Of a DNA stretch of 41,877 nt, positions 1-41,877 are shown piece by piece. The stretch is from Bacilli bacterium (GTDB taxonomy: Bacteria > Bacillota_I > Bacilli_A > RFN20 > CAG-826), in the NCBI GenBank assembly GCA_017447305.1, contig JAFSNY010000003.1:1-41877 (forward strand), given 5' to 3'. The notes beneath the pieces were generated by a model that saw nothing but the letters and a program-made list of their open reading frames with translations, was not told where the DNA came from and did not search any database. How positions within the stretch are numbered: position 1 is the first letter of the stretch; every line of letters begins with the position of its first letter. The translations under genes and the position numbers were made by a program.

Positions 1-113
1 ACAATAGACCTAGGAAATGTAACAACTGGATATCTCCATCAAAATTGATGTCTGAAGCTATCTCTAAGTGTTGCAATTAACATTACAATTTACTATCATA
101 ACATCAAAGAATA

Positions 114-156
114 CCCCCACAGCGACTTTGTTGATGGATACCTATATAGGTGGGGG
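114..156 (+). repeat. Left-end hairpin of the IS605-type element
   Basis: Perfect 7-bp arms CCCCCAC (114-120) and GTGGGGG (150-156) enclose a loop that contains the palindrome CCTATATAGG (141-150). The arm sequence matches the hairpin near the right end of the same element, as expected for subterminal palindromes recognised by Y1 transposases. The rest of 1-276 shows no gene. A TATAAT box at 222-227 could drive tnpB, but its only -35-like match (TTGCTA, 195-200) is 21 bp upstream, so that promoter is doubtful. Confidence 0.55.
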
Positions 157-276
157 ATGAATTTGACAAAGAATAACACAAAAAACTATAGATATTGCTA
201 TTAATATATGTGAGATTTTGATATAATAAATATGTAAGAAAGATATCAATAGATTGATATCTAACTTTGATATTTA

Positions 277-1428
277 ATGTATATGAAGCTTATAAAAAGA
301 GCCTATCGTTTTCGTCTATATCCTACTACTTCTCAAAAAGAATTGATTGAGAAAACTTTAGGTTGTTCTAGGTGGGTCTACAATGAATTTCTTTCTATTA
401 CTAAAAAGAAATATGAAAAAGATCATAATTATAAGATTAATAAATATGACCTTATAAAATTACTTCCAGAACATAAGAACAAATATCCATATCTAAAGGA
501 AGTTGATTCTATTGCTTTACAGCAAAGCGTTATTCGCTTATTCGAAGCTTATAGAAACTTCTTCCGACATGATAGTGACTCCCCAGTATTTAAAAAGAAA
601 AAGAATGATTATGGTTATATTACGATGAATATCAATGACTCTATCCGTATTATAGGTAATGAGATCCAAATTCCTAAAATCGGTAGAGTAAAATTTGTTT
701 ATCATCGTCAGCTACCAGAATCATTTGTCTACTCGATGGTCAGTGTTTCTAGAATTGGGAAATATTATTATGTTTCTCTTCTTGGCGAAGAAGAATATCA
801 AGGATATCAGAAACATAGTAAAGATAATCTAGAATTAACTAATTCCATCGGGTTAGATTTCTCTTTAGCAAATCTATTTGTTAGTGATTCTGAAACTAAG
901 TCTAATATGCCTAAGTATTATGAATCGTCTTTAACTAAATTAGCAAAAGAGCAAAGAAAACTGTCTCATATGGTAAGGGGTGGTAATAACTATAAAGAGC
1001 GGCTTCTTAAAATTACTAATCTACATGAAAGAATTGCTAATCAAAGAAAGAACTATCTACATAAAACTAGTCGATACATTGCTAATAAATATGACTACGT
1101 CTTTGTTGAGGATTTAGATTTAAAAGAGATATCTAAAAGGAAAGAAGAATTAAAACTAGGTGTATTTGTTAGTGATTTAGCCTTTGGCACATTCTTAAAT
1201 CAGCTTAAATATAAATTAGAGTGGCTAAATAAGAAATTAGTAAAAGTAGATAAATATTTCCCATCTAGTCAATTATGTTCTGAATGTGGATATCGGAAAA
1301 TTGATCTACTACTTAAAACTGAATCCTGGATTTGCCCAAATTGTGGAGTGAAACATAACCGCGACCATAATACCGCGGTTAATATTAAAAAAGAAGGAAT
1401 GAGAATGATTCTTAATCCTTCTAATTAA
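277..1428 (+). CDS. tnpB: RNA-guided endonuclease TnpB (IS605-family accessory protein)
   Basis: TnpB is the omega-RNA-guided DNA nuclease of IS200/IS605 elements and the ancestor of Cas12. The 383-residue length is normal for the family. An N-terminal helix-turn-helix/wedge region starts RAYRFRLYPT. The split RuvC nuclease looks intact: first Asp in GLDFSL (D194), Glu in FVEDLDL (E278), last Asp in NRDHNTA (D363). The zinc ribbon has CSEC (C334, C337) and CPNC (C353, C356). The start is uncertain: ATG codons at 277 and 283 both lack a Shine-Dalgarno site, and MKLIKRAYRF from 283 looks like the usual TnpB beginning. No tnpA is adjacent, so this is an orphan tnpB, but nothing in it is broken. 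Confidence 0.95.
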   Translation: MYMKLIKRAYRFRLYPTTSQKELIEKTLGCSRWVYNEFLSITKKKYEKDHNYKINKYDLIKLLPEHKNKYPYLKEVDSIALQQSVIRLFEAYRNFFRHDSDSPVFKKKKNDYGYITMNINDSIRIIGNEIQIPKIGRVKFVYHRQLPESFVYSMVSVSRIGKYYYVSLLGEEEYQGYQKHSKDNLELTNSIGLDFSLANLFVSDSETKSNMPKYYESSLTKLAKEQRKLSHMVRGGNNYKERLLKITNLHERIANQRKNYLHKTSRYIANKYDYVFVEDLDLKEISKRKEELKLGVFVSDLAFGTFLNQLKYKLEWLNKKLVKVDKYFPSSQLCSECGYRKIDLLLKTESWICPNCGVKHNRDHNTAVNIKKEGMRMILNPSN

Positions 1429-1564
1429 ATAACTATAAACAAGTTGTTTGTCTTGATATAAAACAAACTTAACCGAGGGACTCTCGGGGATAGCCCATTG
1501 ATACTGAAATCACTAGATTTCTTGAGTGGGAAGCCCCCATTTTCTATAAGTGGGGAGGAAGTCA
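1429..1564 (+). ncRNA. Putative omega-RNA / right end of the IS605 element
   Basis: The non-coding stretch from the tnpB stop to the right end holds several potential stem-loops: AAGTTGTTTG with CAAACTT (around 1441-1470), CCGAG/CTCGG (1473-1477 with 1483-1487) and CCCCA/TGGGG (1535-1539 with 1551-1555). In characterised TnpB systems the guide RNA covers this 3' region and ends at the right-end border, with the flanking host sequence as guide. Here the guide would begin near 1565 inside the end of the SNF2 gene. The RNA is inferred from position and structure only. Confidence 0.55.
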
Positions 1565-4500
1565 CCCCAAGATATATCCAATATCTTCTAAAGAGAGATT
1601 AACAATTGAGGATTCATCGTCGCTAATTAATGAGGCAATAAGTTCCTTTTTAATGTTTTGAAGTTCCACCACTCTTTGCTCAATCGAGTCTTGGCAGATG
1701 AGTTTGATAACCTCAACATTCTTTTCTTGTCCAATACGATGAGCGCGGTCGGTAGCTTGTTCTTGAGCGGCAACATTCCACCACGGATCAAGGTGAATAA
1801 CTGTATCTGCGCCGGTAAGATTTAATCCAGTTCCGCCTGCTTTTAAAGAGATAAGAACAACTTTATAGTGGCGGTTATTATTGAATTCATTAGTGATTCT
1901 AATTCTTTCTTCACTTTCGGTTTGACCAGTGATTTTTAAATATGAAATATCACTTCTTTTGAATATTTGTTCAACTAACTCTAACGCTTTAACAAACTGC
2001 GAGAAGATTAATATGCGATGTCCCTCATCTATTTTATCTTGAACAATCTCCATCAACGCGTCAATTTTGCCACTACCATCGTGATAGTTTTCAATAAATA
2101 AAGATGGATTAATACATATTTGTCTTAATCTAGTTAGAAGATATAAAACATCAAAGGCTTTTCCTCCTTCTTTTAAGATGTTTCTCGCTTCTAAACGATG
2201 GGCTTCATAAATCTTTCTTTGAGGTTCGTTCATTTCAGAAGAGAAAACAACTTCATATTTTGGAGGTAAATCTTTTAATACATCTTTCTTATTTCTTCTT
2301 AAGATGAATGGAGCGATTTTCTTTCTTAAGCGAGTTTTATAATCATCTCCACCATTTTCATAGGTATCCTTAAATGAATCAATATCGCCAAGATATCCAG
2401 GCATAAGGAAATTAAAGATACTCCATAAATCTAAAACGCTATTCTCAATAGGCGTGCCAGTTAAAACGAAGCGGACTTCACTATTGATATGGGTGACAGT
2501 GATAGCTTTCTTAGCTTTTGAATTCTTGATGGCTTGAGCCTCGTCGAGAATCATGATTTCGAAATGCTTATCCATATATAATTCTTCATCTTGTCTTAAT
2601 GAATCATATGAGGTGATATAGACGACTTTTTCTTCTAAAGAGATACGCTTAATAATCTTTTCTCTTTCCTTTTTATTACCGTATATCGCCTTTATTTTTG
2701 ATTTTGGATCAAATTTTTGGAATTCATTCAACCAGTTAAAAATAAGTGATTTTGGACAGACAATAAGGATTGGAGAATCAATCTGAACACCTTTTAAGAA
2801 AGCGATGATTTCGATGGTTTTTCCTAAACCCATATCATCCGCGAGAATACCAGATAGATGATTTTGATAAAGGATGGTTAACCACCTCACTCCATCTTTT
2901 TGATAATCTCTTAATTCTCCATCAATCTTTTCGATTGTGATATCACTATTTTTGAAGTTTTTAATATTAGAAAGAATTGCCTTAACTTCGTTAGTTATCG
3001 AGATGCCTTTTCTTCCATCTAGAGACTTAAAAGCGTAATAAACAGGGAGTTTTTGATATGTGACAATCTTGTTCTTTTCTAATAAGTCATATTCATCGAT
3101 ATGGTTTTTAAAATCTTCACTTGATGGATCTTCAAGATTAATCACATTATTCCTAAGGAATATATATTTCTTCTTTTGTTTAATAGCTTGATAGATTTTC
3201 ATCAAATCTTCTTCGGAATAAGTCGATTCCTCGATTAAGACATCAAGCATGCTATTACCGTAGTTGACTTTAATTTGTGGAGGAGCGAAAACACTGGTAA
3301 CTTTATTTTGAATATTATCTGATAAATAGACATTTGCGACTTTTTTAAGTTCGGAGAAATCGCTAGTTAAAAAATTCCATATATCGCTTGGGTTTTCCAT
3401 TTTGTTTTCATCATTAAAACCATAATTGGAAAGGAGATGTTTATATCTCTTGAACTGCGCGCGATTATATGGGTTTAAATCTTTTTCTTCGATTAAAACA
3501 CCATTCATATCAAACATCTCATCGTGATAGGTGATAATCTCTTTACTCAAGTCAAAATAGACATTGATGAGTATCTCTTCAAAGGTAAATTCATCAGCGA
3601 TTGCTTCATCATAAGTAAATCTCGTAATATATCGAAGAATGATGGAATATTTAAATTCCTCAATATGTGTGGAAATCGATGGGTAATTTGATTCATTAAT
3701 AATCTTTAATAGATTAATAAAGTTTTCATCACCTTTAACTTGGTCGATGATAAACACGCCATAATCGAGGAGACAAGCTAAATCTTCTTCAAAGACATAA
3801 TTATCTGGATAATCTAGTGATAGTTTATAGTCTTTATCGATATGGATATTAACATCGATTTCATTCATCCTTACTAAGAAAGAATTATTGTCTATCTCCA
3901 CTCTTTGTCCTTTATATATTTCAAATACTTTATATGAAATCGGAGCGCTTTTGAGATTAACATACCTACCAATTGGAGTGGCCGAAACATTAACACTTTT
4001 CATAATTAATTCGATAAGTTTTTGACTAGTTTCATCGAAGACGTGTTTGTTTAAAACGATAGAGAGGTCTTTACCAAATCTTTTTTCAGTGTTGTTTTTA
4101 ATACCATTTAATAAGTCACGTATATCTTTAACAATGTAATATTTATTTCCTCTTCCTATCTTTAAGGAAAGACCATAATATGTTCCAAAGTTTTCAAATA
4201 ATGGATATAAATGGACAGGCGCGGAAACATCCACTCTTTCCTTTTTATCCATATCTTCCGATAAGTCTTTAAAGGAGAGATAGAATTCTTCTTCTGCAGC
4301 CTTTTTCATTTCATCAATGAGATTTTTATATTCTTCATAAAGAGCGTATCTAAAGTCTTCATTATTATCCACTAAGTCATTAACCATATAAGGAATAAAG
4401 ACTAATAGATCTCTTTTATTCTTCGCCCCAGGAGCGTTATAAGCATTTAAAACAATGTTATCTCCCTTGAAGAGATATTCGATATAAAGCAATGCTTTAT

Positions 4501-4678
4501 CATCATGCTTAAATGTTAGATAGATAAGTAAGAACTTATGATTGTTGTCAGTTTTAAATAAATAATGGATCTCAAAGTATTTATGGTATGAAGAAAGATC
4601 CTCGGGACTAATCAAGGCGGTAGAAATGTTTGAGGCAATCTTTTTGACTTTATCGATAAGTTGATTAGATGTCATCAT
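1562..4678 (-). CDS. SNF2-family DEAD/DEAH-like helicase, C-terminus ends at the IS junction
   Basis: A Swi2/Snf2 ATPase of the bacterial RapA/YwqA-like type, which translocates on double-stranded DNA. The last ~440 residues hold the two RecA lobes: Walker A in DDMGLGKT (about residue 615), Walker B DEAQ (about 710), motif III-like LTGTPIENS, motif V AGGTGLNL and motif VI DRAHRIGQ (about 975). The N-terminal ~590 residues probably correspond to the SNF2-associated region. I take the ATG at 4676-4678 as start because GGAGGGG lies just upstream; the frame stays open to 4735, but that would place the site inside the gene. The start overlaps the upstream SWIM gene by 14 nt. The TGA stop (1562-1564) is made by the final TCAC of the IS605 element, so the native last residues may have been replaced. 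Confidence 0.93.
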   Translation of the reverse strand: MMTSNQLIDKVKKIASNISTALISPEDLSSYHKYFEIHYLFKTDNNHKFLLIYLTFKHDDKALLYIEYLFKGDNIVLNAYNAPGAKNKRDLLVFIPYMVNDLVDNNEDFRYALYEEYKNLIDEMKKAAEEEFYLSFKDLSEDMDKKERVDVSAPVHLYPLFENFGTYYGLSLKIGRGNKYYIVKDIRDLLNGIKNNTEKRFGKDLSIVLNKHVFDETSQKLIELIMKSVNVSATPIGRYVNLKSAPISYKVFEIYKGQRVEIDNNSFLVRMNEIDVNIHIDKDYKLSLDYPDNYVFEEDLACLLDYGVFIIDQVKGDENFINLLKIINESNYPSISTHIEEFKYSIILRYITRFTYDEAIADEFTFEEILINVYFDLSKEIITYHDEMFDMNGVLIEEKDLNPYNRAQFKRYKHLLSNYGFNDENKMENPSDIWNFLTSDFSELKKVANVYLSDNIQNKVTSVFAPPQIKVNYGNSMLDVLIEESTYSEEDLMKIYQAIKQKKKYIFLRNNVINLEDPSSEDFKNHIDEYDLLEKNKIVTYQKLPVYYAFKSLDGRKGISITNEVKAILSNIKNFKNSDITIEKIDGELRDYQKDGVRWLTILYQNHLSGILADDMGLGKTIEIIAFLKGVQIDSPILIVCPKSLIFNWLNEFQKFDPKSKIKAIYGNKKEREKIIKRISLEEKVVYITSYDSLRQDEELYMDKHFEIMILDEAQAIKNSKAKKAITVTHINSEVRFVLTGTPIENSVLDLWSIFNFLMPGYLGDIDSFKDTYENGGDDYKTRLRKKIAPFILRRNKKDVLKDLPPKYEVVFSSEMNEPQRKIYEAHRLEARNILKEGGKAFDVLYLLTRLRQICINPSLFIENYHDGSGKIDALMEIVQDKIDEGHRILIFSQFVKALELVEQIFKRSDISYLKITGQTESEERIRITNEFNNNRHYKVVLISLKAGGTGLNLTGADTVIHLDPWWNVAAQEQATDRAHRIGQEKNVEVIKLICQDSIEQRVVELQNIKKELIASLISDDESSIVNLSLEDIGYILG

Positions 4679-6014
4679 AACCCCTCCATCGGTTAATAAT
4701 CGCTTCTCCATCTTGAAGATTGCTCTTGAAATCAATCTTTAAGAGCAACGAATTATCGTCTAATGATTCAATGATTTTATATAGTTCTAAATATTGGTCA
4801 TTTCGGTAAGTTAATCCATCAATCGCATTTTTAACCATTTTTGGAAGGTAATCTTCCATATGATTATCAATAAACCTCTGATAATGAGATAAAACGATTT
4901 GAGGAAGCATCACTTTCTGTGAATGAAGGAATAATTCATATATTTCTTCAACCGAATACTCTAGTCTTTCGATTTCTTCCTTACTTAAGTTACTAAAGAG
5001 ATGACGGTATTTCAAAAAGAGATATTTCTTCGCGGATTTATCAGTGATGTGATTGAAGATATTCACGATATCCTCGTCTTTTATATTTAGTTTTGTGATT
5101 TGTTGAATCATCTCTAAATCGATATTCGCATGGAGCGCAGCGTAAATAATAGCCTCCATCCCTAACGGAGATAGATAAGTTGAATAGAAATTATAAGCAA
5201 AGATACCTTCATATCTCCTCATGAAAATATGAGAAAGCAAGATATCTTCTACGCTTGTGCTTCTACCTTCGATCGCTCTTTGATATCTCTGATGGACCTT
5301 GTTTAGCTTCAATCTTGAATCATAATCGGCTTCATTAATGAGAACCTTAAAAATGTCTTGATTAAGAACAAGAGGAATAAAGGCTTTATTCGTGTAATAA
5401 TCATATCCACGAAGGAATTGATAGACGGATTTGGTGTTTGTTTCTTCTTTTTCAGAGAAAATATTCATCATCTCAAATCCTAAATCAAAATATTCTCTTG
5501 TTATGAGATTGCTCATTTGATGGAACATTTCTTCAAATGGTGTTCTCTTAACCATGACATCATCAATGAGACTCATCGCTAGATATTTCATCAAAGCGAA
5601 AGTGTGTTTACATTCATCCTCTACAACTGGGCAAGAACAATCAAATAATAGCCTTTCAGCATCGGATTTGATTTTTACTTGGTATTTATGTGTTCCTACC
5701 ACGTAGGCTTTAACTTCATAATCTGTGTTAAGAGTGATGTTTATTCTAGTATCGGAAACATATTTCTTTCCTTTATCTTGAGTCCACGAATCAAAGATAT
5801 AATCGATCAGTGTTGTCGAGATGATATCTTTGAGTTTCATCGGAGAAACAAGTTCATGGCAATTCTGTTTAACATAATCAAATAAAAGCTTCTTACTTAT
5901 CTGATTTTCAAAGAAGAAAACATCGATAAATCCATCCCTTGAACTAACGTTATACACTAGTCCTTCATGGAACGATGGATGGTAGATAAATTGGTACTTA
6001 AAAATAGAGTGCAT
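4665..6014 (-). CDS. SWIM zinc-finger protein, partner of the SNF2 helicase
   Basis: This 449-residue protein carries a SWIM motif CxC-x6-CxH (C126, C128, C135, H137, counting from the ATG at 6014), a zinc-binding module that often sits at the N-terminus of Firmicutes SNF2 helicases. The rest is predicted to be mostly helical and I do not recognise it. Here the module is a separate gene; its 3' end overlaps the helicase start by 14 nt, so the two are probably translationally coupled and act together. The start is the ATG at 6012-6014. A TTG directly before it is possible, but no Shine-Dalgarno site precedes either. A -10-like TAAAAT (6022-6027, minus strand) lies only 7 nt upstream, hinting at a leaderless mRNA. 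Confidence 0.85.
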   Translation of the reverse strand: MHSIFKYQFIYHPSFHEGLVYNVSSRDGFIDVFFFENQISKKLLFDYVKQNCHELVSPMKLKDIISTTLIDYIFDSWTQDKGKKYVSDTRINITLNTDYEVKAYVVGTHKYQVKIKSDAERLLFDCSCPVVEDECKHTFALMKYLAMSLIDDVMVKRTPFEEMFHQMSNLITREYFDLGFEMMNIFSEKEETNTKSVYQFLRGYDYYTNKAFIPLVLNQDIFKVLINEADYDSRLKLNKVHQRYQRAIEGRSTSVEDILLSHIFMRRYEGIFAYNFYSTYLSPLGMEAIIYAALHANIDLEMIQQITKLNIKDEDIVNIFNHITDKSAKKYLFLKYRHLFSNLSKEEIERLEYSVEEIYELFLHSQKVMLPQIVLSHYQRFIDNHMEDYLPKMVKNAIDGLTYRNDQYLELYKIIESLDDNSLLLKIDFKSNLQDGEAIINRWRGYDDI

Positions 6015-6145
6015 CAAGATGATTTTATCATAACGCCCCTTCTATTTATAGGGGTTTAGAGACGATTTTTACTTTTTCTAAAAATAATTTTTGAGATATA
6101 AAAATATAACTATCAACCTCATTTTTTGAATAAAAATGAATTAGT

Positions 6146-6173
6146 TTGTTATTTTCTTATATTGTTGTATCAT
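6146..6173 (+). promoter_or_regulatory. Promoter for the acidic-tail membrane protein, apparently leaderless
   Basis: TTGTTA (6146-6151), a 16-bp spacer and TATCAT (6168-6173). The ATG follows 7 nt after the -10 box, which puts the expected transcription start at or next to the start codon. No ribosome-binding site is present. The region shared with the divergent SWIM gene also holds an inverted repeat CCCCT/AGGGG around 6035-6053. Confidence 0.5.
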
Positions 6174-6180
6174 ATTTAGT

Positions 6181-7602
6181 ATGAGATTTATTAAAAAAGA
6201 AACCGATATCGTTATCGATATCAATAACCCGATTACATTACTTAACGGGGAAGATGAAATTGCAAAAGAATTATTAAAACCCAATTATGAGAATCAAGAA
6301 TCTCCATGGGTGTTTTCGTTGTCTGATGAAGAAGGTAAAGAAGTTAAAATCTGTGATGTTGTTCAAGCTAAGGTCAATATCAAAGGAATTGGTTATCTTC
6401 TTGCGTCCTTTAATTTAGAAACGTTTTCTAAAGACACTAGAAAAGAACTCTTTGATAAGTTAATCACCTTAAAAGAACTTGATGTCAAAGAATCAAACGA
6501 ACAATTAGTTAAAAAACTTACCTCCGCGCTAAAATTCATCAACGAATATAAGCCATATTTCGTCATCTTTAATGTTGAAGAAATGGCTGATCAAGTTGAA
6601 TGTGTTTTGTTCGCCTCTCAAATCTTAGAATGTCCACTTCTCTATATTAGAAAAGATGGTAGTCCAATTGTTAAAGTTGAAGGCGACGCTAAAGAAGAAG
6701 TTAAAAACACTCCAGTTGATAATAGATCTGAAAAAGAAATCTTCATGCACTACTTAGTGAATAACTTTGATGAAGAAAAAGTCACAAAAGCATGTGAAGT
6801 GCTCGAACTTAACCAAGAAGAGGTAAAGGAAAAGAAAGAAAACAAGAACGCTTTTGTTGAAAAAGTCAAAATCTTCTTCATGGGATTCAAAAGACCATGT
6901 AAAGAAATCGCTAAATATAAAGTTGAGCATATCTTCAACGCTTTATATTCATTATTAATCGCTATTTGTATTCTCTTATCAGAGGTATATTTCGATAATA
7001 AATCAGCGGGAGTAGGTGTTCTCTTTATCGTCTTTATTATCTTATTCTTCGCTCTTATCGTTTATAACCTCTACATCTTTAATAAAGAAAACAAAGAATC
7101 AACAGTCCATGATTATCTTTTATATGGCGGATTCTCCCTTGTCTCTTTATTCTTAGGAGTATTACTTGGTTGGTTATTAGTTAAGTCCTTAGTGAAATTT
7201 GAAAATCCAATCAACTATGGAAAAGCTATCCTAGTCGCTTCACTCGTATCTCCACTTCTTATTGGCGCCGCTCACGGAGCGAGAATACTCTTTACTTATC
7301 TTCTCTCCAAACCAAAGAAAAAGAAAGAAACTGAAGAACCTAAAGTTGAAGAGGTCAAAGAAGAACCAAAGGTTGAAGAAGTAAAAGCGGAAGAACCAAA
7401 GGTTGAAGAAGTTAAGATTGAGGAAGCTAAGGTCGAGGAAGAACCAAAGGTTGATGAACCAGTAGTCGAAGAGATAAAAACCGAGGAACCTATAGCTGAA
7501 GATTCCGCAGTTGAAGAAATAAAAACTGAAGAACCAGAAGTTGAGGAAATCAAAACTGAAGATTCTACAGCGGAAGAAGTTAAAGACGACGACGCTAAAT
7601 AA
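6181..7602 (+). CDS. Four-helix membrane protein with long acidic repeat tail, unknown function
   Basis: A 473-residue protein of unknown function. Residues 1 to about 235 look soluble and end in a charged helix; about 240-376 contain four hydrophobic segments (starting near NALYSLLIAICIL, GVLFIVFIILFF, GGFSLVSLFLGV and KAILVASLVSPL). Residues 377-473 form a low-complexity tail built from EEPKVEEVK-like units. No signal peptide is seen. It is the only plus-strand gene between 1.4 kb and the window end. Its 3' end overlaps the convergent Wzy-like gene by 8 bp. The start is the first in-frame ATG, and an in-frame stop lies at 6142-6144. I do not recognise a family; the tail alone is not diagnostic. 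Confidence 0.85.
   Translation: MRFIKKETDIVIDINNPITLLNGEDEIAKELLKPNYENQESPWVFSLSDEEGKEVKICDVVQAKVNIKGIGYLLASFNLETFSKDTRKELFDKLITLKELDVKESNEQLVKKLTSALKFINEYKPYFVIFNVEEMADQVECVLFASQILECPLLYIRKDGSPIVKVEGDAKEEVKNTPVDNRSEKEIFMHYLVNNFDEEKVTKACEVLELNQEEVKEKKENKNAFVEKVKIFFMGFKRPCKEIAKYKVEHIFNALYSLLIAICILLSEVYFDNKSAGVGVLFIVFIILFFALIVYNLYIFNKENKESTVHDYLLYGGFSLVSLFLGVLLGWLLVKSLVKFENPINYGKAILVASLVSPLLIGAAHGARILFTYLLSKPKKKKETEEPKVEEVKEEPKVEEVKAEEPKVEEVKIEEAKVEEEPKVDEPVVEEIKTEEPIAEDSAVEEIKTEEPEVEEIKTEDSTAEEVKDDDAK
7309..7599 (+). repeat. Acidic tandem repeat (EEPKVEEV-type) in the C-terminal tail
   Basis: About 97 residues of imperfect repeats, first EEPKVEEVK (three to four near-identical copies), then EEIKTEE-P/D units. 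The DNA copies differ in codon use (e.g. gttgaagaggtc against gttgaagaagta), so this is not a recent slippage array. Such tails are often disordered and extend or bind basic partners; which applies here is unknown. Confidence 0.75.
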
Positions 7603-9484
7603 TATTTGAAGAAATCTTATATAGCATATAATTATTTAATTCATTAATGGTGAGATGATTCTCATCATTTTTGATAAAGATCCAAAGAAAGAAATAAGCG
7701 CTTGATACGAAGAGTATTGTCACAAGCTGAGTTAATAACGAATTTGTGAATGCGTAAGAAATAACTAAGGAAGAAATAACTCCTACGATTAATGTAATCG
7801 CGATAATTAGTAAATTATTCGCAAAGGTATATTTCATATCCTTTTTAAAGCATTCCTTAAATGATTTTTTATTTACTTTGCAATCAATTAACACTCCAAC
7901 AAAGATAAAGAAAACTAAGAAAGCAAGGATGGTTAAAACATAAATAATGTTAAGTCCTTTATAGCTCTCTTTTGCGAAAAGAAGGGAGAATGCACCTAAT
8001 AAAACCATTGATAAGACATTAAAGATGATTTTCATCACAGTGTTAAAACTTAGCAACGAAGGTCTTAAGTGACGATAAGGAATTGAGTCTTTTTTACCTT
8101 CGCTCATAAACATTCTTCTTTGAGAGATGACTGGAACAAAAAAGAAGATTGTAATCGTTATACCTTTCGTCGTGATATCAAAGAACATCGTCACTTCTGT
8201 TATACCGTGCATAACAACCGCGATGAAACAAAGGAGGAAGACGAAAGCGTATCTCACCATCTTTTTCTTAAAGATATAGATGATTGAGACGATGAAATCA
8301 ATTAATAACCCAATATAGATTGTTAGGCCTACCACTCCAAATCTTACTAAGATTTCAAAGAAAGCGGAATGACAGTTCATTACATAATAATCAGGAGCTT
8401 CTAAATTCCATCCAATATTAGCCTTTATATCCGCGGAAACAAGACGGGTCGCAAGATTATAGCCGTTTCCAAATAACGCACTGCCTGGGGATGATAAAAA
8501 CACTCTTGTCGCACATTGCCAAATTGGGATACGGGTTTCAAAAGACATAAATCCACCTTGTCCTTCAAAAATATATCTCTTTAAGCAGAAATTAACTGGG
8601 GTTTCAACAAAAACCACCTTTAAGTCATAAAGGATAATCGTGACAATCGTGACAATTAAAGTTAATAGCAAGGCATAGATAATTCTCACCGATGTTAATG
8701 TTGGAGATCTTTTGAAACTATATATCGCATCAAACACATAGTAGCAAATAAAAACGAAGACACTGACGAACACTGTGGTCGCACAAGCAGAGAATATACC
8801 GGCGACAATAAAGAACACCATCAACATAGTGTTATAGAAGCGATGTTTCTTAATTTGCATGACCATGACAGTAAGTAACGCAAACATCATTGTCGTGCCA
8901 TATAAGTTTGGATTAGTGTAATAAGCCTTAATACCGTGAATATATGCTTCACCACCCTCGGAGAAGAATAATCCGTATTCTTTATAATCGAGAATAATTG
9001 AGGTGATAAAGGTGATAATTGCAAAGATTGTGTGACCCCAATACATCCAATTCTGCACTCTTAAAGCGTATGGTTTTTTCTTAAATGGTCCTAAGAAGAT
9101 ATAAGCAGTCACCATCATGAAGAATAACTGGGCGATGAAAATAATCTTATCTTTCAAGGAGAAATCAACGCTAATAGTAGCGATTTTTCCCACTATTTCC
9201 TGATGGGATGGTTGGAGCATGATAATCAATGAATTAACAATGAAAATAACGCCCAGGATTGCTAAAAGGATGACATCTAGTTTATTCTTATTTTTCTTAA
9301 GTTCCAAAACAACATACATAACAGCAAAGGCTAAAGTCATTATGGAGATTAATAAAAACATCCTTAATTGATATCCATGACGTGGATCAGGAGAAAGCAA
9401 AGCAACATTCTCACCGATAAATCCAGTAAAGATAATAGTGACCCAAAGAAGGACAATGGTAATAGGGTATCTTCTTTCTCTCAT
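7595..9484 (-). CDS. O-antigen ligase/polymerase (Wzy)-like membrane protein
   Basis: A 629-residue polytopic membrane protein with roughly a dozen hydrophobic segments. The central extracytoplasmic loop and the following NCHSAFFEILVRFGVVG segment resemble the Wzy_C signature (H-N/S-x-x-L-x-x-x-x-x-x-G-x-x-G) of O-antigen ligases, WzyE-type polymerases and pilin O-oligosaccharyltransferases. These enzymes join lipid-linked glycans to each other, to lipid or to protein. The start at 9484 has AAGGG just upstream and its own promoter (9494-9521). It lies directly downstream of the surface-protein operon but is separated from it by a terminator. A role in decorating those proteins is possible and untested. 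The exact acceptor cannot be read from the sequence. Confidence 0.75.
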   Translation of the reverse strand: MRERRYPITIVLLWVTIIFTGFIGENVALLSPDPRHGYQLRMFLLISIMTLAFAVMYVVLELKKNKNKLDVILLAILGVIFIVNSLIIMLQPSHQEIVGKIATISVDFSLKDKIIFIAQLFFMMVTAYIFLGPFKKKPYALRVQNWMYWGHTIFAIITFITSIILDYKEYGLFFSEGGEAYIHGIKAYYTNPNLYGTTMMFALLTVMVMQIKKHRFYNTMLMVFFIVAGIFSACATTVFVSVFVFICYYVFDAIYSFKRSPTLTSVRIIYALLLTLIVTIVTIILYDLKVVFVETPVNFCLKRYIFEGQGGFMSFETRIPIWQCATRVFLSSPGSALFGNGYNLATRLVSADIKANIGWNLEAPDYYVMNCHSAFFEILVRFGVVGLTIYIGLLIDFIVSIIYIFKKKMVRYAFVFLLCFIAVVMHGITEVTMFFDITTKGITITIFFFVPVISQRRMFMSEGKKDSIPYRHLRPSLLSFNTVMKIIFNVLSMVLLGAFSLLFAKESYKGLNIIYVLTILAFLVFFIFVGVLIDCKVNKKSFKECFKKDMKYTFANNLLIIAITLIVGVISSLVISYAFTNSLLTQLVTILFVSSAYFFLWIFIKNDENHLTINELNNYMLYKISSNII

Positions 9485-9493
9485 ACGCCCTTA

Positions 9494-9521
9494 ATTTTAA
9501 ATTAATTAGGCATAAAGTCAA
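9494..9521 (-). promoter_or_regulatory. Promoter of the Wzy-like gene
   Basis: On the minus strand TTGACT (9516-9521), a 16-bp spacer and TAAAAT (9494-9499). The AAGGG ribosome site follows at once, so the 5' leader is only about 5-10 nt long. Confidence 0.6.
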
Positions 9522-9562
9522 TTAAAGGCCATATATAGGAAATGTTTTTAGTATTAAATAAC

Positions 9563-9594
9563 AAAAAAGTGGATATGTTTTTCTATCCACTTTT
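9563..9594 (-). terminator. Rho-independent terminator of the riboswitch operon
   Basis: Arms AAAAGTGGATA and TATCCACTTTT (9584-9594 and 9565-9575, read on the minus strand), an 8-nt loop and a run of T. It lies 18 bp after the stop of the last operon gene (9612). Confidence 0.85.
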
Positions 9595-9611
9595 ATTCAT
9601 AATTCTAGTTA

Positions 9612-12600
9612 TTATTTGGTGTTGTTGTTATCTCTTAAGACATCGATGAAGGTGCTGCGATCAAGTGGTTTATAGAAATGGAATCCTTGTAAGCCACAGT
9701 TCTTATCCAAGTCTCTTAAGATGATGTATTGGTTAGAGTTTTCAACACCGACGAACGTGACCTTCATTTCGCTCTTCTTAGCGACCTCTAAGATGGAGGT
9801 AATTTCATTAAGGTGCTGTTTGTTAACTTCGACGTCACCAACGTATTTACGAGGAATTTTAATCTCTTCAAATCCAAGATTCTTTAAAACTTCTATGGAT
9901 AATGAACTACCAGTGTATTGGTCACAGATCAAGGCGACGTGGTTAGAGATTAATCTTCTGGAAATCGCTTCAAATCTATCTCTATTGTTCATTACTTCGG
10001 TCTCAGTAATTTCAAATCCTAAGAATCCACGTGGGAAGTGATAGTCAGTGAGAAGTTCATAAATGTTATCAAAGAAGTTTGGATCTGAAAAGTAAGAGAA
10101 GTCAGTGTTAATCGTTAATCTGGTAAATCCGAAGATTTTAAAGATGGTTAAACCATATTGTTGATAGAGTTCACCAATATATTTAATCAAAGCGTTAGAA
10201 ATAAGGGAGATCTTGCCGTTTTTCGCTGCAACCCTAACTAATTCTTCAGTATTGAAGACTTGAGCGCGATATTCGTCGCTTAAACGGATAAATAATTCAG
10301 CACCATAGATTGCGCCATTAGAGGCTCTAACAATTGGCTGGAGAACGACTTGGAAGGTATTCGCACCAAATTGTTCATCGATAACAGCGAGCATGAATTC
10401 GTTACGAGATGCACTTCTGGAGTAATCTCCATCTGGGAAGAAGATGAAGTTTTTATTAATTTCGTAAGTGCGGTTAATGTAATAACGATAAACGTATTTA
10501 AGGAAGTCTTCAGCTTCTGGGTATGCTTGTGGGTAGTTAAATGGGAGATATGTGACATCAAAGCTGCAATGATATTCATCGAATGAATATGTTTTCTTTG
10601 ATAATTCATAAATCTGCTCACATAAGTTAACGACGTCGATTTGGCCACATTCATTAAGTAAAATCGCGATGCTTTGTTGGTCGTGATAGAAGATGTTCGC
10701 GCTGTATTTAGTGATCATCTTAATTTCATGAATGAATTGTCTAAGGATATATAAATATCCTTCTGAACCGACATCTTTTGTTAATTGATCTAAGTTATCG
10801 ATACGTAAGAGGAGTAAATATCCACGACCATGGATAGAGTATGCGGATCTTAACGCGATAGCGAGAGACGGATATGAGTTTATTAATAAATCCATATCGA
10901 AACGATCGGATGATGTAGATGTAGAAGCAATCTTATGGACGACCATTCTCTTGAGTTTAACTAAACGTTCATTAAGCGATAATGAAACTTCATAACGATT
11001 CTTTTCTAAATCGATGATCATCTTTCTTGAGGTCTTAAGTGGACACTGTGGACATGGTGAATCAAGTCCATATAAAGCTTTATAACATGATTCTCCAACT
11101 TTGACTTTAGGGAATAAGACTGGGAAGTGTTCAGAATAAGAAACAATCTTATATGTTGAAGGATCAATACGATATAAAGCGTAATCGGAAAGCATTAACA
11201 AGGCGTTCACTTCACGATAAGCATCGTTATAGTTATCTTCATTTTGACTCATTAATAAATAATCACTAATGCGGTAAGCAAAGATGAATAATGATTCACG
11301 GATATAGGAATCTAAAACCATCTCTTTATCACGGTTAAAGAAGAAGACAACCGCTCTTGGAACGCCTCTATCAATCAAAACATAATAGAATCCACTACTA
11401 ATTCCATAACGATCAAGCATTCTAATTAAATTGATGGTTGCATGTGAACGATTAGAGAAATAGAAGGAATAATCTGGATCTTTATTCTCATCACAAATCT
11501 TTAAGAAATCAGGATCGACATTCCCGTGTAAATTAAAGACATGGTTATCATTTGTGAAAGTATGGACGATAACGCTTGCTTTAGATGTATTGGAATCAAA
11601 ATAGATAATGCCTACTTCATCAATACTTAAATATGTTGCCGCTGTGGCCATATTTCTTTCGATAATCTTTAAAGAATTTTCTCTTTCTTTTGAAGAAACA
11701 CGGAGTTCTGATAAGGAGTTCAAAATCTTCGTCATGTAATTAAGATTGATGTTATTTTGTGTTAATTCACCACGAGAAACAGAAGTGATACGGTCTGGTA
11801 AATAGAAGTTGATTGGTAAACCTTGACGCTTCGCATATCTTAAATCAGAGAAGATTTCAGAAATGTTAGAGTGAGGATAACAGACTAATGAGAATCTTGC
11901 TGGAATTGTCTTTAATCCATCATATGCTTTCTTAGAAACAGAGATGCTCTTCATCATGCTCTCGCAAATCTCTCTAATTCTCGCAAAAGAGTTCATATGA
12001 GGGATGAAAACGTAATAACCACTATTATCATCATTTGAGGAAATTAAGAAGTATGGGAAGGCCTTAAAGGCATCTTTAATAAAACTAACTAAACGGATAT
12101 TCTCTTCGTTGGTTAAGGAGTCATTATCAAAATCATACGAGATTTCCATGACGACATTGCGGTAGTTTTGTGAGCAATAAATTAATAATGGAAGGTTTTT
12201 AACAAATGATTCAAGGGTAACGATATGTTCATCGTCGTAGACATGCTCTAATGGAATGTCGGCTTTGGATAAATCATAAGAAATCATCAAAGCGTTTTTA
12301 AGAGAGGTATTTGTCACTTCAATATCTTCATTTAAGACATCAAATTCTTTGACACCTAATCCTTCAGGATATCTAGCTTCGGTAATCTTTCCGTTTCTAA
12401 TATCCCCTAATGCTTCTCTAGTTACGGAATAAAGACCATCGACAAAGATGGATTTTAACGCTTTAATCGAAAAGATAGTAGCTAAGGCATATAAACCACT
12501 TAAAACGACGACCAAAGCGATAAGAACAATTAATAAAGCAATATGTCCTTGGCTGATATATAAAGCGGAAAGAATAATCGTTCCAACAATCATGAAAACA

Positions 12601-12671
12601 AGGATAGCGGCTGGTCCAACAAAGATTAAATTAAGCGAACGTAATATTGTTAATGGTTTTTTCTCTTTCAT
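9612..12671 (-). CDS. Large membrane EAL-domain protein with degenerate catalytic site (probable c-di-GMP sensor)
   Basis: Start at 12671 rather than 12725: AGGAG (12680-12684) sits 8 nt upstream and the longer form would overlap the previous gene (1019 residues). Two membrane segments (about 12-70); a degenerate GGDEF-like region (about 160-295); a GAF-like region (about 330-475); a PAS-like segment with a CPQCP motif (540-544); a second GGDEF-like region without GGDEF (about 600-740); and a C-terminal EAL domain (about 775-1005). Compared with active EAL phosphodiesterases it keeps the first Glu (E792 in AELFIR), Asn (N855), EITE (E887), Lys (K938) and Gln (Q995). The DDFG motif reads DQYTG (second Asp is Q918), and the Glu of the AEGVE motif is Val (V974). 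It should bind rather than hydrolyse c-di-GMP. Last gene of the operon. Confidence 0.88.
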   Translation of the reverse strand: MKEKKPLTILRSLNLIFVGPAAILVFMIVGTIILSALYISQGHIALLIVLIALVVVLSGLYALATIFSIKALKSIFVDGLYSVTREALGDIRNGKITEARYPEGLGVKEFDVLNEDIEVTNTSLKNALMISYDLSKADIPLEHVYDDEHIVTLESFVKNLPLLIYCSQNYRNVVMEISYDFDNDSLTNEENIRLVSFIKDAFKAFPYFLISSNDDNSGYYVFIPHMNSFARIREICESMMKSISVSKKAYDGLKTIPARFSLVCYPHSNISEIFSDLRYAKRQGLPINFYLPDRITSVSRGELTQNNINLNYMTKILNSLSELRVSSKERENSLKIIERNMATAATYLSIDEVGIIYFDSNTSKASVIVHTFTNDNHVFNLHGNVDPDFLKICDENKDPDYSFYFSNRSHATINLIRMLDRYGISSGFYYVLIDRGVPRAVVFFFNRDKEMVLDSYIRESLFIFAYRISDYLLMSQNEDNYNDAYREVNALLMLSDYALYRIDPSTYKIVSYSEHFPVLFPKVKVGESCYKALYGLDSPCPQCPLKTSRKMIIDLEKNRYEVSLSLNERLVKLKRMVVHKIASTSTSSDRFDMDLLINSYPSLAIALRSAYSIHGRGYLLLLRIDNLDQLTKDVGSEGYLYILRQFIHEIKMITKYSANIFYHDQQSIAILLNECGQIDVVNLCEQIYELSKKTYSFDEYHCSFDVTYLPFNYPQAYPEAEDFLKYVYRYYINRTYEINKNFIFFPDGDYSRSASRNEFMLAVIDEQFGANTFQVVLQPIVRASNGAIYGAELFIRLSDEYRAQVFNTEELVRVAAKNGKISLISNALIKYIGELYQQYGLTIFKIFGFTRLTINTDFSYFSDPNFFDNIYELLTDYHFPRGFLGFEITETEVMNNRDRFEAISRRLISNHVALICDQYTGSSLSIEVLKNLGFEEIKIPRKYVGDVEVNKQHLNEITSILEVAKKSEMKVTFVGVENSNQYIILRDLDKNCGLQGFHFYKPLDRSTFIDVLRDNNNTK

Positions 12672-12675
12672 ATCA

Positions 12676-13410
12676 TTAACTCCTAATAATTTCATTACGT
12701 CCAATTTCACCAATCGTGGTGACAATGGCTTTTCCGACGTCGGCGTATTTTTTCAAAACATTGATGTAATTATCAACATTAGTTTTTTCTCCGACTTTCT
12801 TTAAGACAACTTTAACCGCGATATATGGGACTTTAGCGATGTGACAAGCGATACAAACGCCGCCTGAAGTACAGTCAAAGACGACATTTGATTTATGCCC
12901 TAAGATAAACCCATCGGAATATGCATGTTCAATTTTTTCGACACTATCGTAGATGACGTTAGCGGAAATATATGTTGCAGTTTGGAAATTACTAAAGCTA
13001 CGTTTTTCAAGTGAGGTTAAGATGACATCACTAATATCTTCTTGAGTGTAGAAAGAACGAGGGAAGTGAGGAAGTTGTCCTAAACGAACATTAGCTTCTA
13101 ACACTTGATCAACGTCGCCGATAATCACTCTCTTACTAACCGCGATTTCTCCCGCTTTAAAGTCTGTATTATAAGTGACGCATTTACCCACGACAAAGAC
13201 TAAGATAACAAAGTATTTGCTAATGATGTAATTAGTCACTAAAGCGGACATATACGAGGTATAAATATCATAAGCAAGGATGACTTGCTGATTAAAGATT
13301 TTGCCAATTTCAATTTTATACATATCGAAAATGGTTTCTTCATGACGTTCGGTCATGACACTTTCGAAATATAAAATATCGTCGTGAGTGCTACCAAGGA
13401 TAAGTATCAT
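12676..13410 (-). CDS. MTA/SAH-nucleosidase (PNP_UDP)-fold protein, active site apparently degenerate
   Basis: A 244-residue protein whose beginning (MILILGSTHDD) and C-terminal part (GGVCIACHIAKVPYIAVKVV) resemble the nucleoside phosphorylase/Pfs fold, where the equivalent stretch reads like MEgaAiA..c...vPf..ir. Active MTA/SAH nucleosidases use a Glu in that motif and a later Asp in an SD-x-A motif. Here the region reads FDCTSGG and then VLKKVG, so both seem lost. It starts with TAATG overlap on the upstream EAL gene and ends 4 bp before the next EAL gene, so it is fixed inside a c-di-GMP cassette. It may bind a nucleotide or nucleoside without hydrolysing it. Family call moderate; function unknown. 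Confidence 0.7.
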   Translation of the reverse strand: MILILGSTHDDILYFESVMTERHEETIFDMYKIEIGKIFNQQVILAYDIYTSYMSALVTNYIISKYFVILVFVVGKCVTYNTDFKAGEIAVSKRVIIGDVDQVLEANVRLGQLPHFPRSFYTQEDISDVILTSLEKRSFSNFQTATYISANVIYDSVEKIEHAYSDGFILGHKSNVVFDCTSGGVCIACHIAKVPYIAVKVVLKKVGEKTNVDNYINVLKKYADVGKAIVTTIGEIGRNEIIRS

Positions 13411-14954
13411 TAATTAGATGCCTCCTTCTTCTCAAATGGGTTAGATAACAAGAATTTTTCATATTCTTTAATTGGCAAAGCCTTTGAATAATAGAATCCT
13501 TGAATCGTATTACATTTCATTTTCTTTAAAATCTCACATTGTTCTTTATTATCGACACCTTCAGCGATAACTTCCATGTCGTTAGCTTGACAAAGTTCGA
13601 TTAAGAATTTAACAATCGCTCTCGATTTCGCGTCAGTGACAATATCATCAATAAATGATTTATCAATCTTAACCGCATCGAATGGAATTTTACGTAAGTT
13701 ACCAATGTTAGAGAAACCAACACCAAAGTCATCCATTAATACACGGATTCCGCGGTCTCTTAACTTTTTAATAATGGAGACTGACATGAAGGTATTGGTT
13801 TGAGATGTCGCTTCGGTAATTTCAATTTCGATTAATGATGGGGAAATCTTATATTCTTCAAGAAGTTCCAAAATGGAATTTAAGAAGTTTGTGGAGAAGA
13901 ATTCATACAAAGAGAAGTTAACGGAAACAGGGATTAATCTTCTTCCACGTCTCTTCGCTTCATTTAAATCTTCGCACACTCTCTTAAAGACGAACGTATC
14001 GATTTCATGGATTAAACCAGCTTGTTCCGCAATCGGAATGAATTTTGCTGGGGAAAGTAAGCCGTATCTTTTTGAATCCCAACGAACTAAAGCTTCACTA
14101 GAAACGAATTTTCTTGTCGCTAAGTTAAACTTAGGTTGATAGAAAACGACGAACTCGTTATTAGATAAAGCATTGGAAATCTCTTCAACTTCACTTCTAG
14201 AAGAACGCTTTCTAAATGATTCGTGATAATAAGTTAATGATTCGAAGTTACGTTCACTGACGTTTCTTGCAATAGAAGCATTCTCAACAGTTTCAACAAC
14301 GGAAGCACCTTTTTCAAGAGGAGCGACACCAAAGAATGGACTAACGGAAACAGATGTTGTTCCGGTTTGTTCGGTTTTAAATAACTCATCGGAAATATTA
14401 TTAACGACATCGCGGATTTCACGGTCCTCATCCACCATTAAGTAGATTAAGAAGACACCGTGGTTAAAACAGAATGCGTTGGTTCTTCTTCCGATTTTCT
14501 TTTCTGGAGTTAATACTTTCTCAACGATTTCTGCGGTTTTTCCGTTGAACGCAGCGTAGTTTTCATCACGGTCGAGGTTTTGTGCAGCAATAAGTGTTGA
14601 GCAAGTAAAAGCAATAATATATTGTCCAGCCTTTGATTTAGCTCTTCTACTTTTCGACAAAGTAGTAACTTTCACATCAAAAGCGTGTAAATCATAGAAA
14701 GCAATAGCTTCACCTAAGTTATAGACGTTTTCATTAATAAGTTGTCTATTCGCTCTTTCTAAGGAGAGAAAACGAATTAACAAGGCAATAGCCATAATAG
14801 CGAATACAGGGGCGAAAACAATTAATAAAACTGTTAAAACAGGAATCTTTTGTGCGATTCCAGTCAAAGCGAAAACAAGCTCGAGAGCAAGAATAATCAC
14901 AAAGAGTGATCCTGAGATTATGGTAGCGAGTAAATTACGTTTACGATAATTCAT
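13410..14954 (-). CDS. Membrane-bound EAL c-di-GMP phosphodiesterase, catalytic residues intact
   Basis: This 514-residue protein has two N-terminal membrane segments (about 8-30 and 38-61), a degenerate GGDEF-like domain (about 90-245, no GGDEF motif) and an EAL domain (about 255-505). All key residues of active EAL enzymes are visible: E287 in SEALVRW, N346 in SVNFS, E378 in EITE, D408-D409 in DDFGVG, K429 in VKID, E465 in IAEGV and Q485 in IQGFYYS. It should hydrolyse c-di-GMP to pGpG. It lies 2 bp after the signal-peptidase gene inside the riboswitch operon. A c-di-GMP-activated operon that encodes its own c-di-GMP hydrolase would limit its own expression. Confidence 0.93.
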   Translation of the reverse strand: MNYRKRNLLATIISGSLFVIILALELVFALTGIAQKIPVLTVLLIVFAPVFAIMAIALLIRFLSLERANRQLINENVYNLGEAIAFYDLHAFDVKVTTLSKSRRAKSKAGQYIIAFTCSTLIAAQNLDRDENYAAFNGKTAEIVEKVLTPEKKIGRRTNAFCFNHGVFLIYLMVDEDREIRDVVNNISDELFKTEQTGTTSVSVSPFFGVAPLEKGASVVETVENASIARNVSERNFESLTYYHESFRKRSSRSEVEEISNALSNNEFVVFYQPKFNLATRKFVSSEALVRWDSKRYGLLSPAKFIPIAEQAGLIHEIDTFVFKRVCEDLNEAKRRGRRLIPVSVNFSLYEFFSTNFLNSILELLEEYKISPSLIEIEITEATSQTNTFMSVSIIKKLRDRGIRVLMDDFGVGFSNIGNLRKIPFDAVKIDKSFIDDIVTDAKSRAIVKFLIELCQANDMEVIAEGVDNKEQCEILKKMKCNTIQGFYYSKALPIKEYEKFLLSNPFEKKEASN

Positions 14955-14956
14955 TG

Positions 14957-15976
14957 TTATTTTCCCTTCTTATTCATAATCTCATCTAACATTTCTCTTT
15001 TCAACCTTTCTTTATCTTCTTTACTTAAAGAATCTAAAGAATCAACGCCTTTCTTTTCACTTGGTTTTCCATCTCCTGCACCTGCAGTTTCTGGTTCTTC
15101 GTCGTCTTTCATGGTTTTAAAGATATCCAAAACACTAGTGACAACAAGATATCCAGCCGGGACTAAAAGGAAGACTAATAAACCCCATGGGGAAGAAAGA
15201 AATCCGAAGAATCCGCCGAGGAATGCACTGTTAAGAATAACAACACCTAGGATGTAATTTTCATTAAATGCTTGGTATTGGCCAACCACGGATTGGTTAC
15301 CTTGTTCATTAATACCAGCAACTACAAATACATAACGTCCTTTGCCTTCTTCTTTGGTTAAATCAACATGGACTTCTCTAAGTCTATGGGTCATAACTTT
15401 TGTAGTTGGACGATCGACGTTAGTTTGATCATAATATTTTGAATTATGTGGGGCAAAACGACTTTGATAAACATCCATGAAAGAAAGATCAACATAGCCA
15501 TGTTCTTTCGCTGTTAAGTCATCATTTGTCCATAAAGCTTCATAAACAATGATATTACCTTCTTGAGCAACAACATGACTAACGTTTGGTTTGTTAAACA
15601 TTTCAAGAACCTTTGTTCCACTGACTTTATGGGTAATAATCGCAGTCTTAACTTTGTAAGTTGGCTCCATAGAATTAGTTTGGACAACGAAACTACCATA
15701 ACCATATGGAAGGTTTTGGTTGAAGTTTTGTTTCTTATTAATCATTGCATTGATTTGTCCAATGCCTGCGAAGATGAATAAACCAGCAAAAACAATAGTG
15801 AGGACCCATTCAATAATGATTCTGGCCTTACTTTTTGGTTTTTTTTCTCTCTTCTTCTTGCCGTTATTTTCTTCAGTGACTACTTCAGAAGCTTTGACTT
15901 CTTCTTTCACTTCTTCATTAACTGCTACTTCAGAATTAGATGTTTCTTCGACGATGTTTTTTTCTTCTTCCATCAT
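14957..15976 (-). CDS. SipW/Sec11-type signal peptidase I
   Basis: A 339-residue signal peptidase of the Ser-His (archaeal/ER/SipW) class. An acidic then Lys-rich cytoplasmic N-tail (1-50) is followed by a membrane segment (about 52-76). Box B with nucleophile S102 reads TNSMEPTYKV. Box D reads VMTHRLREV with H197 in place of the Lys of typical bacterial LepB. A box-E-like GINEQGN (about 221-227), a second hydrophobic segment (about 247-282) and a charged tail follow. In Bacillus, SipW cleaves TasA/TapA-type proteins with a T-x-A-x-F/W signal motif; three proteins of this operon and a fourth nearby carry AWF/AWY. The start overlaps the previous stop (ATGA-type). The tail LSKEDKERLKREMLDEI resembles the tail of the small membrane protein at 24791-25144. 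Confidence 0.88.
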   Translation of the reverse strand: MMEEEKNIVEETSNSEVAVNEEVKEEVKASEVVTEENNGKKKREKKPKSKARIIIEWVLTIVFAGLFIFAGIGQINAMINKKQNFNQNLPYGYGSFVVQTNSMEPTYKVKTAIITHKVSGTKVLEMFNKPNVSHVVAQEGNIIVYEALWTNDDLTAKEHGYVDLSFMDVYQSRFAPHNSKYYDQTNVDRPTTKVMTHRLREVHVDLTKEEGKGRYVFVVAGINEQGNQSVVGQYQAFNENYILGVVILNSAFLGGFFGFLSSPWGLLVFLLVPAGYLVVTSVLDIFKTMKDDEEPETAGAGDGKPSEKKGVDSLDSLSKEDKERLKREMLDEIMNKKGK

Positions 15977-18444
15977 AGTCTAACTACCTTTCCACCTAAT
16001 TCTCTCTTAATCTCAAACGCTTCATCAAAATCCGTAAAGACATATGCGTCTTCTTTGTTTTCTGAGAATTTATCTTTTCCACAGTAATATCCATCAGGTG
16101 TTAAAACGATGAACTTACTGACATCAATTTCTCTAGTTTCACCTTCAAATAAACTATCAACATATTTGATGATGTCTTCATCATCTTGGAGTTTACTTTC
16201 TTTTGTGTCACTAGAAAAGATTGAGGATATATCTTCATCATCACTAATAATGGAAATATCCGCGAAATCATAGTGTTTTCTTTCTTTTTTACGATCCAAA
16301 GTGATGGCTTCAACTTCTTTATCATCGTTATTTTTATCGAATAATTGATCGATATATTTAACGACCTCTGGGTTATCTTTATTCTTTCTTGCTTTCTTTG
16401 CAATCGAGAAGATGGATGCGATATCACTATCACTGATAGGGGCGATATCACCTTCCACTAATTGACGTTTTCTCTTTTCTGGAATGGAAATAGGAGCGAT
16501 ATTTTCATCACCGGAGTTTTCAAATGAACTATCGATATCTTTAACGACATCTGGATTATCACGACGTTTAACGTTTCTACCTTTCTTAGTGAGAATTGCG
16601 GAAACATCATCTTCTTCTTTGATTGGTTTGATATCGCCTTCAACGAGTTTGCGGACTTTCTTTGGCTCAAGATAAATAGATGAAGGCTCTTCTTCGTTTT
16701 CAAGGTCTTTAAAGACTTTATCGATATATCTTTCGACTTCTGGGTTATCTTTTTGTCTAAATTTACGACCTTTTCTAAGGGCGATCTCTTCTGCGCCTTC
16801 AATTTCTTCTACTGGTTCGACATCTTCAACATATTTTCTCGTAAGTGGAGAAACAACTGTGTCATCATTTAAGCCAAGTTTATCAAATAAGGAGTCGATA
16901 TATTTAACGACTTCAGGATTTTCACTTCTTTGTTCGCCTTCATTTCCTTCAGCAAAAATCGATTCGACATCTTCAGATTGCTCTCTTGGTTCAATGTCAT
17001 GGTAATCTCTTTCAACCGCGGCTTCTTCTCTGTTAGCATCTCTTGCTTCAGTTGCTTCAGCTTCTTCTGGTTGATTTTCTTCTCTAGGAAGCTCTTCTCC
17101 TCTTGCTTGAGCGATGATTTGTCTTCTAATTTCATCAAGACGTCTCTCTTCTTCTCTACGCGCAGCTTCGGCTTCTCTTTGACGACGAAGTTCTTCTTCT
17201 TTCTCTCTTTGAGCGATAATCTTTTGAACTTTCTTTTCGTATTCGAAAGCTTCTTTATTCTTTCTCTTCTTGAGTTTTTCGAGTTGATTCTTGTCTTCTT
17301 TGTTTTCTTTCTTCGCGGCGAGTTCTTCTTTATAGTATTCTCTTTCAACTTTAGTTGGGTGAGCAGGAAGATCCTTCTTAAGTTTAGAATCTAGATATGC
17401 TTGATATGGATCATCCACTCTGACGAAACTAAATGGACCTTTTAATAAATCGTCATAGATAAATTGCTCATCATCTAATGAGGTGAGAATCTTTGGTTTA
17501 TAGGTCTTGCTTAATGATTTAACTCTAATAGAATGGTCTTTATCTCTAAGAGCGAGGTAATTGGTGAACGCGACGGTGTTTAATTCATCAATTTCTTCAT
17601 CGGAAAAGAGTGAGACATTCTCATTAACTCGATAATCAACACCTAATTGTTGGTATTTTTCGATAAAGCGATAAAGTTCATAACATCTATGGTATTTCGG
17701 GTTCTTTCTTAAGATGTTGGTCATGATGATAGGATTTCTAACATCACGGTCCACCTTCATCTTTTTCATGAACTGTGAACTATAGTAATAAAGGACGTAT
17801 TGTCTAATATCTTCAATACGGGAAATGAATTTACTAGAAGCAATGCTGACGGAGTCTCCACTTTTACCGCGGACCTTAATTTTTGTTTCAATTTCCACTT
17901 CCGCGCCATTGATGACAGAGTTGTTTTTAAAATATAAAATCTGCTCATCTTGAAGTGGAGCGAAGGTTTTAATAAATTCATATCTCTTTTCGATAAATAA
18001 GACTAATCGACGGATAAGGGTGGCAATAAATCTATTTTCGTAAGTATGGATATCTTCTTCGTTAGCGATATTGATAATCTTATTTGGAATAACATCACCG
18101 TTTTCATCAACAGTCTTAATGTATTGGGTGTGGCTAGCAAGGTGAATAACGCTCTCAGAGCTGATTTTTCTTGCAAGTTCAACTGGGACTAAAACCGCTT
18201 CTGTTTTCGTGACTTCACGAGGGTTTTTGACGATATCTCCTAAATCAAATAAGACATCTTCAATCGCATCAATCCATGTTAAATCAAAGGAGGACGTCGC
18301 TAAACGATCAATCCTCATATAAGCATTTTTGCCTTTGACTAATTCATTATAAAGAAGCGGAGCGTCGCCCTCTTTTTTAAGAGCGTCCATCTTCGCTAAA
18401 TATTTATCAAATAATTTGCTTATCTTTGATTTCTTTGGTGGCAT
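15973..18444 (-). CDS. DUF2357-like protein with coiled coil and five C-terminal repeats, partner of the AAA+ ATPase
   Basis: An 823-residue cytoplasmic protein. The N-terminal ~365 residues, with the element EDIHTYENRFIATLIRR (about 130-146), resemble DUF2357 proteins that pair with McrB-type ATPases (including the N-terminal part of McrC). I see no PD-(D/E)xK nuclease motif. Residues about 365-450 are a long charged helix or coiled coil (RREEERRLDEIRRQ and similar). From 509 to 766 there are five copies of a ~61-residue unit centred on NPEVVKYIDSLF, and a short domain (773-823) closes the protein. The start has AGGA a few bases upstream; the gene follows the ATPase after 11 bp and overlaps the peptidase gene by 4 nt. 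The DUF2357 call is moderate, the CDS call high. Confidence 0.85.
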   Translation of the reverse strand: MPPKKSKISKLFDKYLAKMDALKKEGDAPLLYNELVKGKNAYMRIDRLATSSFDLTWIDAIEDVLFDLGDIVKNPREVTKTEAVLVPVELARKISSESVIHLASHTQYIKTVDENGDVIPNKIINIANEEDIHTYENRFIATLIRRLVLFIEKRYEFIKTFAPLQDEQILYFKNNSVINGAEVEIETKIKVRGKSGDSVSIASSKFISRIEDIRQYVLYYYSSQFMKKMKVDRDVRNPIIMTNILRKNPKYHRCYELYRFIEKYQQLGVDYRVNENVSLFSDEEIDELNTVAFTNYLALRDKDHSIRVKSLSKTYKPKILTSLDDEQFIYDDLLKGPFSFVRVDDPYQAYLDSKLKKDLPAHPTKVEREYYKEELAAKKENKEDKNQLEKLKKRKNKEAFEYEKKVQKIIAQREKEEELRRQREAEAARREEERRLDEIRRQIIAQARGEELPREENQPEEAEATEARDANREEAAVERDYHDIEPREQSEDVESIFAEGNEGEQRSENPEVVKYIDSLFDKLGLNDDTVVSPLTRKYVEDVEPVEEIEGAEEIALRKGRKFRQKDNPEVERYIDKVFKDLENEEEPSSIYLEPKKVRKLVEGDIKPIKEEDDVSAILTKKGRNVKRRDNPDVVKDIDSSFENSGDENIAPISIPEKRKRQLVEGDIAPISDSDIASIFSIAKKARKNKDNPEVVKYIDQLFDKNNDDKEVEAITLDRKKERKHYDFADISIISDDEDISSIFSSDTKESKLQDDEDIIKYVDSLFEGETREIDVSKFIVLTPDGYYCGKDKFSENKEDAYVFTDFDEAFEIKRELGGKVVRL
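16147..16920 (-). repeat. Five ~61-residue repeats (NPEVVKYIDSLF type)
   Basis: Within the DUF2357-like protein the core recurs at residues 509 (NPEVVKYIDSLF), 567 (NPEVERYIDKVF), 630 (NPDVVKDIDSSF), 691 (NPEVVKYIDQLF) and 755 (DEDIIKYVDSLF), 58-64 residues apart. Between cores lie a VEGDI-x-PI-like strand and a D-x-x-SIF motif (DVESIF, DVSAIL, DIASIF, DISSIF), which together make up the unit. The copies have diverged in DNA, so they are old and kept by selection. Confidence 0.85.
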
Positions 18445-18455
18445 AAAGATCCTAA

Positions 18456-19982
18456 CTAGTTATTCTTAATTAAGTTTTCGATATAAGCGTGAGCTAATGG
18501 GAAATTGCCCTTTCCATATAATTTATCGAGTTGCGCATCGAGTTCCTTAAGTTCATCTTTTAAGAATGCGATATTTAAAGATTCAAATTTCTTTAAAATC
18601 TTATTGGTGAAGATGAAGTCAAAGGCATCTGATTCTTTTCCACCACAAGCAATGTATGTTGGAATGAATTTATCGAGTTGCATTAAGATACGGTTGCCAA
18701 AGGTAAGTTTGAATTTCTTAATGATGAAGTTATCGAGTGTTTCGAATTTTTCAAGCATTGATTCAGAAATTGGGTATTGATTAACCGCTTCATTGAATAA
18801 TCTTTCAAGTTGAGAATATGGAATACTCATAGATTCTTGATATTCCGCTTCAAATGGACGACCTTTATCATCGAAGAATAATGAAATAGCACGGTCATAA
18901 ACCTTATCAGAAATAGTGAAGGTGCTATCATCGTTGTTCGCTGTTCCGAAGAATAAGACATTTTGTGGAATTAATAATTTACCACCATCTTTAAAGTTCT
19001 TTGGATCGCCTGGCATTGGCGCAGGAACAAGGTCGATTAGCCAGTCCGCAGTCTCTTTCTTTTCCATGATGGATAAAAATTCAGCAAAGTAGTATTCAAT
19101 ACGGGCTAAGTTCATTTCATCGAGAATGATGATGTTTAAGTCTTTACGATATGTCGCAACGTATAAGGAACGAAGGAATTCGGTTTCATTAAATTTCTTG
19201 GTGAATTCGTTATAGTATCCGATAAGTTCACTTCTATCTTTCCAAGAAGGTTGAACTGGGATTAAGGATGATGGGAAGTTAAAGAATTTACCTAAAACGT
19301 TAGCAAGAGAAGTTTTACCTGTACCAGAGATACCTTCTAAGATGATGAGCTTAGAAGTAGCAATACCTGCGATTAATTGTCTAATCGTATTAATGGTGTA
19401 ATAAAGTTTCCATTGGCTCGCTGCGTAGTTTCTAATCGCATTACATAATTCTTCAAGTGATAATCCTTCACGATCAGGAATATTTGGATCAGAATCACGA
19501 TATTTATTATCAACACGGACGAGTTTTGGGAAACGAGAAGAAACTTCACTAATAGTTTCTTGTTCTTCTTCTGTAGCTTGACCAGCGTCAGCTTTAAGAC
19601 CCATGTATCCGACTTTGAGGTTCAAAATCTTATCTTTTTCTTGAACGGCTTGATAAAGTTCATAATTAAGTCTTTCAACTTGTCTTGCTAATTCATCTTT
19701 ATCGAGTTCTTTTCTCACGAAACGGATATAGCGACGGAGAAAGATGAAAAGAAGGAATCCTAGACCGGCGATAAGACCAATACCAAGGATAAGGAATAAG
19801 ACCCAGAAGAACCAACCAAAGAAACCAAATTCACCGCTGTGAGCGGAAAGGAGGGAGTTATAACGGCCAAAATTTGCACCGACATCAGTCCATGGTGAAA
19901 TTAAGCCTTTGTAAAAGAAAGTGCCTAAGTGGCGGAAGAATTCAGTGAGGAATTCTCTTAAATATTCAAAGTATGCTTGCAT
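18456..19982 (-). CDS. Membrane-anchored McrB-like AAA+ ATPase
   Basis: A 508-residue protein. The N-terminus has an amphipathic segment and a strong hydrophobic helix region (about 52-82), then a coiled coil (about 90-125) and an AAA+ module of the McrB/MoxR clade. Walker A is GISGTGKTS (217-225), followed by the McrB-typical SWKDRSELIGYYN (246-258), Walker B LDEMNLAR (D288, E289), sensor 1 GTANNDD (346-352) and an arginine-finger-like DRA (R364). Classical McrB is soluble and carries a DNA-binding domain; neither holds here. The start has GGGAG at a good distance. It is sandwiched between exported-protein genes and a DUF2357-like partner. I infer a membrane-located remodelling ATPase that assists export or assembly of the operon's surface proteins. 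Confidence 0.9.
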   Translation of the reverse strand: MQAYFEYLREFLTEFFRHLGTFFYKGLISPWTDVGANFGRYNSLLSAHSGEFGFFGWFFWVLFLILGIGLIAGLGFLLFIFLRRYIRFVRKELDKDELARQVERLNYELYQAVQEKDKILNLKVGYMGLKADAGQATEEEQETISEVSSRFPKLVRVDNKYRDSDPNIPDREGLSLEELCNAIRNYAASQWKLYYTINTIRQLIAGIATSKLIILEGISGTGKTSLANVLGKFFNFPSSLIPVQPSWKDRSELIGYYNEFTKKFNETEFLRSLYVATYRKDLNIIILDEMNLARIEYYFAEFLSIMEKKETADWLIDLVPAPMPGDPKNFKDGGKLLIPQNVLFFGTANNDDSTFTISDKVYDRAISLFFDDKGRPFEAEYQESMSIPYSQLERLFNEAVNQYPISESMLEKFETLDNFIIKKFKLTFGNRILMQLDKFIPTYIACGGKESDAFDFIFTNKILKKFESLNIAFLKDELKELDAQLDKLYGKGNFPLAHAYIENLIKNN

Positions 19983-19985
19983 ATA

Positions 19986-21047
19986 TTACATCTCCCTTAA
20001 AATTTTGAATTGGATCTGAGCAGCGAAGTTACCACCCATGGTTTGGTTGATACAGTCGAGGTCCCAGCCTTCTAAATAGACTGAGAAGATTAATTCTTTT
20101 GGAACGGTATGATATAGATTAATCACCATTGGATTTTCTTCTATATCGACCGATTCGATATCCTCTAGTGAGAGCGAATCTTCTTCTTTAAATGATAGCC
20201 CTCTGGATAATGATTCTTCTTTCAAGAAACGCTTTGTGTCTTTTTTATGATTAGCATTAAAAACACTATAATTTCCATGAGCGAGGATATCTTCATCTCC
20301 AACATCCTCATATACAGCGAGGTCACGGTTAATTACTTCTCCGTATAACACCTCTCTATATTCCCCATGAGTGTCTTCAAAGACATCAAAGTATTTGTCT
20401 TTATCATTATCGAGAACGCCACCTAAATAAGTTACTTCTTCTTTAGTGGGGTCAATGATGTAGTATTTTCTTTCACTGACATCATAGATGGAAAATCTTA
20501 ACGAATTGGTAAGATTGTTTAATCCAGCAAGCACTTCATCATAGTTAGCTTTTGGATTCTTTTTGACATATTTGCTCGCTGTAACTTTATTTGCTTCAAC
20601 ATTGCTTTCAAAATATGTCGTAAATGGATCAACACTGATATAAGCATCATCATCACACATCAAATAGATTGATTGTTGGAAGAATCCGGTTTCAATTCTT
20701 GATGGATCATATGGAATACCGCTACTTGGGAAGAAACTTGAATCCACATATTCATAGAATGATGGAATTGGGTTTTCTTCGTCTTTCCATTTGTAGTCAA
20801 ACATTGAACTAACAGGGGCGAATGGTCCGCAGTCATTTAAATCTTTTTCGGTGATTTCACTCTTAAATGAATCCAAATCATCAGATGTGGAAATCACTAA
20901 ATTTCTTTCTCCTCTAATGCCGACTTCAAATTGGTCGACATTTAACTGCGTGCCCGCAGCGAACCACGCGATAGAAAAAGAAAGTGAAAGACTGGCCAAT
21001 GAGATTAAGCCAGTGAACGCAGATATAATAACTTTACGAATTTCCAT
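19986..21047 (-). CDS. SipW-type exported surface protein with AWF motif (LEGW family, 353 aa)
   Basis: The N-terminal hydrophobic signal runs to SIAWFAAGT (about residue 25-33), the T/S-x-AWF pattern of SipW-dependent proteins. The mature part is acidic, and residues near the middle (LDNDKDKYFDVFED) align with the EF-hand-like loop of the 22357-23631 protein but lack its Gly. The C-terminus has VYLEGWDLD (LEGW 325-328) followed by a final beta-strand AAQIQFKIL. No LPXTG or other sortase signal is seen. The start lies 5 bp after the preceding stop without a clear Shine-Dalgarno site, so translation is probably coupled. The next gene is the ATPase, 3 bp on. Probable minor subunit of a surface structure; function inferred. 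Confidence 0.85.
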   Translation of the reverse strand: MEIRKVIISAFTGLISLASLSLSFSIAWFAAGTQLNVDQFEVGIRGERNLVISTSDDLDSFKSEITEKDLNDCGPFAPVSSMFDYKWKDEENPIPSFYEYVDSSFFPSSGIPYDPSRIETGFFQQSIYLMCDDDAYISVDPFTTYFESNVEANKVTASKYVKKNPKANYDEVLAGLNNLTNSLRFSIYDVSERKYYIIDPTKEEVTYLGGVLDNDKDKYFDVFEDTHGEYREVLYGEVINRDLAVYEDVGDEDILAHGNYSVFNANHKKDTKRFLKEESLSRGLSFKEEDSLSLEDIESVDIEENPMVINLYHTVPKELIFSVYLEGWDLDCINQTMGGNFAAQIQFKILREM

Positions 21048-21052
21048 TTTTG

Positions 21053-22237
21053 TTAGTTTCTATTAATCTGGAACTTAAGATTAAGATTGAAAGCGTGGTC
21101 GATTTCTTCATCGATAACCACGTGATCCCATCCTTCAAGCCAGATGGTTAAATCCAAGTAAGCATTGCGCTTACTATTATCTTCGTCTGTTGCAGTTACG
21201 CAAGCTGGAATTCCTCCGGATAGACTTCCTCTATCATCGATAGGATAGATGTCATTAACACCTTTATATTCCGCGTATCTTGGTCTAATTCCGGCAATAA
21301 AATCGGAATAAGAATAGTCATAAACATCCATATTCTTCTCGTGCTTGGCATAGAATGTTGTAGCTTCGGAAGAAGTATTACCTGTGCCATTAATATCTTC
21401 AAAGTCTGAATCACTTACGATATGAGTGGTCACTAATGAGCCATCATAATCACCATAAACGATTTCTTCACCGTGATCAGTGTCATAATAATCATCGTCA
21501 CCAGAAAGGTTTAATAAACCAGCAACTGCGGTTCTACCATCAGTGGTCTTATTTGGATTGAGAATATATCTCTTTCCACTTGAAGCAGATCCATCGATAA
21601 AGACTCTTAAAGCTTCAACGATATTTCCTGCACCACTAGCTTTAGAGGAAACACCAGAAATCCAGATACTTTGGCCTTGCTTATAAATGCTAGAACCACC
21701 ACTATCTAAGATTCTGAATGCTAATTTGATTTTGGTGTATTGAGTGTGTTCTGCTGTGTGTGTATTAAGAACATAGGTATGAGAAGGAGCTTTGTAAAGA
21801 GTAAGATCGTTTCCTACGTTCTCATCAGCGATATTGGTTGTATAGTATCTAGAAGTAACTGGTTCTAGTCTATCAATCGCATATCCTGTTTGAGCAAGAT
21901 AGGCTTTAACTGCGCTAGCTCTAATTCCGGTTCCTGGATCGGTGAAGTAAATATGCTTTCCATCAACATATTCGTATGTAAGACCATAGTTGATCTCCAT
22001 TTCGTGATGGTTATCAGCTGTTTCTTCAGCGGTCGCTCCAGCCCAATAGTCTCTTTCGCAAACTAATCCAGCTTGGATAAGTTCACCTTCGCTAACGGAA
22101 GCACCGGAGTAAGTCGCAGTGGCTCTTGTAGAATAAGCAAACCACGCAACTGTGCCTGAGACTGTGCCTGCAAACGCGGACACAACTACAATCGCGAGCG
22201 CGCTAATAAAAAATTTGAAACCTTTTGATCCGCTCAT
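21053..22237 (-). CDS. SipW-type exported surface protein with AWF motif (LEGW family, 394 aa)
   Basis: A short basic N-terminus and a hydrophobic core lead to GTVSGTVAWFAYSTR (about residues 24-38). The motif AYSTR-x-T-x-x-YSGAS is almost identical to the 22357-23631 protein (YSTRSTVSYSGAS), so the two are clear paralogues. The mature region carries ALRVFIDGS (ALRVSFDGT in the paralogue) and an acidic loop (SGDDDYYDTDHGEE) at the position of the EF-hand-like loop. The C-terminal motif is IWLEGWDH (LEGW 367-370), then strand LNLKFQINRN. The start has AAAGGAG 6-7 nt upstream. A strong intercistronic hairpin (22281-22320) precedes the gene, so its level may differ from that of the upstream subunit. 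Confidence 0.88.
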   Translation of the reverse strand: MSGSKGFKFFISALAIVVVSAFAGTVSGTVAWFAYSTRATATYSGASVSEGELIQAGLVCERDYWAGATAEETADNHHEMEINYGLTYEYVDGKHIYFTDPGTGIRASAVKAYLAQTGYAIDRLEPVTSRYYTTNIADENVGNDLTLYKAPSHTYVLNTHTAEHTQYTKIKLAFRILDSGGSSIYKQGQSIWISGVSSKASGAGNIVEALRVFIDGSASSGKRYILNPNKTTDGRTAVAGLLNLSGDDDYYDTDHGEEIVYGDYDGSLVTTHIVSDSDFEDINGTGNTSSEATTFYAKHEKNMDVYDYSYSDFIAGIRPRYAEYKGVNDIYPIDDRGSLSGGIPACVTATDEDNSKRNAYLDLTIWLEGWDHVVIDEEIDHAFNLNLKFQINRN

Positions 22238-22280
22238 CCTACACTCCTTTCTTATTTATTAATAATGTTTAGATTTGCGC

Positions 22281-22320
22281 CGGCAAAGCCGCACACACGT
22301 ATATGTGTGCGACCTTACCG
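22281..22320 (-). promoter_or_regulatory. 17-bp intercistronic RNA hairpin
   Basis: On the minus strand the arms are 22320-22304 and 22297-22281 with a 6-nt loop. All 17 positions pair if three G-U pairs are allowed; on the plus strand those same positions would be C-A mismatches, so the structure is built for the minus-strand transcript. No U-run follows, so it is unlikely to be a terminator. A processing site or 3'-end stabiliser between the two paralogous subunit genes fits better. Confidence 0.7.
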
Positions 22321-22356
22321 ATAAATTGTCGTTATCTATTTTTTTGTTTGTTTGAA

Positions 22357-23631
22357 TTAATTATGTTCAACGTGTGCGTCGCAGGAGAATCTCATATTGA
22401 CTCTGAAAGCAGAACCAACATAGTCTTCATCACTCCAAAGAGCGCTTGGTGTTCCACCTAATTCTTGCCAACCTTCGAGGTAAATACGAACGGTGAGGCC
22501 AACTGGGGTGCCATCAGCAGCAGTTGTGAAGAGTTCAGTACCAGAAATGGCATATGGATCGCTGTCATCAGCTAAGTTAGCTGGATCGAGTTCGGTTGAT
22601 TTTGCAACTTGAGCATCATCACCATAGAGGCAGTAATGAGTTGTTTCAACCCAAGCGGAACCATCCCATTCATAGACTTTTTGATCAGCACTAACACCAA
22701 CCATGTCGCCAGTGGCTTTAACGGTGATTGCATCTCTAGCAGCGGTATCAGCAACGATGCCAAGCATGTTGTATTCGTATGCTTCTTGAACATCGAAGAC
22801 ACCATCATTATTGAGGTCTAATTTACCAAAGACATTAACATCATCACCATGGGTGGAATATGTAATATCATTTGTTCCATCGAAGCTAACACGGAGAGCG
22901 TCAGTAATATCTTCTTTACCAGCAACAACGATGTTGTTCATTTCAAGATCAGATAAGTAGACTTTCTTAGCTAAGAATGTATCGTAGTCGCCAGCAGTTC
23001 TAGAACCATTGACATCAACGACTCTGAATTCAAGATTGAGTTCAGCAAAATCTAAAGCAGATGCTGTACCCCAAACGGTCTTGCTTTCATATTGATAAAT
23101 TGGGCTCTTGTAGAATGTGGATGCAGCAGCGTTAAGAGCTAAAGCACCAGAGGTGACTGGACGTAAGTTGTAGTCAGCTTTGCCACGAACCATAGCGAGG
23201 TAAGATTGAACAGCGGCTAATCTTAAGTCAGAAACCCAATCAGTAGCATCGGCACCGAGGCAAACTAATGGATAGTATTTATCAGCGGCATCAGCGGTGG
23301 CATCACCATCACCAGTTGTGGATAATGTGTAGGCATAGGTACCATCGTTTAATTCGCCAGCACCAGAAGCATCGGTAGCACGGGTGTAATATTTAACACC
23401 ATTTTCGAAGACTGCGCCATTAGCAACGGCTGGTCCAGCTTCGGCAGCGATAGCGCCTAATCTAATTTGTAAGTTTTCTGTACAGTGTGCGGAAGCACCA
23501 GAGTATGAAACTGTTGATCTAGTTGAGTATTGATACCATGCAACAGTTCCAGAGATTGAACCCGCGAGGGCAGCGCCCATGGCGAGAGCCATTGTAGAAA
23601 CGGCTATTTTCTTTAAATTTCTAATTTTCAT
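22357..23631 (-). CDS. SipW-type exported surface protein with EF-hand-like loop (LEGW family, 424 aa), probable major subunit
   Basis: The signal reads up to GSISGTVAWYQYSTR (about residues 24-38). The mature protein is Ala/Asp-rich with few Lys. Residues 272-283 (DLNNDGVFDVQE) match a canonical 12-position calcium-binding EF-hand loop (D1, N3, D5, G6, D9, E12), which suggests Ca-dependent folding or polymerisation. The C-terminal motif is IYLEGWQE (LEGW 385-388), then strand FRVNMRFSC. The start (23631) overlaps the upstream gene by 11 nt with GGAG about 15 nt away; coupled initiation is likely. It is the longest family member here. A stable hairpin follows the gene, as is often seen after strongly expressed cistrons; the major-subunit label is inference. 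Confidence 0.87.
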   Translation of the reverse strand: MKIRNLKKIAVSTMALAMGAALAGSISGTVAWYQYSTRSTVSYSGASAHCTENLQIRLGAIAAEAGPAVANGAVFENGVKYYTRATDASGAGELNDGTYAYTLSTTGDGDATADAADKYYPLVCLGADATDWVSDLRLAAVQSYLAMVRGKADYNLRPVTSGALALNAAASTFYKSPIYQYESKTVWGTASALDFAELNLEFRVVDVNGSRTAGDYDTFLAKKVYLSDLEMNNIVVAGKEDITDALRVSFDGTNDITYSTHGDDVNVFGKLDLNNDGVFDVQEAYEYNMLGIVADTAARDAITVKATGDMVGVSADQKVYEWDGSAWVETTHYCLYGDDAQVAKSTELDPANLADDSDPYAISGTELFTTAADGTPVGLTVRIYLEGWQELGGTPSALWSDEDYVGSAFRVNMRFSCDAHVEHN

Positions 23632-24463
23632 ATGCAGTTATTTCAACTCCTAATTTAATTGATGCACCGATAGGTGCGAGATGTTGTGCACTTGATTGTG
23701 GATCATATCCTTCTAACCAAGTGACGATTGTATACCTTCTAAATTGTCCCTTATCTAACGTTTTGCCGGTGTATTTAACAGCGGTCGAATTATCGTAGAA
23801 GTTTTTTGCGAGTGGATATTCATCGGTTTCCACCATCGTGGCGGAATTTGGTCTTTGGCTAATGAATTCTTGGTTTGTTACTTCTCCAGTCTTAGTAACA
23901 TGGACTGTATCTTCATCGCTACCTTTTGGTTTGGCGTACACTTCGTAATTGTGTTCGTCATCTAAATCATTTTCATAAATCATGACTCTTATAAGATCTG
24001 AGATGTAGATATTTCCTGCTCTAGTTGGATCTGCAACTTGGTCATCCGTTAGCTTAACTTTGAGATCATATCCAGCAAATGAAGTTCCAACATTTTTAAC
24101 GAAGAATGTGTACTTGAGGAAGTTATAGGCATCAATGTTTCCTTTCGAATCATAATGCGAAGCTCCATAAGTGTAATCGAGTTCTTCATTATCAGGTTGC
24201 TTTTCGAGTACTCTTGAGAATTGATATTCATCAAACTGTGGTACTGCGCTAAGTCTTAGGAATGACGTTGTATTTGTAAAATCAGATCTTTCGGATAACG
24301 TTAAGGCCACTTCCTGGTTCTTTAACGAAATGGTGAATGTACCTGTGTAACGTCCTAGGAATGCAACGATGGCTAGGGAGGTTATTCCCATTGCTGATAT
24401 TGCTGCAACTACCGCGGCCGCTCTTCTCCTCGCTTTCTTCTTTACATATACTTTGTCATACAT
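23621..24463 (-). CDS. Exported LEGW-family protein without AWF motif, first gene of the riboswitch operon
   Basis: Start chosen at 24463 (280 residues): GAGGT lies 10 nt upstream, and the frame upstream of it runs through the riboswitch terminator. A strongly basic N-terminus (VYVKKKARRR) precedes one hydrophobic segment (about 15-37). There is no AWF; the same place reads VAFLGRYTGT. The C-terminus keeps the family motif as TWLEGYDPQ (LEGY 250-253) and a last strand IKLGVEIT. It may keep its membrane anchor instead of being cut by the SipW-type peptidase, and so could be the base or anchor of the structure (inference). It is directly behind the c-di-GMP riboswitch and overlaps the next gene by 11 nt. 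Confidence 0.83.
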   Translation of the reverse strand: MYDKVYVKKKARRRAAAVVAAISAMGITSLAIVAFLGRYTGTFTISLKNQEVALTLSERSDFTNTTSFLRLSAVPQFDEYQFSRVLEKQPDNEELDYTYGASHYDSKGNIDAYNFLKYTFFVKNVGTSFAGYDLKVKLTDDQVADPTRAGNIYISDLIRVMIYENDLDDEHNYEVYAKPKGSDEDTVHVTKTGEVTNQEFISQRPNSATMVETDEYPLAKNFYDNSTAVKYTGKTLDKGQFRRYTIVTWLEGYDPQSSAQHLAPIGASIKLGVEITAYEN

Positions 24464-24504
24464 AAGTTTTTTTACCTCGAAGGTATAAATTTGTCCCATG
24501 GAAT

Positions 24505-24569
24505 GAAACAAAAGCCAGTGCCTATCATCCAATACATTGGCGGGATGTTTCATCCCTAAGGCAACTGGC
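24505..24569 (-). terminator. Riboswitch-controlled intrinsic terminator
   Basis: On the minus strand GCCAGTTGCCTTA (24569-24557) can pair with TAGGCACTGGC (24524-24514), followed by TTTTGTTT. Two small hairpins (GGGATG/CATCCC and CCAAT/ATTGG) sit inside the loop. The 5' arm contains the 3' strand of aptamer helix P1 (TTGCC, 24564-24560), so aptamer and terminator exclude each other. Ligand binding should therefore allow read-through (ON switch). Confidence 0.8.
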
Positions 24570-24626
24570 TATCTTTGTAATAAAGACCCTGTAGCTTTGC
24601 GTCGCCACATCGCTGTGGCTTTGCTT
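24560..24626 (-). promoter_or_regulatory. Cyclic di-GMP class I (GEMM-I) riboswitch aptamer
   Basis: The minus strand shows the class I c-di-GMP aptamer layout: P1 5' strand GCAAA; P2 GCCACA-GCGA-TGTGGC with a GNRA loop; the highly conserved junction GACGCAAAGC; P3 with GGGTCTTT and AAAGATAGCC; and the closing P1 strand TTGCC. It starts about 7-10 nt after the predicted transcription start and runs straight into the overlapping terminator. It governs ten genes down to 9612. The alternative ligand cGAMP (GEMM-Ib) differs at one P2/P3 position and is not excluded, but the neighbouring EAL, GGDEF and HD-GYP genes favour c-di-GMP. Confidence 0.92.
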
Positions 24627-24639
24627 TTATCTCGTGCAT

Positions 24640-24668
24640 ATCTTAACATGACTATTTCAATCGTTCAA
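24640..24668 (-). promoter_or_regulatory. Promoter of the riboswitch operon
   Basis: On the minus strand TTGAAC (24663-24668), a 17-bp spacer and TAAGAT (24640-24645). The expected start near 24633 places the aptamer at the very 5' end of the transcript. The rest of the gene-free stretch 24464-24790 holds the aptamer, its terminator and the terminator of the next gene upstream. Confidence 0.72.
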
Positions 24669-24750
24669 TAGTTTTTTTTAAAACTTTTTTATACAAAAAA
24701 GTGAAGTTCCTCAATTTGTTAATTATACATATTCTTAATAAGGAAATGCC

Positions 24751-24792
24751 TGCATAAAAAATAAAAGAAAAGAACGAATTTTTCATCGTTCT
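24751..24792 (-). terminator. Terminator of the small membrane protein gene
   Basis: Minus-strand arms AGAACGA (24792-24786) and TCGTTCT (24777-24771) with an 8-nt loop, then TTTCTTTTATTTTTT. The 5' arm overlaps the stop codon of the gene it ends. Confidence 0.8.
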
Positions 24793-25144
24793 ATTTTTCT
24801 TCATTTTCTTTATTGAGATCGTTGAGGAGTTCTCTTCTTAACGCTTCTTTTTGTTCTTCGGTCAAGTCGTTAACTTGGACAGGTTCTTTCTTAGTGGATT
24901 TTCTAACAAAGACTACAAGACCAATAATATTCGCTGCTAGTAACACAAATAATGGAATGACAAACACCCAAAGGTAGAATGTTGTGTTCTTTTGCAAATA
25001 ACCTATAAATGTTGATGTATCTGGTGGAGTATCTGGGTTTGCCGCTGTCTGAGCTAGCATGATAATACTCACTACAAGATCAAAAACAGTGATGGCAACA
25101 TCTAGCACGATTAGGACGATTAGTAGTGGCTTTTTAAACTTCAT
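24791..25144 (-). CDS. Small two-helix membrane protein with charged tail
   Basis: A 117-residue protein. Hydrophobic segments at about 6-32 and 56-79 flank a short Pro/Thr-rich outside loop (NPDTPPDTSTF). A charged cytoplasmic tail ends LTEEQKEALRRELLNDL. That tail closely resembles the end of the SipW-type peptidase (LSKEDKERLKREMLDEI), with the same spacing of acidic and basic residues. It is a monocistronic unit with its own promoter (25177-25204) and terminator, placed between the riboswitch operon and the fifth surface-protein gene. AAGGA precedes the start by about 10 nt. I recognise no family; the tail suggests a shared partner with the peptidase (inference). Confidence 0.78.
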   Translation of the reverse strand: MKFKKPLLIVLIVLDVAITVFDLVVSIIMLAQTAANPDTPPDTSTFIGYLQKNTTFYLWVFVIPLFVLLAANIIGLVVFVRKSTKKEPVQVNDLTEEQKEALRRELLNDLNKENEEK

Positions 25145-25176
25145 ACAATAAAATCCTTGGATAAAAACCTAGTGAT

Positions 25177-25204
25177 ATTCTATAGCATTTTCTAAATAAT
25201 GCAA
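25177..25204 (-). promoter_or_regulatory. Promoter of the small membrane protein gene
   Basis: On the minus strand TTGCAT (25199-25204), a 16-bp spacer and TAGAAT (25177-25182). An 18-bp perfect palindrome lies 11 bp upstream of the -35 box. Confidence 0.5.
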
Positions 25205-25215
25205 TGTATTTTTAT

Positions 25216-25233
25216 TTCTTGATTAATCAAGAA
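25216..25233. repeat. Perfect 18-bp palindrome
   Basis: TTCTTGATTAATCAAGAA reads the same on both strands and lies just upstream of the -35 box of the small membrane protein gene. On the plus strand it is followed by a T-run (ATATTTTTTTT), but no plus-strand gene ends there. It could be a regulator binding site. Confidence 0.45.
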
Positions 25234-25264
25234 TATTTTTTTTATAACCTTCAAAGCGGAAAAA

Positions 25265-25302
25265 ATATAAAAAAATCACCCCGAATTTTACATCCGAGGT
25301 GA
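25265..25302 (-). terminator. Terminator of the fifth surface-protein gene
   Basis: Minus-strand TCACCTCG (25302-25295) pairs with CGGGGTGA (25283-25276) with one G-U pair; loop of 11 nt; followed by TTTTTTTATATTTTT. It lies about 20 bp after the stop at 25324. Confidence 0.85.
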
Positions 25303-25323
25303 GTTTATTTTTGATGTTATAGA

Positions 25324-26409
25324 TTATGCATCAGCGACGTTATAAACACCGAATTCCATTGATGTAGTAACACGTTCATAAATGGTTTCTTCATCGTTGG
25401 TGATGTTTTCGTCAGTACCTTCGTACCAAGCAACACAAGTGTATGTCATGGAAACGGCAGTATTTTCAGCTCTGTGGAAATATCCAAGGTAGTTGGAATA
25501 TCCAGATAAAGCAGCGGCTTTAGTGATTGTTCCGGAGGTTGGAACGGCTGTTGTATCAGCACTATCCATAAGGACTTTACCAGAACCAGCAGTAGCTGCA
25601 CTTCTAGTTCCATTGACGAATTGTGTGGTTTCGGTGCCATAAGCGGTACCAGCGAGATCTGTATCAACACTTAATCCATCAACGAATTGACATTTTGCAC
25701 TGGTTTGTCTATCGGCCCAAACTTTTGTAAAACCAAGGGAATTGGCTGGAACAGTGGTTGGAACAATGGCAACTCTGAATGCTTTACCAGTGTCATCTGG
25801 TAATTCTTTGTAATATGTTGTACCTGCAACTAATGTGCCTGGAGCAGCGACTGTTAATTTGTCATCGGTATAATAACCGGTTCCGCTTTCTCCACCAACG
25901 GCTTTATAAGCTTCGTGGACCCAAGTGTTGGAGCCTAAGCTTAAGAATAAGCCAACATCAGATGTAGGATTTGCGGAGAATCTCATTGTAAATGTGATTG
26001 TCCAAGTAAATGCTGTGTAGACATTGGTTTCTCTGAGTAAACCATAGGACGCATCCCCAGTATAAAGAGCACTAGCTAATGGGATAACTTTTCCGACTTT
26101 CTTGCCTTCGGCATCAGGAGCAATAATGTCCTGTGTTAAGGAAGTGTGATCGAAAGAGGCATCAGTTAAGACATGTGCACTGTTGGTAACGGTAATTTTC
26201 TTGTTTTCGTTATCAGCAGATGTACCGAGACCAGCGCCAAGTGAAGCTTCAAGATTATCTTTAGTATTAACAACCGCGAATTCGCCTGCGGTGAATGAAT
26301 AGGTTCTATTAGCAGTGAACCATGCAACGGTTCCACTGACAGAAGCGGCGGTTGAGAGAAGTAATAATCCGAGAGCTGGCACAATAATTTTTGATTTTTT
26401 CATTTTCAT
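25324..26409 (-). CDS. SipW-type exported surface protein with AWF motif (separate transcription unit)
   Basis: Start taken as the ATG at 26409 (361 residues, MKMKKSKIIVPALG) because AAGGAG (26423-26428) lies upstream; the frame is open further 5' but that would place the ribosome site inside the gene. The hydrophobic signal ends in SVSGTVAWFTANRTYSF (about residues 24-40), a SipW-type motif like those of the operon proteins. The mature part is Thr/Ala/Gly-rich with few charged residues. The C-terminal element is more divergent: VAWYEGTDEN in place of LEGWD, then strand TSMEFGVYNV. It has its own promoter, a 138-nt structured leader and a terminator. Probable substrate of the peptidase at 14957-15976 and perhaps a separate fibre or coat subunit. 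Confidence 0.85.
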   Translation of the reverse strand: MKMKKSKIIVPALGLLLLSTAASVSGTVAWFTANRTYSFTAGEFAVVNTKDNLEASLGAGLGTSADNENKKITVTNSAHVLTDASFDHTSLTQDIIAPDAEGKKVGKVIPLASALYTGDASYGLLRETNVYTAFTWTITFTMRFSANPTSDVGLFLSLGSNTWVHEAYKAVGGESGTGYYTDDKLTVAAPGTLVAGTTYYKELPDDTGKAFRVAIVPTTVPANSLGFTKVWADRQTSAKCQFVDGLSVDTDLAGTAYGTETTQFVNGTRSAATAGSGKVLMDSADTTAVPTSGTITKAAALSGYSNYLGYFHRAENTAVSMTYTCVAWYEGTDENITNDEETIYERVTTSMEFGVYNVADA

Positions 26410-26547
26410 ATATTGTTTTAGTCTCCTTAATTCAAACGACAAAATCATTCAACTAATCTTTTTTATTAAATTGAATGGATGATAGATTACGATTTTGCAT
26501 CACATGTCGCCAATCAAGATGGGACTTCCTGATCGCTTTCGCTTTGC
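26410..26547 (-). promoter_or_regulatory. Structured 5' leader of the fifth surface-protein gene
   Basis: Between the predicted start and the ATG the minus-strand RNA can form a 7-bp hairpin AUCAGGA/UCUUGAU (26533-26527 and 26519-26513) and a long AU-rich hairpin CATTCAA/TTGAATG (26477-26471 with 26452-26446), which is extended by CAAAATC/GATTTTG (26497-26491 with 26446-26440) and followed by ATTTTGT. The words GCAAAGC and GGCGAC also occur in the c-di-GMP-I aptamer, but the GACGCAAAGC core is missing, so I do not assign a riboswitch class. Confidence 0.45.
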
Positions 26548-26553
26548 ACTAAT

Positions 26554-26583
26554 ATTGTAAGTTTTTTCTTAATTTAAAGTCAA
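26554..26583 (-). promoter_or_regulatory. Promoter of the fifth surface-protein gene
   Basis: On the minus strand TTGACT (26578-26583), an 18-bp spacer and TACAAT (26554-26559), close to the sigma-A consensus and the best-matching promoter in the window. Confidence 0.7.
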
Positions 26584-26632
26584 ATATTTTTTTATAAGCT
26601 TTGCTTCTTGTTGATTTTTTTATATTTTTTAA

Positions 26633-26656
26633 TAAAGAAAAACTGGCGTTTGCCAG
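26633..26656 (-). terminator. Terminator of the potassium channel gene
   Basis: Minus-strand CTGGC-AAAC-GCCAG (26656-26643) followed by TTTTTCTTTATT; 5 bp after the stop at 26662. Confidence 0.85.
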
Positions 26657-26661
26657 CTTAA

Positions 26662-27579
26662 CTATTTCTTTTTCTTTGTGTGTTTAGCGTCGCTTTCCGC
26701 TTCGTCTTTAATGTCTTTAAATTCCTTGCTATCTTTCTTTCCTTCTGTCTCATTGTAGAAGTTAACGATGATACTGGTGATGATCGCAACGACGACAATT
26801 CCATATAATCCTAAAATCACTGTGAGGATTCTTCCGGTAGGAGTTTCAGCAGCAAAATCACCAAAGCCAATGGTGGTCACAACAGCGAAACTATACCATA
26901 ACGCATCTGGAAAATTATCTATTGTTGGTTCAATCCTCATTAAAACCAAAGAAAATGCGATCATACTAGCAAGGAGTCCAAAGAGAACTTCTAAAGCGTA
27001 TGTTCTAAAAATAATCTTAATTAAAACTTTGAGTTTGAGTTTGGAAAAGGTGGCCGCCACTACTTCAAAGATTGCTGACGTTGCCATTAGTGTACATTCA
27101 ATAGTGACAACTGATACTGTATTAGCGTCAGTAGGGATTAATAATCCGACCGCAGCAAGGACTGCAGCGAGAATGATAATTGAGTTAAGAACAATATTTC
27201 GAGGTGAAGAATCACCAATAATTCTAAAGATTCGACCAATAACTATAGTTAAACAATATAATCCTGCGGTTAATGAGAATAGATATTCATTGCTTTTTGC
27301 GTATAAAACTATGATTCCTAGGGCTACATCTAAAATGAATAAGACAGCAAACCTTGCGAAGGTGATCTTATTTGGTTCTTTAATAAACGTAATGAGTCGA
27401 ATAACACCAAGGATAATAAATACCCAAAGAAGGAAAAGAGTGGCTTTATCTAAGTCATTTTCTGAAGCATAGGTGATTGTTAATAATGAAAGAGCAATAA
27501 CAAGAATGGATAAAGTAGCTCCAATAATTAAGGAGATTACTCTTACTACAGTTGGATTATATTTGCTTGTTTTTTCCAT
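26662..27579 (-). CDS. Voltage-gated-type potassium channel (6 TM, ion_trans family)
   Basis: A 305-residue protein with six hydrophobic segments and a pore loop ALWYSFAVVTTIGFGD; the selectivity filter TTIGFGD lies at 235-241, followed by the last helix and a Lys/Glu-rich tail. This is the layout of bacterial Kv/Kch-like channels. The fourth segment region lacks a dense Arg ladder, so voltage sensing is uncertain, and no RCK/TrkA-N domain follows. The start has AAGGTGG upstream and a TATAAT box at 27613-27618 (minus strand). The gene is a single-gene unit between terminators with no visible tie to the surface operon. Confidence 0.9.
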   Translation of the reverse strand: MEKTSKYNPTVVRVISLIIGATLSILVIALSLLTITYASENDLDKATLFLLWVFIILGVIRLITFIKEPNKITFARFAVLFILDVALGIIVLYAKSNEYLFSLTAGLYCLTIVIGRIFRIIGDSSPRNIVLNSIIILAAVLAAVGLLIPTDANTVSVVTIECTLMATSAIFEVVAATFSKLKLKVLIKIIFRTYALEVLFGLLASMIAFSLVLMRIEPTIDNFPDALWYSFAVVTTIGFGDFAAETPTGRILTVILGLYGIVVVAIITSIIVNFYNETEGKKDSKEFKDIKDEAESDAKHTKKKK

Positions 27580-27651
27580 AATTAATCGACCACCTTTATA
27601 TCATTATTTCTAATTATACTAGAAATATCCTTTTCTTTGATAATTAAATAG

Positions 27652-27672
27652 GAAAAAAGAGGGCTACCCCTC
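27652..27672 (-). terminator. Terminator of the HD-GYP gene
   Basis: Minus-strand GAGGG-GTAG-CCCTC (27672-27659) followed by TTTTTTCC. The stem overlaps the stop codon at 27664. Confidence 0.8.
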
Positions 27673-28965
27673 ATTTAAATCCTTCTTGCTAACTTCAACG
27701 AATTGATCTTGATACTTTAGGAAGATATCGACAAGTTTTGAATCAAAGTGCGTTCCTGATTCTTGCTTTATTATCTCAATCGCTTCATCGATAGGAATTG
27801 CTTCTTTATAACATCTTTTTGAAATAAGTGCGTCAAAGACATCGGCAATTGACATAATTCTTGCTTCAAGAGGAATTTCTTCTCCCTTTAATCCTTTTGG
27901 ATATCCACTTCCGTCCCATCTTTCATGATGGCAAGTCGCGAGATTAGAGGCAAAATCTAAATACTCTTCATCAGTGATGTTGCTTAAAATCTTTCTAACA
28001 ACATTTCCACCTTCAGAAGCATGTTTTTTCATTTCTTCATATTCCGCAGGTGTTAATTTACCTGGTTTCTTTAAGATTTTATCTGAGACAACAATTTTAC
28101 CAACATCATGCATTGGTGCGAGTGTAAACAACAAAGAAATAAAGTGATCATCGATAACATTGGAGTACACGCCATCTTTTTTGGCGTTCTCTGCGATTAA
28201 TTTAACATATAAACTGGTACGCGCAACATGTTCTCCTGTTTCGATATCACGGCTTTCAATTAAGTTAGCTAATCCGGAAATGATGTTTTCCTGCATTGCG
28301 GACATCTTCTTTTGATGAGCAACTAGTTCAGCTTTCATATCTTCTTGGACTAAATCGTTATAGTAGATGTAGCAAATCGATGATCCGATAGCGATGGCAA
28401 GATATGCGACATTAATCTTAAAAATACTCATTGGAATAATTCCAGCAACAAGTACAACCATAATTGCAATGATGGTAATCGCATCACGATGTCTGAACTT
28501 TCTTCCAACAAAGAATAAAGATACGACAAGGTAACCTAAACTTAAAACATATGATAATCCGTACAGCACTAGGAAGAGAGATCCTCTTTCGTACCCAGTT
28601 TCAGTAAATGAGAACACCCAACCAAATGGTGCGGCAATAGTTTCAATTAAAAGATTAACTCCAAAAAAGATAATCGCTATACGTCCTTGATAATTTAATC
28701 CAAGGGCACCAGTGAAAAGCATTGCAAGGACAGGAGATAAAGAGAATTGAATGACTGTTAAAATTGTTAATGGGATAGCGAAAATCTTATCATAATATCC
28801 ACAGTGGACCGCATATTCCGCCGCAGAATTAAACATAATGACAAGGAAGGTAGCAATAAACCATTCTTTTTGATTCTTGTTAAACCCAGAGTAATGTAAA
28901 ACATGGAACGTCATCGCCAACATCAATAACTCGGTAATAATGAACGCGCTAAGATAAAATGTCAC
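27664..28965 (-). CDS. Membrane HD-GYP domain protein (c-di-GMP phosphodiesterase)
   Basis: A 433-residue protein. The first ~215 residues hold about seven hydrophobic segments, a membrane sensor of unknown ligand. A short linker leads to an HD-GYP domain with ETGEH (about 243), the HD pair in MHDVGKI (H286, D287), and HHERWDGSGYP (H346-H347, GYP at 354-356). All metal and GYP residues expected of active c-di-GMP hydrolases are present. The start is a GTG (28963-28965) with GGAGAGG about 8 nt upstream. Together with the EAL and GGDEF proteins of this window it belongs to the c-di-GMP network; co-regulation with the surface operon is not shown. Confidence 0.92.
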   Translation of the reverse strand: MTFYLSAFIITELLMLAMTFHVLHYSGFNKNQKEWFIATFLVIMFNSAAEYAVHCGYYDKIFAIPLTILTVIQFSLSPVLAMLFTGALGLNYQGRIAIIFFGVNLLIETIAAPFGWVFSFTETGYERGSLFLVLYGLSYVLSLGYLVVSLFFVGRKFRHRDAITIIAIMVVLVAGIIPMSIFKINVAYLAIAIGSSICYIYYNDLVQEDMKAELVAHQKKMSAMQENIISGLANLIESRDIETGEHVARTSLYVKLIAENAKKDGVYSNVIDDHFISLLFTLAPMHDVGKIVVSDKILKKPGKLTPAEYEEMKKHASEGGNVVRKILSNITDEEYLDFASNLATCHHERWDGSGYPKGLKGEEIPLEARIMSIADVFDALISKRCYKEAIPIDEAIEIIKQESGTHFDSKLVDIFLKYQDQFVEVSKKDLNEG

Positions 28966-29022
28966 TTATTCATCCTCTCCTATAAGAATATTATGCACGC
29001 GTAAAAAAGAATAGTTTTTTTA

Positions 29023-29043
29023 ATTTATCTGATTGCGAGATAA
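29023..29043 (-). terminator. Possible hairpin at the end of the rnf operon
   Basis: TTATCT and AGATAA arms (29023-29041) with a 7-nt loop can be extended by AT pairs. On the minus strand no immediate U-run follows (ATTAAAAAAACTATTCTTTTTT), so it is a weak terminator candidate directly at the stop of the last rnf-operon gene. Confidence 0.35.
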
Positions 29044-29562
29044 TTAAAAGTTGTATTTTTCTCTTTGCTTTTTAATCACACCAGATTTAATGATAATTCT
29101 TGATACTATTCCCACTATTACACCTGTGATAATCGCAAATATAGCGATAAATGGAAGATAGAAGATGACATATGGTGTGCCTAGATAGAATATCGCAACA
29201 ATTATTTGTCCAATAACATGAAAGATTGATCCGATAACACTTACCCCTAGAACAGAGAATTGCTTGATAAATAGATAAAAAAGAATCATCACACCTAGGG
29301 ACAAGAAAGCGCCAGTAAAAGACATCAAAAATCCCATCGATAAAAAGGTTCCTCTAATAAAACTAGCGAGGATAACACGGCATAAATTAACAAAAATGGC
29401 TTCTAGTATGCCTAATTCATAAAGGGTGATGAGAATCAAAATATTAGCTAATCCAAGCCTCACTCCAGGGATACCAATACTCGGAATAAAAGACTCAACG
29501 ATAGCAAGCACTATCGCTGCAGCGGTAAGGATAGCAATCAAAGTAATCTTATGAACGTTCAT
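29044..29562 (-). CDS. Gx transporter family protein (Hpre_diP_synt_I family)
   Basis: This 172-residue protein has five to six hydrophobic segments and the N-terminal motif SIGIPGVRLGLANI typical of the family once named heptaprenyl diphosphate synthase component I. The family is commonly found next to rnf, apbE and NusG-II genes and resembles S-components of ECF transporters; its substrate is not established. The start overlaps the previous stop (TAATG), and it is the last gene of the operon. The transport role is from family knowledge; the association with Rnf flavinylation genes is a recurrent context. Confidence 0.85.
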   Translation of the reverse strand: MNVHKITLIAILTAAAIVLAIVESFIPSIGIPGVRLGLANILILITLYELGILEAIFVNLCRVILASFIRGTFLSMGFLMSFTGAFLSLGVMILFYLFIKQFSVLGVSVIGSIFHVIGQIIVAIFYLGTPYVIFYLPFIAIFAIITGVIVGIVSRIIIKSGVIKKQREKYNF

Positions 29563-29939
29563 TATCCTAACTCCGCATCATTTAAGGATTTGCCTTCTAT
29601 TATGATATACACTTCGTTATACGCACATATGATAGGTTTATTGCTTTCATAGACGTATCCCATATGAACACAATCTTGGTGAGGACAATTCGATTCAACA
29701 ATAGCAATCCCACCATTATAAGTATGAATATGAACTTCCCCATGGGTTCCTTGAACGAAGTAATCATTCTCTTCTTTTTTAGATAAATCGATAACTTCTT
29801 TAACATCATTTTGAACGTAGACTTTCGCAATGAGATTCTTCTTAATAGAAGAAAAACTAAAGATAATTAAAGCAATCGTCGCAATTAATAGTAAAGCGGC
29901 AATTAAAAAGATATCGTTTCTTAGTTTCTTCTTATCCAT
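29562..29939 (-). CDS. NusG domain II-containing membrane-anchored protein
   Basis: A 125-residue protein: one N-terminal membrane helix (about 9-30), then an extracytoplasmic beta domain with SNCPHQDCVHMGYV and PIICAYNEV, the conserved Cys-containing core of stand-alone NusG_II proteins (there usually CPdqxCvxxG and IxCLPN). It is not a transcription factor. Such proteins co-occur with apbE, Gx transporter and Rnf genes and may help extracytoplasmic flavinylation or electron transfer. The start overlaps the apbE stop by 1 nt. Confidence 0.83.
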   Translation of the reverse strand: MDKKKLRNDIFLIAALLLIATIALIIFSFSSIKKNLIAKVYVQNDVKEVIDLSKKEENDYFVQGTHGEVHIHTYNGGIAIVESNCPHQDCVHMGYVYESNKPIICAYNEVYIIIEGKSLNDAELG

Positions 29940-30889
29940 TAATGATATTTGACCTCGATGTCTTTATTCGAATAAACAATCTTCTTATCTTTGATAACGA
30001 TGGTTTTGACATTTTGTATTTCTTCTATCTCTTTAATTTCATCAACACTGTTCATCATCATCGAAGTAGATAGGGCGTCTCCTAGATATCCTTTATCTGA
30101 GATAACAATCACTGCGTCATAGTTATTAATCGCACTTCCAGTTACTGGATTGATAATGTGTGAATAAGTGACGTCATTAATCTTTACTCCTTGAGTGGAC
30201 ACTCCTGAAGTCGAAACAAAACAATTCTTAAGTTCAATATAAGCATTAGTTAAATCATTAATACCAATAGAGAATAATCCACTTTTATTATTCTTTTCAC
30301 CAACAAGAATGCTTGATGATCCAGCGTTAACTAAGTAATGGCTGATATCTTTATTTTTAAGATAAGTATAAACCTCATCTAGCGCATATCCTTTAGCGAT
30401 TCCTCCAACATCAATTTCCGCTTCTCCTAGACGCTTAATTTTGTTGTTTTCATTAAATTCAATGGAGGATACATGCATTTTTTCTAATTCTTCATTAATT
30501 ATTTCATCACTTAATACTTCGCCTTTTTCTAATGATTCTTTCCATTTTTTAGATAAAGAACCACATAATGGATCAAAGTATGCCGCTCCTTCATTTTTAA
30601 CACTAAAAGCTTTATTTAGGAGATTATATAATCCATTATCCACAACAACTTCTTCATTCGTGTGATTGATCGTATAGACATTATGAACATCTCTACTCCG
30701 GTAGTTATCAGATAATTTGTCGTAACGAGTGAAGATTCCTTCAATATCTTTAAGATTGCCACTATCTCCCTCATAGAGATTAATGTTAATCATCGTATCA
30801 AAACAAAAAATCTTGCTATTAACAATTTTAGTTTGTGAGCAAGATATTAAAGTTAAAAGGGGAATGAAGAGAAGGAGTCTTTTCATCAT
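29939..30889 (-). CDS. apbE: FAD:protein FMN transferase ApbE
   Basis: A 316-residue lipoprotein: signal MMKRLLLFIPLLTLISC with a lipobox-like LISC (Cys 17), then the ApbE fold with FDTMINI, the FAD-binding motif DVGGIAKGYALDEV (about 155-168), NAGSS and THIINPVTG-like SHIINPVTG near the end. The enzyme attaches FMN through a phosphoester to Thr in exported flavoproteins. Its clients are probably RnfG (CGATYG) and RnfD (AGATPL) encoded upstream in the same operon. The start overlaps the rnfB stop by 4 nt. Length and motifs are normal for the family. Confidence 0.95.
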   Translation of the reverse strand: MMKRLLLFIPLLTLISCSQTKIVNSKIFCFDTMININLYEGDSGNLKDIEGIFTRYDKLSDNYRSRDVHNVYTINHTNEEVVVDNGLYNLLNKAFSVKNEGAAYFDPLCGSLSKKWKESLEKGEVLSDEIINEELEKMHVSSIEFNENNKIKRLGEAEIDVGGIAKGYALDEVYTYLKNKDISHYLVNAGSSSILVGEKNNKSGLFSIGINDLTNAYIELKNCFVSTSGVSTQGVKINDVTYSHIINPVTGSAINNYDAVIVISDKGYLGDALSTSMMMNSVDEIKEIEEIQNVKTIVIKDKKIVYSNKDIEVKYH

Positions 30890-31203
30890 AGATGAACCTT
30901 AACTTTACTCCCATCCTCATTTGGATGTTTATCTAAATAATCAATAATTGGTTGGAAGTTAGCATCTTCCTTCCCTGGTTTACATTTTTTAAGATTTTCT
31001 TCTTTTCCAGTGACAATTGCTTCCGCCATCGCCTTACATCCCGCGTATCCGCAGGATCCACAGTTATAATTTGGAAGTTTTTTAGCCACTTCTTCAATTC
31101 TTTCATCTTCTTTGACGTGCAAAATTTTCGCTGCGATAGCAAGACCGAGACCAAGTAATAATCCAAGACCTAAAAGGATAAGTACTGCCCAAAGTATTTC
31201 CAT
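30886..31203 (-). CDS. rnfB: Short RnfB (N-terminal 4Fe-4S domain only)
   Basis: RnfB normally has a membrane helix, a 4Fe-4S domain (C-x2-C-x4-C-x16/17-C) and two or more ferredoxin-type clusters, about 190-300 residues in all. Here there are 105 residues: a helix (about 3-25) and C48, C51, C56 and C74 in NCGSCGYAGCK...KKC, then a short tail. No ferredoxin-type CxxCxxCxxxCP motifs follow, and the next gene starts at once with a 4-nt overlap, so the shortening is a stable gene structure, not a window edge. Electrons from ferredoxin must enter through this one cluster or an unlinked partner. The Fe-S-like 65-residue protein upstream may compensate. Confidence 0.88.
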   Translation of the reverse strand: MEILWAVLILLGLGLLLGLGLAIAAKILHVKEDERIEEVAKKLPNYNCGSCGYAGCKAMAEAIVTGKEENLKKCKPGKEDANFQPIIDYLDKHPNEDGSKVKVHL

Positions 31204-31205
31204 GA

Positions 31206-31403
31206 TTATTCCTCCTCGTCTTTCTTTTGATAAAACTCACAGCCTTTATTTTGACAAGCTGAACAATTCTCTTCACTGATTTTTAGTTTTTCACAACCTT
31301 TTGGTAAGGGTGTTCTCTTATAGAGAATAAATGATACGATAAAAACCGCTAATAAGATAACGAGTATGGATATAGAAAGAATTAAATAACCAGTTTGATT
31401 CAT
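31206..31403 (-). CDS. 65-residue membrane protein with four cysteines, inside the rnf operon
   Basis: One N-terminal membrane helix (about 6-28) and a cytoplasmic tail with C37, C47, C50 and C55. The C-x2-C-x4-C spacing equals the first three Cys of the RnfB cluster motif (C48-C51-C56), and the order helix-then-Cys is the same as in RnfB. The gene overlaps rnfA by 4 nt and ends 2 bp before rnfB, so it is translated with them. I do not know a named family. It may hold an Fe-S cluster as an extra RnfB-like relay (inference). Confidence 0.75.
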   Translation of the reverse strand: MNQTGYLILSISILVILLAVFIVSFILYKRTPLPKGCEKLKISEENCSACQNKGCEFYQKKDEEE

Positions 31404-31999
31404 AAATTAATACCTGAGAATAATCCTTGTAAACCCATAAAGGCTAACGCCATAATTGCTGCGACGATTAAAGCGATTGGTAATCCCTTGAATGCTTTAG
31501 GAGTGTTCGCTGATTCAAGTCTTACACGAATGCAGCTGAATAAGACAATAACGATTAAGAATCCAATCGATGTTCCTAACGCATTAGCGATAGAATCAAG
31601 GAATGTTAATGCTTGATCTGTATTGCTTTGAACGACACCTAAAACCGCACAGTTTGTGGTAATTAAGGGGAGATATATGCCTAAATTCTTATAAAGTGTT
31701 GGGGAATATTTCTTGATAAATAAGCCAACAAGTTGGACAAGAGAAGCGATGACTAAGATATACGCGACAGTGTCCATGAAGGCTATGCCTGCTAATTGAA
31801 GTAATTGATATAAAGGCCAACAAATAAGTGTGGCGAGCATAATAACAAAGACAACAGCTAAACCCATACCTAAGGAAGATTTGACTTTCTTAGATACGCC
31901 TAAGAATGGGCAAATACCATAGAATCTTGATAAGACGACGTTATCAATTAACATGCTCGATATAATAGCGAGAACGAAAGTTACTAATATCTTCATCAT
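31400..31999 (-). CDS. rnfA: Rnf electron-transport complex subunit A
   Basis: A 199-residue six-helix membrane protein with family motifs NVVLSRFYGICPFLGVS near the start and PLITTNCAVLGV in the middle. RnfA and RnfE form the inversely oriented pair that carries an intramembrane Fe-S cluster through the Cys of these motifs (C at about 30 and 117). It is part of ferredoxin:NAD oxidoreductase, which pumps Na+ or H+. The start overlaps the rnfE stop (TAATG). Length is normal. Confidence 0.96.
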   Translation of the reverse strand: MMKILVTFVLAIISSMLIDNVVLSRFYGICPFLGVSKKVKSSLGMGLAVVFVIMLATLICWPLYQLLQLAGIAFMDTVAYILVIASLVQLVGLFIKKYSPTLYKNLGIYLPLITTNCAVLGVVQSNTDQALTFLDSIANALGTSIGFLIVIVLFSCIRVRLESANTPKAFKGLPIALIVAAIMALAFMGLQGLFSGINL

Positions 32000-32727
32000 T
32001 ATTTGCTTTCACCTCCACTACTTTCCGCGGCCATCTTGGCTTCTTGCTGCTTTCTAATCTTTTCTTGTTTTTCTAAATTGCTCTTAAGTTCCGCTTTTCT
32101 ATTTTTGATAAAAGCGATAACCGCGAGAATTAAAGCAAAGACAATAAAGGCACCTGCAGGATTTTGGAATAATGATATTTCATATCCTTTAGGAATAATT
32201 TGTAATTTGAAATATGGAATGAAGGTAAAGATTTTTCCAAAGGAGAACGCTCCTGTTCCAAGAATTTCTCTAAATACGGCCATAGTGATGATTGCTAAGG
32301 TATAACCCAATCCCATTCCTAACGCATCAATTAATGAATCGAAGACTGTGTTTTTACTCGCATATGCTTCCGCTCTACCTAAGACAATGCAGTTAACAAC
32401 AATTAAGGAAATGAAAACTCCTAATGTTAGATATAGTTCTGGAAGGAAAGCATTAGTGAACATCTTCACAATCGTCACAAACGTGGCGATGATAACAATA
32501 TAAGCTGGGGTTCTAATCTCTTCAGAAATAATCTTTCTTAGTAAAGAAACCAAGATGCTGGAGCAAACTAAGACAATGGTAAATAAGATACCCATACCAA
32601 TCGCAGCTTCAACAGTTTTTGTCGTCGCTAAAGCAGGACAGGTACCGAGAATCGAAACGAAAAGTGGATTCTCAGCAAGAATGCCTTTTAAGAAATTACG
32701 TTTAGTAAAACCTTTTTCTCTTTTCAT
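31999..32727 (-). CDS. rnfE: Rnf electron-transport complex subunit E
   Basis: This 242-residue six-helix membrane protein is homologous to RnfA in inverted topology. Motifs: ENPLFVSILGTCPALATT (about 15-32) and SLIVVNCIVLGRAEAYA, carrying the cluster Cys. A charged C-terminal tail (KQEKIRKQQEAKMAAESS) is an extension also seen in other Firmicutes copies. It follows rnfG by 3 bp and overlaps rnfA by 1 nt. Confidence 0.96.
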   Translation of the reverse strand: MKREKGFTKRNFLKGILAENPLFVSILGTCPALATTKTVEAAIGMGILFTIVLVCSSILVSLLRKIISEEIRTPAYIVIIATFVTIVKMFTNAFLPELYLTLGVFISLIVVNCIVLGRAEAYASKNTVFDSLIDALGMGLGYTLAIITMAVFREILGTGAFSFGKIFTFIPYFKLQIIPKGYEISLFQNPAGAFIVFALILAVIAFIKNRKAELKSNLEKQEKIRKQQEAKMAAESSGGESK

Positions 32728-32730
32728 CTT

Positions 32731-33249
32731 CTACTTCCAAATCTCTAATATCACTTCGCTAGCTTCGTTAATCATATCTCTCACTAGTTTCGCACCATAA
32801 GTCGCACCACATTCAACATCATCTAATTCCTTGCTTCCCTCGTTTAATGGAATAAGGTAATTATCTTCTAATGTTGAAGCGTATGTTTGTTCGTTGATAA
32901 TGACATAAATGCCACTGAAGGAATAAGTCATTCCAAATCCAACAAGAAGGGAAATCTTTCCATACATATTCGACCCTGTTGTTCTTAATGCATATCCAAA
33001 GAATTCATCGTTTGCTTTAACGGTGTATGAATAATTTACATATGCATATCCATTATCTTTTAAATCTTCCTCATCTGAAATCAATGAATTATTTCCAAAT
33101 ATTTCTTTAATTCCTGCGGCAATTCTATTCTTCTCGTTTTGAATAATACGATCCTTGGTAACAAGGTTAGTCACACCAATAAGAACTGCACTGATAGCAG
33201 CGATTGCGCCTAAAGTTATGGAAACGATGACATAGTGTTTTTTACCCAT
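32731..33249 (-). CDS. rnfG: Rnf electron-transport complex subunit G (FMN-binding)
   Basis: Start set at 33249 (172 residues): GGAGG lies 8 nt upstream, and the longer frame to 33264 would include it. One N-terminal membrane helix, then an extracytoplasmic FMN_bind domain. The flavinylation motif usually reads SGATxT/S; here it is ECGATYGAK near residue 150, keeping the acceptor Thr but with Cys for Ser. FMN would be attached by the ApbE encoded downstream. The start overlaps the rnfD stop by 8 nt. Confidence 0.92.
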   Translation of the reverse strand: MGKKHYVIVSITLGAIAAISAVLIGVTNLVTKDRIIQNEKNRIAAGIKEIFGNNSLISDEEDLKDNGYAYVNYSYTVKANDEFFGYALRTTGSNMYGKISLLVGFGMTYSFSGIYVIINEQTYASTLEDNYLIPLNEGSKELDDVECGATYGAKLVRDMINEASEVILEIWK

Positions 33250-34363
33250 GATAAACGCCTCCAAATCTTATAACTAAGAGAACCGTTGTGCCTGAAAGCA
33301 AAACAATAAGCGACATCGCTAAAATGTTTTTCCAGGTATAACGTGGATTGCTCCATTCGTAGTGATCTAAGAACACCGCGACCATATTAGCGATGAGGAT
33401 GGAGAATCCAACACCTTCTGGTAATGCGGCAAAGAAACGAATAAAGATTGTCATTACCGCAGCGACCATACCATAGATAATGCGTGATGGTGAATTTATC
33501 GGACTTGTTACTGGATCGGTCAGCATGAATGCTGCAGCAAAGAGGACACCACCACTTAACAAGTTATAAAGCATGAACATAAATGGATTAATTTCTTTAT
33601 CAAGCATGAAGATTGATAATCCAGCGATTAATGAGAGGAAAATAAATGTTCCTAAATATGAAACAACAATGCGGAAATCCGCGCTTCTTCTAATTAAGAG
33701 ATAGGCCATACCAACGAGAATGGTAATCTTATATACTTCACCAAGAGTGCCTGGAACTCTTCCAAGGAACATATCTAATAATTGATATTGACTGATATTT
33801 GAAAACGCTCCATTAGCAATCATTCCTAAAGGAGTAGCTCCGGCAACTGCATCTGGAACTGTGTAATACCATGTTGGGATAACATTAACATATTGTGATC
33901 CAAAGCAAACCTTCGCAAAGAGCATTCCAACCACAGCAGGATTAAAGATATTACTTCCAAGTCCACCGAAAACTAATTTACCAATAACGATACCCACTAA
34001 TGCACCTACAATGACAGCGTATATAGGAGCGCCAGCAGGCATAATAAGAACAAATATAACCGCCGATATCGCTGGAGCAAGGAAGTTATTAATTGTTATC
34101 TTTCCTTTATATGCGTAAGCAAATCTTTCTTTGAAAGGATGTTTCATTCCGTCTTTCGGCATCATGTTTTTTAATCCGACAAAAACGAATTCTGAGCCAA
34201 TCATGATGAATAAAGAAATGACATAGAATATCAAAGTGTTAATCGGATAAACGATGAATGAAAAGATTAATGTCGGGGCAAGAGCGATTAAAACATCAAT
34301 CATCATGCGACTGACATTAGCTTTTCTTCTTAAATGTGGTGCACTTTCTTTGATGATGTTCAT
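33242..34363 (-). CDS. rnfD: Rnf electron-transport complex subunit D (flavinylated)
   Basis: A 373-residue polytopic membrane protein that starts with the family element SAPHLRRKANVSRMM. It contains the covalent-FMN motif DAVAGATPL (about residue 180; usually SGATPL), GLGSNIFNPAVVG and TDPVTSPI, all typical of RnfD/NqrB. It is part of the ion-translocating path of the complex. It overlaps rnfC by 4 nt and rnfG by 8 nt. The Ser-to-Ala change before GAT is tolerated if only the Thr carries FMN. Confidence 0.95.
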   Translation of the reverse strand: MNIIKESAPHLRRKANVSRMMIDVLIALAPTLIFSFIVYPINTLIFYVISLFIMIGSEFVFVGLKNMMPKDGMKHPFKERFAYAYKGKITINNFLAPAISAVIFVLIMPAGAPIYAVIVGALVGIVIGKLVFGGLGSNIFNPAVVGMLFAKVCFGSQYVNVIPTWYYTVPDAVAGATPLGMIANGAFSNISQYQLLDMFLGRVPGTLGEVYKITILVGMAYLLIRRSADFRIVVSYLGTFIFLSLIAGLSIFMLDKEINPFMFMLYNLLSGGVLFAAAFMLTDPVTSPINSPSRIIYGMVAAVMTIFIRFFAALPEGVGFSILIANMVAVFLDHYEWSNPRYTWKNILAMSLIVLLSGTTVLLVIRFGGVYHG

Positions 34364-35661
34364 AATTTCGCGATAATCTTAGCCTTCCTGACATAGTCAG
34401 TTACTTGAATCTTTGAGGTGCACGTGTATGCGCATAAACCACATTCAATGCATCTCAAAGGATTGAGAAGTTTAATTCTCTCTTTATCTAAAGTCTTAAC
34501 AGCGTTCATAATTTGAACTGGTTCAAGATGGACAGGACATGATAATACACATGATCCGCATCTAATACATGGTTCTTCCTTATAGTTTGTTTTGTTAAGA
34601 ACAATAATTGATGTCACTGTTTTGGTGATGATGCAATCATCGCTTGGGACCGACGCTCCCATCATTGGACCACCTAAAATAAAGACTTTTTCTTTATCTG
34701 GATCTTTATACCCTCCACATAGTGGTAATAAATCACGAATTGATGTACCTACTCTAACGCGGAAGTTTTTCGGGAAGTTGATGCCATCTCCGGTAACCGT
34801 AACATTTCTCTTGATGACTGGCATGTTATATCTAATAGCTTTATAAATGCCTACAACTGTTGAGACATTGAAGTTCATCACTCCACGATTAGAAGGGAGT
34901 TCTCCTGGTTTAAGTCTGATTCCAGTCGCACTTTTAATCATTTCCACTTCCCAACCTTGAGGGAAATAGTTACCAACACAGCAAAGTTCAATACCGCTTC
35001 CAGCGTATTCTTTTAATACTTGAGTGTAGACTTCTTTGATATCACGATATTTCGATTTAATACAAATCTTTGCTTGATGGCAGTTAAAAGCCTTCATGAT
35101 GTATTGAATTCCTTCCATAATTCGGTATGGGAATTCAAGCATTAAACGATGGTCAGCGGTAATGAATGGTTCACATTCAATTCCGTTGATTAAGATAACC
35201 TTAATTGGTTTATCAGTTTTAAATTTGACATGAGTTGGGAAAGATGAACCACCTAAACCAACAGAAGCACAGTCTTCAATGATTTTTGTCATTTCATCTT
35301 TAGTGAGGGCTTCTATTTCTTCAGGAGTGCGGATTCTTAAACTTGAATCAAGAGTGTCCTTAAAATCATTTTCAATCTTAATGAAATCTGTGAGTTTTCC
35401 ATTACGGTGATAGTGCTTTTCTAAACCAATATATGTTCCTGAACATGTCGCATGGATAGGTTGATCAAAGAATGGACCATGACGCATTCCAATTACTTGG
35501 CAAGAATTAACATGGTCTCCTTCTTTAATGTAGAGTTCCGCTTTCGGACATCTAGCGTTGGCCATAGCTAAATAGAGATACTTTGGTTTCGTGTATCTAA
35601 TAGCTGGAAGAGAACCAACCAGCTTTTTGGTATCTCTCATATGATTAGTTCTAGCAATCAT
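34360..35661 (-). CDS. rnfC: Rnf electron-transport complex subunit C
   Basis: The 433-residue peripheral subunit binds NAD(H) and FMN. An N-terminal RnfC barrel (AELYIKEGDHVNSCQVIG) is followed by the Nqo1-like nucleotide region GLGGSSFPTHVKFK (about 152-165), the SLBB-like part, and two 4Fe-4S motifs CIRCGSCVLSCP and CIECGLCAYTC near the C-terminus. Length and order are normal. The start overlaps the araD-like stop by 4 nt, so rnf is co-transcribed with the two genes before it. Gene order CDGEA-x-B is the usual rnf order with one insertion. Confidence 0.96.
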   Translation of the reverse strand: MIARTNHMRDTKKLVGSLPAIRYTKPKYLYLAMANARCPKAELYIKEGDHVNSCQVIGMRHGPFFDQPIHATCSGTYIGLEKHYHRNGKLTDFIKIENDFKDTLDSSLRIRTPEEIEALTKDEMTKIIEDCASVGLGGSSFPTHVKFKTDKPIKVILINGIECEPFITADHRLMLEFPYRIMEGIQYIMKAFNCHQAKICIKSKYRDIKEVYTQVLKEYAGSGIELCCVGNYFPQGWEVEMIKSATGIRLKPGELPSNRGVMNFNVSTVVGIYKAIRYNMPVIKRNVTVTGDGINFPKNFRVRVGTSIRDLLPLCGGYKDPDKEKVFILGGPMMGASVPSDDCIITKTVTSIIVLNKTNYKEEPCIRCGSCVLSCPVHLEPVQIMNAVKTLDKERIKLLNPLRCIECGLCAYTCTSKIQVTDYVRKAKIIAKL

Positions 35662-36359
35662 CTCTCTTCTTTTTGTCCGTAATATTTATCTTTACCGTGC
35701 TTACGGTAATAATGTTTATCTTCTAAAAATTTATCAATCTCACCAAGGTGAGGATTAATTGCTTTGCTTTCCATCGCTAAAGCGCATATATATTCCAAAA
35801 TCAAAGCGTTCTCAACCGCTTTAAATGCATTTTCCCCCCAGGTGAATGGACCGTGGTTATTCACAAAAATACCAGGGCATGCATATATATCTTTAACACC
35901 TGTTAAGCATTCATTAATGACTTTTCCAGTATTCTTTTCATAGTCATTTTCCACTTCTTCTTTAGTGAGTTTTCTTGTCACAGGAACTTCACCTTTAAAT
36001 GAATCAGCGTGCGTTGTTCCATAGCAAGGAAGAGGGAGACCTGATTGAGACCTTGCGGTCGCATGGAATGAGTGAGTGTGCACGATCGCCTTAATACCTG
36101 GATGTGCTTTATACATCTCAATATGGGTAGGTGTATCGCTTGATGGATTGAGATTTCCTTCGATGACCTTGCCATTTAAATCAACGACAACCATGTCGGA
36201 TTCTTTCATTTTGTCATATAAAACACCACTTGGTTTAATAACAATATATCCAGTTTCATCATCTTTTTCTGATACATTACCCCAAGTTAAGATAACTAAA
36301 CCAGCTTTTACTAAAGCGAGGTTAGCTTGATACACTCTTCGTTTAAGTTCTTCTAACAT
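35658..36359 (-). CDS. araD: Class II aldolase family, L-ribulose-5-phosphate 4-epimerase-like
   Basis: A 233-residue protein of the AraD/FucA (class II aldolase) fold. The zinc ligands are visible in IVHTHSFHATARSQ (two His) and a later His in the YGTTHADSF/NNHGPFTWG region. TWGNVSEKD (about 25-33) and KPSGVLYD bind the phosphate. The whole pattern is closest to L-ribulose-5-phosphate 4-epimerases (AraD/UlaF/SgbE). It is placed between an IspD-like gene and rnfC with 1-nt and 4-nt overlaps, with no araA or araB nearby. The pathway is unclear: pentose-phosphate entry or a pentitol route with the IspD/TarI-like enzyme. Confidence 0.85.
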   Translation of the reverse strand: MLEELKRRVYQANLALVKAGLVILTWGNVSEKDDETGYIVIKPSGVLYDKMKESDMVVVDLNGKVIEGNLNPSSDTPTHIEMYKAHPGIKAIVHTHSFHATARSQSGLPLPCYGTTHADSFKGEVPVTRKLTKEEVENDYEKNTGKVINECLTGVKDIYACPGIFVNNHGPFTWGENAFKAVENALILEYICALAMESKAINPHLGEIDKFLEDKHYYRKHGKDKYYGQKEER

Positions 36360-37066
36360 TATTTATGTCCTTCTTCTCTCACTCTCAAGAGTGCTTTAAA
36401 AATATCAACATCATCAGGGGTCGTTAATTTAACGTTCTTTTCTGAACCTTGGGAATAATAGACCACTCCACCAGTTTCAATAATCATCGTACATGTCGCA
36501 ACAGAAGATGTAATACCCATAGATAAGGCTTTTTCGTGCATCTTCATGAATAAACCATATTTCATTGCTTGTGGAGTTTGAGTTCTTTTTAATTGATGAC
36601 GTGGATAACTTCCATTCGCAGATATATCATCTTTCGACACCATCATCGCTTCTTGACATGGAATGACTGCGACAGCGTTCCCGTGTTTTTCCGCAGTTTG
36701 AATACAGTCGGAGATAATATCACTAGACACCATTGGTCTAATCGCATCATGGACAACAATGATATCCTTATCATTTGCGACACCTTCTAATGATTTGAGT
36801 CCATTGTAAATAGATTCTTGACCTGTTGAACCACCATTACAGATAATATCAAGTTTTGTGATACCAAATTGTTTAGCATAGGCTCTTAAAACATCGTGCC
36901 ATCCTTCGACACAAACAACACAAATCTTATCGATGCTTGGGTGTTTTTGGAAAGCCTCCAAAGTGTAGACAATAATTGGTTTATCATAAATCGAAATAAA
37001 TTGTTTAGGGATGCTTTGTCCCATTCTTTGGCCGACACCGCCAGCAATAATTAACGCTATATTCAT
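36359..37066 (-). CDS. ispD: IspD/TarI-family cytidylyltransferase
   Basis: This 235-residue nucleotidyltransferase has the CTP-binding motif AGGVGQRMGQSIPKQF (about 8-23), VHDAIRPMVSS (about 105-115), KRTQTPQA (about 155-162) and the C-terminal TTPDDVDIFKALL. The family includes IspD (2-C-methyl-D-erythritol 4-phosphate, isoprenoid path) and TarI (ribitol 5-phosphate, wall polymer). Sequence alone does not decide; the partner gene is AraD-like rather than IspF- or TarJ-like, so both remain open. It is the first gene of the operon, with GGAGG 8 nt before the ATG. Confidence 0.8.
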   Translation of the reverse strand: MNIALIIAGGVGQRMGQSIPKQFISIYDKPIIVYTLEAFQKHPSIDKICVVCVEGWHDVLRAYAKQFGITKLDIICNGGSTGQESIYNGLKSLEGVANDKDIIVVHDAIRPMVSSDIISDCIQTAEKHGNAVAVIPCQEAMMVSKDDISANGSYPRHQLKRTQTPQAMKYGLFMKMHEKALSMGITSSVATCTMIIETGGVVYYSQGSEKNVKLTTPDDVDIFKALLRVREEGHK

Positions 37067-37098
37067 GAGAGATAATCCTCCGAACTACATACATGATA

Positions 37099-37127
37099 AT
37101 TCTATCATGAAGAAAAATGATATTAAA
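37099..37127 (-). promoter_or_regulatory. Promoter of the ispD-araD-rnf operon
   Basis: On the minus strand TTTAAT (37122-37127), a 17-bp spacer and TAGAAT (37099-37104), about 30 bp before the first start codon. The -35 box is weak. Confidence 0.5.
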
Positions 37128-37129
37128 CA

Positions 37130-37165
37130 CTAAATAAAAGACCTCGTTTTTAGTTAGAAACGAGG
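37130..37165 (-). terminator. Terminator of the GGDEF-GNAT-PfkB operon
   Basis: Minus-strand CCTCGTTT (37165-37158) pairs with AAACGAGG (37149-37142) across an 8-nt loop, then TCTTTTATTT. It lies about 25 bp after the PfkB stop. Confidence 0.85.
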
Positions 37166-37189
37166 CAAATAATTTATAGATAATCGATA

Positions 37190-38074
37190 TTATTTCAGTT
37201 CATCTTCTTTGACAAATCCATTTGATCCACCCGAAGAAGATATCTTAATTCCCGCGAATAAAACGGCTTTCTTTAAGCAATTAGATAAATCCATTCCTTT
37301 GTTATAGAAATGAATAAAAGCAGAGAATAAAGCATCTCCCGCTCCTACTGTGGAAGCAATGCCTCGAGGAGCAATTGCGGGTTCATAATAATACTTATCT
37401 TCACTTCCAATGTACATTAATGCGCCTTGACTACCGCAACCACAGACAATGATATGGTTATGATATTTTTGGTAGATAAGCTTCATGAAATCAGCTTCTC
37501 GATCAATAATCGCTTCATTTGATAAGAAGAGAATATTTGAATATTTCACGAAAGCATCATTATATGCATCTTCTAAAGAAGATAATACATGCACATCTGA
37601 AGCAATAGTTACTCTATTCTTATGGAAGATTTCGAGTAGTTTTCTATTGAAATTGACGTTGGTTAGGACCGCTAAAGAATAGTTGTTTGGCTGGATAACA
37701 TTTTCATCAAGCGGTTCCCTGTCTTGAAGGTCTTTTAAATCGCAGTAGATTTTTCTCTTTCCATCTTTGTCTACGAGAACGACGCTTTCCGCCGTCTTTG
37801 TGTTTGGATAACTGATGAGATGAGAAATATCGATATTATTTCTTTTTAATTCAGTTTTGATAACTTCACCATTAACATCATCACCAATGATAGAAAGAAG
37901 ATCAACATCACTGCCAAGCACTTCTAGTGCTTTTGCAACATTATATCCCACTCCCGAAACGCAATTCTCCACTCCGAAAAATGGATATTCAATTGGGGAA
38001 TAATTTATAGGGAAAGAACCAACTTTCAAAGATGTTTCAATATTGATTAAACCTGAGACAAGAATCTTTTTCAT
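37190..38074 (-). CDS. PfkB-family carbohydrate/nucleoside kinase
   Basis: A 294-residue ribokinase-fold kinase. The N-terminal GxGxN-type substrate motif reads CVSGVGYNVAKAL; the signature near the end, TVGAGDALFSAF (242-253), carries the anion hole and catalytic base D247. The family phosphorylates sugars or nucleosides such as ribose, fructose 1-phosphate, 2-keto-3-deoxygluconate or pseudouridine; the substrate cannot be read. It starts 3 bp after the GNAT gene and ends in a strong terminator, third in an operon with a diguanylate cyclase. Confidence 0.9.
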   Translation of the reverse strand: MKKILVSGLINIETSLKVGSFPINYSPIEYPFFGVENCVSGVGYNVAKALEVLGSDVDLLSIIGDDVNGEVIKTELKRNNIDISHLISYPNTKTAESVVLVDKDGKRKIYCDLKDLQDREPLDENVIQPNNYSLAVLTNVNFNRKLLEIFHKNRVTIASDVHVLSSLEDAYNDAFVKYSNILFLSNEAIIDREADFMKLIYQKYHNHIIVCGCGSQGALMYIGSEDKYYYEPAIAPRGIASTVGAGDALFSAFIHFYNKGMDLSNCLKKAVLFAGIKISSSGGSNGFVKEDELK

Positions 38075-38077
38075 AAT

Positions 38078-38941
38078 CTATTTCTTCCAATAAAAAGTGA
38101 ATAAACGATCAAACGTAAACCCAACGTTTTTGTAAAATTGCTGATTGGAAATAACATATGTCACTTTCGCGCCTAATGACTTAGCGCGATTAAGACATTC
38201 GTAGACCAACGCTTTTGCGATTCCTTTCTTTCTAAATGCTGGAATAACGCATAGAGGTTCAAGGTATGCATAGTCGGTTTTATTATTATACCACAAAGAG
38301 CAATAACCAACTTTTTCTCCACTCTCATCGACTGCGACAAGACTCAAGAATTTATTAAAATGTGGGCGAACGCTACTAGTTTTCTTATTTTCCGCCATAC
38401 ATTCTTCCTTGTTATTTCCATGGTCAAATCCTTGCCAAAAGAGCCAAAGCATTTCTTCGAGATGTTCGTTTGGATTAATCTCTTCAAGATGAATACTACT
38501 AGGTAATTGATAATAAAATTCTTTATCTAGTTTAATAAGAAGCATTGTTTCTGTTTGTTCATTAATGACAAAACCCTGCTTTTTAGCTTCCTCTATTTCA
38601 TAGAGTGAGTTATTGCATATAGAAATTCCTAATCCGTTTTCACCTCTTAGATTATCAAAAGCGTATTTTAATAATTCAGGATATAGAGATTGATATTCAA
38701 GAAGCGCTCCAACAAAGGCTTCTCCAAAATAGTGATCATAAATCGCAATAGCGATTAATCTTCCATTATCAAACCAAAGTCCAATTGAATCTATTAATTC
38801 AGAATTAAAATCAGGATGACCCATCATCCATTCAAATCTAGCCCAGTTCCAATGAATGTGATCTTTGTTATCTCTGTTGAGTTCAATGAAAAAATCACAA
38901 ACAAGTTGATAATCTTTAGTTGAATAAGTTCTAAATGTCAT
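38078..38941 (-). CDS. GNAT-family N-acetyltransferase
   Basis: Start placed at 38941 (287 residues, MTFRTYSTKDYQ), the usual beginning of a GNAT domain; earlier in-frame ATGs would lie deeper in the upstream cyclase gene, and no start has a clear ribosome site. The C-terminal half has the acetyl-CoA motif YLEPLCVIPAFRKKGIAKALVYE (positions about 230-252; R/Q-x-x-G-x-G/A reads RKKGIA) and YKNVGF near the end. The N-terminal half is a second, degenerate GNAT-like region, as in two-domain family members. Substrate unknown. It overlaps the cyclase gene by 11 nt. Confidence 0.82.
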   Translation of the reverse strand: MTFRTYSTKDYQLVCDFFIELNRDNKDHIHWNWARFEWMMGHPDFNSELIDSIGLWFDNGRLIAIAIYDHYFGEAFVGALLEYQSLYPELLKYAFDNLRGENGLGISICNNSLYEIEEAKKQGFVINEQTETMLLIKLDKEFYYQLPSSIHLEEINPNEHLEEMLWLFWQGFDHGNNKEECMAENKKTSSVRPHFNKFLSLVAVDESGEKVGYCSLWYNNKTDYAYLEPLCVIPAFRKKGIAKALVYECLNRAKSLGAKVTYVISNQQFYKNVGFTFDRLFTFYWKK

Positions 38942-40166
38942 ACCTACTCGAGGCATCTTTATGTTGTTTTTTGGCTTTATACATTTCTTCATCGCTCTTA
39001 GCGACACCGCCTTCTAAAGAAATGCTTTTATCCATAAGTGTCCAGCTACCTACAGACATCTTTAATTCAAATTGAGGGTTTCTAAACTTATTAATTGATT
39101 CATTAATTCCATCAACAATTTGCTTGGCTTGTTCTATATTAGTGTTTTGAACCATTGCGATGAATTCATCTCCACCCATTCTAAATAGATATGAACCTTT
39201 TGGTAAATTCTCTAAAAGAGCATCTCTTGCATAGCAAATGTATATGTCACCAGCGTGGTGACCAAACTCATCATTGATTTTCTTTAAATCATCACAGTCG
39301 GCAGAAATGATTGTCAAAGGATACTCTAAATTAGGGTTCTCTTGATGAATCAATTCTTCAAAATACAAGCGATTATAGAGTCCGGTTAATGGATCCTTGA
39401 TTAATTTTTCTCTTAATTCTTGTCTTAATAATTCGGATTCAGTGACATTGTTTATGAGAGCAATGATGCCATACACCTCATCATTTTCATTCGTTAGTGG
39501 CTCTTTAATGATTTGGAAATATTCAAGTCCATCTTTGCCATCCTCTTTGATAACATAGGCTTGTCCTTTTTTCGATTCAATTACTTGTAAATCCGATTTT
39601 CTCGCTAAAATAGCGTTTTCTTTATTTTTACGGACATCGAAATCCGTCTTTCCACGGATTGATTCGTAACTTTCATCAATATGATGCCATTTTTGAGAGC
39701 AGAAAACATATTTTCCATTTTTATCTTTAAGATAAATTAAAGAAGGGAGGACTTTAAGCATATCAGAGAAGGCATCAAACGAGATGGATTCAGATAATTT
39801 GATAGAGTTATTCACCCTTGTTAATATCGTTCTTTCACTATCGCTAGTTAAAACGATTCCCATGACTGGGGAATTAAGATATCTATCATCTTTTTCCATC
39901 AGCTCTAAATCAGACAAAAGTAAAACTGGAAGGGAAAACATGTAATTATTTCGTCCATGTATTTGCTTTAATATCATGTCGATATTTTTAAAACTCGATG
40001 GATTATCGACAATAAGAAGAGATAAATAACTGAATGATTCATCTAATAGTTTTCTTGTTTGATCAAGCCCACACGCTTCCAAAATTTCATATTTCCCATT
40101 AAGTATTTCCTTGATAAAAGAAACTCGAGGAGAGCCATAATCAAAAGCAATCGCTAATTTCTTCAT
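38931..40166 (-). CDS. Diguanylate cyclase: receiver-like, PAS and GGDEF domains
   Basis: A 411-residue cytoplasmic protein. Residues 1 to about 125 look like a degenerate response-regulator receiver (LLIVDNPSSF, LPVLLLSD). A PAS domain (about 135-245, LIYLKDKNGKYVFCSQKW to GIIALINNVTE) and a GGDEF domain (about 255-405) with DPLTGLYNR and RMGGDEF (GGDEF 331-335) follow. The active-site residues are intact, so it should make c-di-GMP. The RxxD inhibitory site five residues before the motif is absent (PKGS at that place), so product inhibition is probably weak. A TATAAT box lies at 40192-40197 (minus strand). It heads an operon with a GNAT and a PfkB kinase. Confidence 0.93.
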   Translation of the reverse strand: MKKLAIAFDYGSPRVSFIKEILNGKYEILEACGLDQTRKLLDESFSYLSLLIVDNPSSFKNIDMILKQIHGRNNYMFSLPVLLLSDLELMEKDDRYLNSPVMGIVLTSDSERTILTRVNNSIKLSESISFDAFSDMLKVLPSLIYLKDKNGKYVFCSQKWHHIDESYESIRGKTDFDVRKNKENAILARKSDLQVIESKKGQAYVIKEDGKDGLEYFQIIKEPLTNENDEVYGIIALINNVTESELLRQELREKLIKDPLTGLYNRLYFEELIHQENPNLEYPLTIISADCDDLKKINDEFGHHAGDIYICYARDALLENLPKGSYLFRMGGDEFIAMVQNTNIEQAKQIVDGINESINKFRNPQFELKMSVGSWTLMDKSISLEGGVAKSDEEMYKAKKQHKDASSRYDI

Positions 40167-40191
40167 AAATATAGAAATATTCCTAGTCGTT

Positions 40192-40197
40192 ATTATA
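40192..40197 (-). promoter_or_regulatory. -10 box upstream of the diguanylate cyclase gene
   Basis: Perfect TATAAT on the minus strand, about 25 bp before the start codon; no convincing -35 box at 16-18 bp. Nothing else recognisable is seen in 40198-40356. Confidence 0.4.
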
Positions 40198-40356
40198 CTA
40201 AAAACTGATGGTTTATAGGAAATGATTTACTACTCACATATGCGAAATAAGTACTTAGTGTTGAATATAAGATAGGAAAAAGTTGCCAGATAACAGCAAT
40301 TAAATTCTTAAATAATGATATGTATCTCCATTAGATTGGATTTTTTAAGATGTTAA

Positions 40357-41010
40357 TCAATCAAATCTCATTCGTGGGTTCATTATTGCAAGACTTCTCC
40401 AAATAATTCCCTTTTCTTTTAAATATTTAGCCTTTAAAGCCCACATCTCGTGGCAAGATCCCATCCCTCTGGTTTTTCTATTTTTATCAACCATTTCTTC
40501 CACTTCATCAATAACCTCAAGATACTTATCACTCATCTCGATAGGGTCATTTTTTAACGTTCTTCTAGATTTCATTCGTTTGTTATAGATGTTTAGCAAG
40601 GTTTCGTCATCGATAATCCCTTTTCCCTTAAGCATTAGGAGGATATCTTCACAGTCATCATCAACATAATAATTTCTATCGTGGAGAACTTTAGAGTAAA
40701 CCTTTTCAATATCATGAGGAATCATCTTGCCATATTTATCAAAAAGCATTAAACCAACTTCTAACGATTTTTTGTTATAAATCGCCGATAAGGATAATCG
40801 ACCAATCATCATATATCTATCCGCGATGAATATCAAAGTGTCATAAGCATAGGAAAGTGATTCTCTAGAATCATCGAGATTATTTAAAATGAGATCAACC
40901 ATAACTTCAAGATGAGGGGACGCTAAATAGCCTTTATATTCTCCGTCAATCTCGCAGCCATTAATTATCTCAACCAATTTATTAACATCATTTATTATTT
41001 CTTGTGTCAT
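40357..41010 (-). CDS. Conserved hypothetical protein ending in a WRS-x(4)-NP-x-x-x-FD motif
   Basis: A 217-residue, mostly helical and acidic protein without signal or membrane segment. The C-terminus GMGSCHEMWALKAKYLKE followed by GIIWRSLAIMNPRMRFD is the recognisable part: similar endings (CHxYWxxKxxxLxxxGIxWRSPxxMNPxVxFD) recur in uncharacterised Firmicutes proteins. Function unknown. It overlaps the GNAT gene upstream by 4 nt (ATGA), so the two are co-translated. Confidence 0.8.
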   Translation of the reverse strand: MTQEIINDVNKLVEIINGCEIDGEYKGYLASPHLEVMVDLILNNLDDSRESLSYAYDTLIFIADRYMMIGRLSLSAIYNKKSLEVGLMLFDKYGKMIPHDIEKVYSKVLHDRNYYVDDDCEDILLMLKGKGIIDDETLLNIYNKRMKSRRTLKNDPIEMSDKYLEVIDEVEEMVDKNRKTRGMGSCHEMWALKAKYLKEKGIIWRSLAIMNPRMRFD

Positions 41011-41525
41011 AAATTACGTTTCCACTCTTCTCTCGTGATTCTATATACACGACAAACATGACCATCTTTCGTTGTGTATAAATGAAGATAAGTCATCCCG
41101 TTTGCTTCCGCGGTTTTATAAGAGGCAACATTATCTTCGTCCATATATGAATAGACTTCATCAAAATCAAAATGGGTAAAGAAATAGTCTTTAATTGCCC
41201 TAGTAACTTCTTTTCCTAGACCTTGTCGATGATAATCGCGTCTTAAATGGTAGCCAATCTCAGGTTTCCATTCATCATCAATTATTTGCATTGAAACACC
41301 ACAGCTTCCAATCATTTCGTTTGTGTCTTTATATATGACCGCCCAAAGTCCAAAACCATATTTTTGATATGACGACTTACACCAATTCAGCCATTTCCAA
41401 ACATATTCATCATCATAAGCGCTTCCATCACGATTTCTGATGACCTTTTTAAGCGCATCAAAATCGTCGTCGGTAATTTCTCTAAGAATCAATCTATCTG
41501 TTTTTAAAATAATCTTGCTATCCAT
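41007..41525 (-). CDS. RimJ/RimL-type GNAT N-acetyltransferase
   Basis: A 172-residue protein with the family opening TDRLILREITDDDFDAL, the motif MIGSCGV in the centre, the acetyl-CoA pyrophosphate loop RRDYHRQGLGKEV (about 107-119) and DEDNVASYKTAEANGM (about 139-154). Such enzymes acetylate alpha-amino groups or small amines; the substrate is unknown. No Shine-Dalgarno site is seen. The -10 box lies 11 nt before the ATG, so the leader is very short. It is the first gene of a two-gene unit. Confidence 0.9.
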   Translation of the reverse strand: MDSKIILKTDRLILREITDDDFDALKKVIRNRDGSAYDDEYVWKWLNWCKSSYQKYGFGLWAVIYKDTNEMIGSCGVSMQIIDDEWKPEIGYHLRRDYHRQGLGKEVTRAIKDYFFTHFDFDEVYSYMDEDNVASYKTAEANGMTYLHLYTTKDGHVCRVYRITREEWKRNL

Positions 41526-41536
41526 ATATTAGTTTT

Positions 41537-41565
41537 ATTCTATCAAATGTCGATTTGATAATCAA
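41537..41565 (-). promoter_or_regulatory. Promoter of the GNAT unit with an inverted repeat in its spacer
   Basis: On the minus strand TTGATT (41560-41565), a 17-bp spacer and TAGAAT (41537-41542). A perfect inverted repeat TATCAAAT-gtcg-ATTTGATA (41541-41560) fills the spacer and touches both boxes, a typical place for a repressor or MerR-type activator site. Confidence 0.6.
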
Positions 41566-41759
41566 AAAAGGGCCACGAAGGATAAGCGAAACGCATGAAA
41601 TTTATTTCATACTTGCCCCAACCCATGAGATTGTTGATTTTGCCAATGTTGTTGGCTAAATCCTCACAAAATCACGCATTTTAAAACCTTACAAAAACTT
41701 ATTTCAGGCGTTAAGTCATTGAAATTATCTCCTTTTCTCCAAAATATTTGGTCACTTTT
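41566..41759. other. Intergenic stretch without a recognised gene
   Basis: No gene with a start and ribosome site is supported here. The minus strand has a short open frame (about 40 codons ending near 41549, containing MGWGKYEINFMRFAYPSW) without an upstream start, and it overlaps the GNAT promoter. A hairpin ATGAAAT/ATTTCAT lies near 41594-41609. Confidence 0.4.
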
Positions 41760-41877
41760 TTATGCTACTGAACGAATAATCCTATATAATAATTGTTGAG
41801 GAGTATCATATTTCAATTCGTCTCGAGATGCTGATACTGACTCAGTTGTACAGTTTGTTAACGCTAGGACGTTTAGT
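41760..41877 (-). CDS. Possible 3' end of a gene running off the window
   Basis: The minus strand is open from the window edge to a TAA at 41760-41762, giving 38 residues that end DELKYDTPQQLLYRIIRSVA. The composition looks protein-like, and a transposase tail is possible, but the piece is too short to assign. Confidence 0.3.
   Translation of the reverse strand, partial: LNVLALTNCTTESVSASRDELKYDTPQQLLYRIIRSVA

Follow-up and report, generated by a model that had tools for sequence, protein, structure and literature searches.

Analysis of the window (the whole stretch of DNA, 41,877 nucleotides) revealed an operon of ten minus-strand open reading frames running from 24553 to 9612, with intergenic gaps of −50 to +11 nt, the exception being the S2/S3 gap of 119 nt. 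The gene order, tight spacing and motifs described in an earlier note were thus recovered, and its joining of four exported LEGW/LEGY proteins, a McrB-like ATPase, a DUF2357 protein, a SipW/Sec11-type peptidase and c-di-GMP proteins in one operon is confirmed. The genes t and S0 also belong to the operon's set, though they lie beyond the range given in that note (9563-24668). The features are as follows.

25324..26448, minus strand: S0, AWF...YEGT exported protein, upstream of t, outside 9563-24668
24791..25144, minus strand: t, small protein with two transmembrane segments, outside 9563-24668
24557..24635, minus strand: c-di-GMP-I riboswitch aptamer (RF01051)
24505..24569, minus strand: predicted expression platform (RNA fold and homologous riboswitches)
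23621..24463, minus strand: S1 (F1), LEGY exported protein, single-pass; called ORF start 24553
22357..23631, minus strand: S2, AWY...LEGW exported protein (subunit)
21053..22237, minus strand: S3, AWF...LEGW exported protein (subunit)
19986..21047, minus strand: S4, AWF...LEGW exported protein
18456..19982, minus strand: A, McrB-like AAA+ NTPase with N-terminal transmembrane helix, charged helical linker and NxD motif (GTANNDD)
15973..18444, minus strand: D, DUF2357 (McrC N-domain-like) protein with a long low-complexity tail
14957..15976, minus strand: Sp, SipW/Sec11-type (Ser/His) signal peptidase
13410..14954, minus strand: EAL1, membrane protein with intact EAL motifs (PF00563, 239 bits)
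12676..13410, minus strand: P, phosphorylase/nucleosidase-fold protein (PF01048)
9612..12725, minus strand: EAL2, membrane protein with a degenerate EAL domain

The riboswitch aptamer matches RF01051 with 60.8 bits (E 1.3e-9; gathering score 35 bits) and is complete, all model positions being matched; its score with model R1 is 88.8 bits. The conserved ATG of S1 lies 94 nt after the aptamer, and this codon, at 24463, is probably the true start, because the 30-residue N-terminal extension of the called frame is translated riboswitch leader. RNA folding (z −3.5) pairs the 3′ part of the aptamer, GCCAGUUGCC, with GGCACUGGC, followed by UUUUGUUU, and a T-tailed hairpin sequestering the aptamer 3′ strand was found in 37 of 54 homologous riboswitches. 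Since the terminator competes with the aptamer, the riboswitch is predicted to be an ON switch acting by anti-termination. It precedes the first subunit gene in 41 of 47 loci, the six loci lacking it there being all of Clostridia, and the same riboswitch also stands upstream of other AWF-protein genes in the same and related genomes. At the other end of the operon, EAL1 retains intact motifs on motif check and is a predicted c-di-GMP phosphodiesterase, while the degenerate EAL domain of EAL2 is predicted to make it a c-di-GMP receptor or inactive partner. The catalytic acidic residues of P are unconserved (alignment A5); judged by its sequence, P is a nucleosidase-like pseudoenzyme.

Gene order is kept in most of about 80 loci of Bacilli and Clostridia, and the core is retained across several families of Bacilli as well as in Clostridia, which indicates that the arrangement is more than chance. 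Co-occurrence of the ATPase, DUF2357-like and LEGW-family genes, named in the earlier note among the checks to be made, was borne out: exported F-family proteins adjoin A in 72 of 74 loci, D directly follows A in 72 of 73, and Sp is present with the module in 57 of 59. S4 immediately precedes A in nearly all loci, an EAL gene is present in 48 of 55, and t keeps its position ahead of the riboswitch and F1 in related loci. The proposed control of an export and assembly operon by c-di-GMP is therefore well supported by the conserved riboswitch, its mostly terminator-like platforms, the intact EAL domain and the conserved substrate, peptidase and NTPase linkage.

The exported proteins carry the LEGW/LEGY and N-terminal AWF motifs ascribed to them, and across 53 aligned sequences of the S2/S3 type neither W nor EGW varies; the AWF motif, however, is missing from S1. 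The N-terminus of S1 is rich in lysine and arginine (alignment A7), and S1 is the probable first, membrane-proximal subunit or anchor. S0 is related to the F family. Alignment of the S2/S3 and S1 families spans only 51 columns (probability 43%), so that descent of S1 and S2-S4 from one ancestor is no more than suggested. The AlphaFold2 model of S1 (pLDDT 86) has as its best structural match the archaeal bundling pilus subunit 7ueg_A (probability 0.92, E 4.7e-3), with TM-scores of only 0.25 and 0.39; this pilus has been described as TasA-like (PMC9674648). Foldseek comparison of the S3 model with the PDB gave nothing confident (no match below E 0.07), and a sequence search of solved structures with the S2/S3-type profile gave chance matches only. 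The camelysin/TasA Pfam models matched no subunit, and the SipW-cognate model TIGR04088 hit 1 of 36 at E 0.014, by which the family is not recognised. A TasA-like β-sandwich fold of the subunits was thus not established by structure prediction, given the lack of a confident match for S3 and the weak TM-score of S1. In S3, the segment after AWF (34-51) is more conserved than the remainder (2.26 against 1.92 bits), with an alternating stretch at 39-45; residues 39-48 fall below pLDDT 50 in the monomer model. Such a conserved segment of low model confidence suggests that the subunits may assemble by donor-strand exchange.

A is an AAA_5 protein whose best relative among solved structures is E. 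coli McrB (242 aligned columns, E 3e-9), and few proteins of the operon are as well conserved (61% mean column identity). Its NxD motif aligns opposite NTAD of E. coli McrB and reads GTANNDD or GTINNDD in all 79 of the 79 homologues checked. One strong transmembrane helix at 62-80 is followed by a charged helical stretch, with no FtsB/DivIC Pfam match shown. PF09823 (DUF2357) was matched in 31 of 43 D homologues. The profile search of structures with D matched no McrC structure and hhalign of D against E. coli McrC (single sequence) returned no alignment, so that the link of D to McrC comes from the Pfam match. No nuclease family (PD-(D/E)xK, HEPN or other) was detected in D or any operon protein, nor was a CARF or nucleic-acid specificity domain. 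The description of D as a DUF2357-like repeat protein holds for its domain; the repeats, NPEVVKYIDxLF-type motifs in the tail, fit this D alone, and repeats as a general feature were rejected, as the homologous tails are hypervariable (390 to 2331 aa) and mostly free of them.

A/D pairs were also found in some loci without LEGW proteins, where other exported proteins, some of about 1000 aa, adjoin them. The independence of the ATPase/DUF2357 pair from the AWF proteins, which the earlier note had regarded as speaking against its proposal, is thus seen in part. Since these sister modules carry other exported cargo, specificity of A/D for LEGW subunits was rejected, and the pair seems to serve exported cargo in general.

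Sp matches SEC11A/C (E about 1e-12), its catalytic-type residues S102 and H197 are invariant among aligned homologues, and it is the only SipW/Sec11-type peptidase found in its genome. Its cytosolic C-terminal tail carries the motif LSKEDKERLKREMLDEI, shared with the C-terminal tail of t, LTEEQKEALRRELLNDL. Among 1008 open reading frames, this 17-residue motif was found in 43 Sp proteins, in 25 t proteins and in no others; five copies occur in the Sp of one locus (L068). The common tail is a candidate docking site for A/D.

Taken together, the locus is fairly probably a c-di-GMP-controlled operon of the CoCoPALM type that makes, exports and probably polymerises subunits of a surface fibre, fibre formation and a motor action of A/D being what we infer. 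In the best model, A/D would be a membrane motor that readies the substrates of Sp for export and for assembly into fibres. High c-di-GMP is predicted to stabilise the aptamer, block the terminator and turn the operon on, whereupon S1-S4 would enter the membrane via Sec by their N-terminal helices. Sp would cut the AWF-bearing subunits near AWF, as its SipW class and gene linkage imply, and the freed N-terminal segment may serve as donor strand for the neighbouring subunit, S1 being the putative membrane-proximal anchor or initiator. A would form a membrane-anchored AAA+ hexamer, and D may stimulate its NTP hydrolysis as McrC does that of McrB; from the cytosolic side the pair could hold preproteins and peptidase complexes, and time or drive their release into the growing fibre. 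EAL1 may provide negative feedback by lowering c-di-GMP, with EAL2 and the pseudo-nucleosidase P as presumed non-catalytic sensors.

The occurrence of A/D modules beside very different exported proteins, some about 1000 aa, means that the pair need not be a polymerisation machine. Together with the lack of a confident pilin fold in S3, this accords with the F proteins being monomeric or array-like surface proteins (adhesins or S-layer-like) that form no fibre, A/D then being a membrane quality-control or unfoldase complex which clears uncleaved preproteins or times them for Sp. This explanation is considered rather unlikely, as several paralogous subunits stand in fixed order with a conserved, alternating and flexible segment after AWF, and the top fold match of S1 is pilus-like. 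A matrix operon of the ordinary TasA/SipW type, with A/D as a signalling or regulatory NTPase dispensable for export, would explain the SipW-type peptidase and the AWF signal motif, and known TasA fibres indeed polymerise by donor-strand exchange from an operon without NTPase (PMC9674648). That the TasA/camelysin and SipW-cognate models miss the subunits, and that so well conserved an A is directly linked to them, makes this improbable.

A defence system (CoCoNuT/Type IV restriction) lying by chance beside surface genes is highly improbable. It is brought to mind by the McrB-like A and the DUF2357 of D, and an antiphage role is predicted for NxD NTPases of the CoCoNuT branch (PMC11090510); yet nuclease, HEPN, CARF and nucleic-acid specificity domains went undetected among the operon proteins, A has a transmembrane anchor, F and Sp are linked to the module in most loci, and regulation is by a c-di-GMP riboswitch.

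Extending the fibre-export reading, we tentatively propose that more than once, and for different cargo, a McrBC-derived, membrane-anchored AAA+ motor has come to power a Gram-positive machine for surface-fibre export and assembly. Such a machine would be coupled to a Sec11-type peptidase by a repeated docking tail, be switched on by c-di-GMP, and be distinct from the sortase, TasA/SipW, type IV pilus and chaperone-usher pathways. If this is so, the motor fold of nucleic-acid restriction would have taken on a new role, in protein export or fibre assembly under c-di-GMP control, in uncultured gut and rumen Bacilli. A large NTPase branch for which only a census exists so far would gain a function, and these lineages would offer a route from c-di-GMP to surface structures that can be tested.

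The term "undescribed", applied earlier to this system, is too strong, as the association of a McrB-like NTPase, DUF2357 and a signal peptidase was named CoCoPALM in eLife in 2024, where no cargo analysis or experiment is given (PMC11090510). Its main text devotes to it one descriptive paragraph, in which subunit families, c-di-GMP riboswitch, EAL, common tail and architectural subtypes are unnamed (PMC11090510). In common with CoCoPALM, the present operon has an NxD McrB-like NTPase with a transmembrane anchor, a DUF2357 partner in which no nuclease was detected and an adjoining signal peptidase, features which by sequence agree with that type; the charged helical stretch of A after its transmembrane helix may correspond to the coiled-coil (FtsB-like) part fused to the CoCoPALM NTPase. 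In the published papers searched, no description was found of the cargo, switch or mode of action of such a motor-peptidase pair; new here are the exported subunit families, the predicted ON riboswitch, the post-AWF segment, the 17-residue tail of Sp and t, and the sister A/D modules, whose exported cargo is of other kinds. E. coli McrBC shares the homologous AAA+ core and the DUF2357 partner, whereas the present pair bears NxD in place of NxxD, shows neither a specificity domain nor a nuclease, is anchored in the membrane and belongs to a surface-protein operon. The tapA-sipW-tasA operon of Bacillus and the archaeal bundling pili share with it a SipW/Sec11-type peptidase, exported β-rich subunits, a cleavage-type motif near the N-terminus and a flexible N-terminal segment, but its subunits have no detectable sequence relation to theirs and the AAA+/DUF2357 pair is extra. 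SinR control of the Bacillus operon is replaced here by the c-di-GMP riboswitch, whose aptamer is that of RF01051 in full and which differs in having a fibre/export operon as its target.

The operon is part of a draft genome of 1.59 Mb, and the closest named homologues of the window genes come from Bacilli metagenome assemblies of ruminant and other gut samples. The gene order following the riboswitch on the minus strand is S1, S2, S3 and S4 (exported LEGW/LEGY-type proteins), A (membrane McrB-like NTPase), D (DUF2357 protein), Sp (SipW/Sec11-type signal peptidase), EAL1, P (nucleosidase-like pseudoenzyme) and EAL2, with overlaps or few-base gaps throughout except for 119 nt between S2 and S3. 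The genes and motifs described in the earlier note are correct, with two amendments. The conserved start of S1 in the homologue alignment is ATG 24463, since the longest reading frame opens with 30 residues that translate leader RNA and the start MYDxxYVKK is conserved. The set also reaches upstream to t and S0, as follows.

24557-24635, minus strand: c-di-GMP-I riboswitch (60.8 bits)
24791-25144: t, small two-helix membrane protein, upstream member of the set, found at this position in related loci as well
25324-26448: S0, exported AWF-type protein, upstream member of the set, likewise found at this position in related loci

Just downstream of the operon, on the same strand, a membrane protein with weak similarity to O-antigen ligase/Wzy_C is encoded (7595-9484). 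The window also carries an IS605 OrfB/TnpB-like protein with a Cas12f1-like TNB domain (277-1428) and an Rnf/NQR-type electron-transport cluster with ApbE (29939-35661).

About 80 loci display the order F-t-riboswitch-F1-F(1 to 5)-A-D-Sp-EAL-P-EAL, where F is the subunit family and F1 corresponds to S1. Counting only loci with enough flank, F adjoins A in 72/74 and D is next after A in 72/73, while Sp is kept in 57/59, EAL in 48/55 and P in 47/55. More distant Bacilli retain F1-F-[Sp/t]-A-D-Sp, and Clostridia retain F1-F-A-D-Sp. At a fixed cut-off, and with paralogous modules included, 93 of 146 family genomes carry A, as do 79 of the 392 genomes of the phylum sample.

Judged from its sequence, A is an AAA+ NTPase with a single transmembrane helix (residues 62-80). 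Its profile matches solved E. coli McrB structures (E 1.4e-6), and its alignment with E. coli McrB (242 columns, E 3e-9) places NND, the NxD form, at the McrB NTAD; GTANNDD or GTINNDD is present in all 79 homologues checked. DUF2357, the domain through which McrC activates McrB (PMC11090510), was matched in 31/43 D homologues, and domain searches revealed no nuclease in D or its homologues. The D tail is hypervariable; at the extreme, two related loci encode D homologues of 2331 aa (L078 4599-11594) and 2240 aa (L079 1567-8289) with huge tails. A C-terminal stretch of ~45 aa, FIVKTxxGYYV...DDFxxA...GGKVVKL (window 15973-16110), is kept in many homologues although the tails are otherwise unrelated.

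The earlier note had coupled A and D to the LEGW subunits. The pair does recur beside exported proteins, but it is not confined to these subunits, as the family genomes hold two further arrangements, in which export status was read by eye. In one (L116-L118, L123-L125), several exported proteins of 240-290 aa in a row carry FSAW-type motifs; with them stand Sp, an A about 610-680 aa long and a D that has a CxxC pair, followed, judged by eye, by an apparent ABC transporter. The other (L114, L115, L121, L122) is A-D-A, two NxD NTPases flanking the DUF2357 protein, without Sp and with exported proteins of ~700-1100 aa. This recurrence beside exported proteins argues for an export-related role of A and D rather than restriction, and the two may act as a motor.

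Sp groups with SEC11A/C (E about 1e-12), its Ser102 and His197 are invariant in homologues, and a genome search found no other SipW/Sec11-type peptidase. The same motif occurs at its cytosolic C terminus (LSKEDKERLKREMLDEI) and at that of t (LTEEQKEALRRELLNDL); among 1008 ORFs the pattern is confined to 43 Sp and 25 t proteins, with five tandem copies in the Sp of one locus (L068). The tail could serve to dock a partner that Sp and t have in common, most obviously A/D.

Invariant residues of the S2/S3-type family are W32, G45, R211 and E368-G-W370. The S3 model is confident (pLDDT 87) and mostly beta, with residues 39-48 below 50; residues 34-51 are conserved at 2.26 bits against a protein average of 1.92, and conservation alternates along residues 39-45. 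A conserved, strand-like segment after AWF, without a place in the monomer model, would fit a donor strand. A search of the S3 fold against the PDB gave no match (best E 0.07). The best fold match of S1 is the bundling pilus of Pyrobaculum (7ueg; E 4.7e-3, prob 0.92, TM only 0.25/0.39), which has been termed TasA-like (PMC9674648). The family is unrecognised by the TasA/camelysin and SipW-cognate signal sequence models. The subunits would presumably be cleaved at AWF and may form fibres.

A covariance model built from 24 riboswitch copies recovered 54 in 81 sources. Upstream sequence of 250 nt or more was available for 47 F1 genes; a riboswitch lies directly 5' of 41 of them, and the six without are all Clostridia. 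In 37/54 riboswitches, the aptamer 3'-side GCCAG(Y)UGCC pairs with a complementary segment further downstream, behind which comes a T-rich tail, and this hairpin is present in the predicted RNA fold of the window. The simplest reading predicts an ON switch through anti-termination, since ligand binding requires the same aptamer 3' strand that the hairpin takes up. Riboswitch copies in related loci also precede further AWF proteins. In the genome of the window, a second c-di-GMP-I riboswitch (C5:3101-3177) precedes 400-aa TFAWF and 1302-aa SIAWF proteins (L181 3213-8323), possibly a second c-di-GMP-controlled exported set and candidate Sp substrates. A third, on contig C56, precedes a membrane GGDEF protein (L182 6161-7782), a gene order that would amount to feedback on the messenger itself.

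EAL motifs are kept in 55/75 EAL1 family members checked; all three tested motifs are absent in 36/42 EAL2 family members. EAL1 may exert negative feedback on c-di-GMP. P belongs to the nucleoside-phosphorylase fold family, and alignment of 21 homologues revealed no conserved catalytic acid pair, judged against the residues of MTA/SAH nucleosidase. The genome totals ten GGDEF and six EAL matches; near the operon lie an HD_5 protein with an HD-GYP-like motif, HHERWDGSGYP (27664-28965), and a GGDEF protein (38931-40166).

Homology, conserved linkage and the riboswitch were computed directly, as were the catalytic residues and the tail motif. The earlier interpretation is supported in part; its suggestion of an undescribed system is too strong. 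Bell et al. (2024) devoted one paragraph, with treatment deferred, to a clade of NxD McrB-like NTPases named CoCoPALM (PMC11090510), with an FtsB-like transmembrane/coiled-coil fusion and linkage to signal-peptidase proteins. The NTPase/signal-peptidase linkage was already named, whereas c-di-GMP, riboswitches and EAL are absent from that main text, and a literature search found no paper containing both a c-di-GMP riboswitch and SipW. The operon agrees with CoCoPALM in every feature tested except the FtsB relation, where A shows a transmembrane helix followed by a charged helical stretch but no FtsB/DivIC Pfam match; it is therefore classed as a new, c-di-GMP-controlled variant of CoCoPALM.
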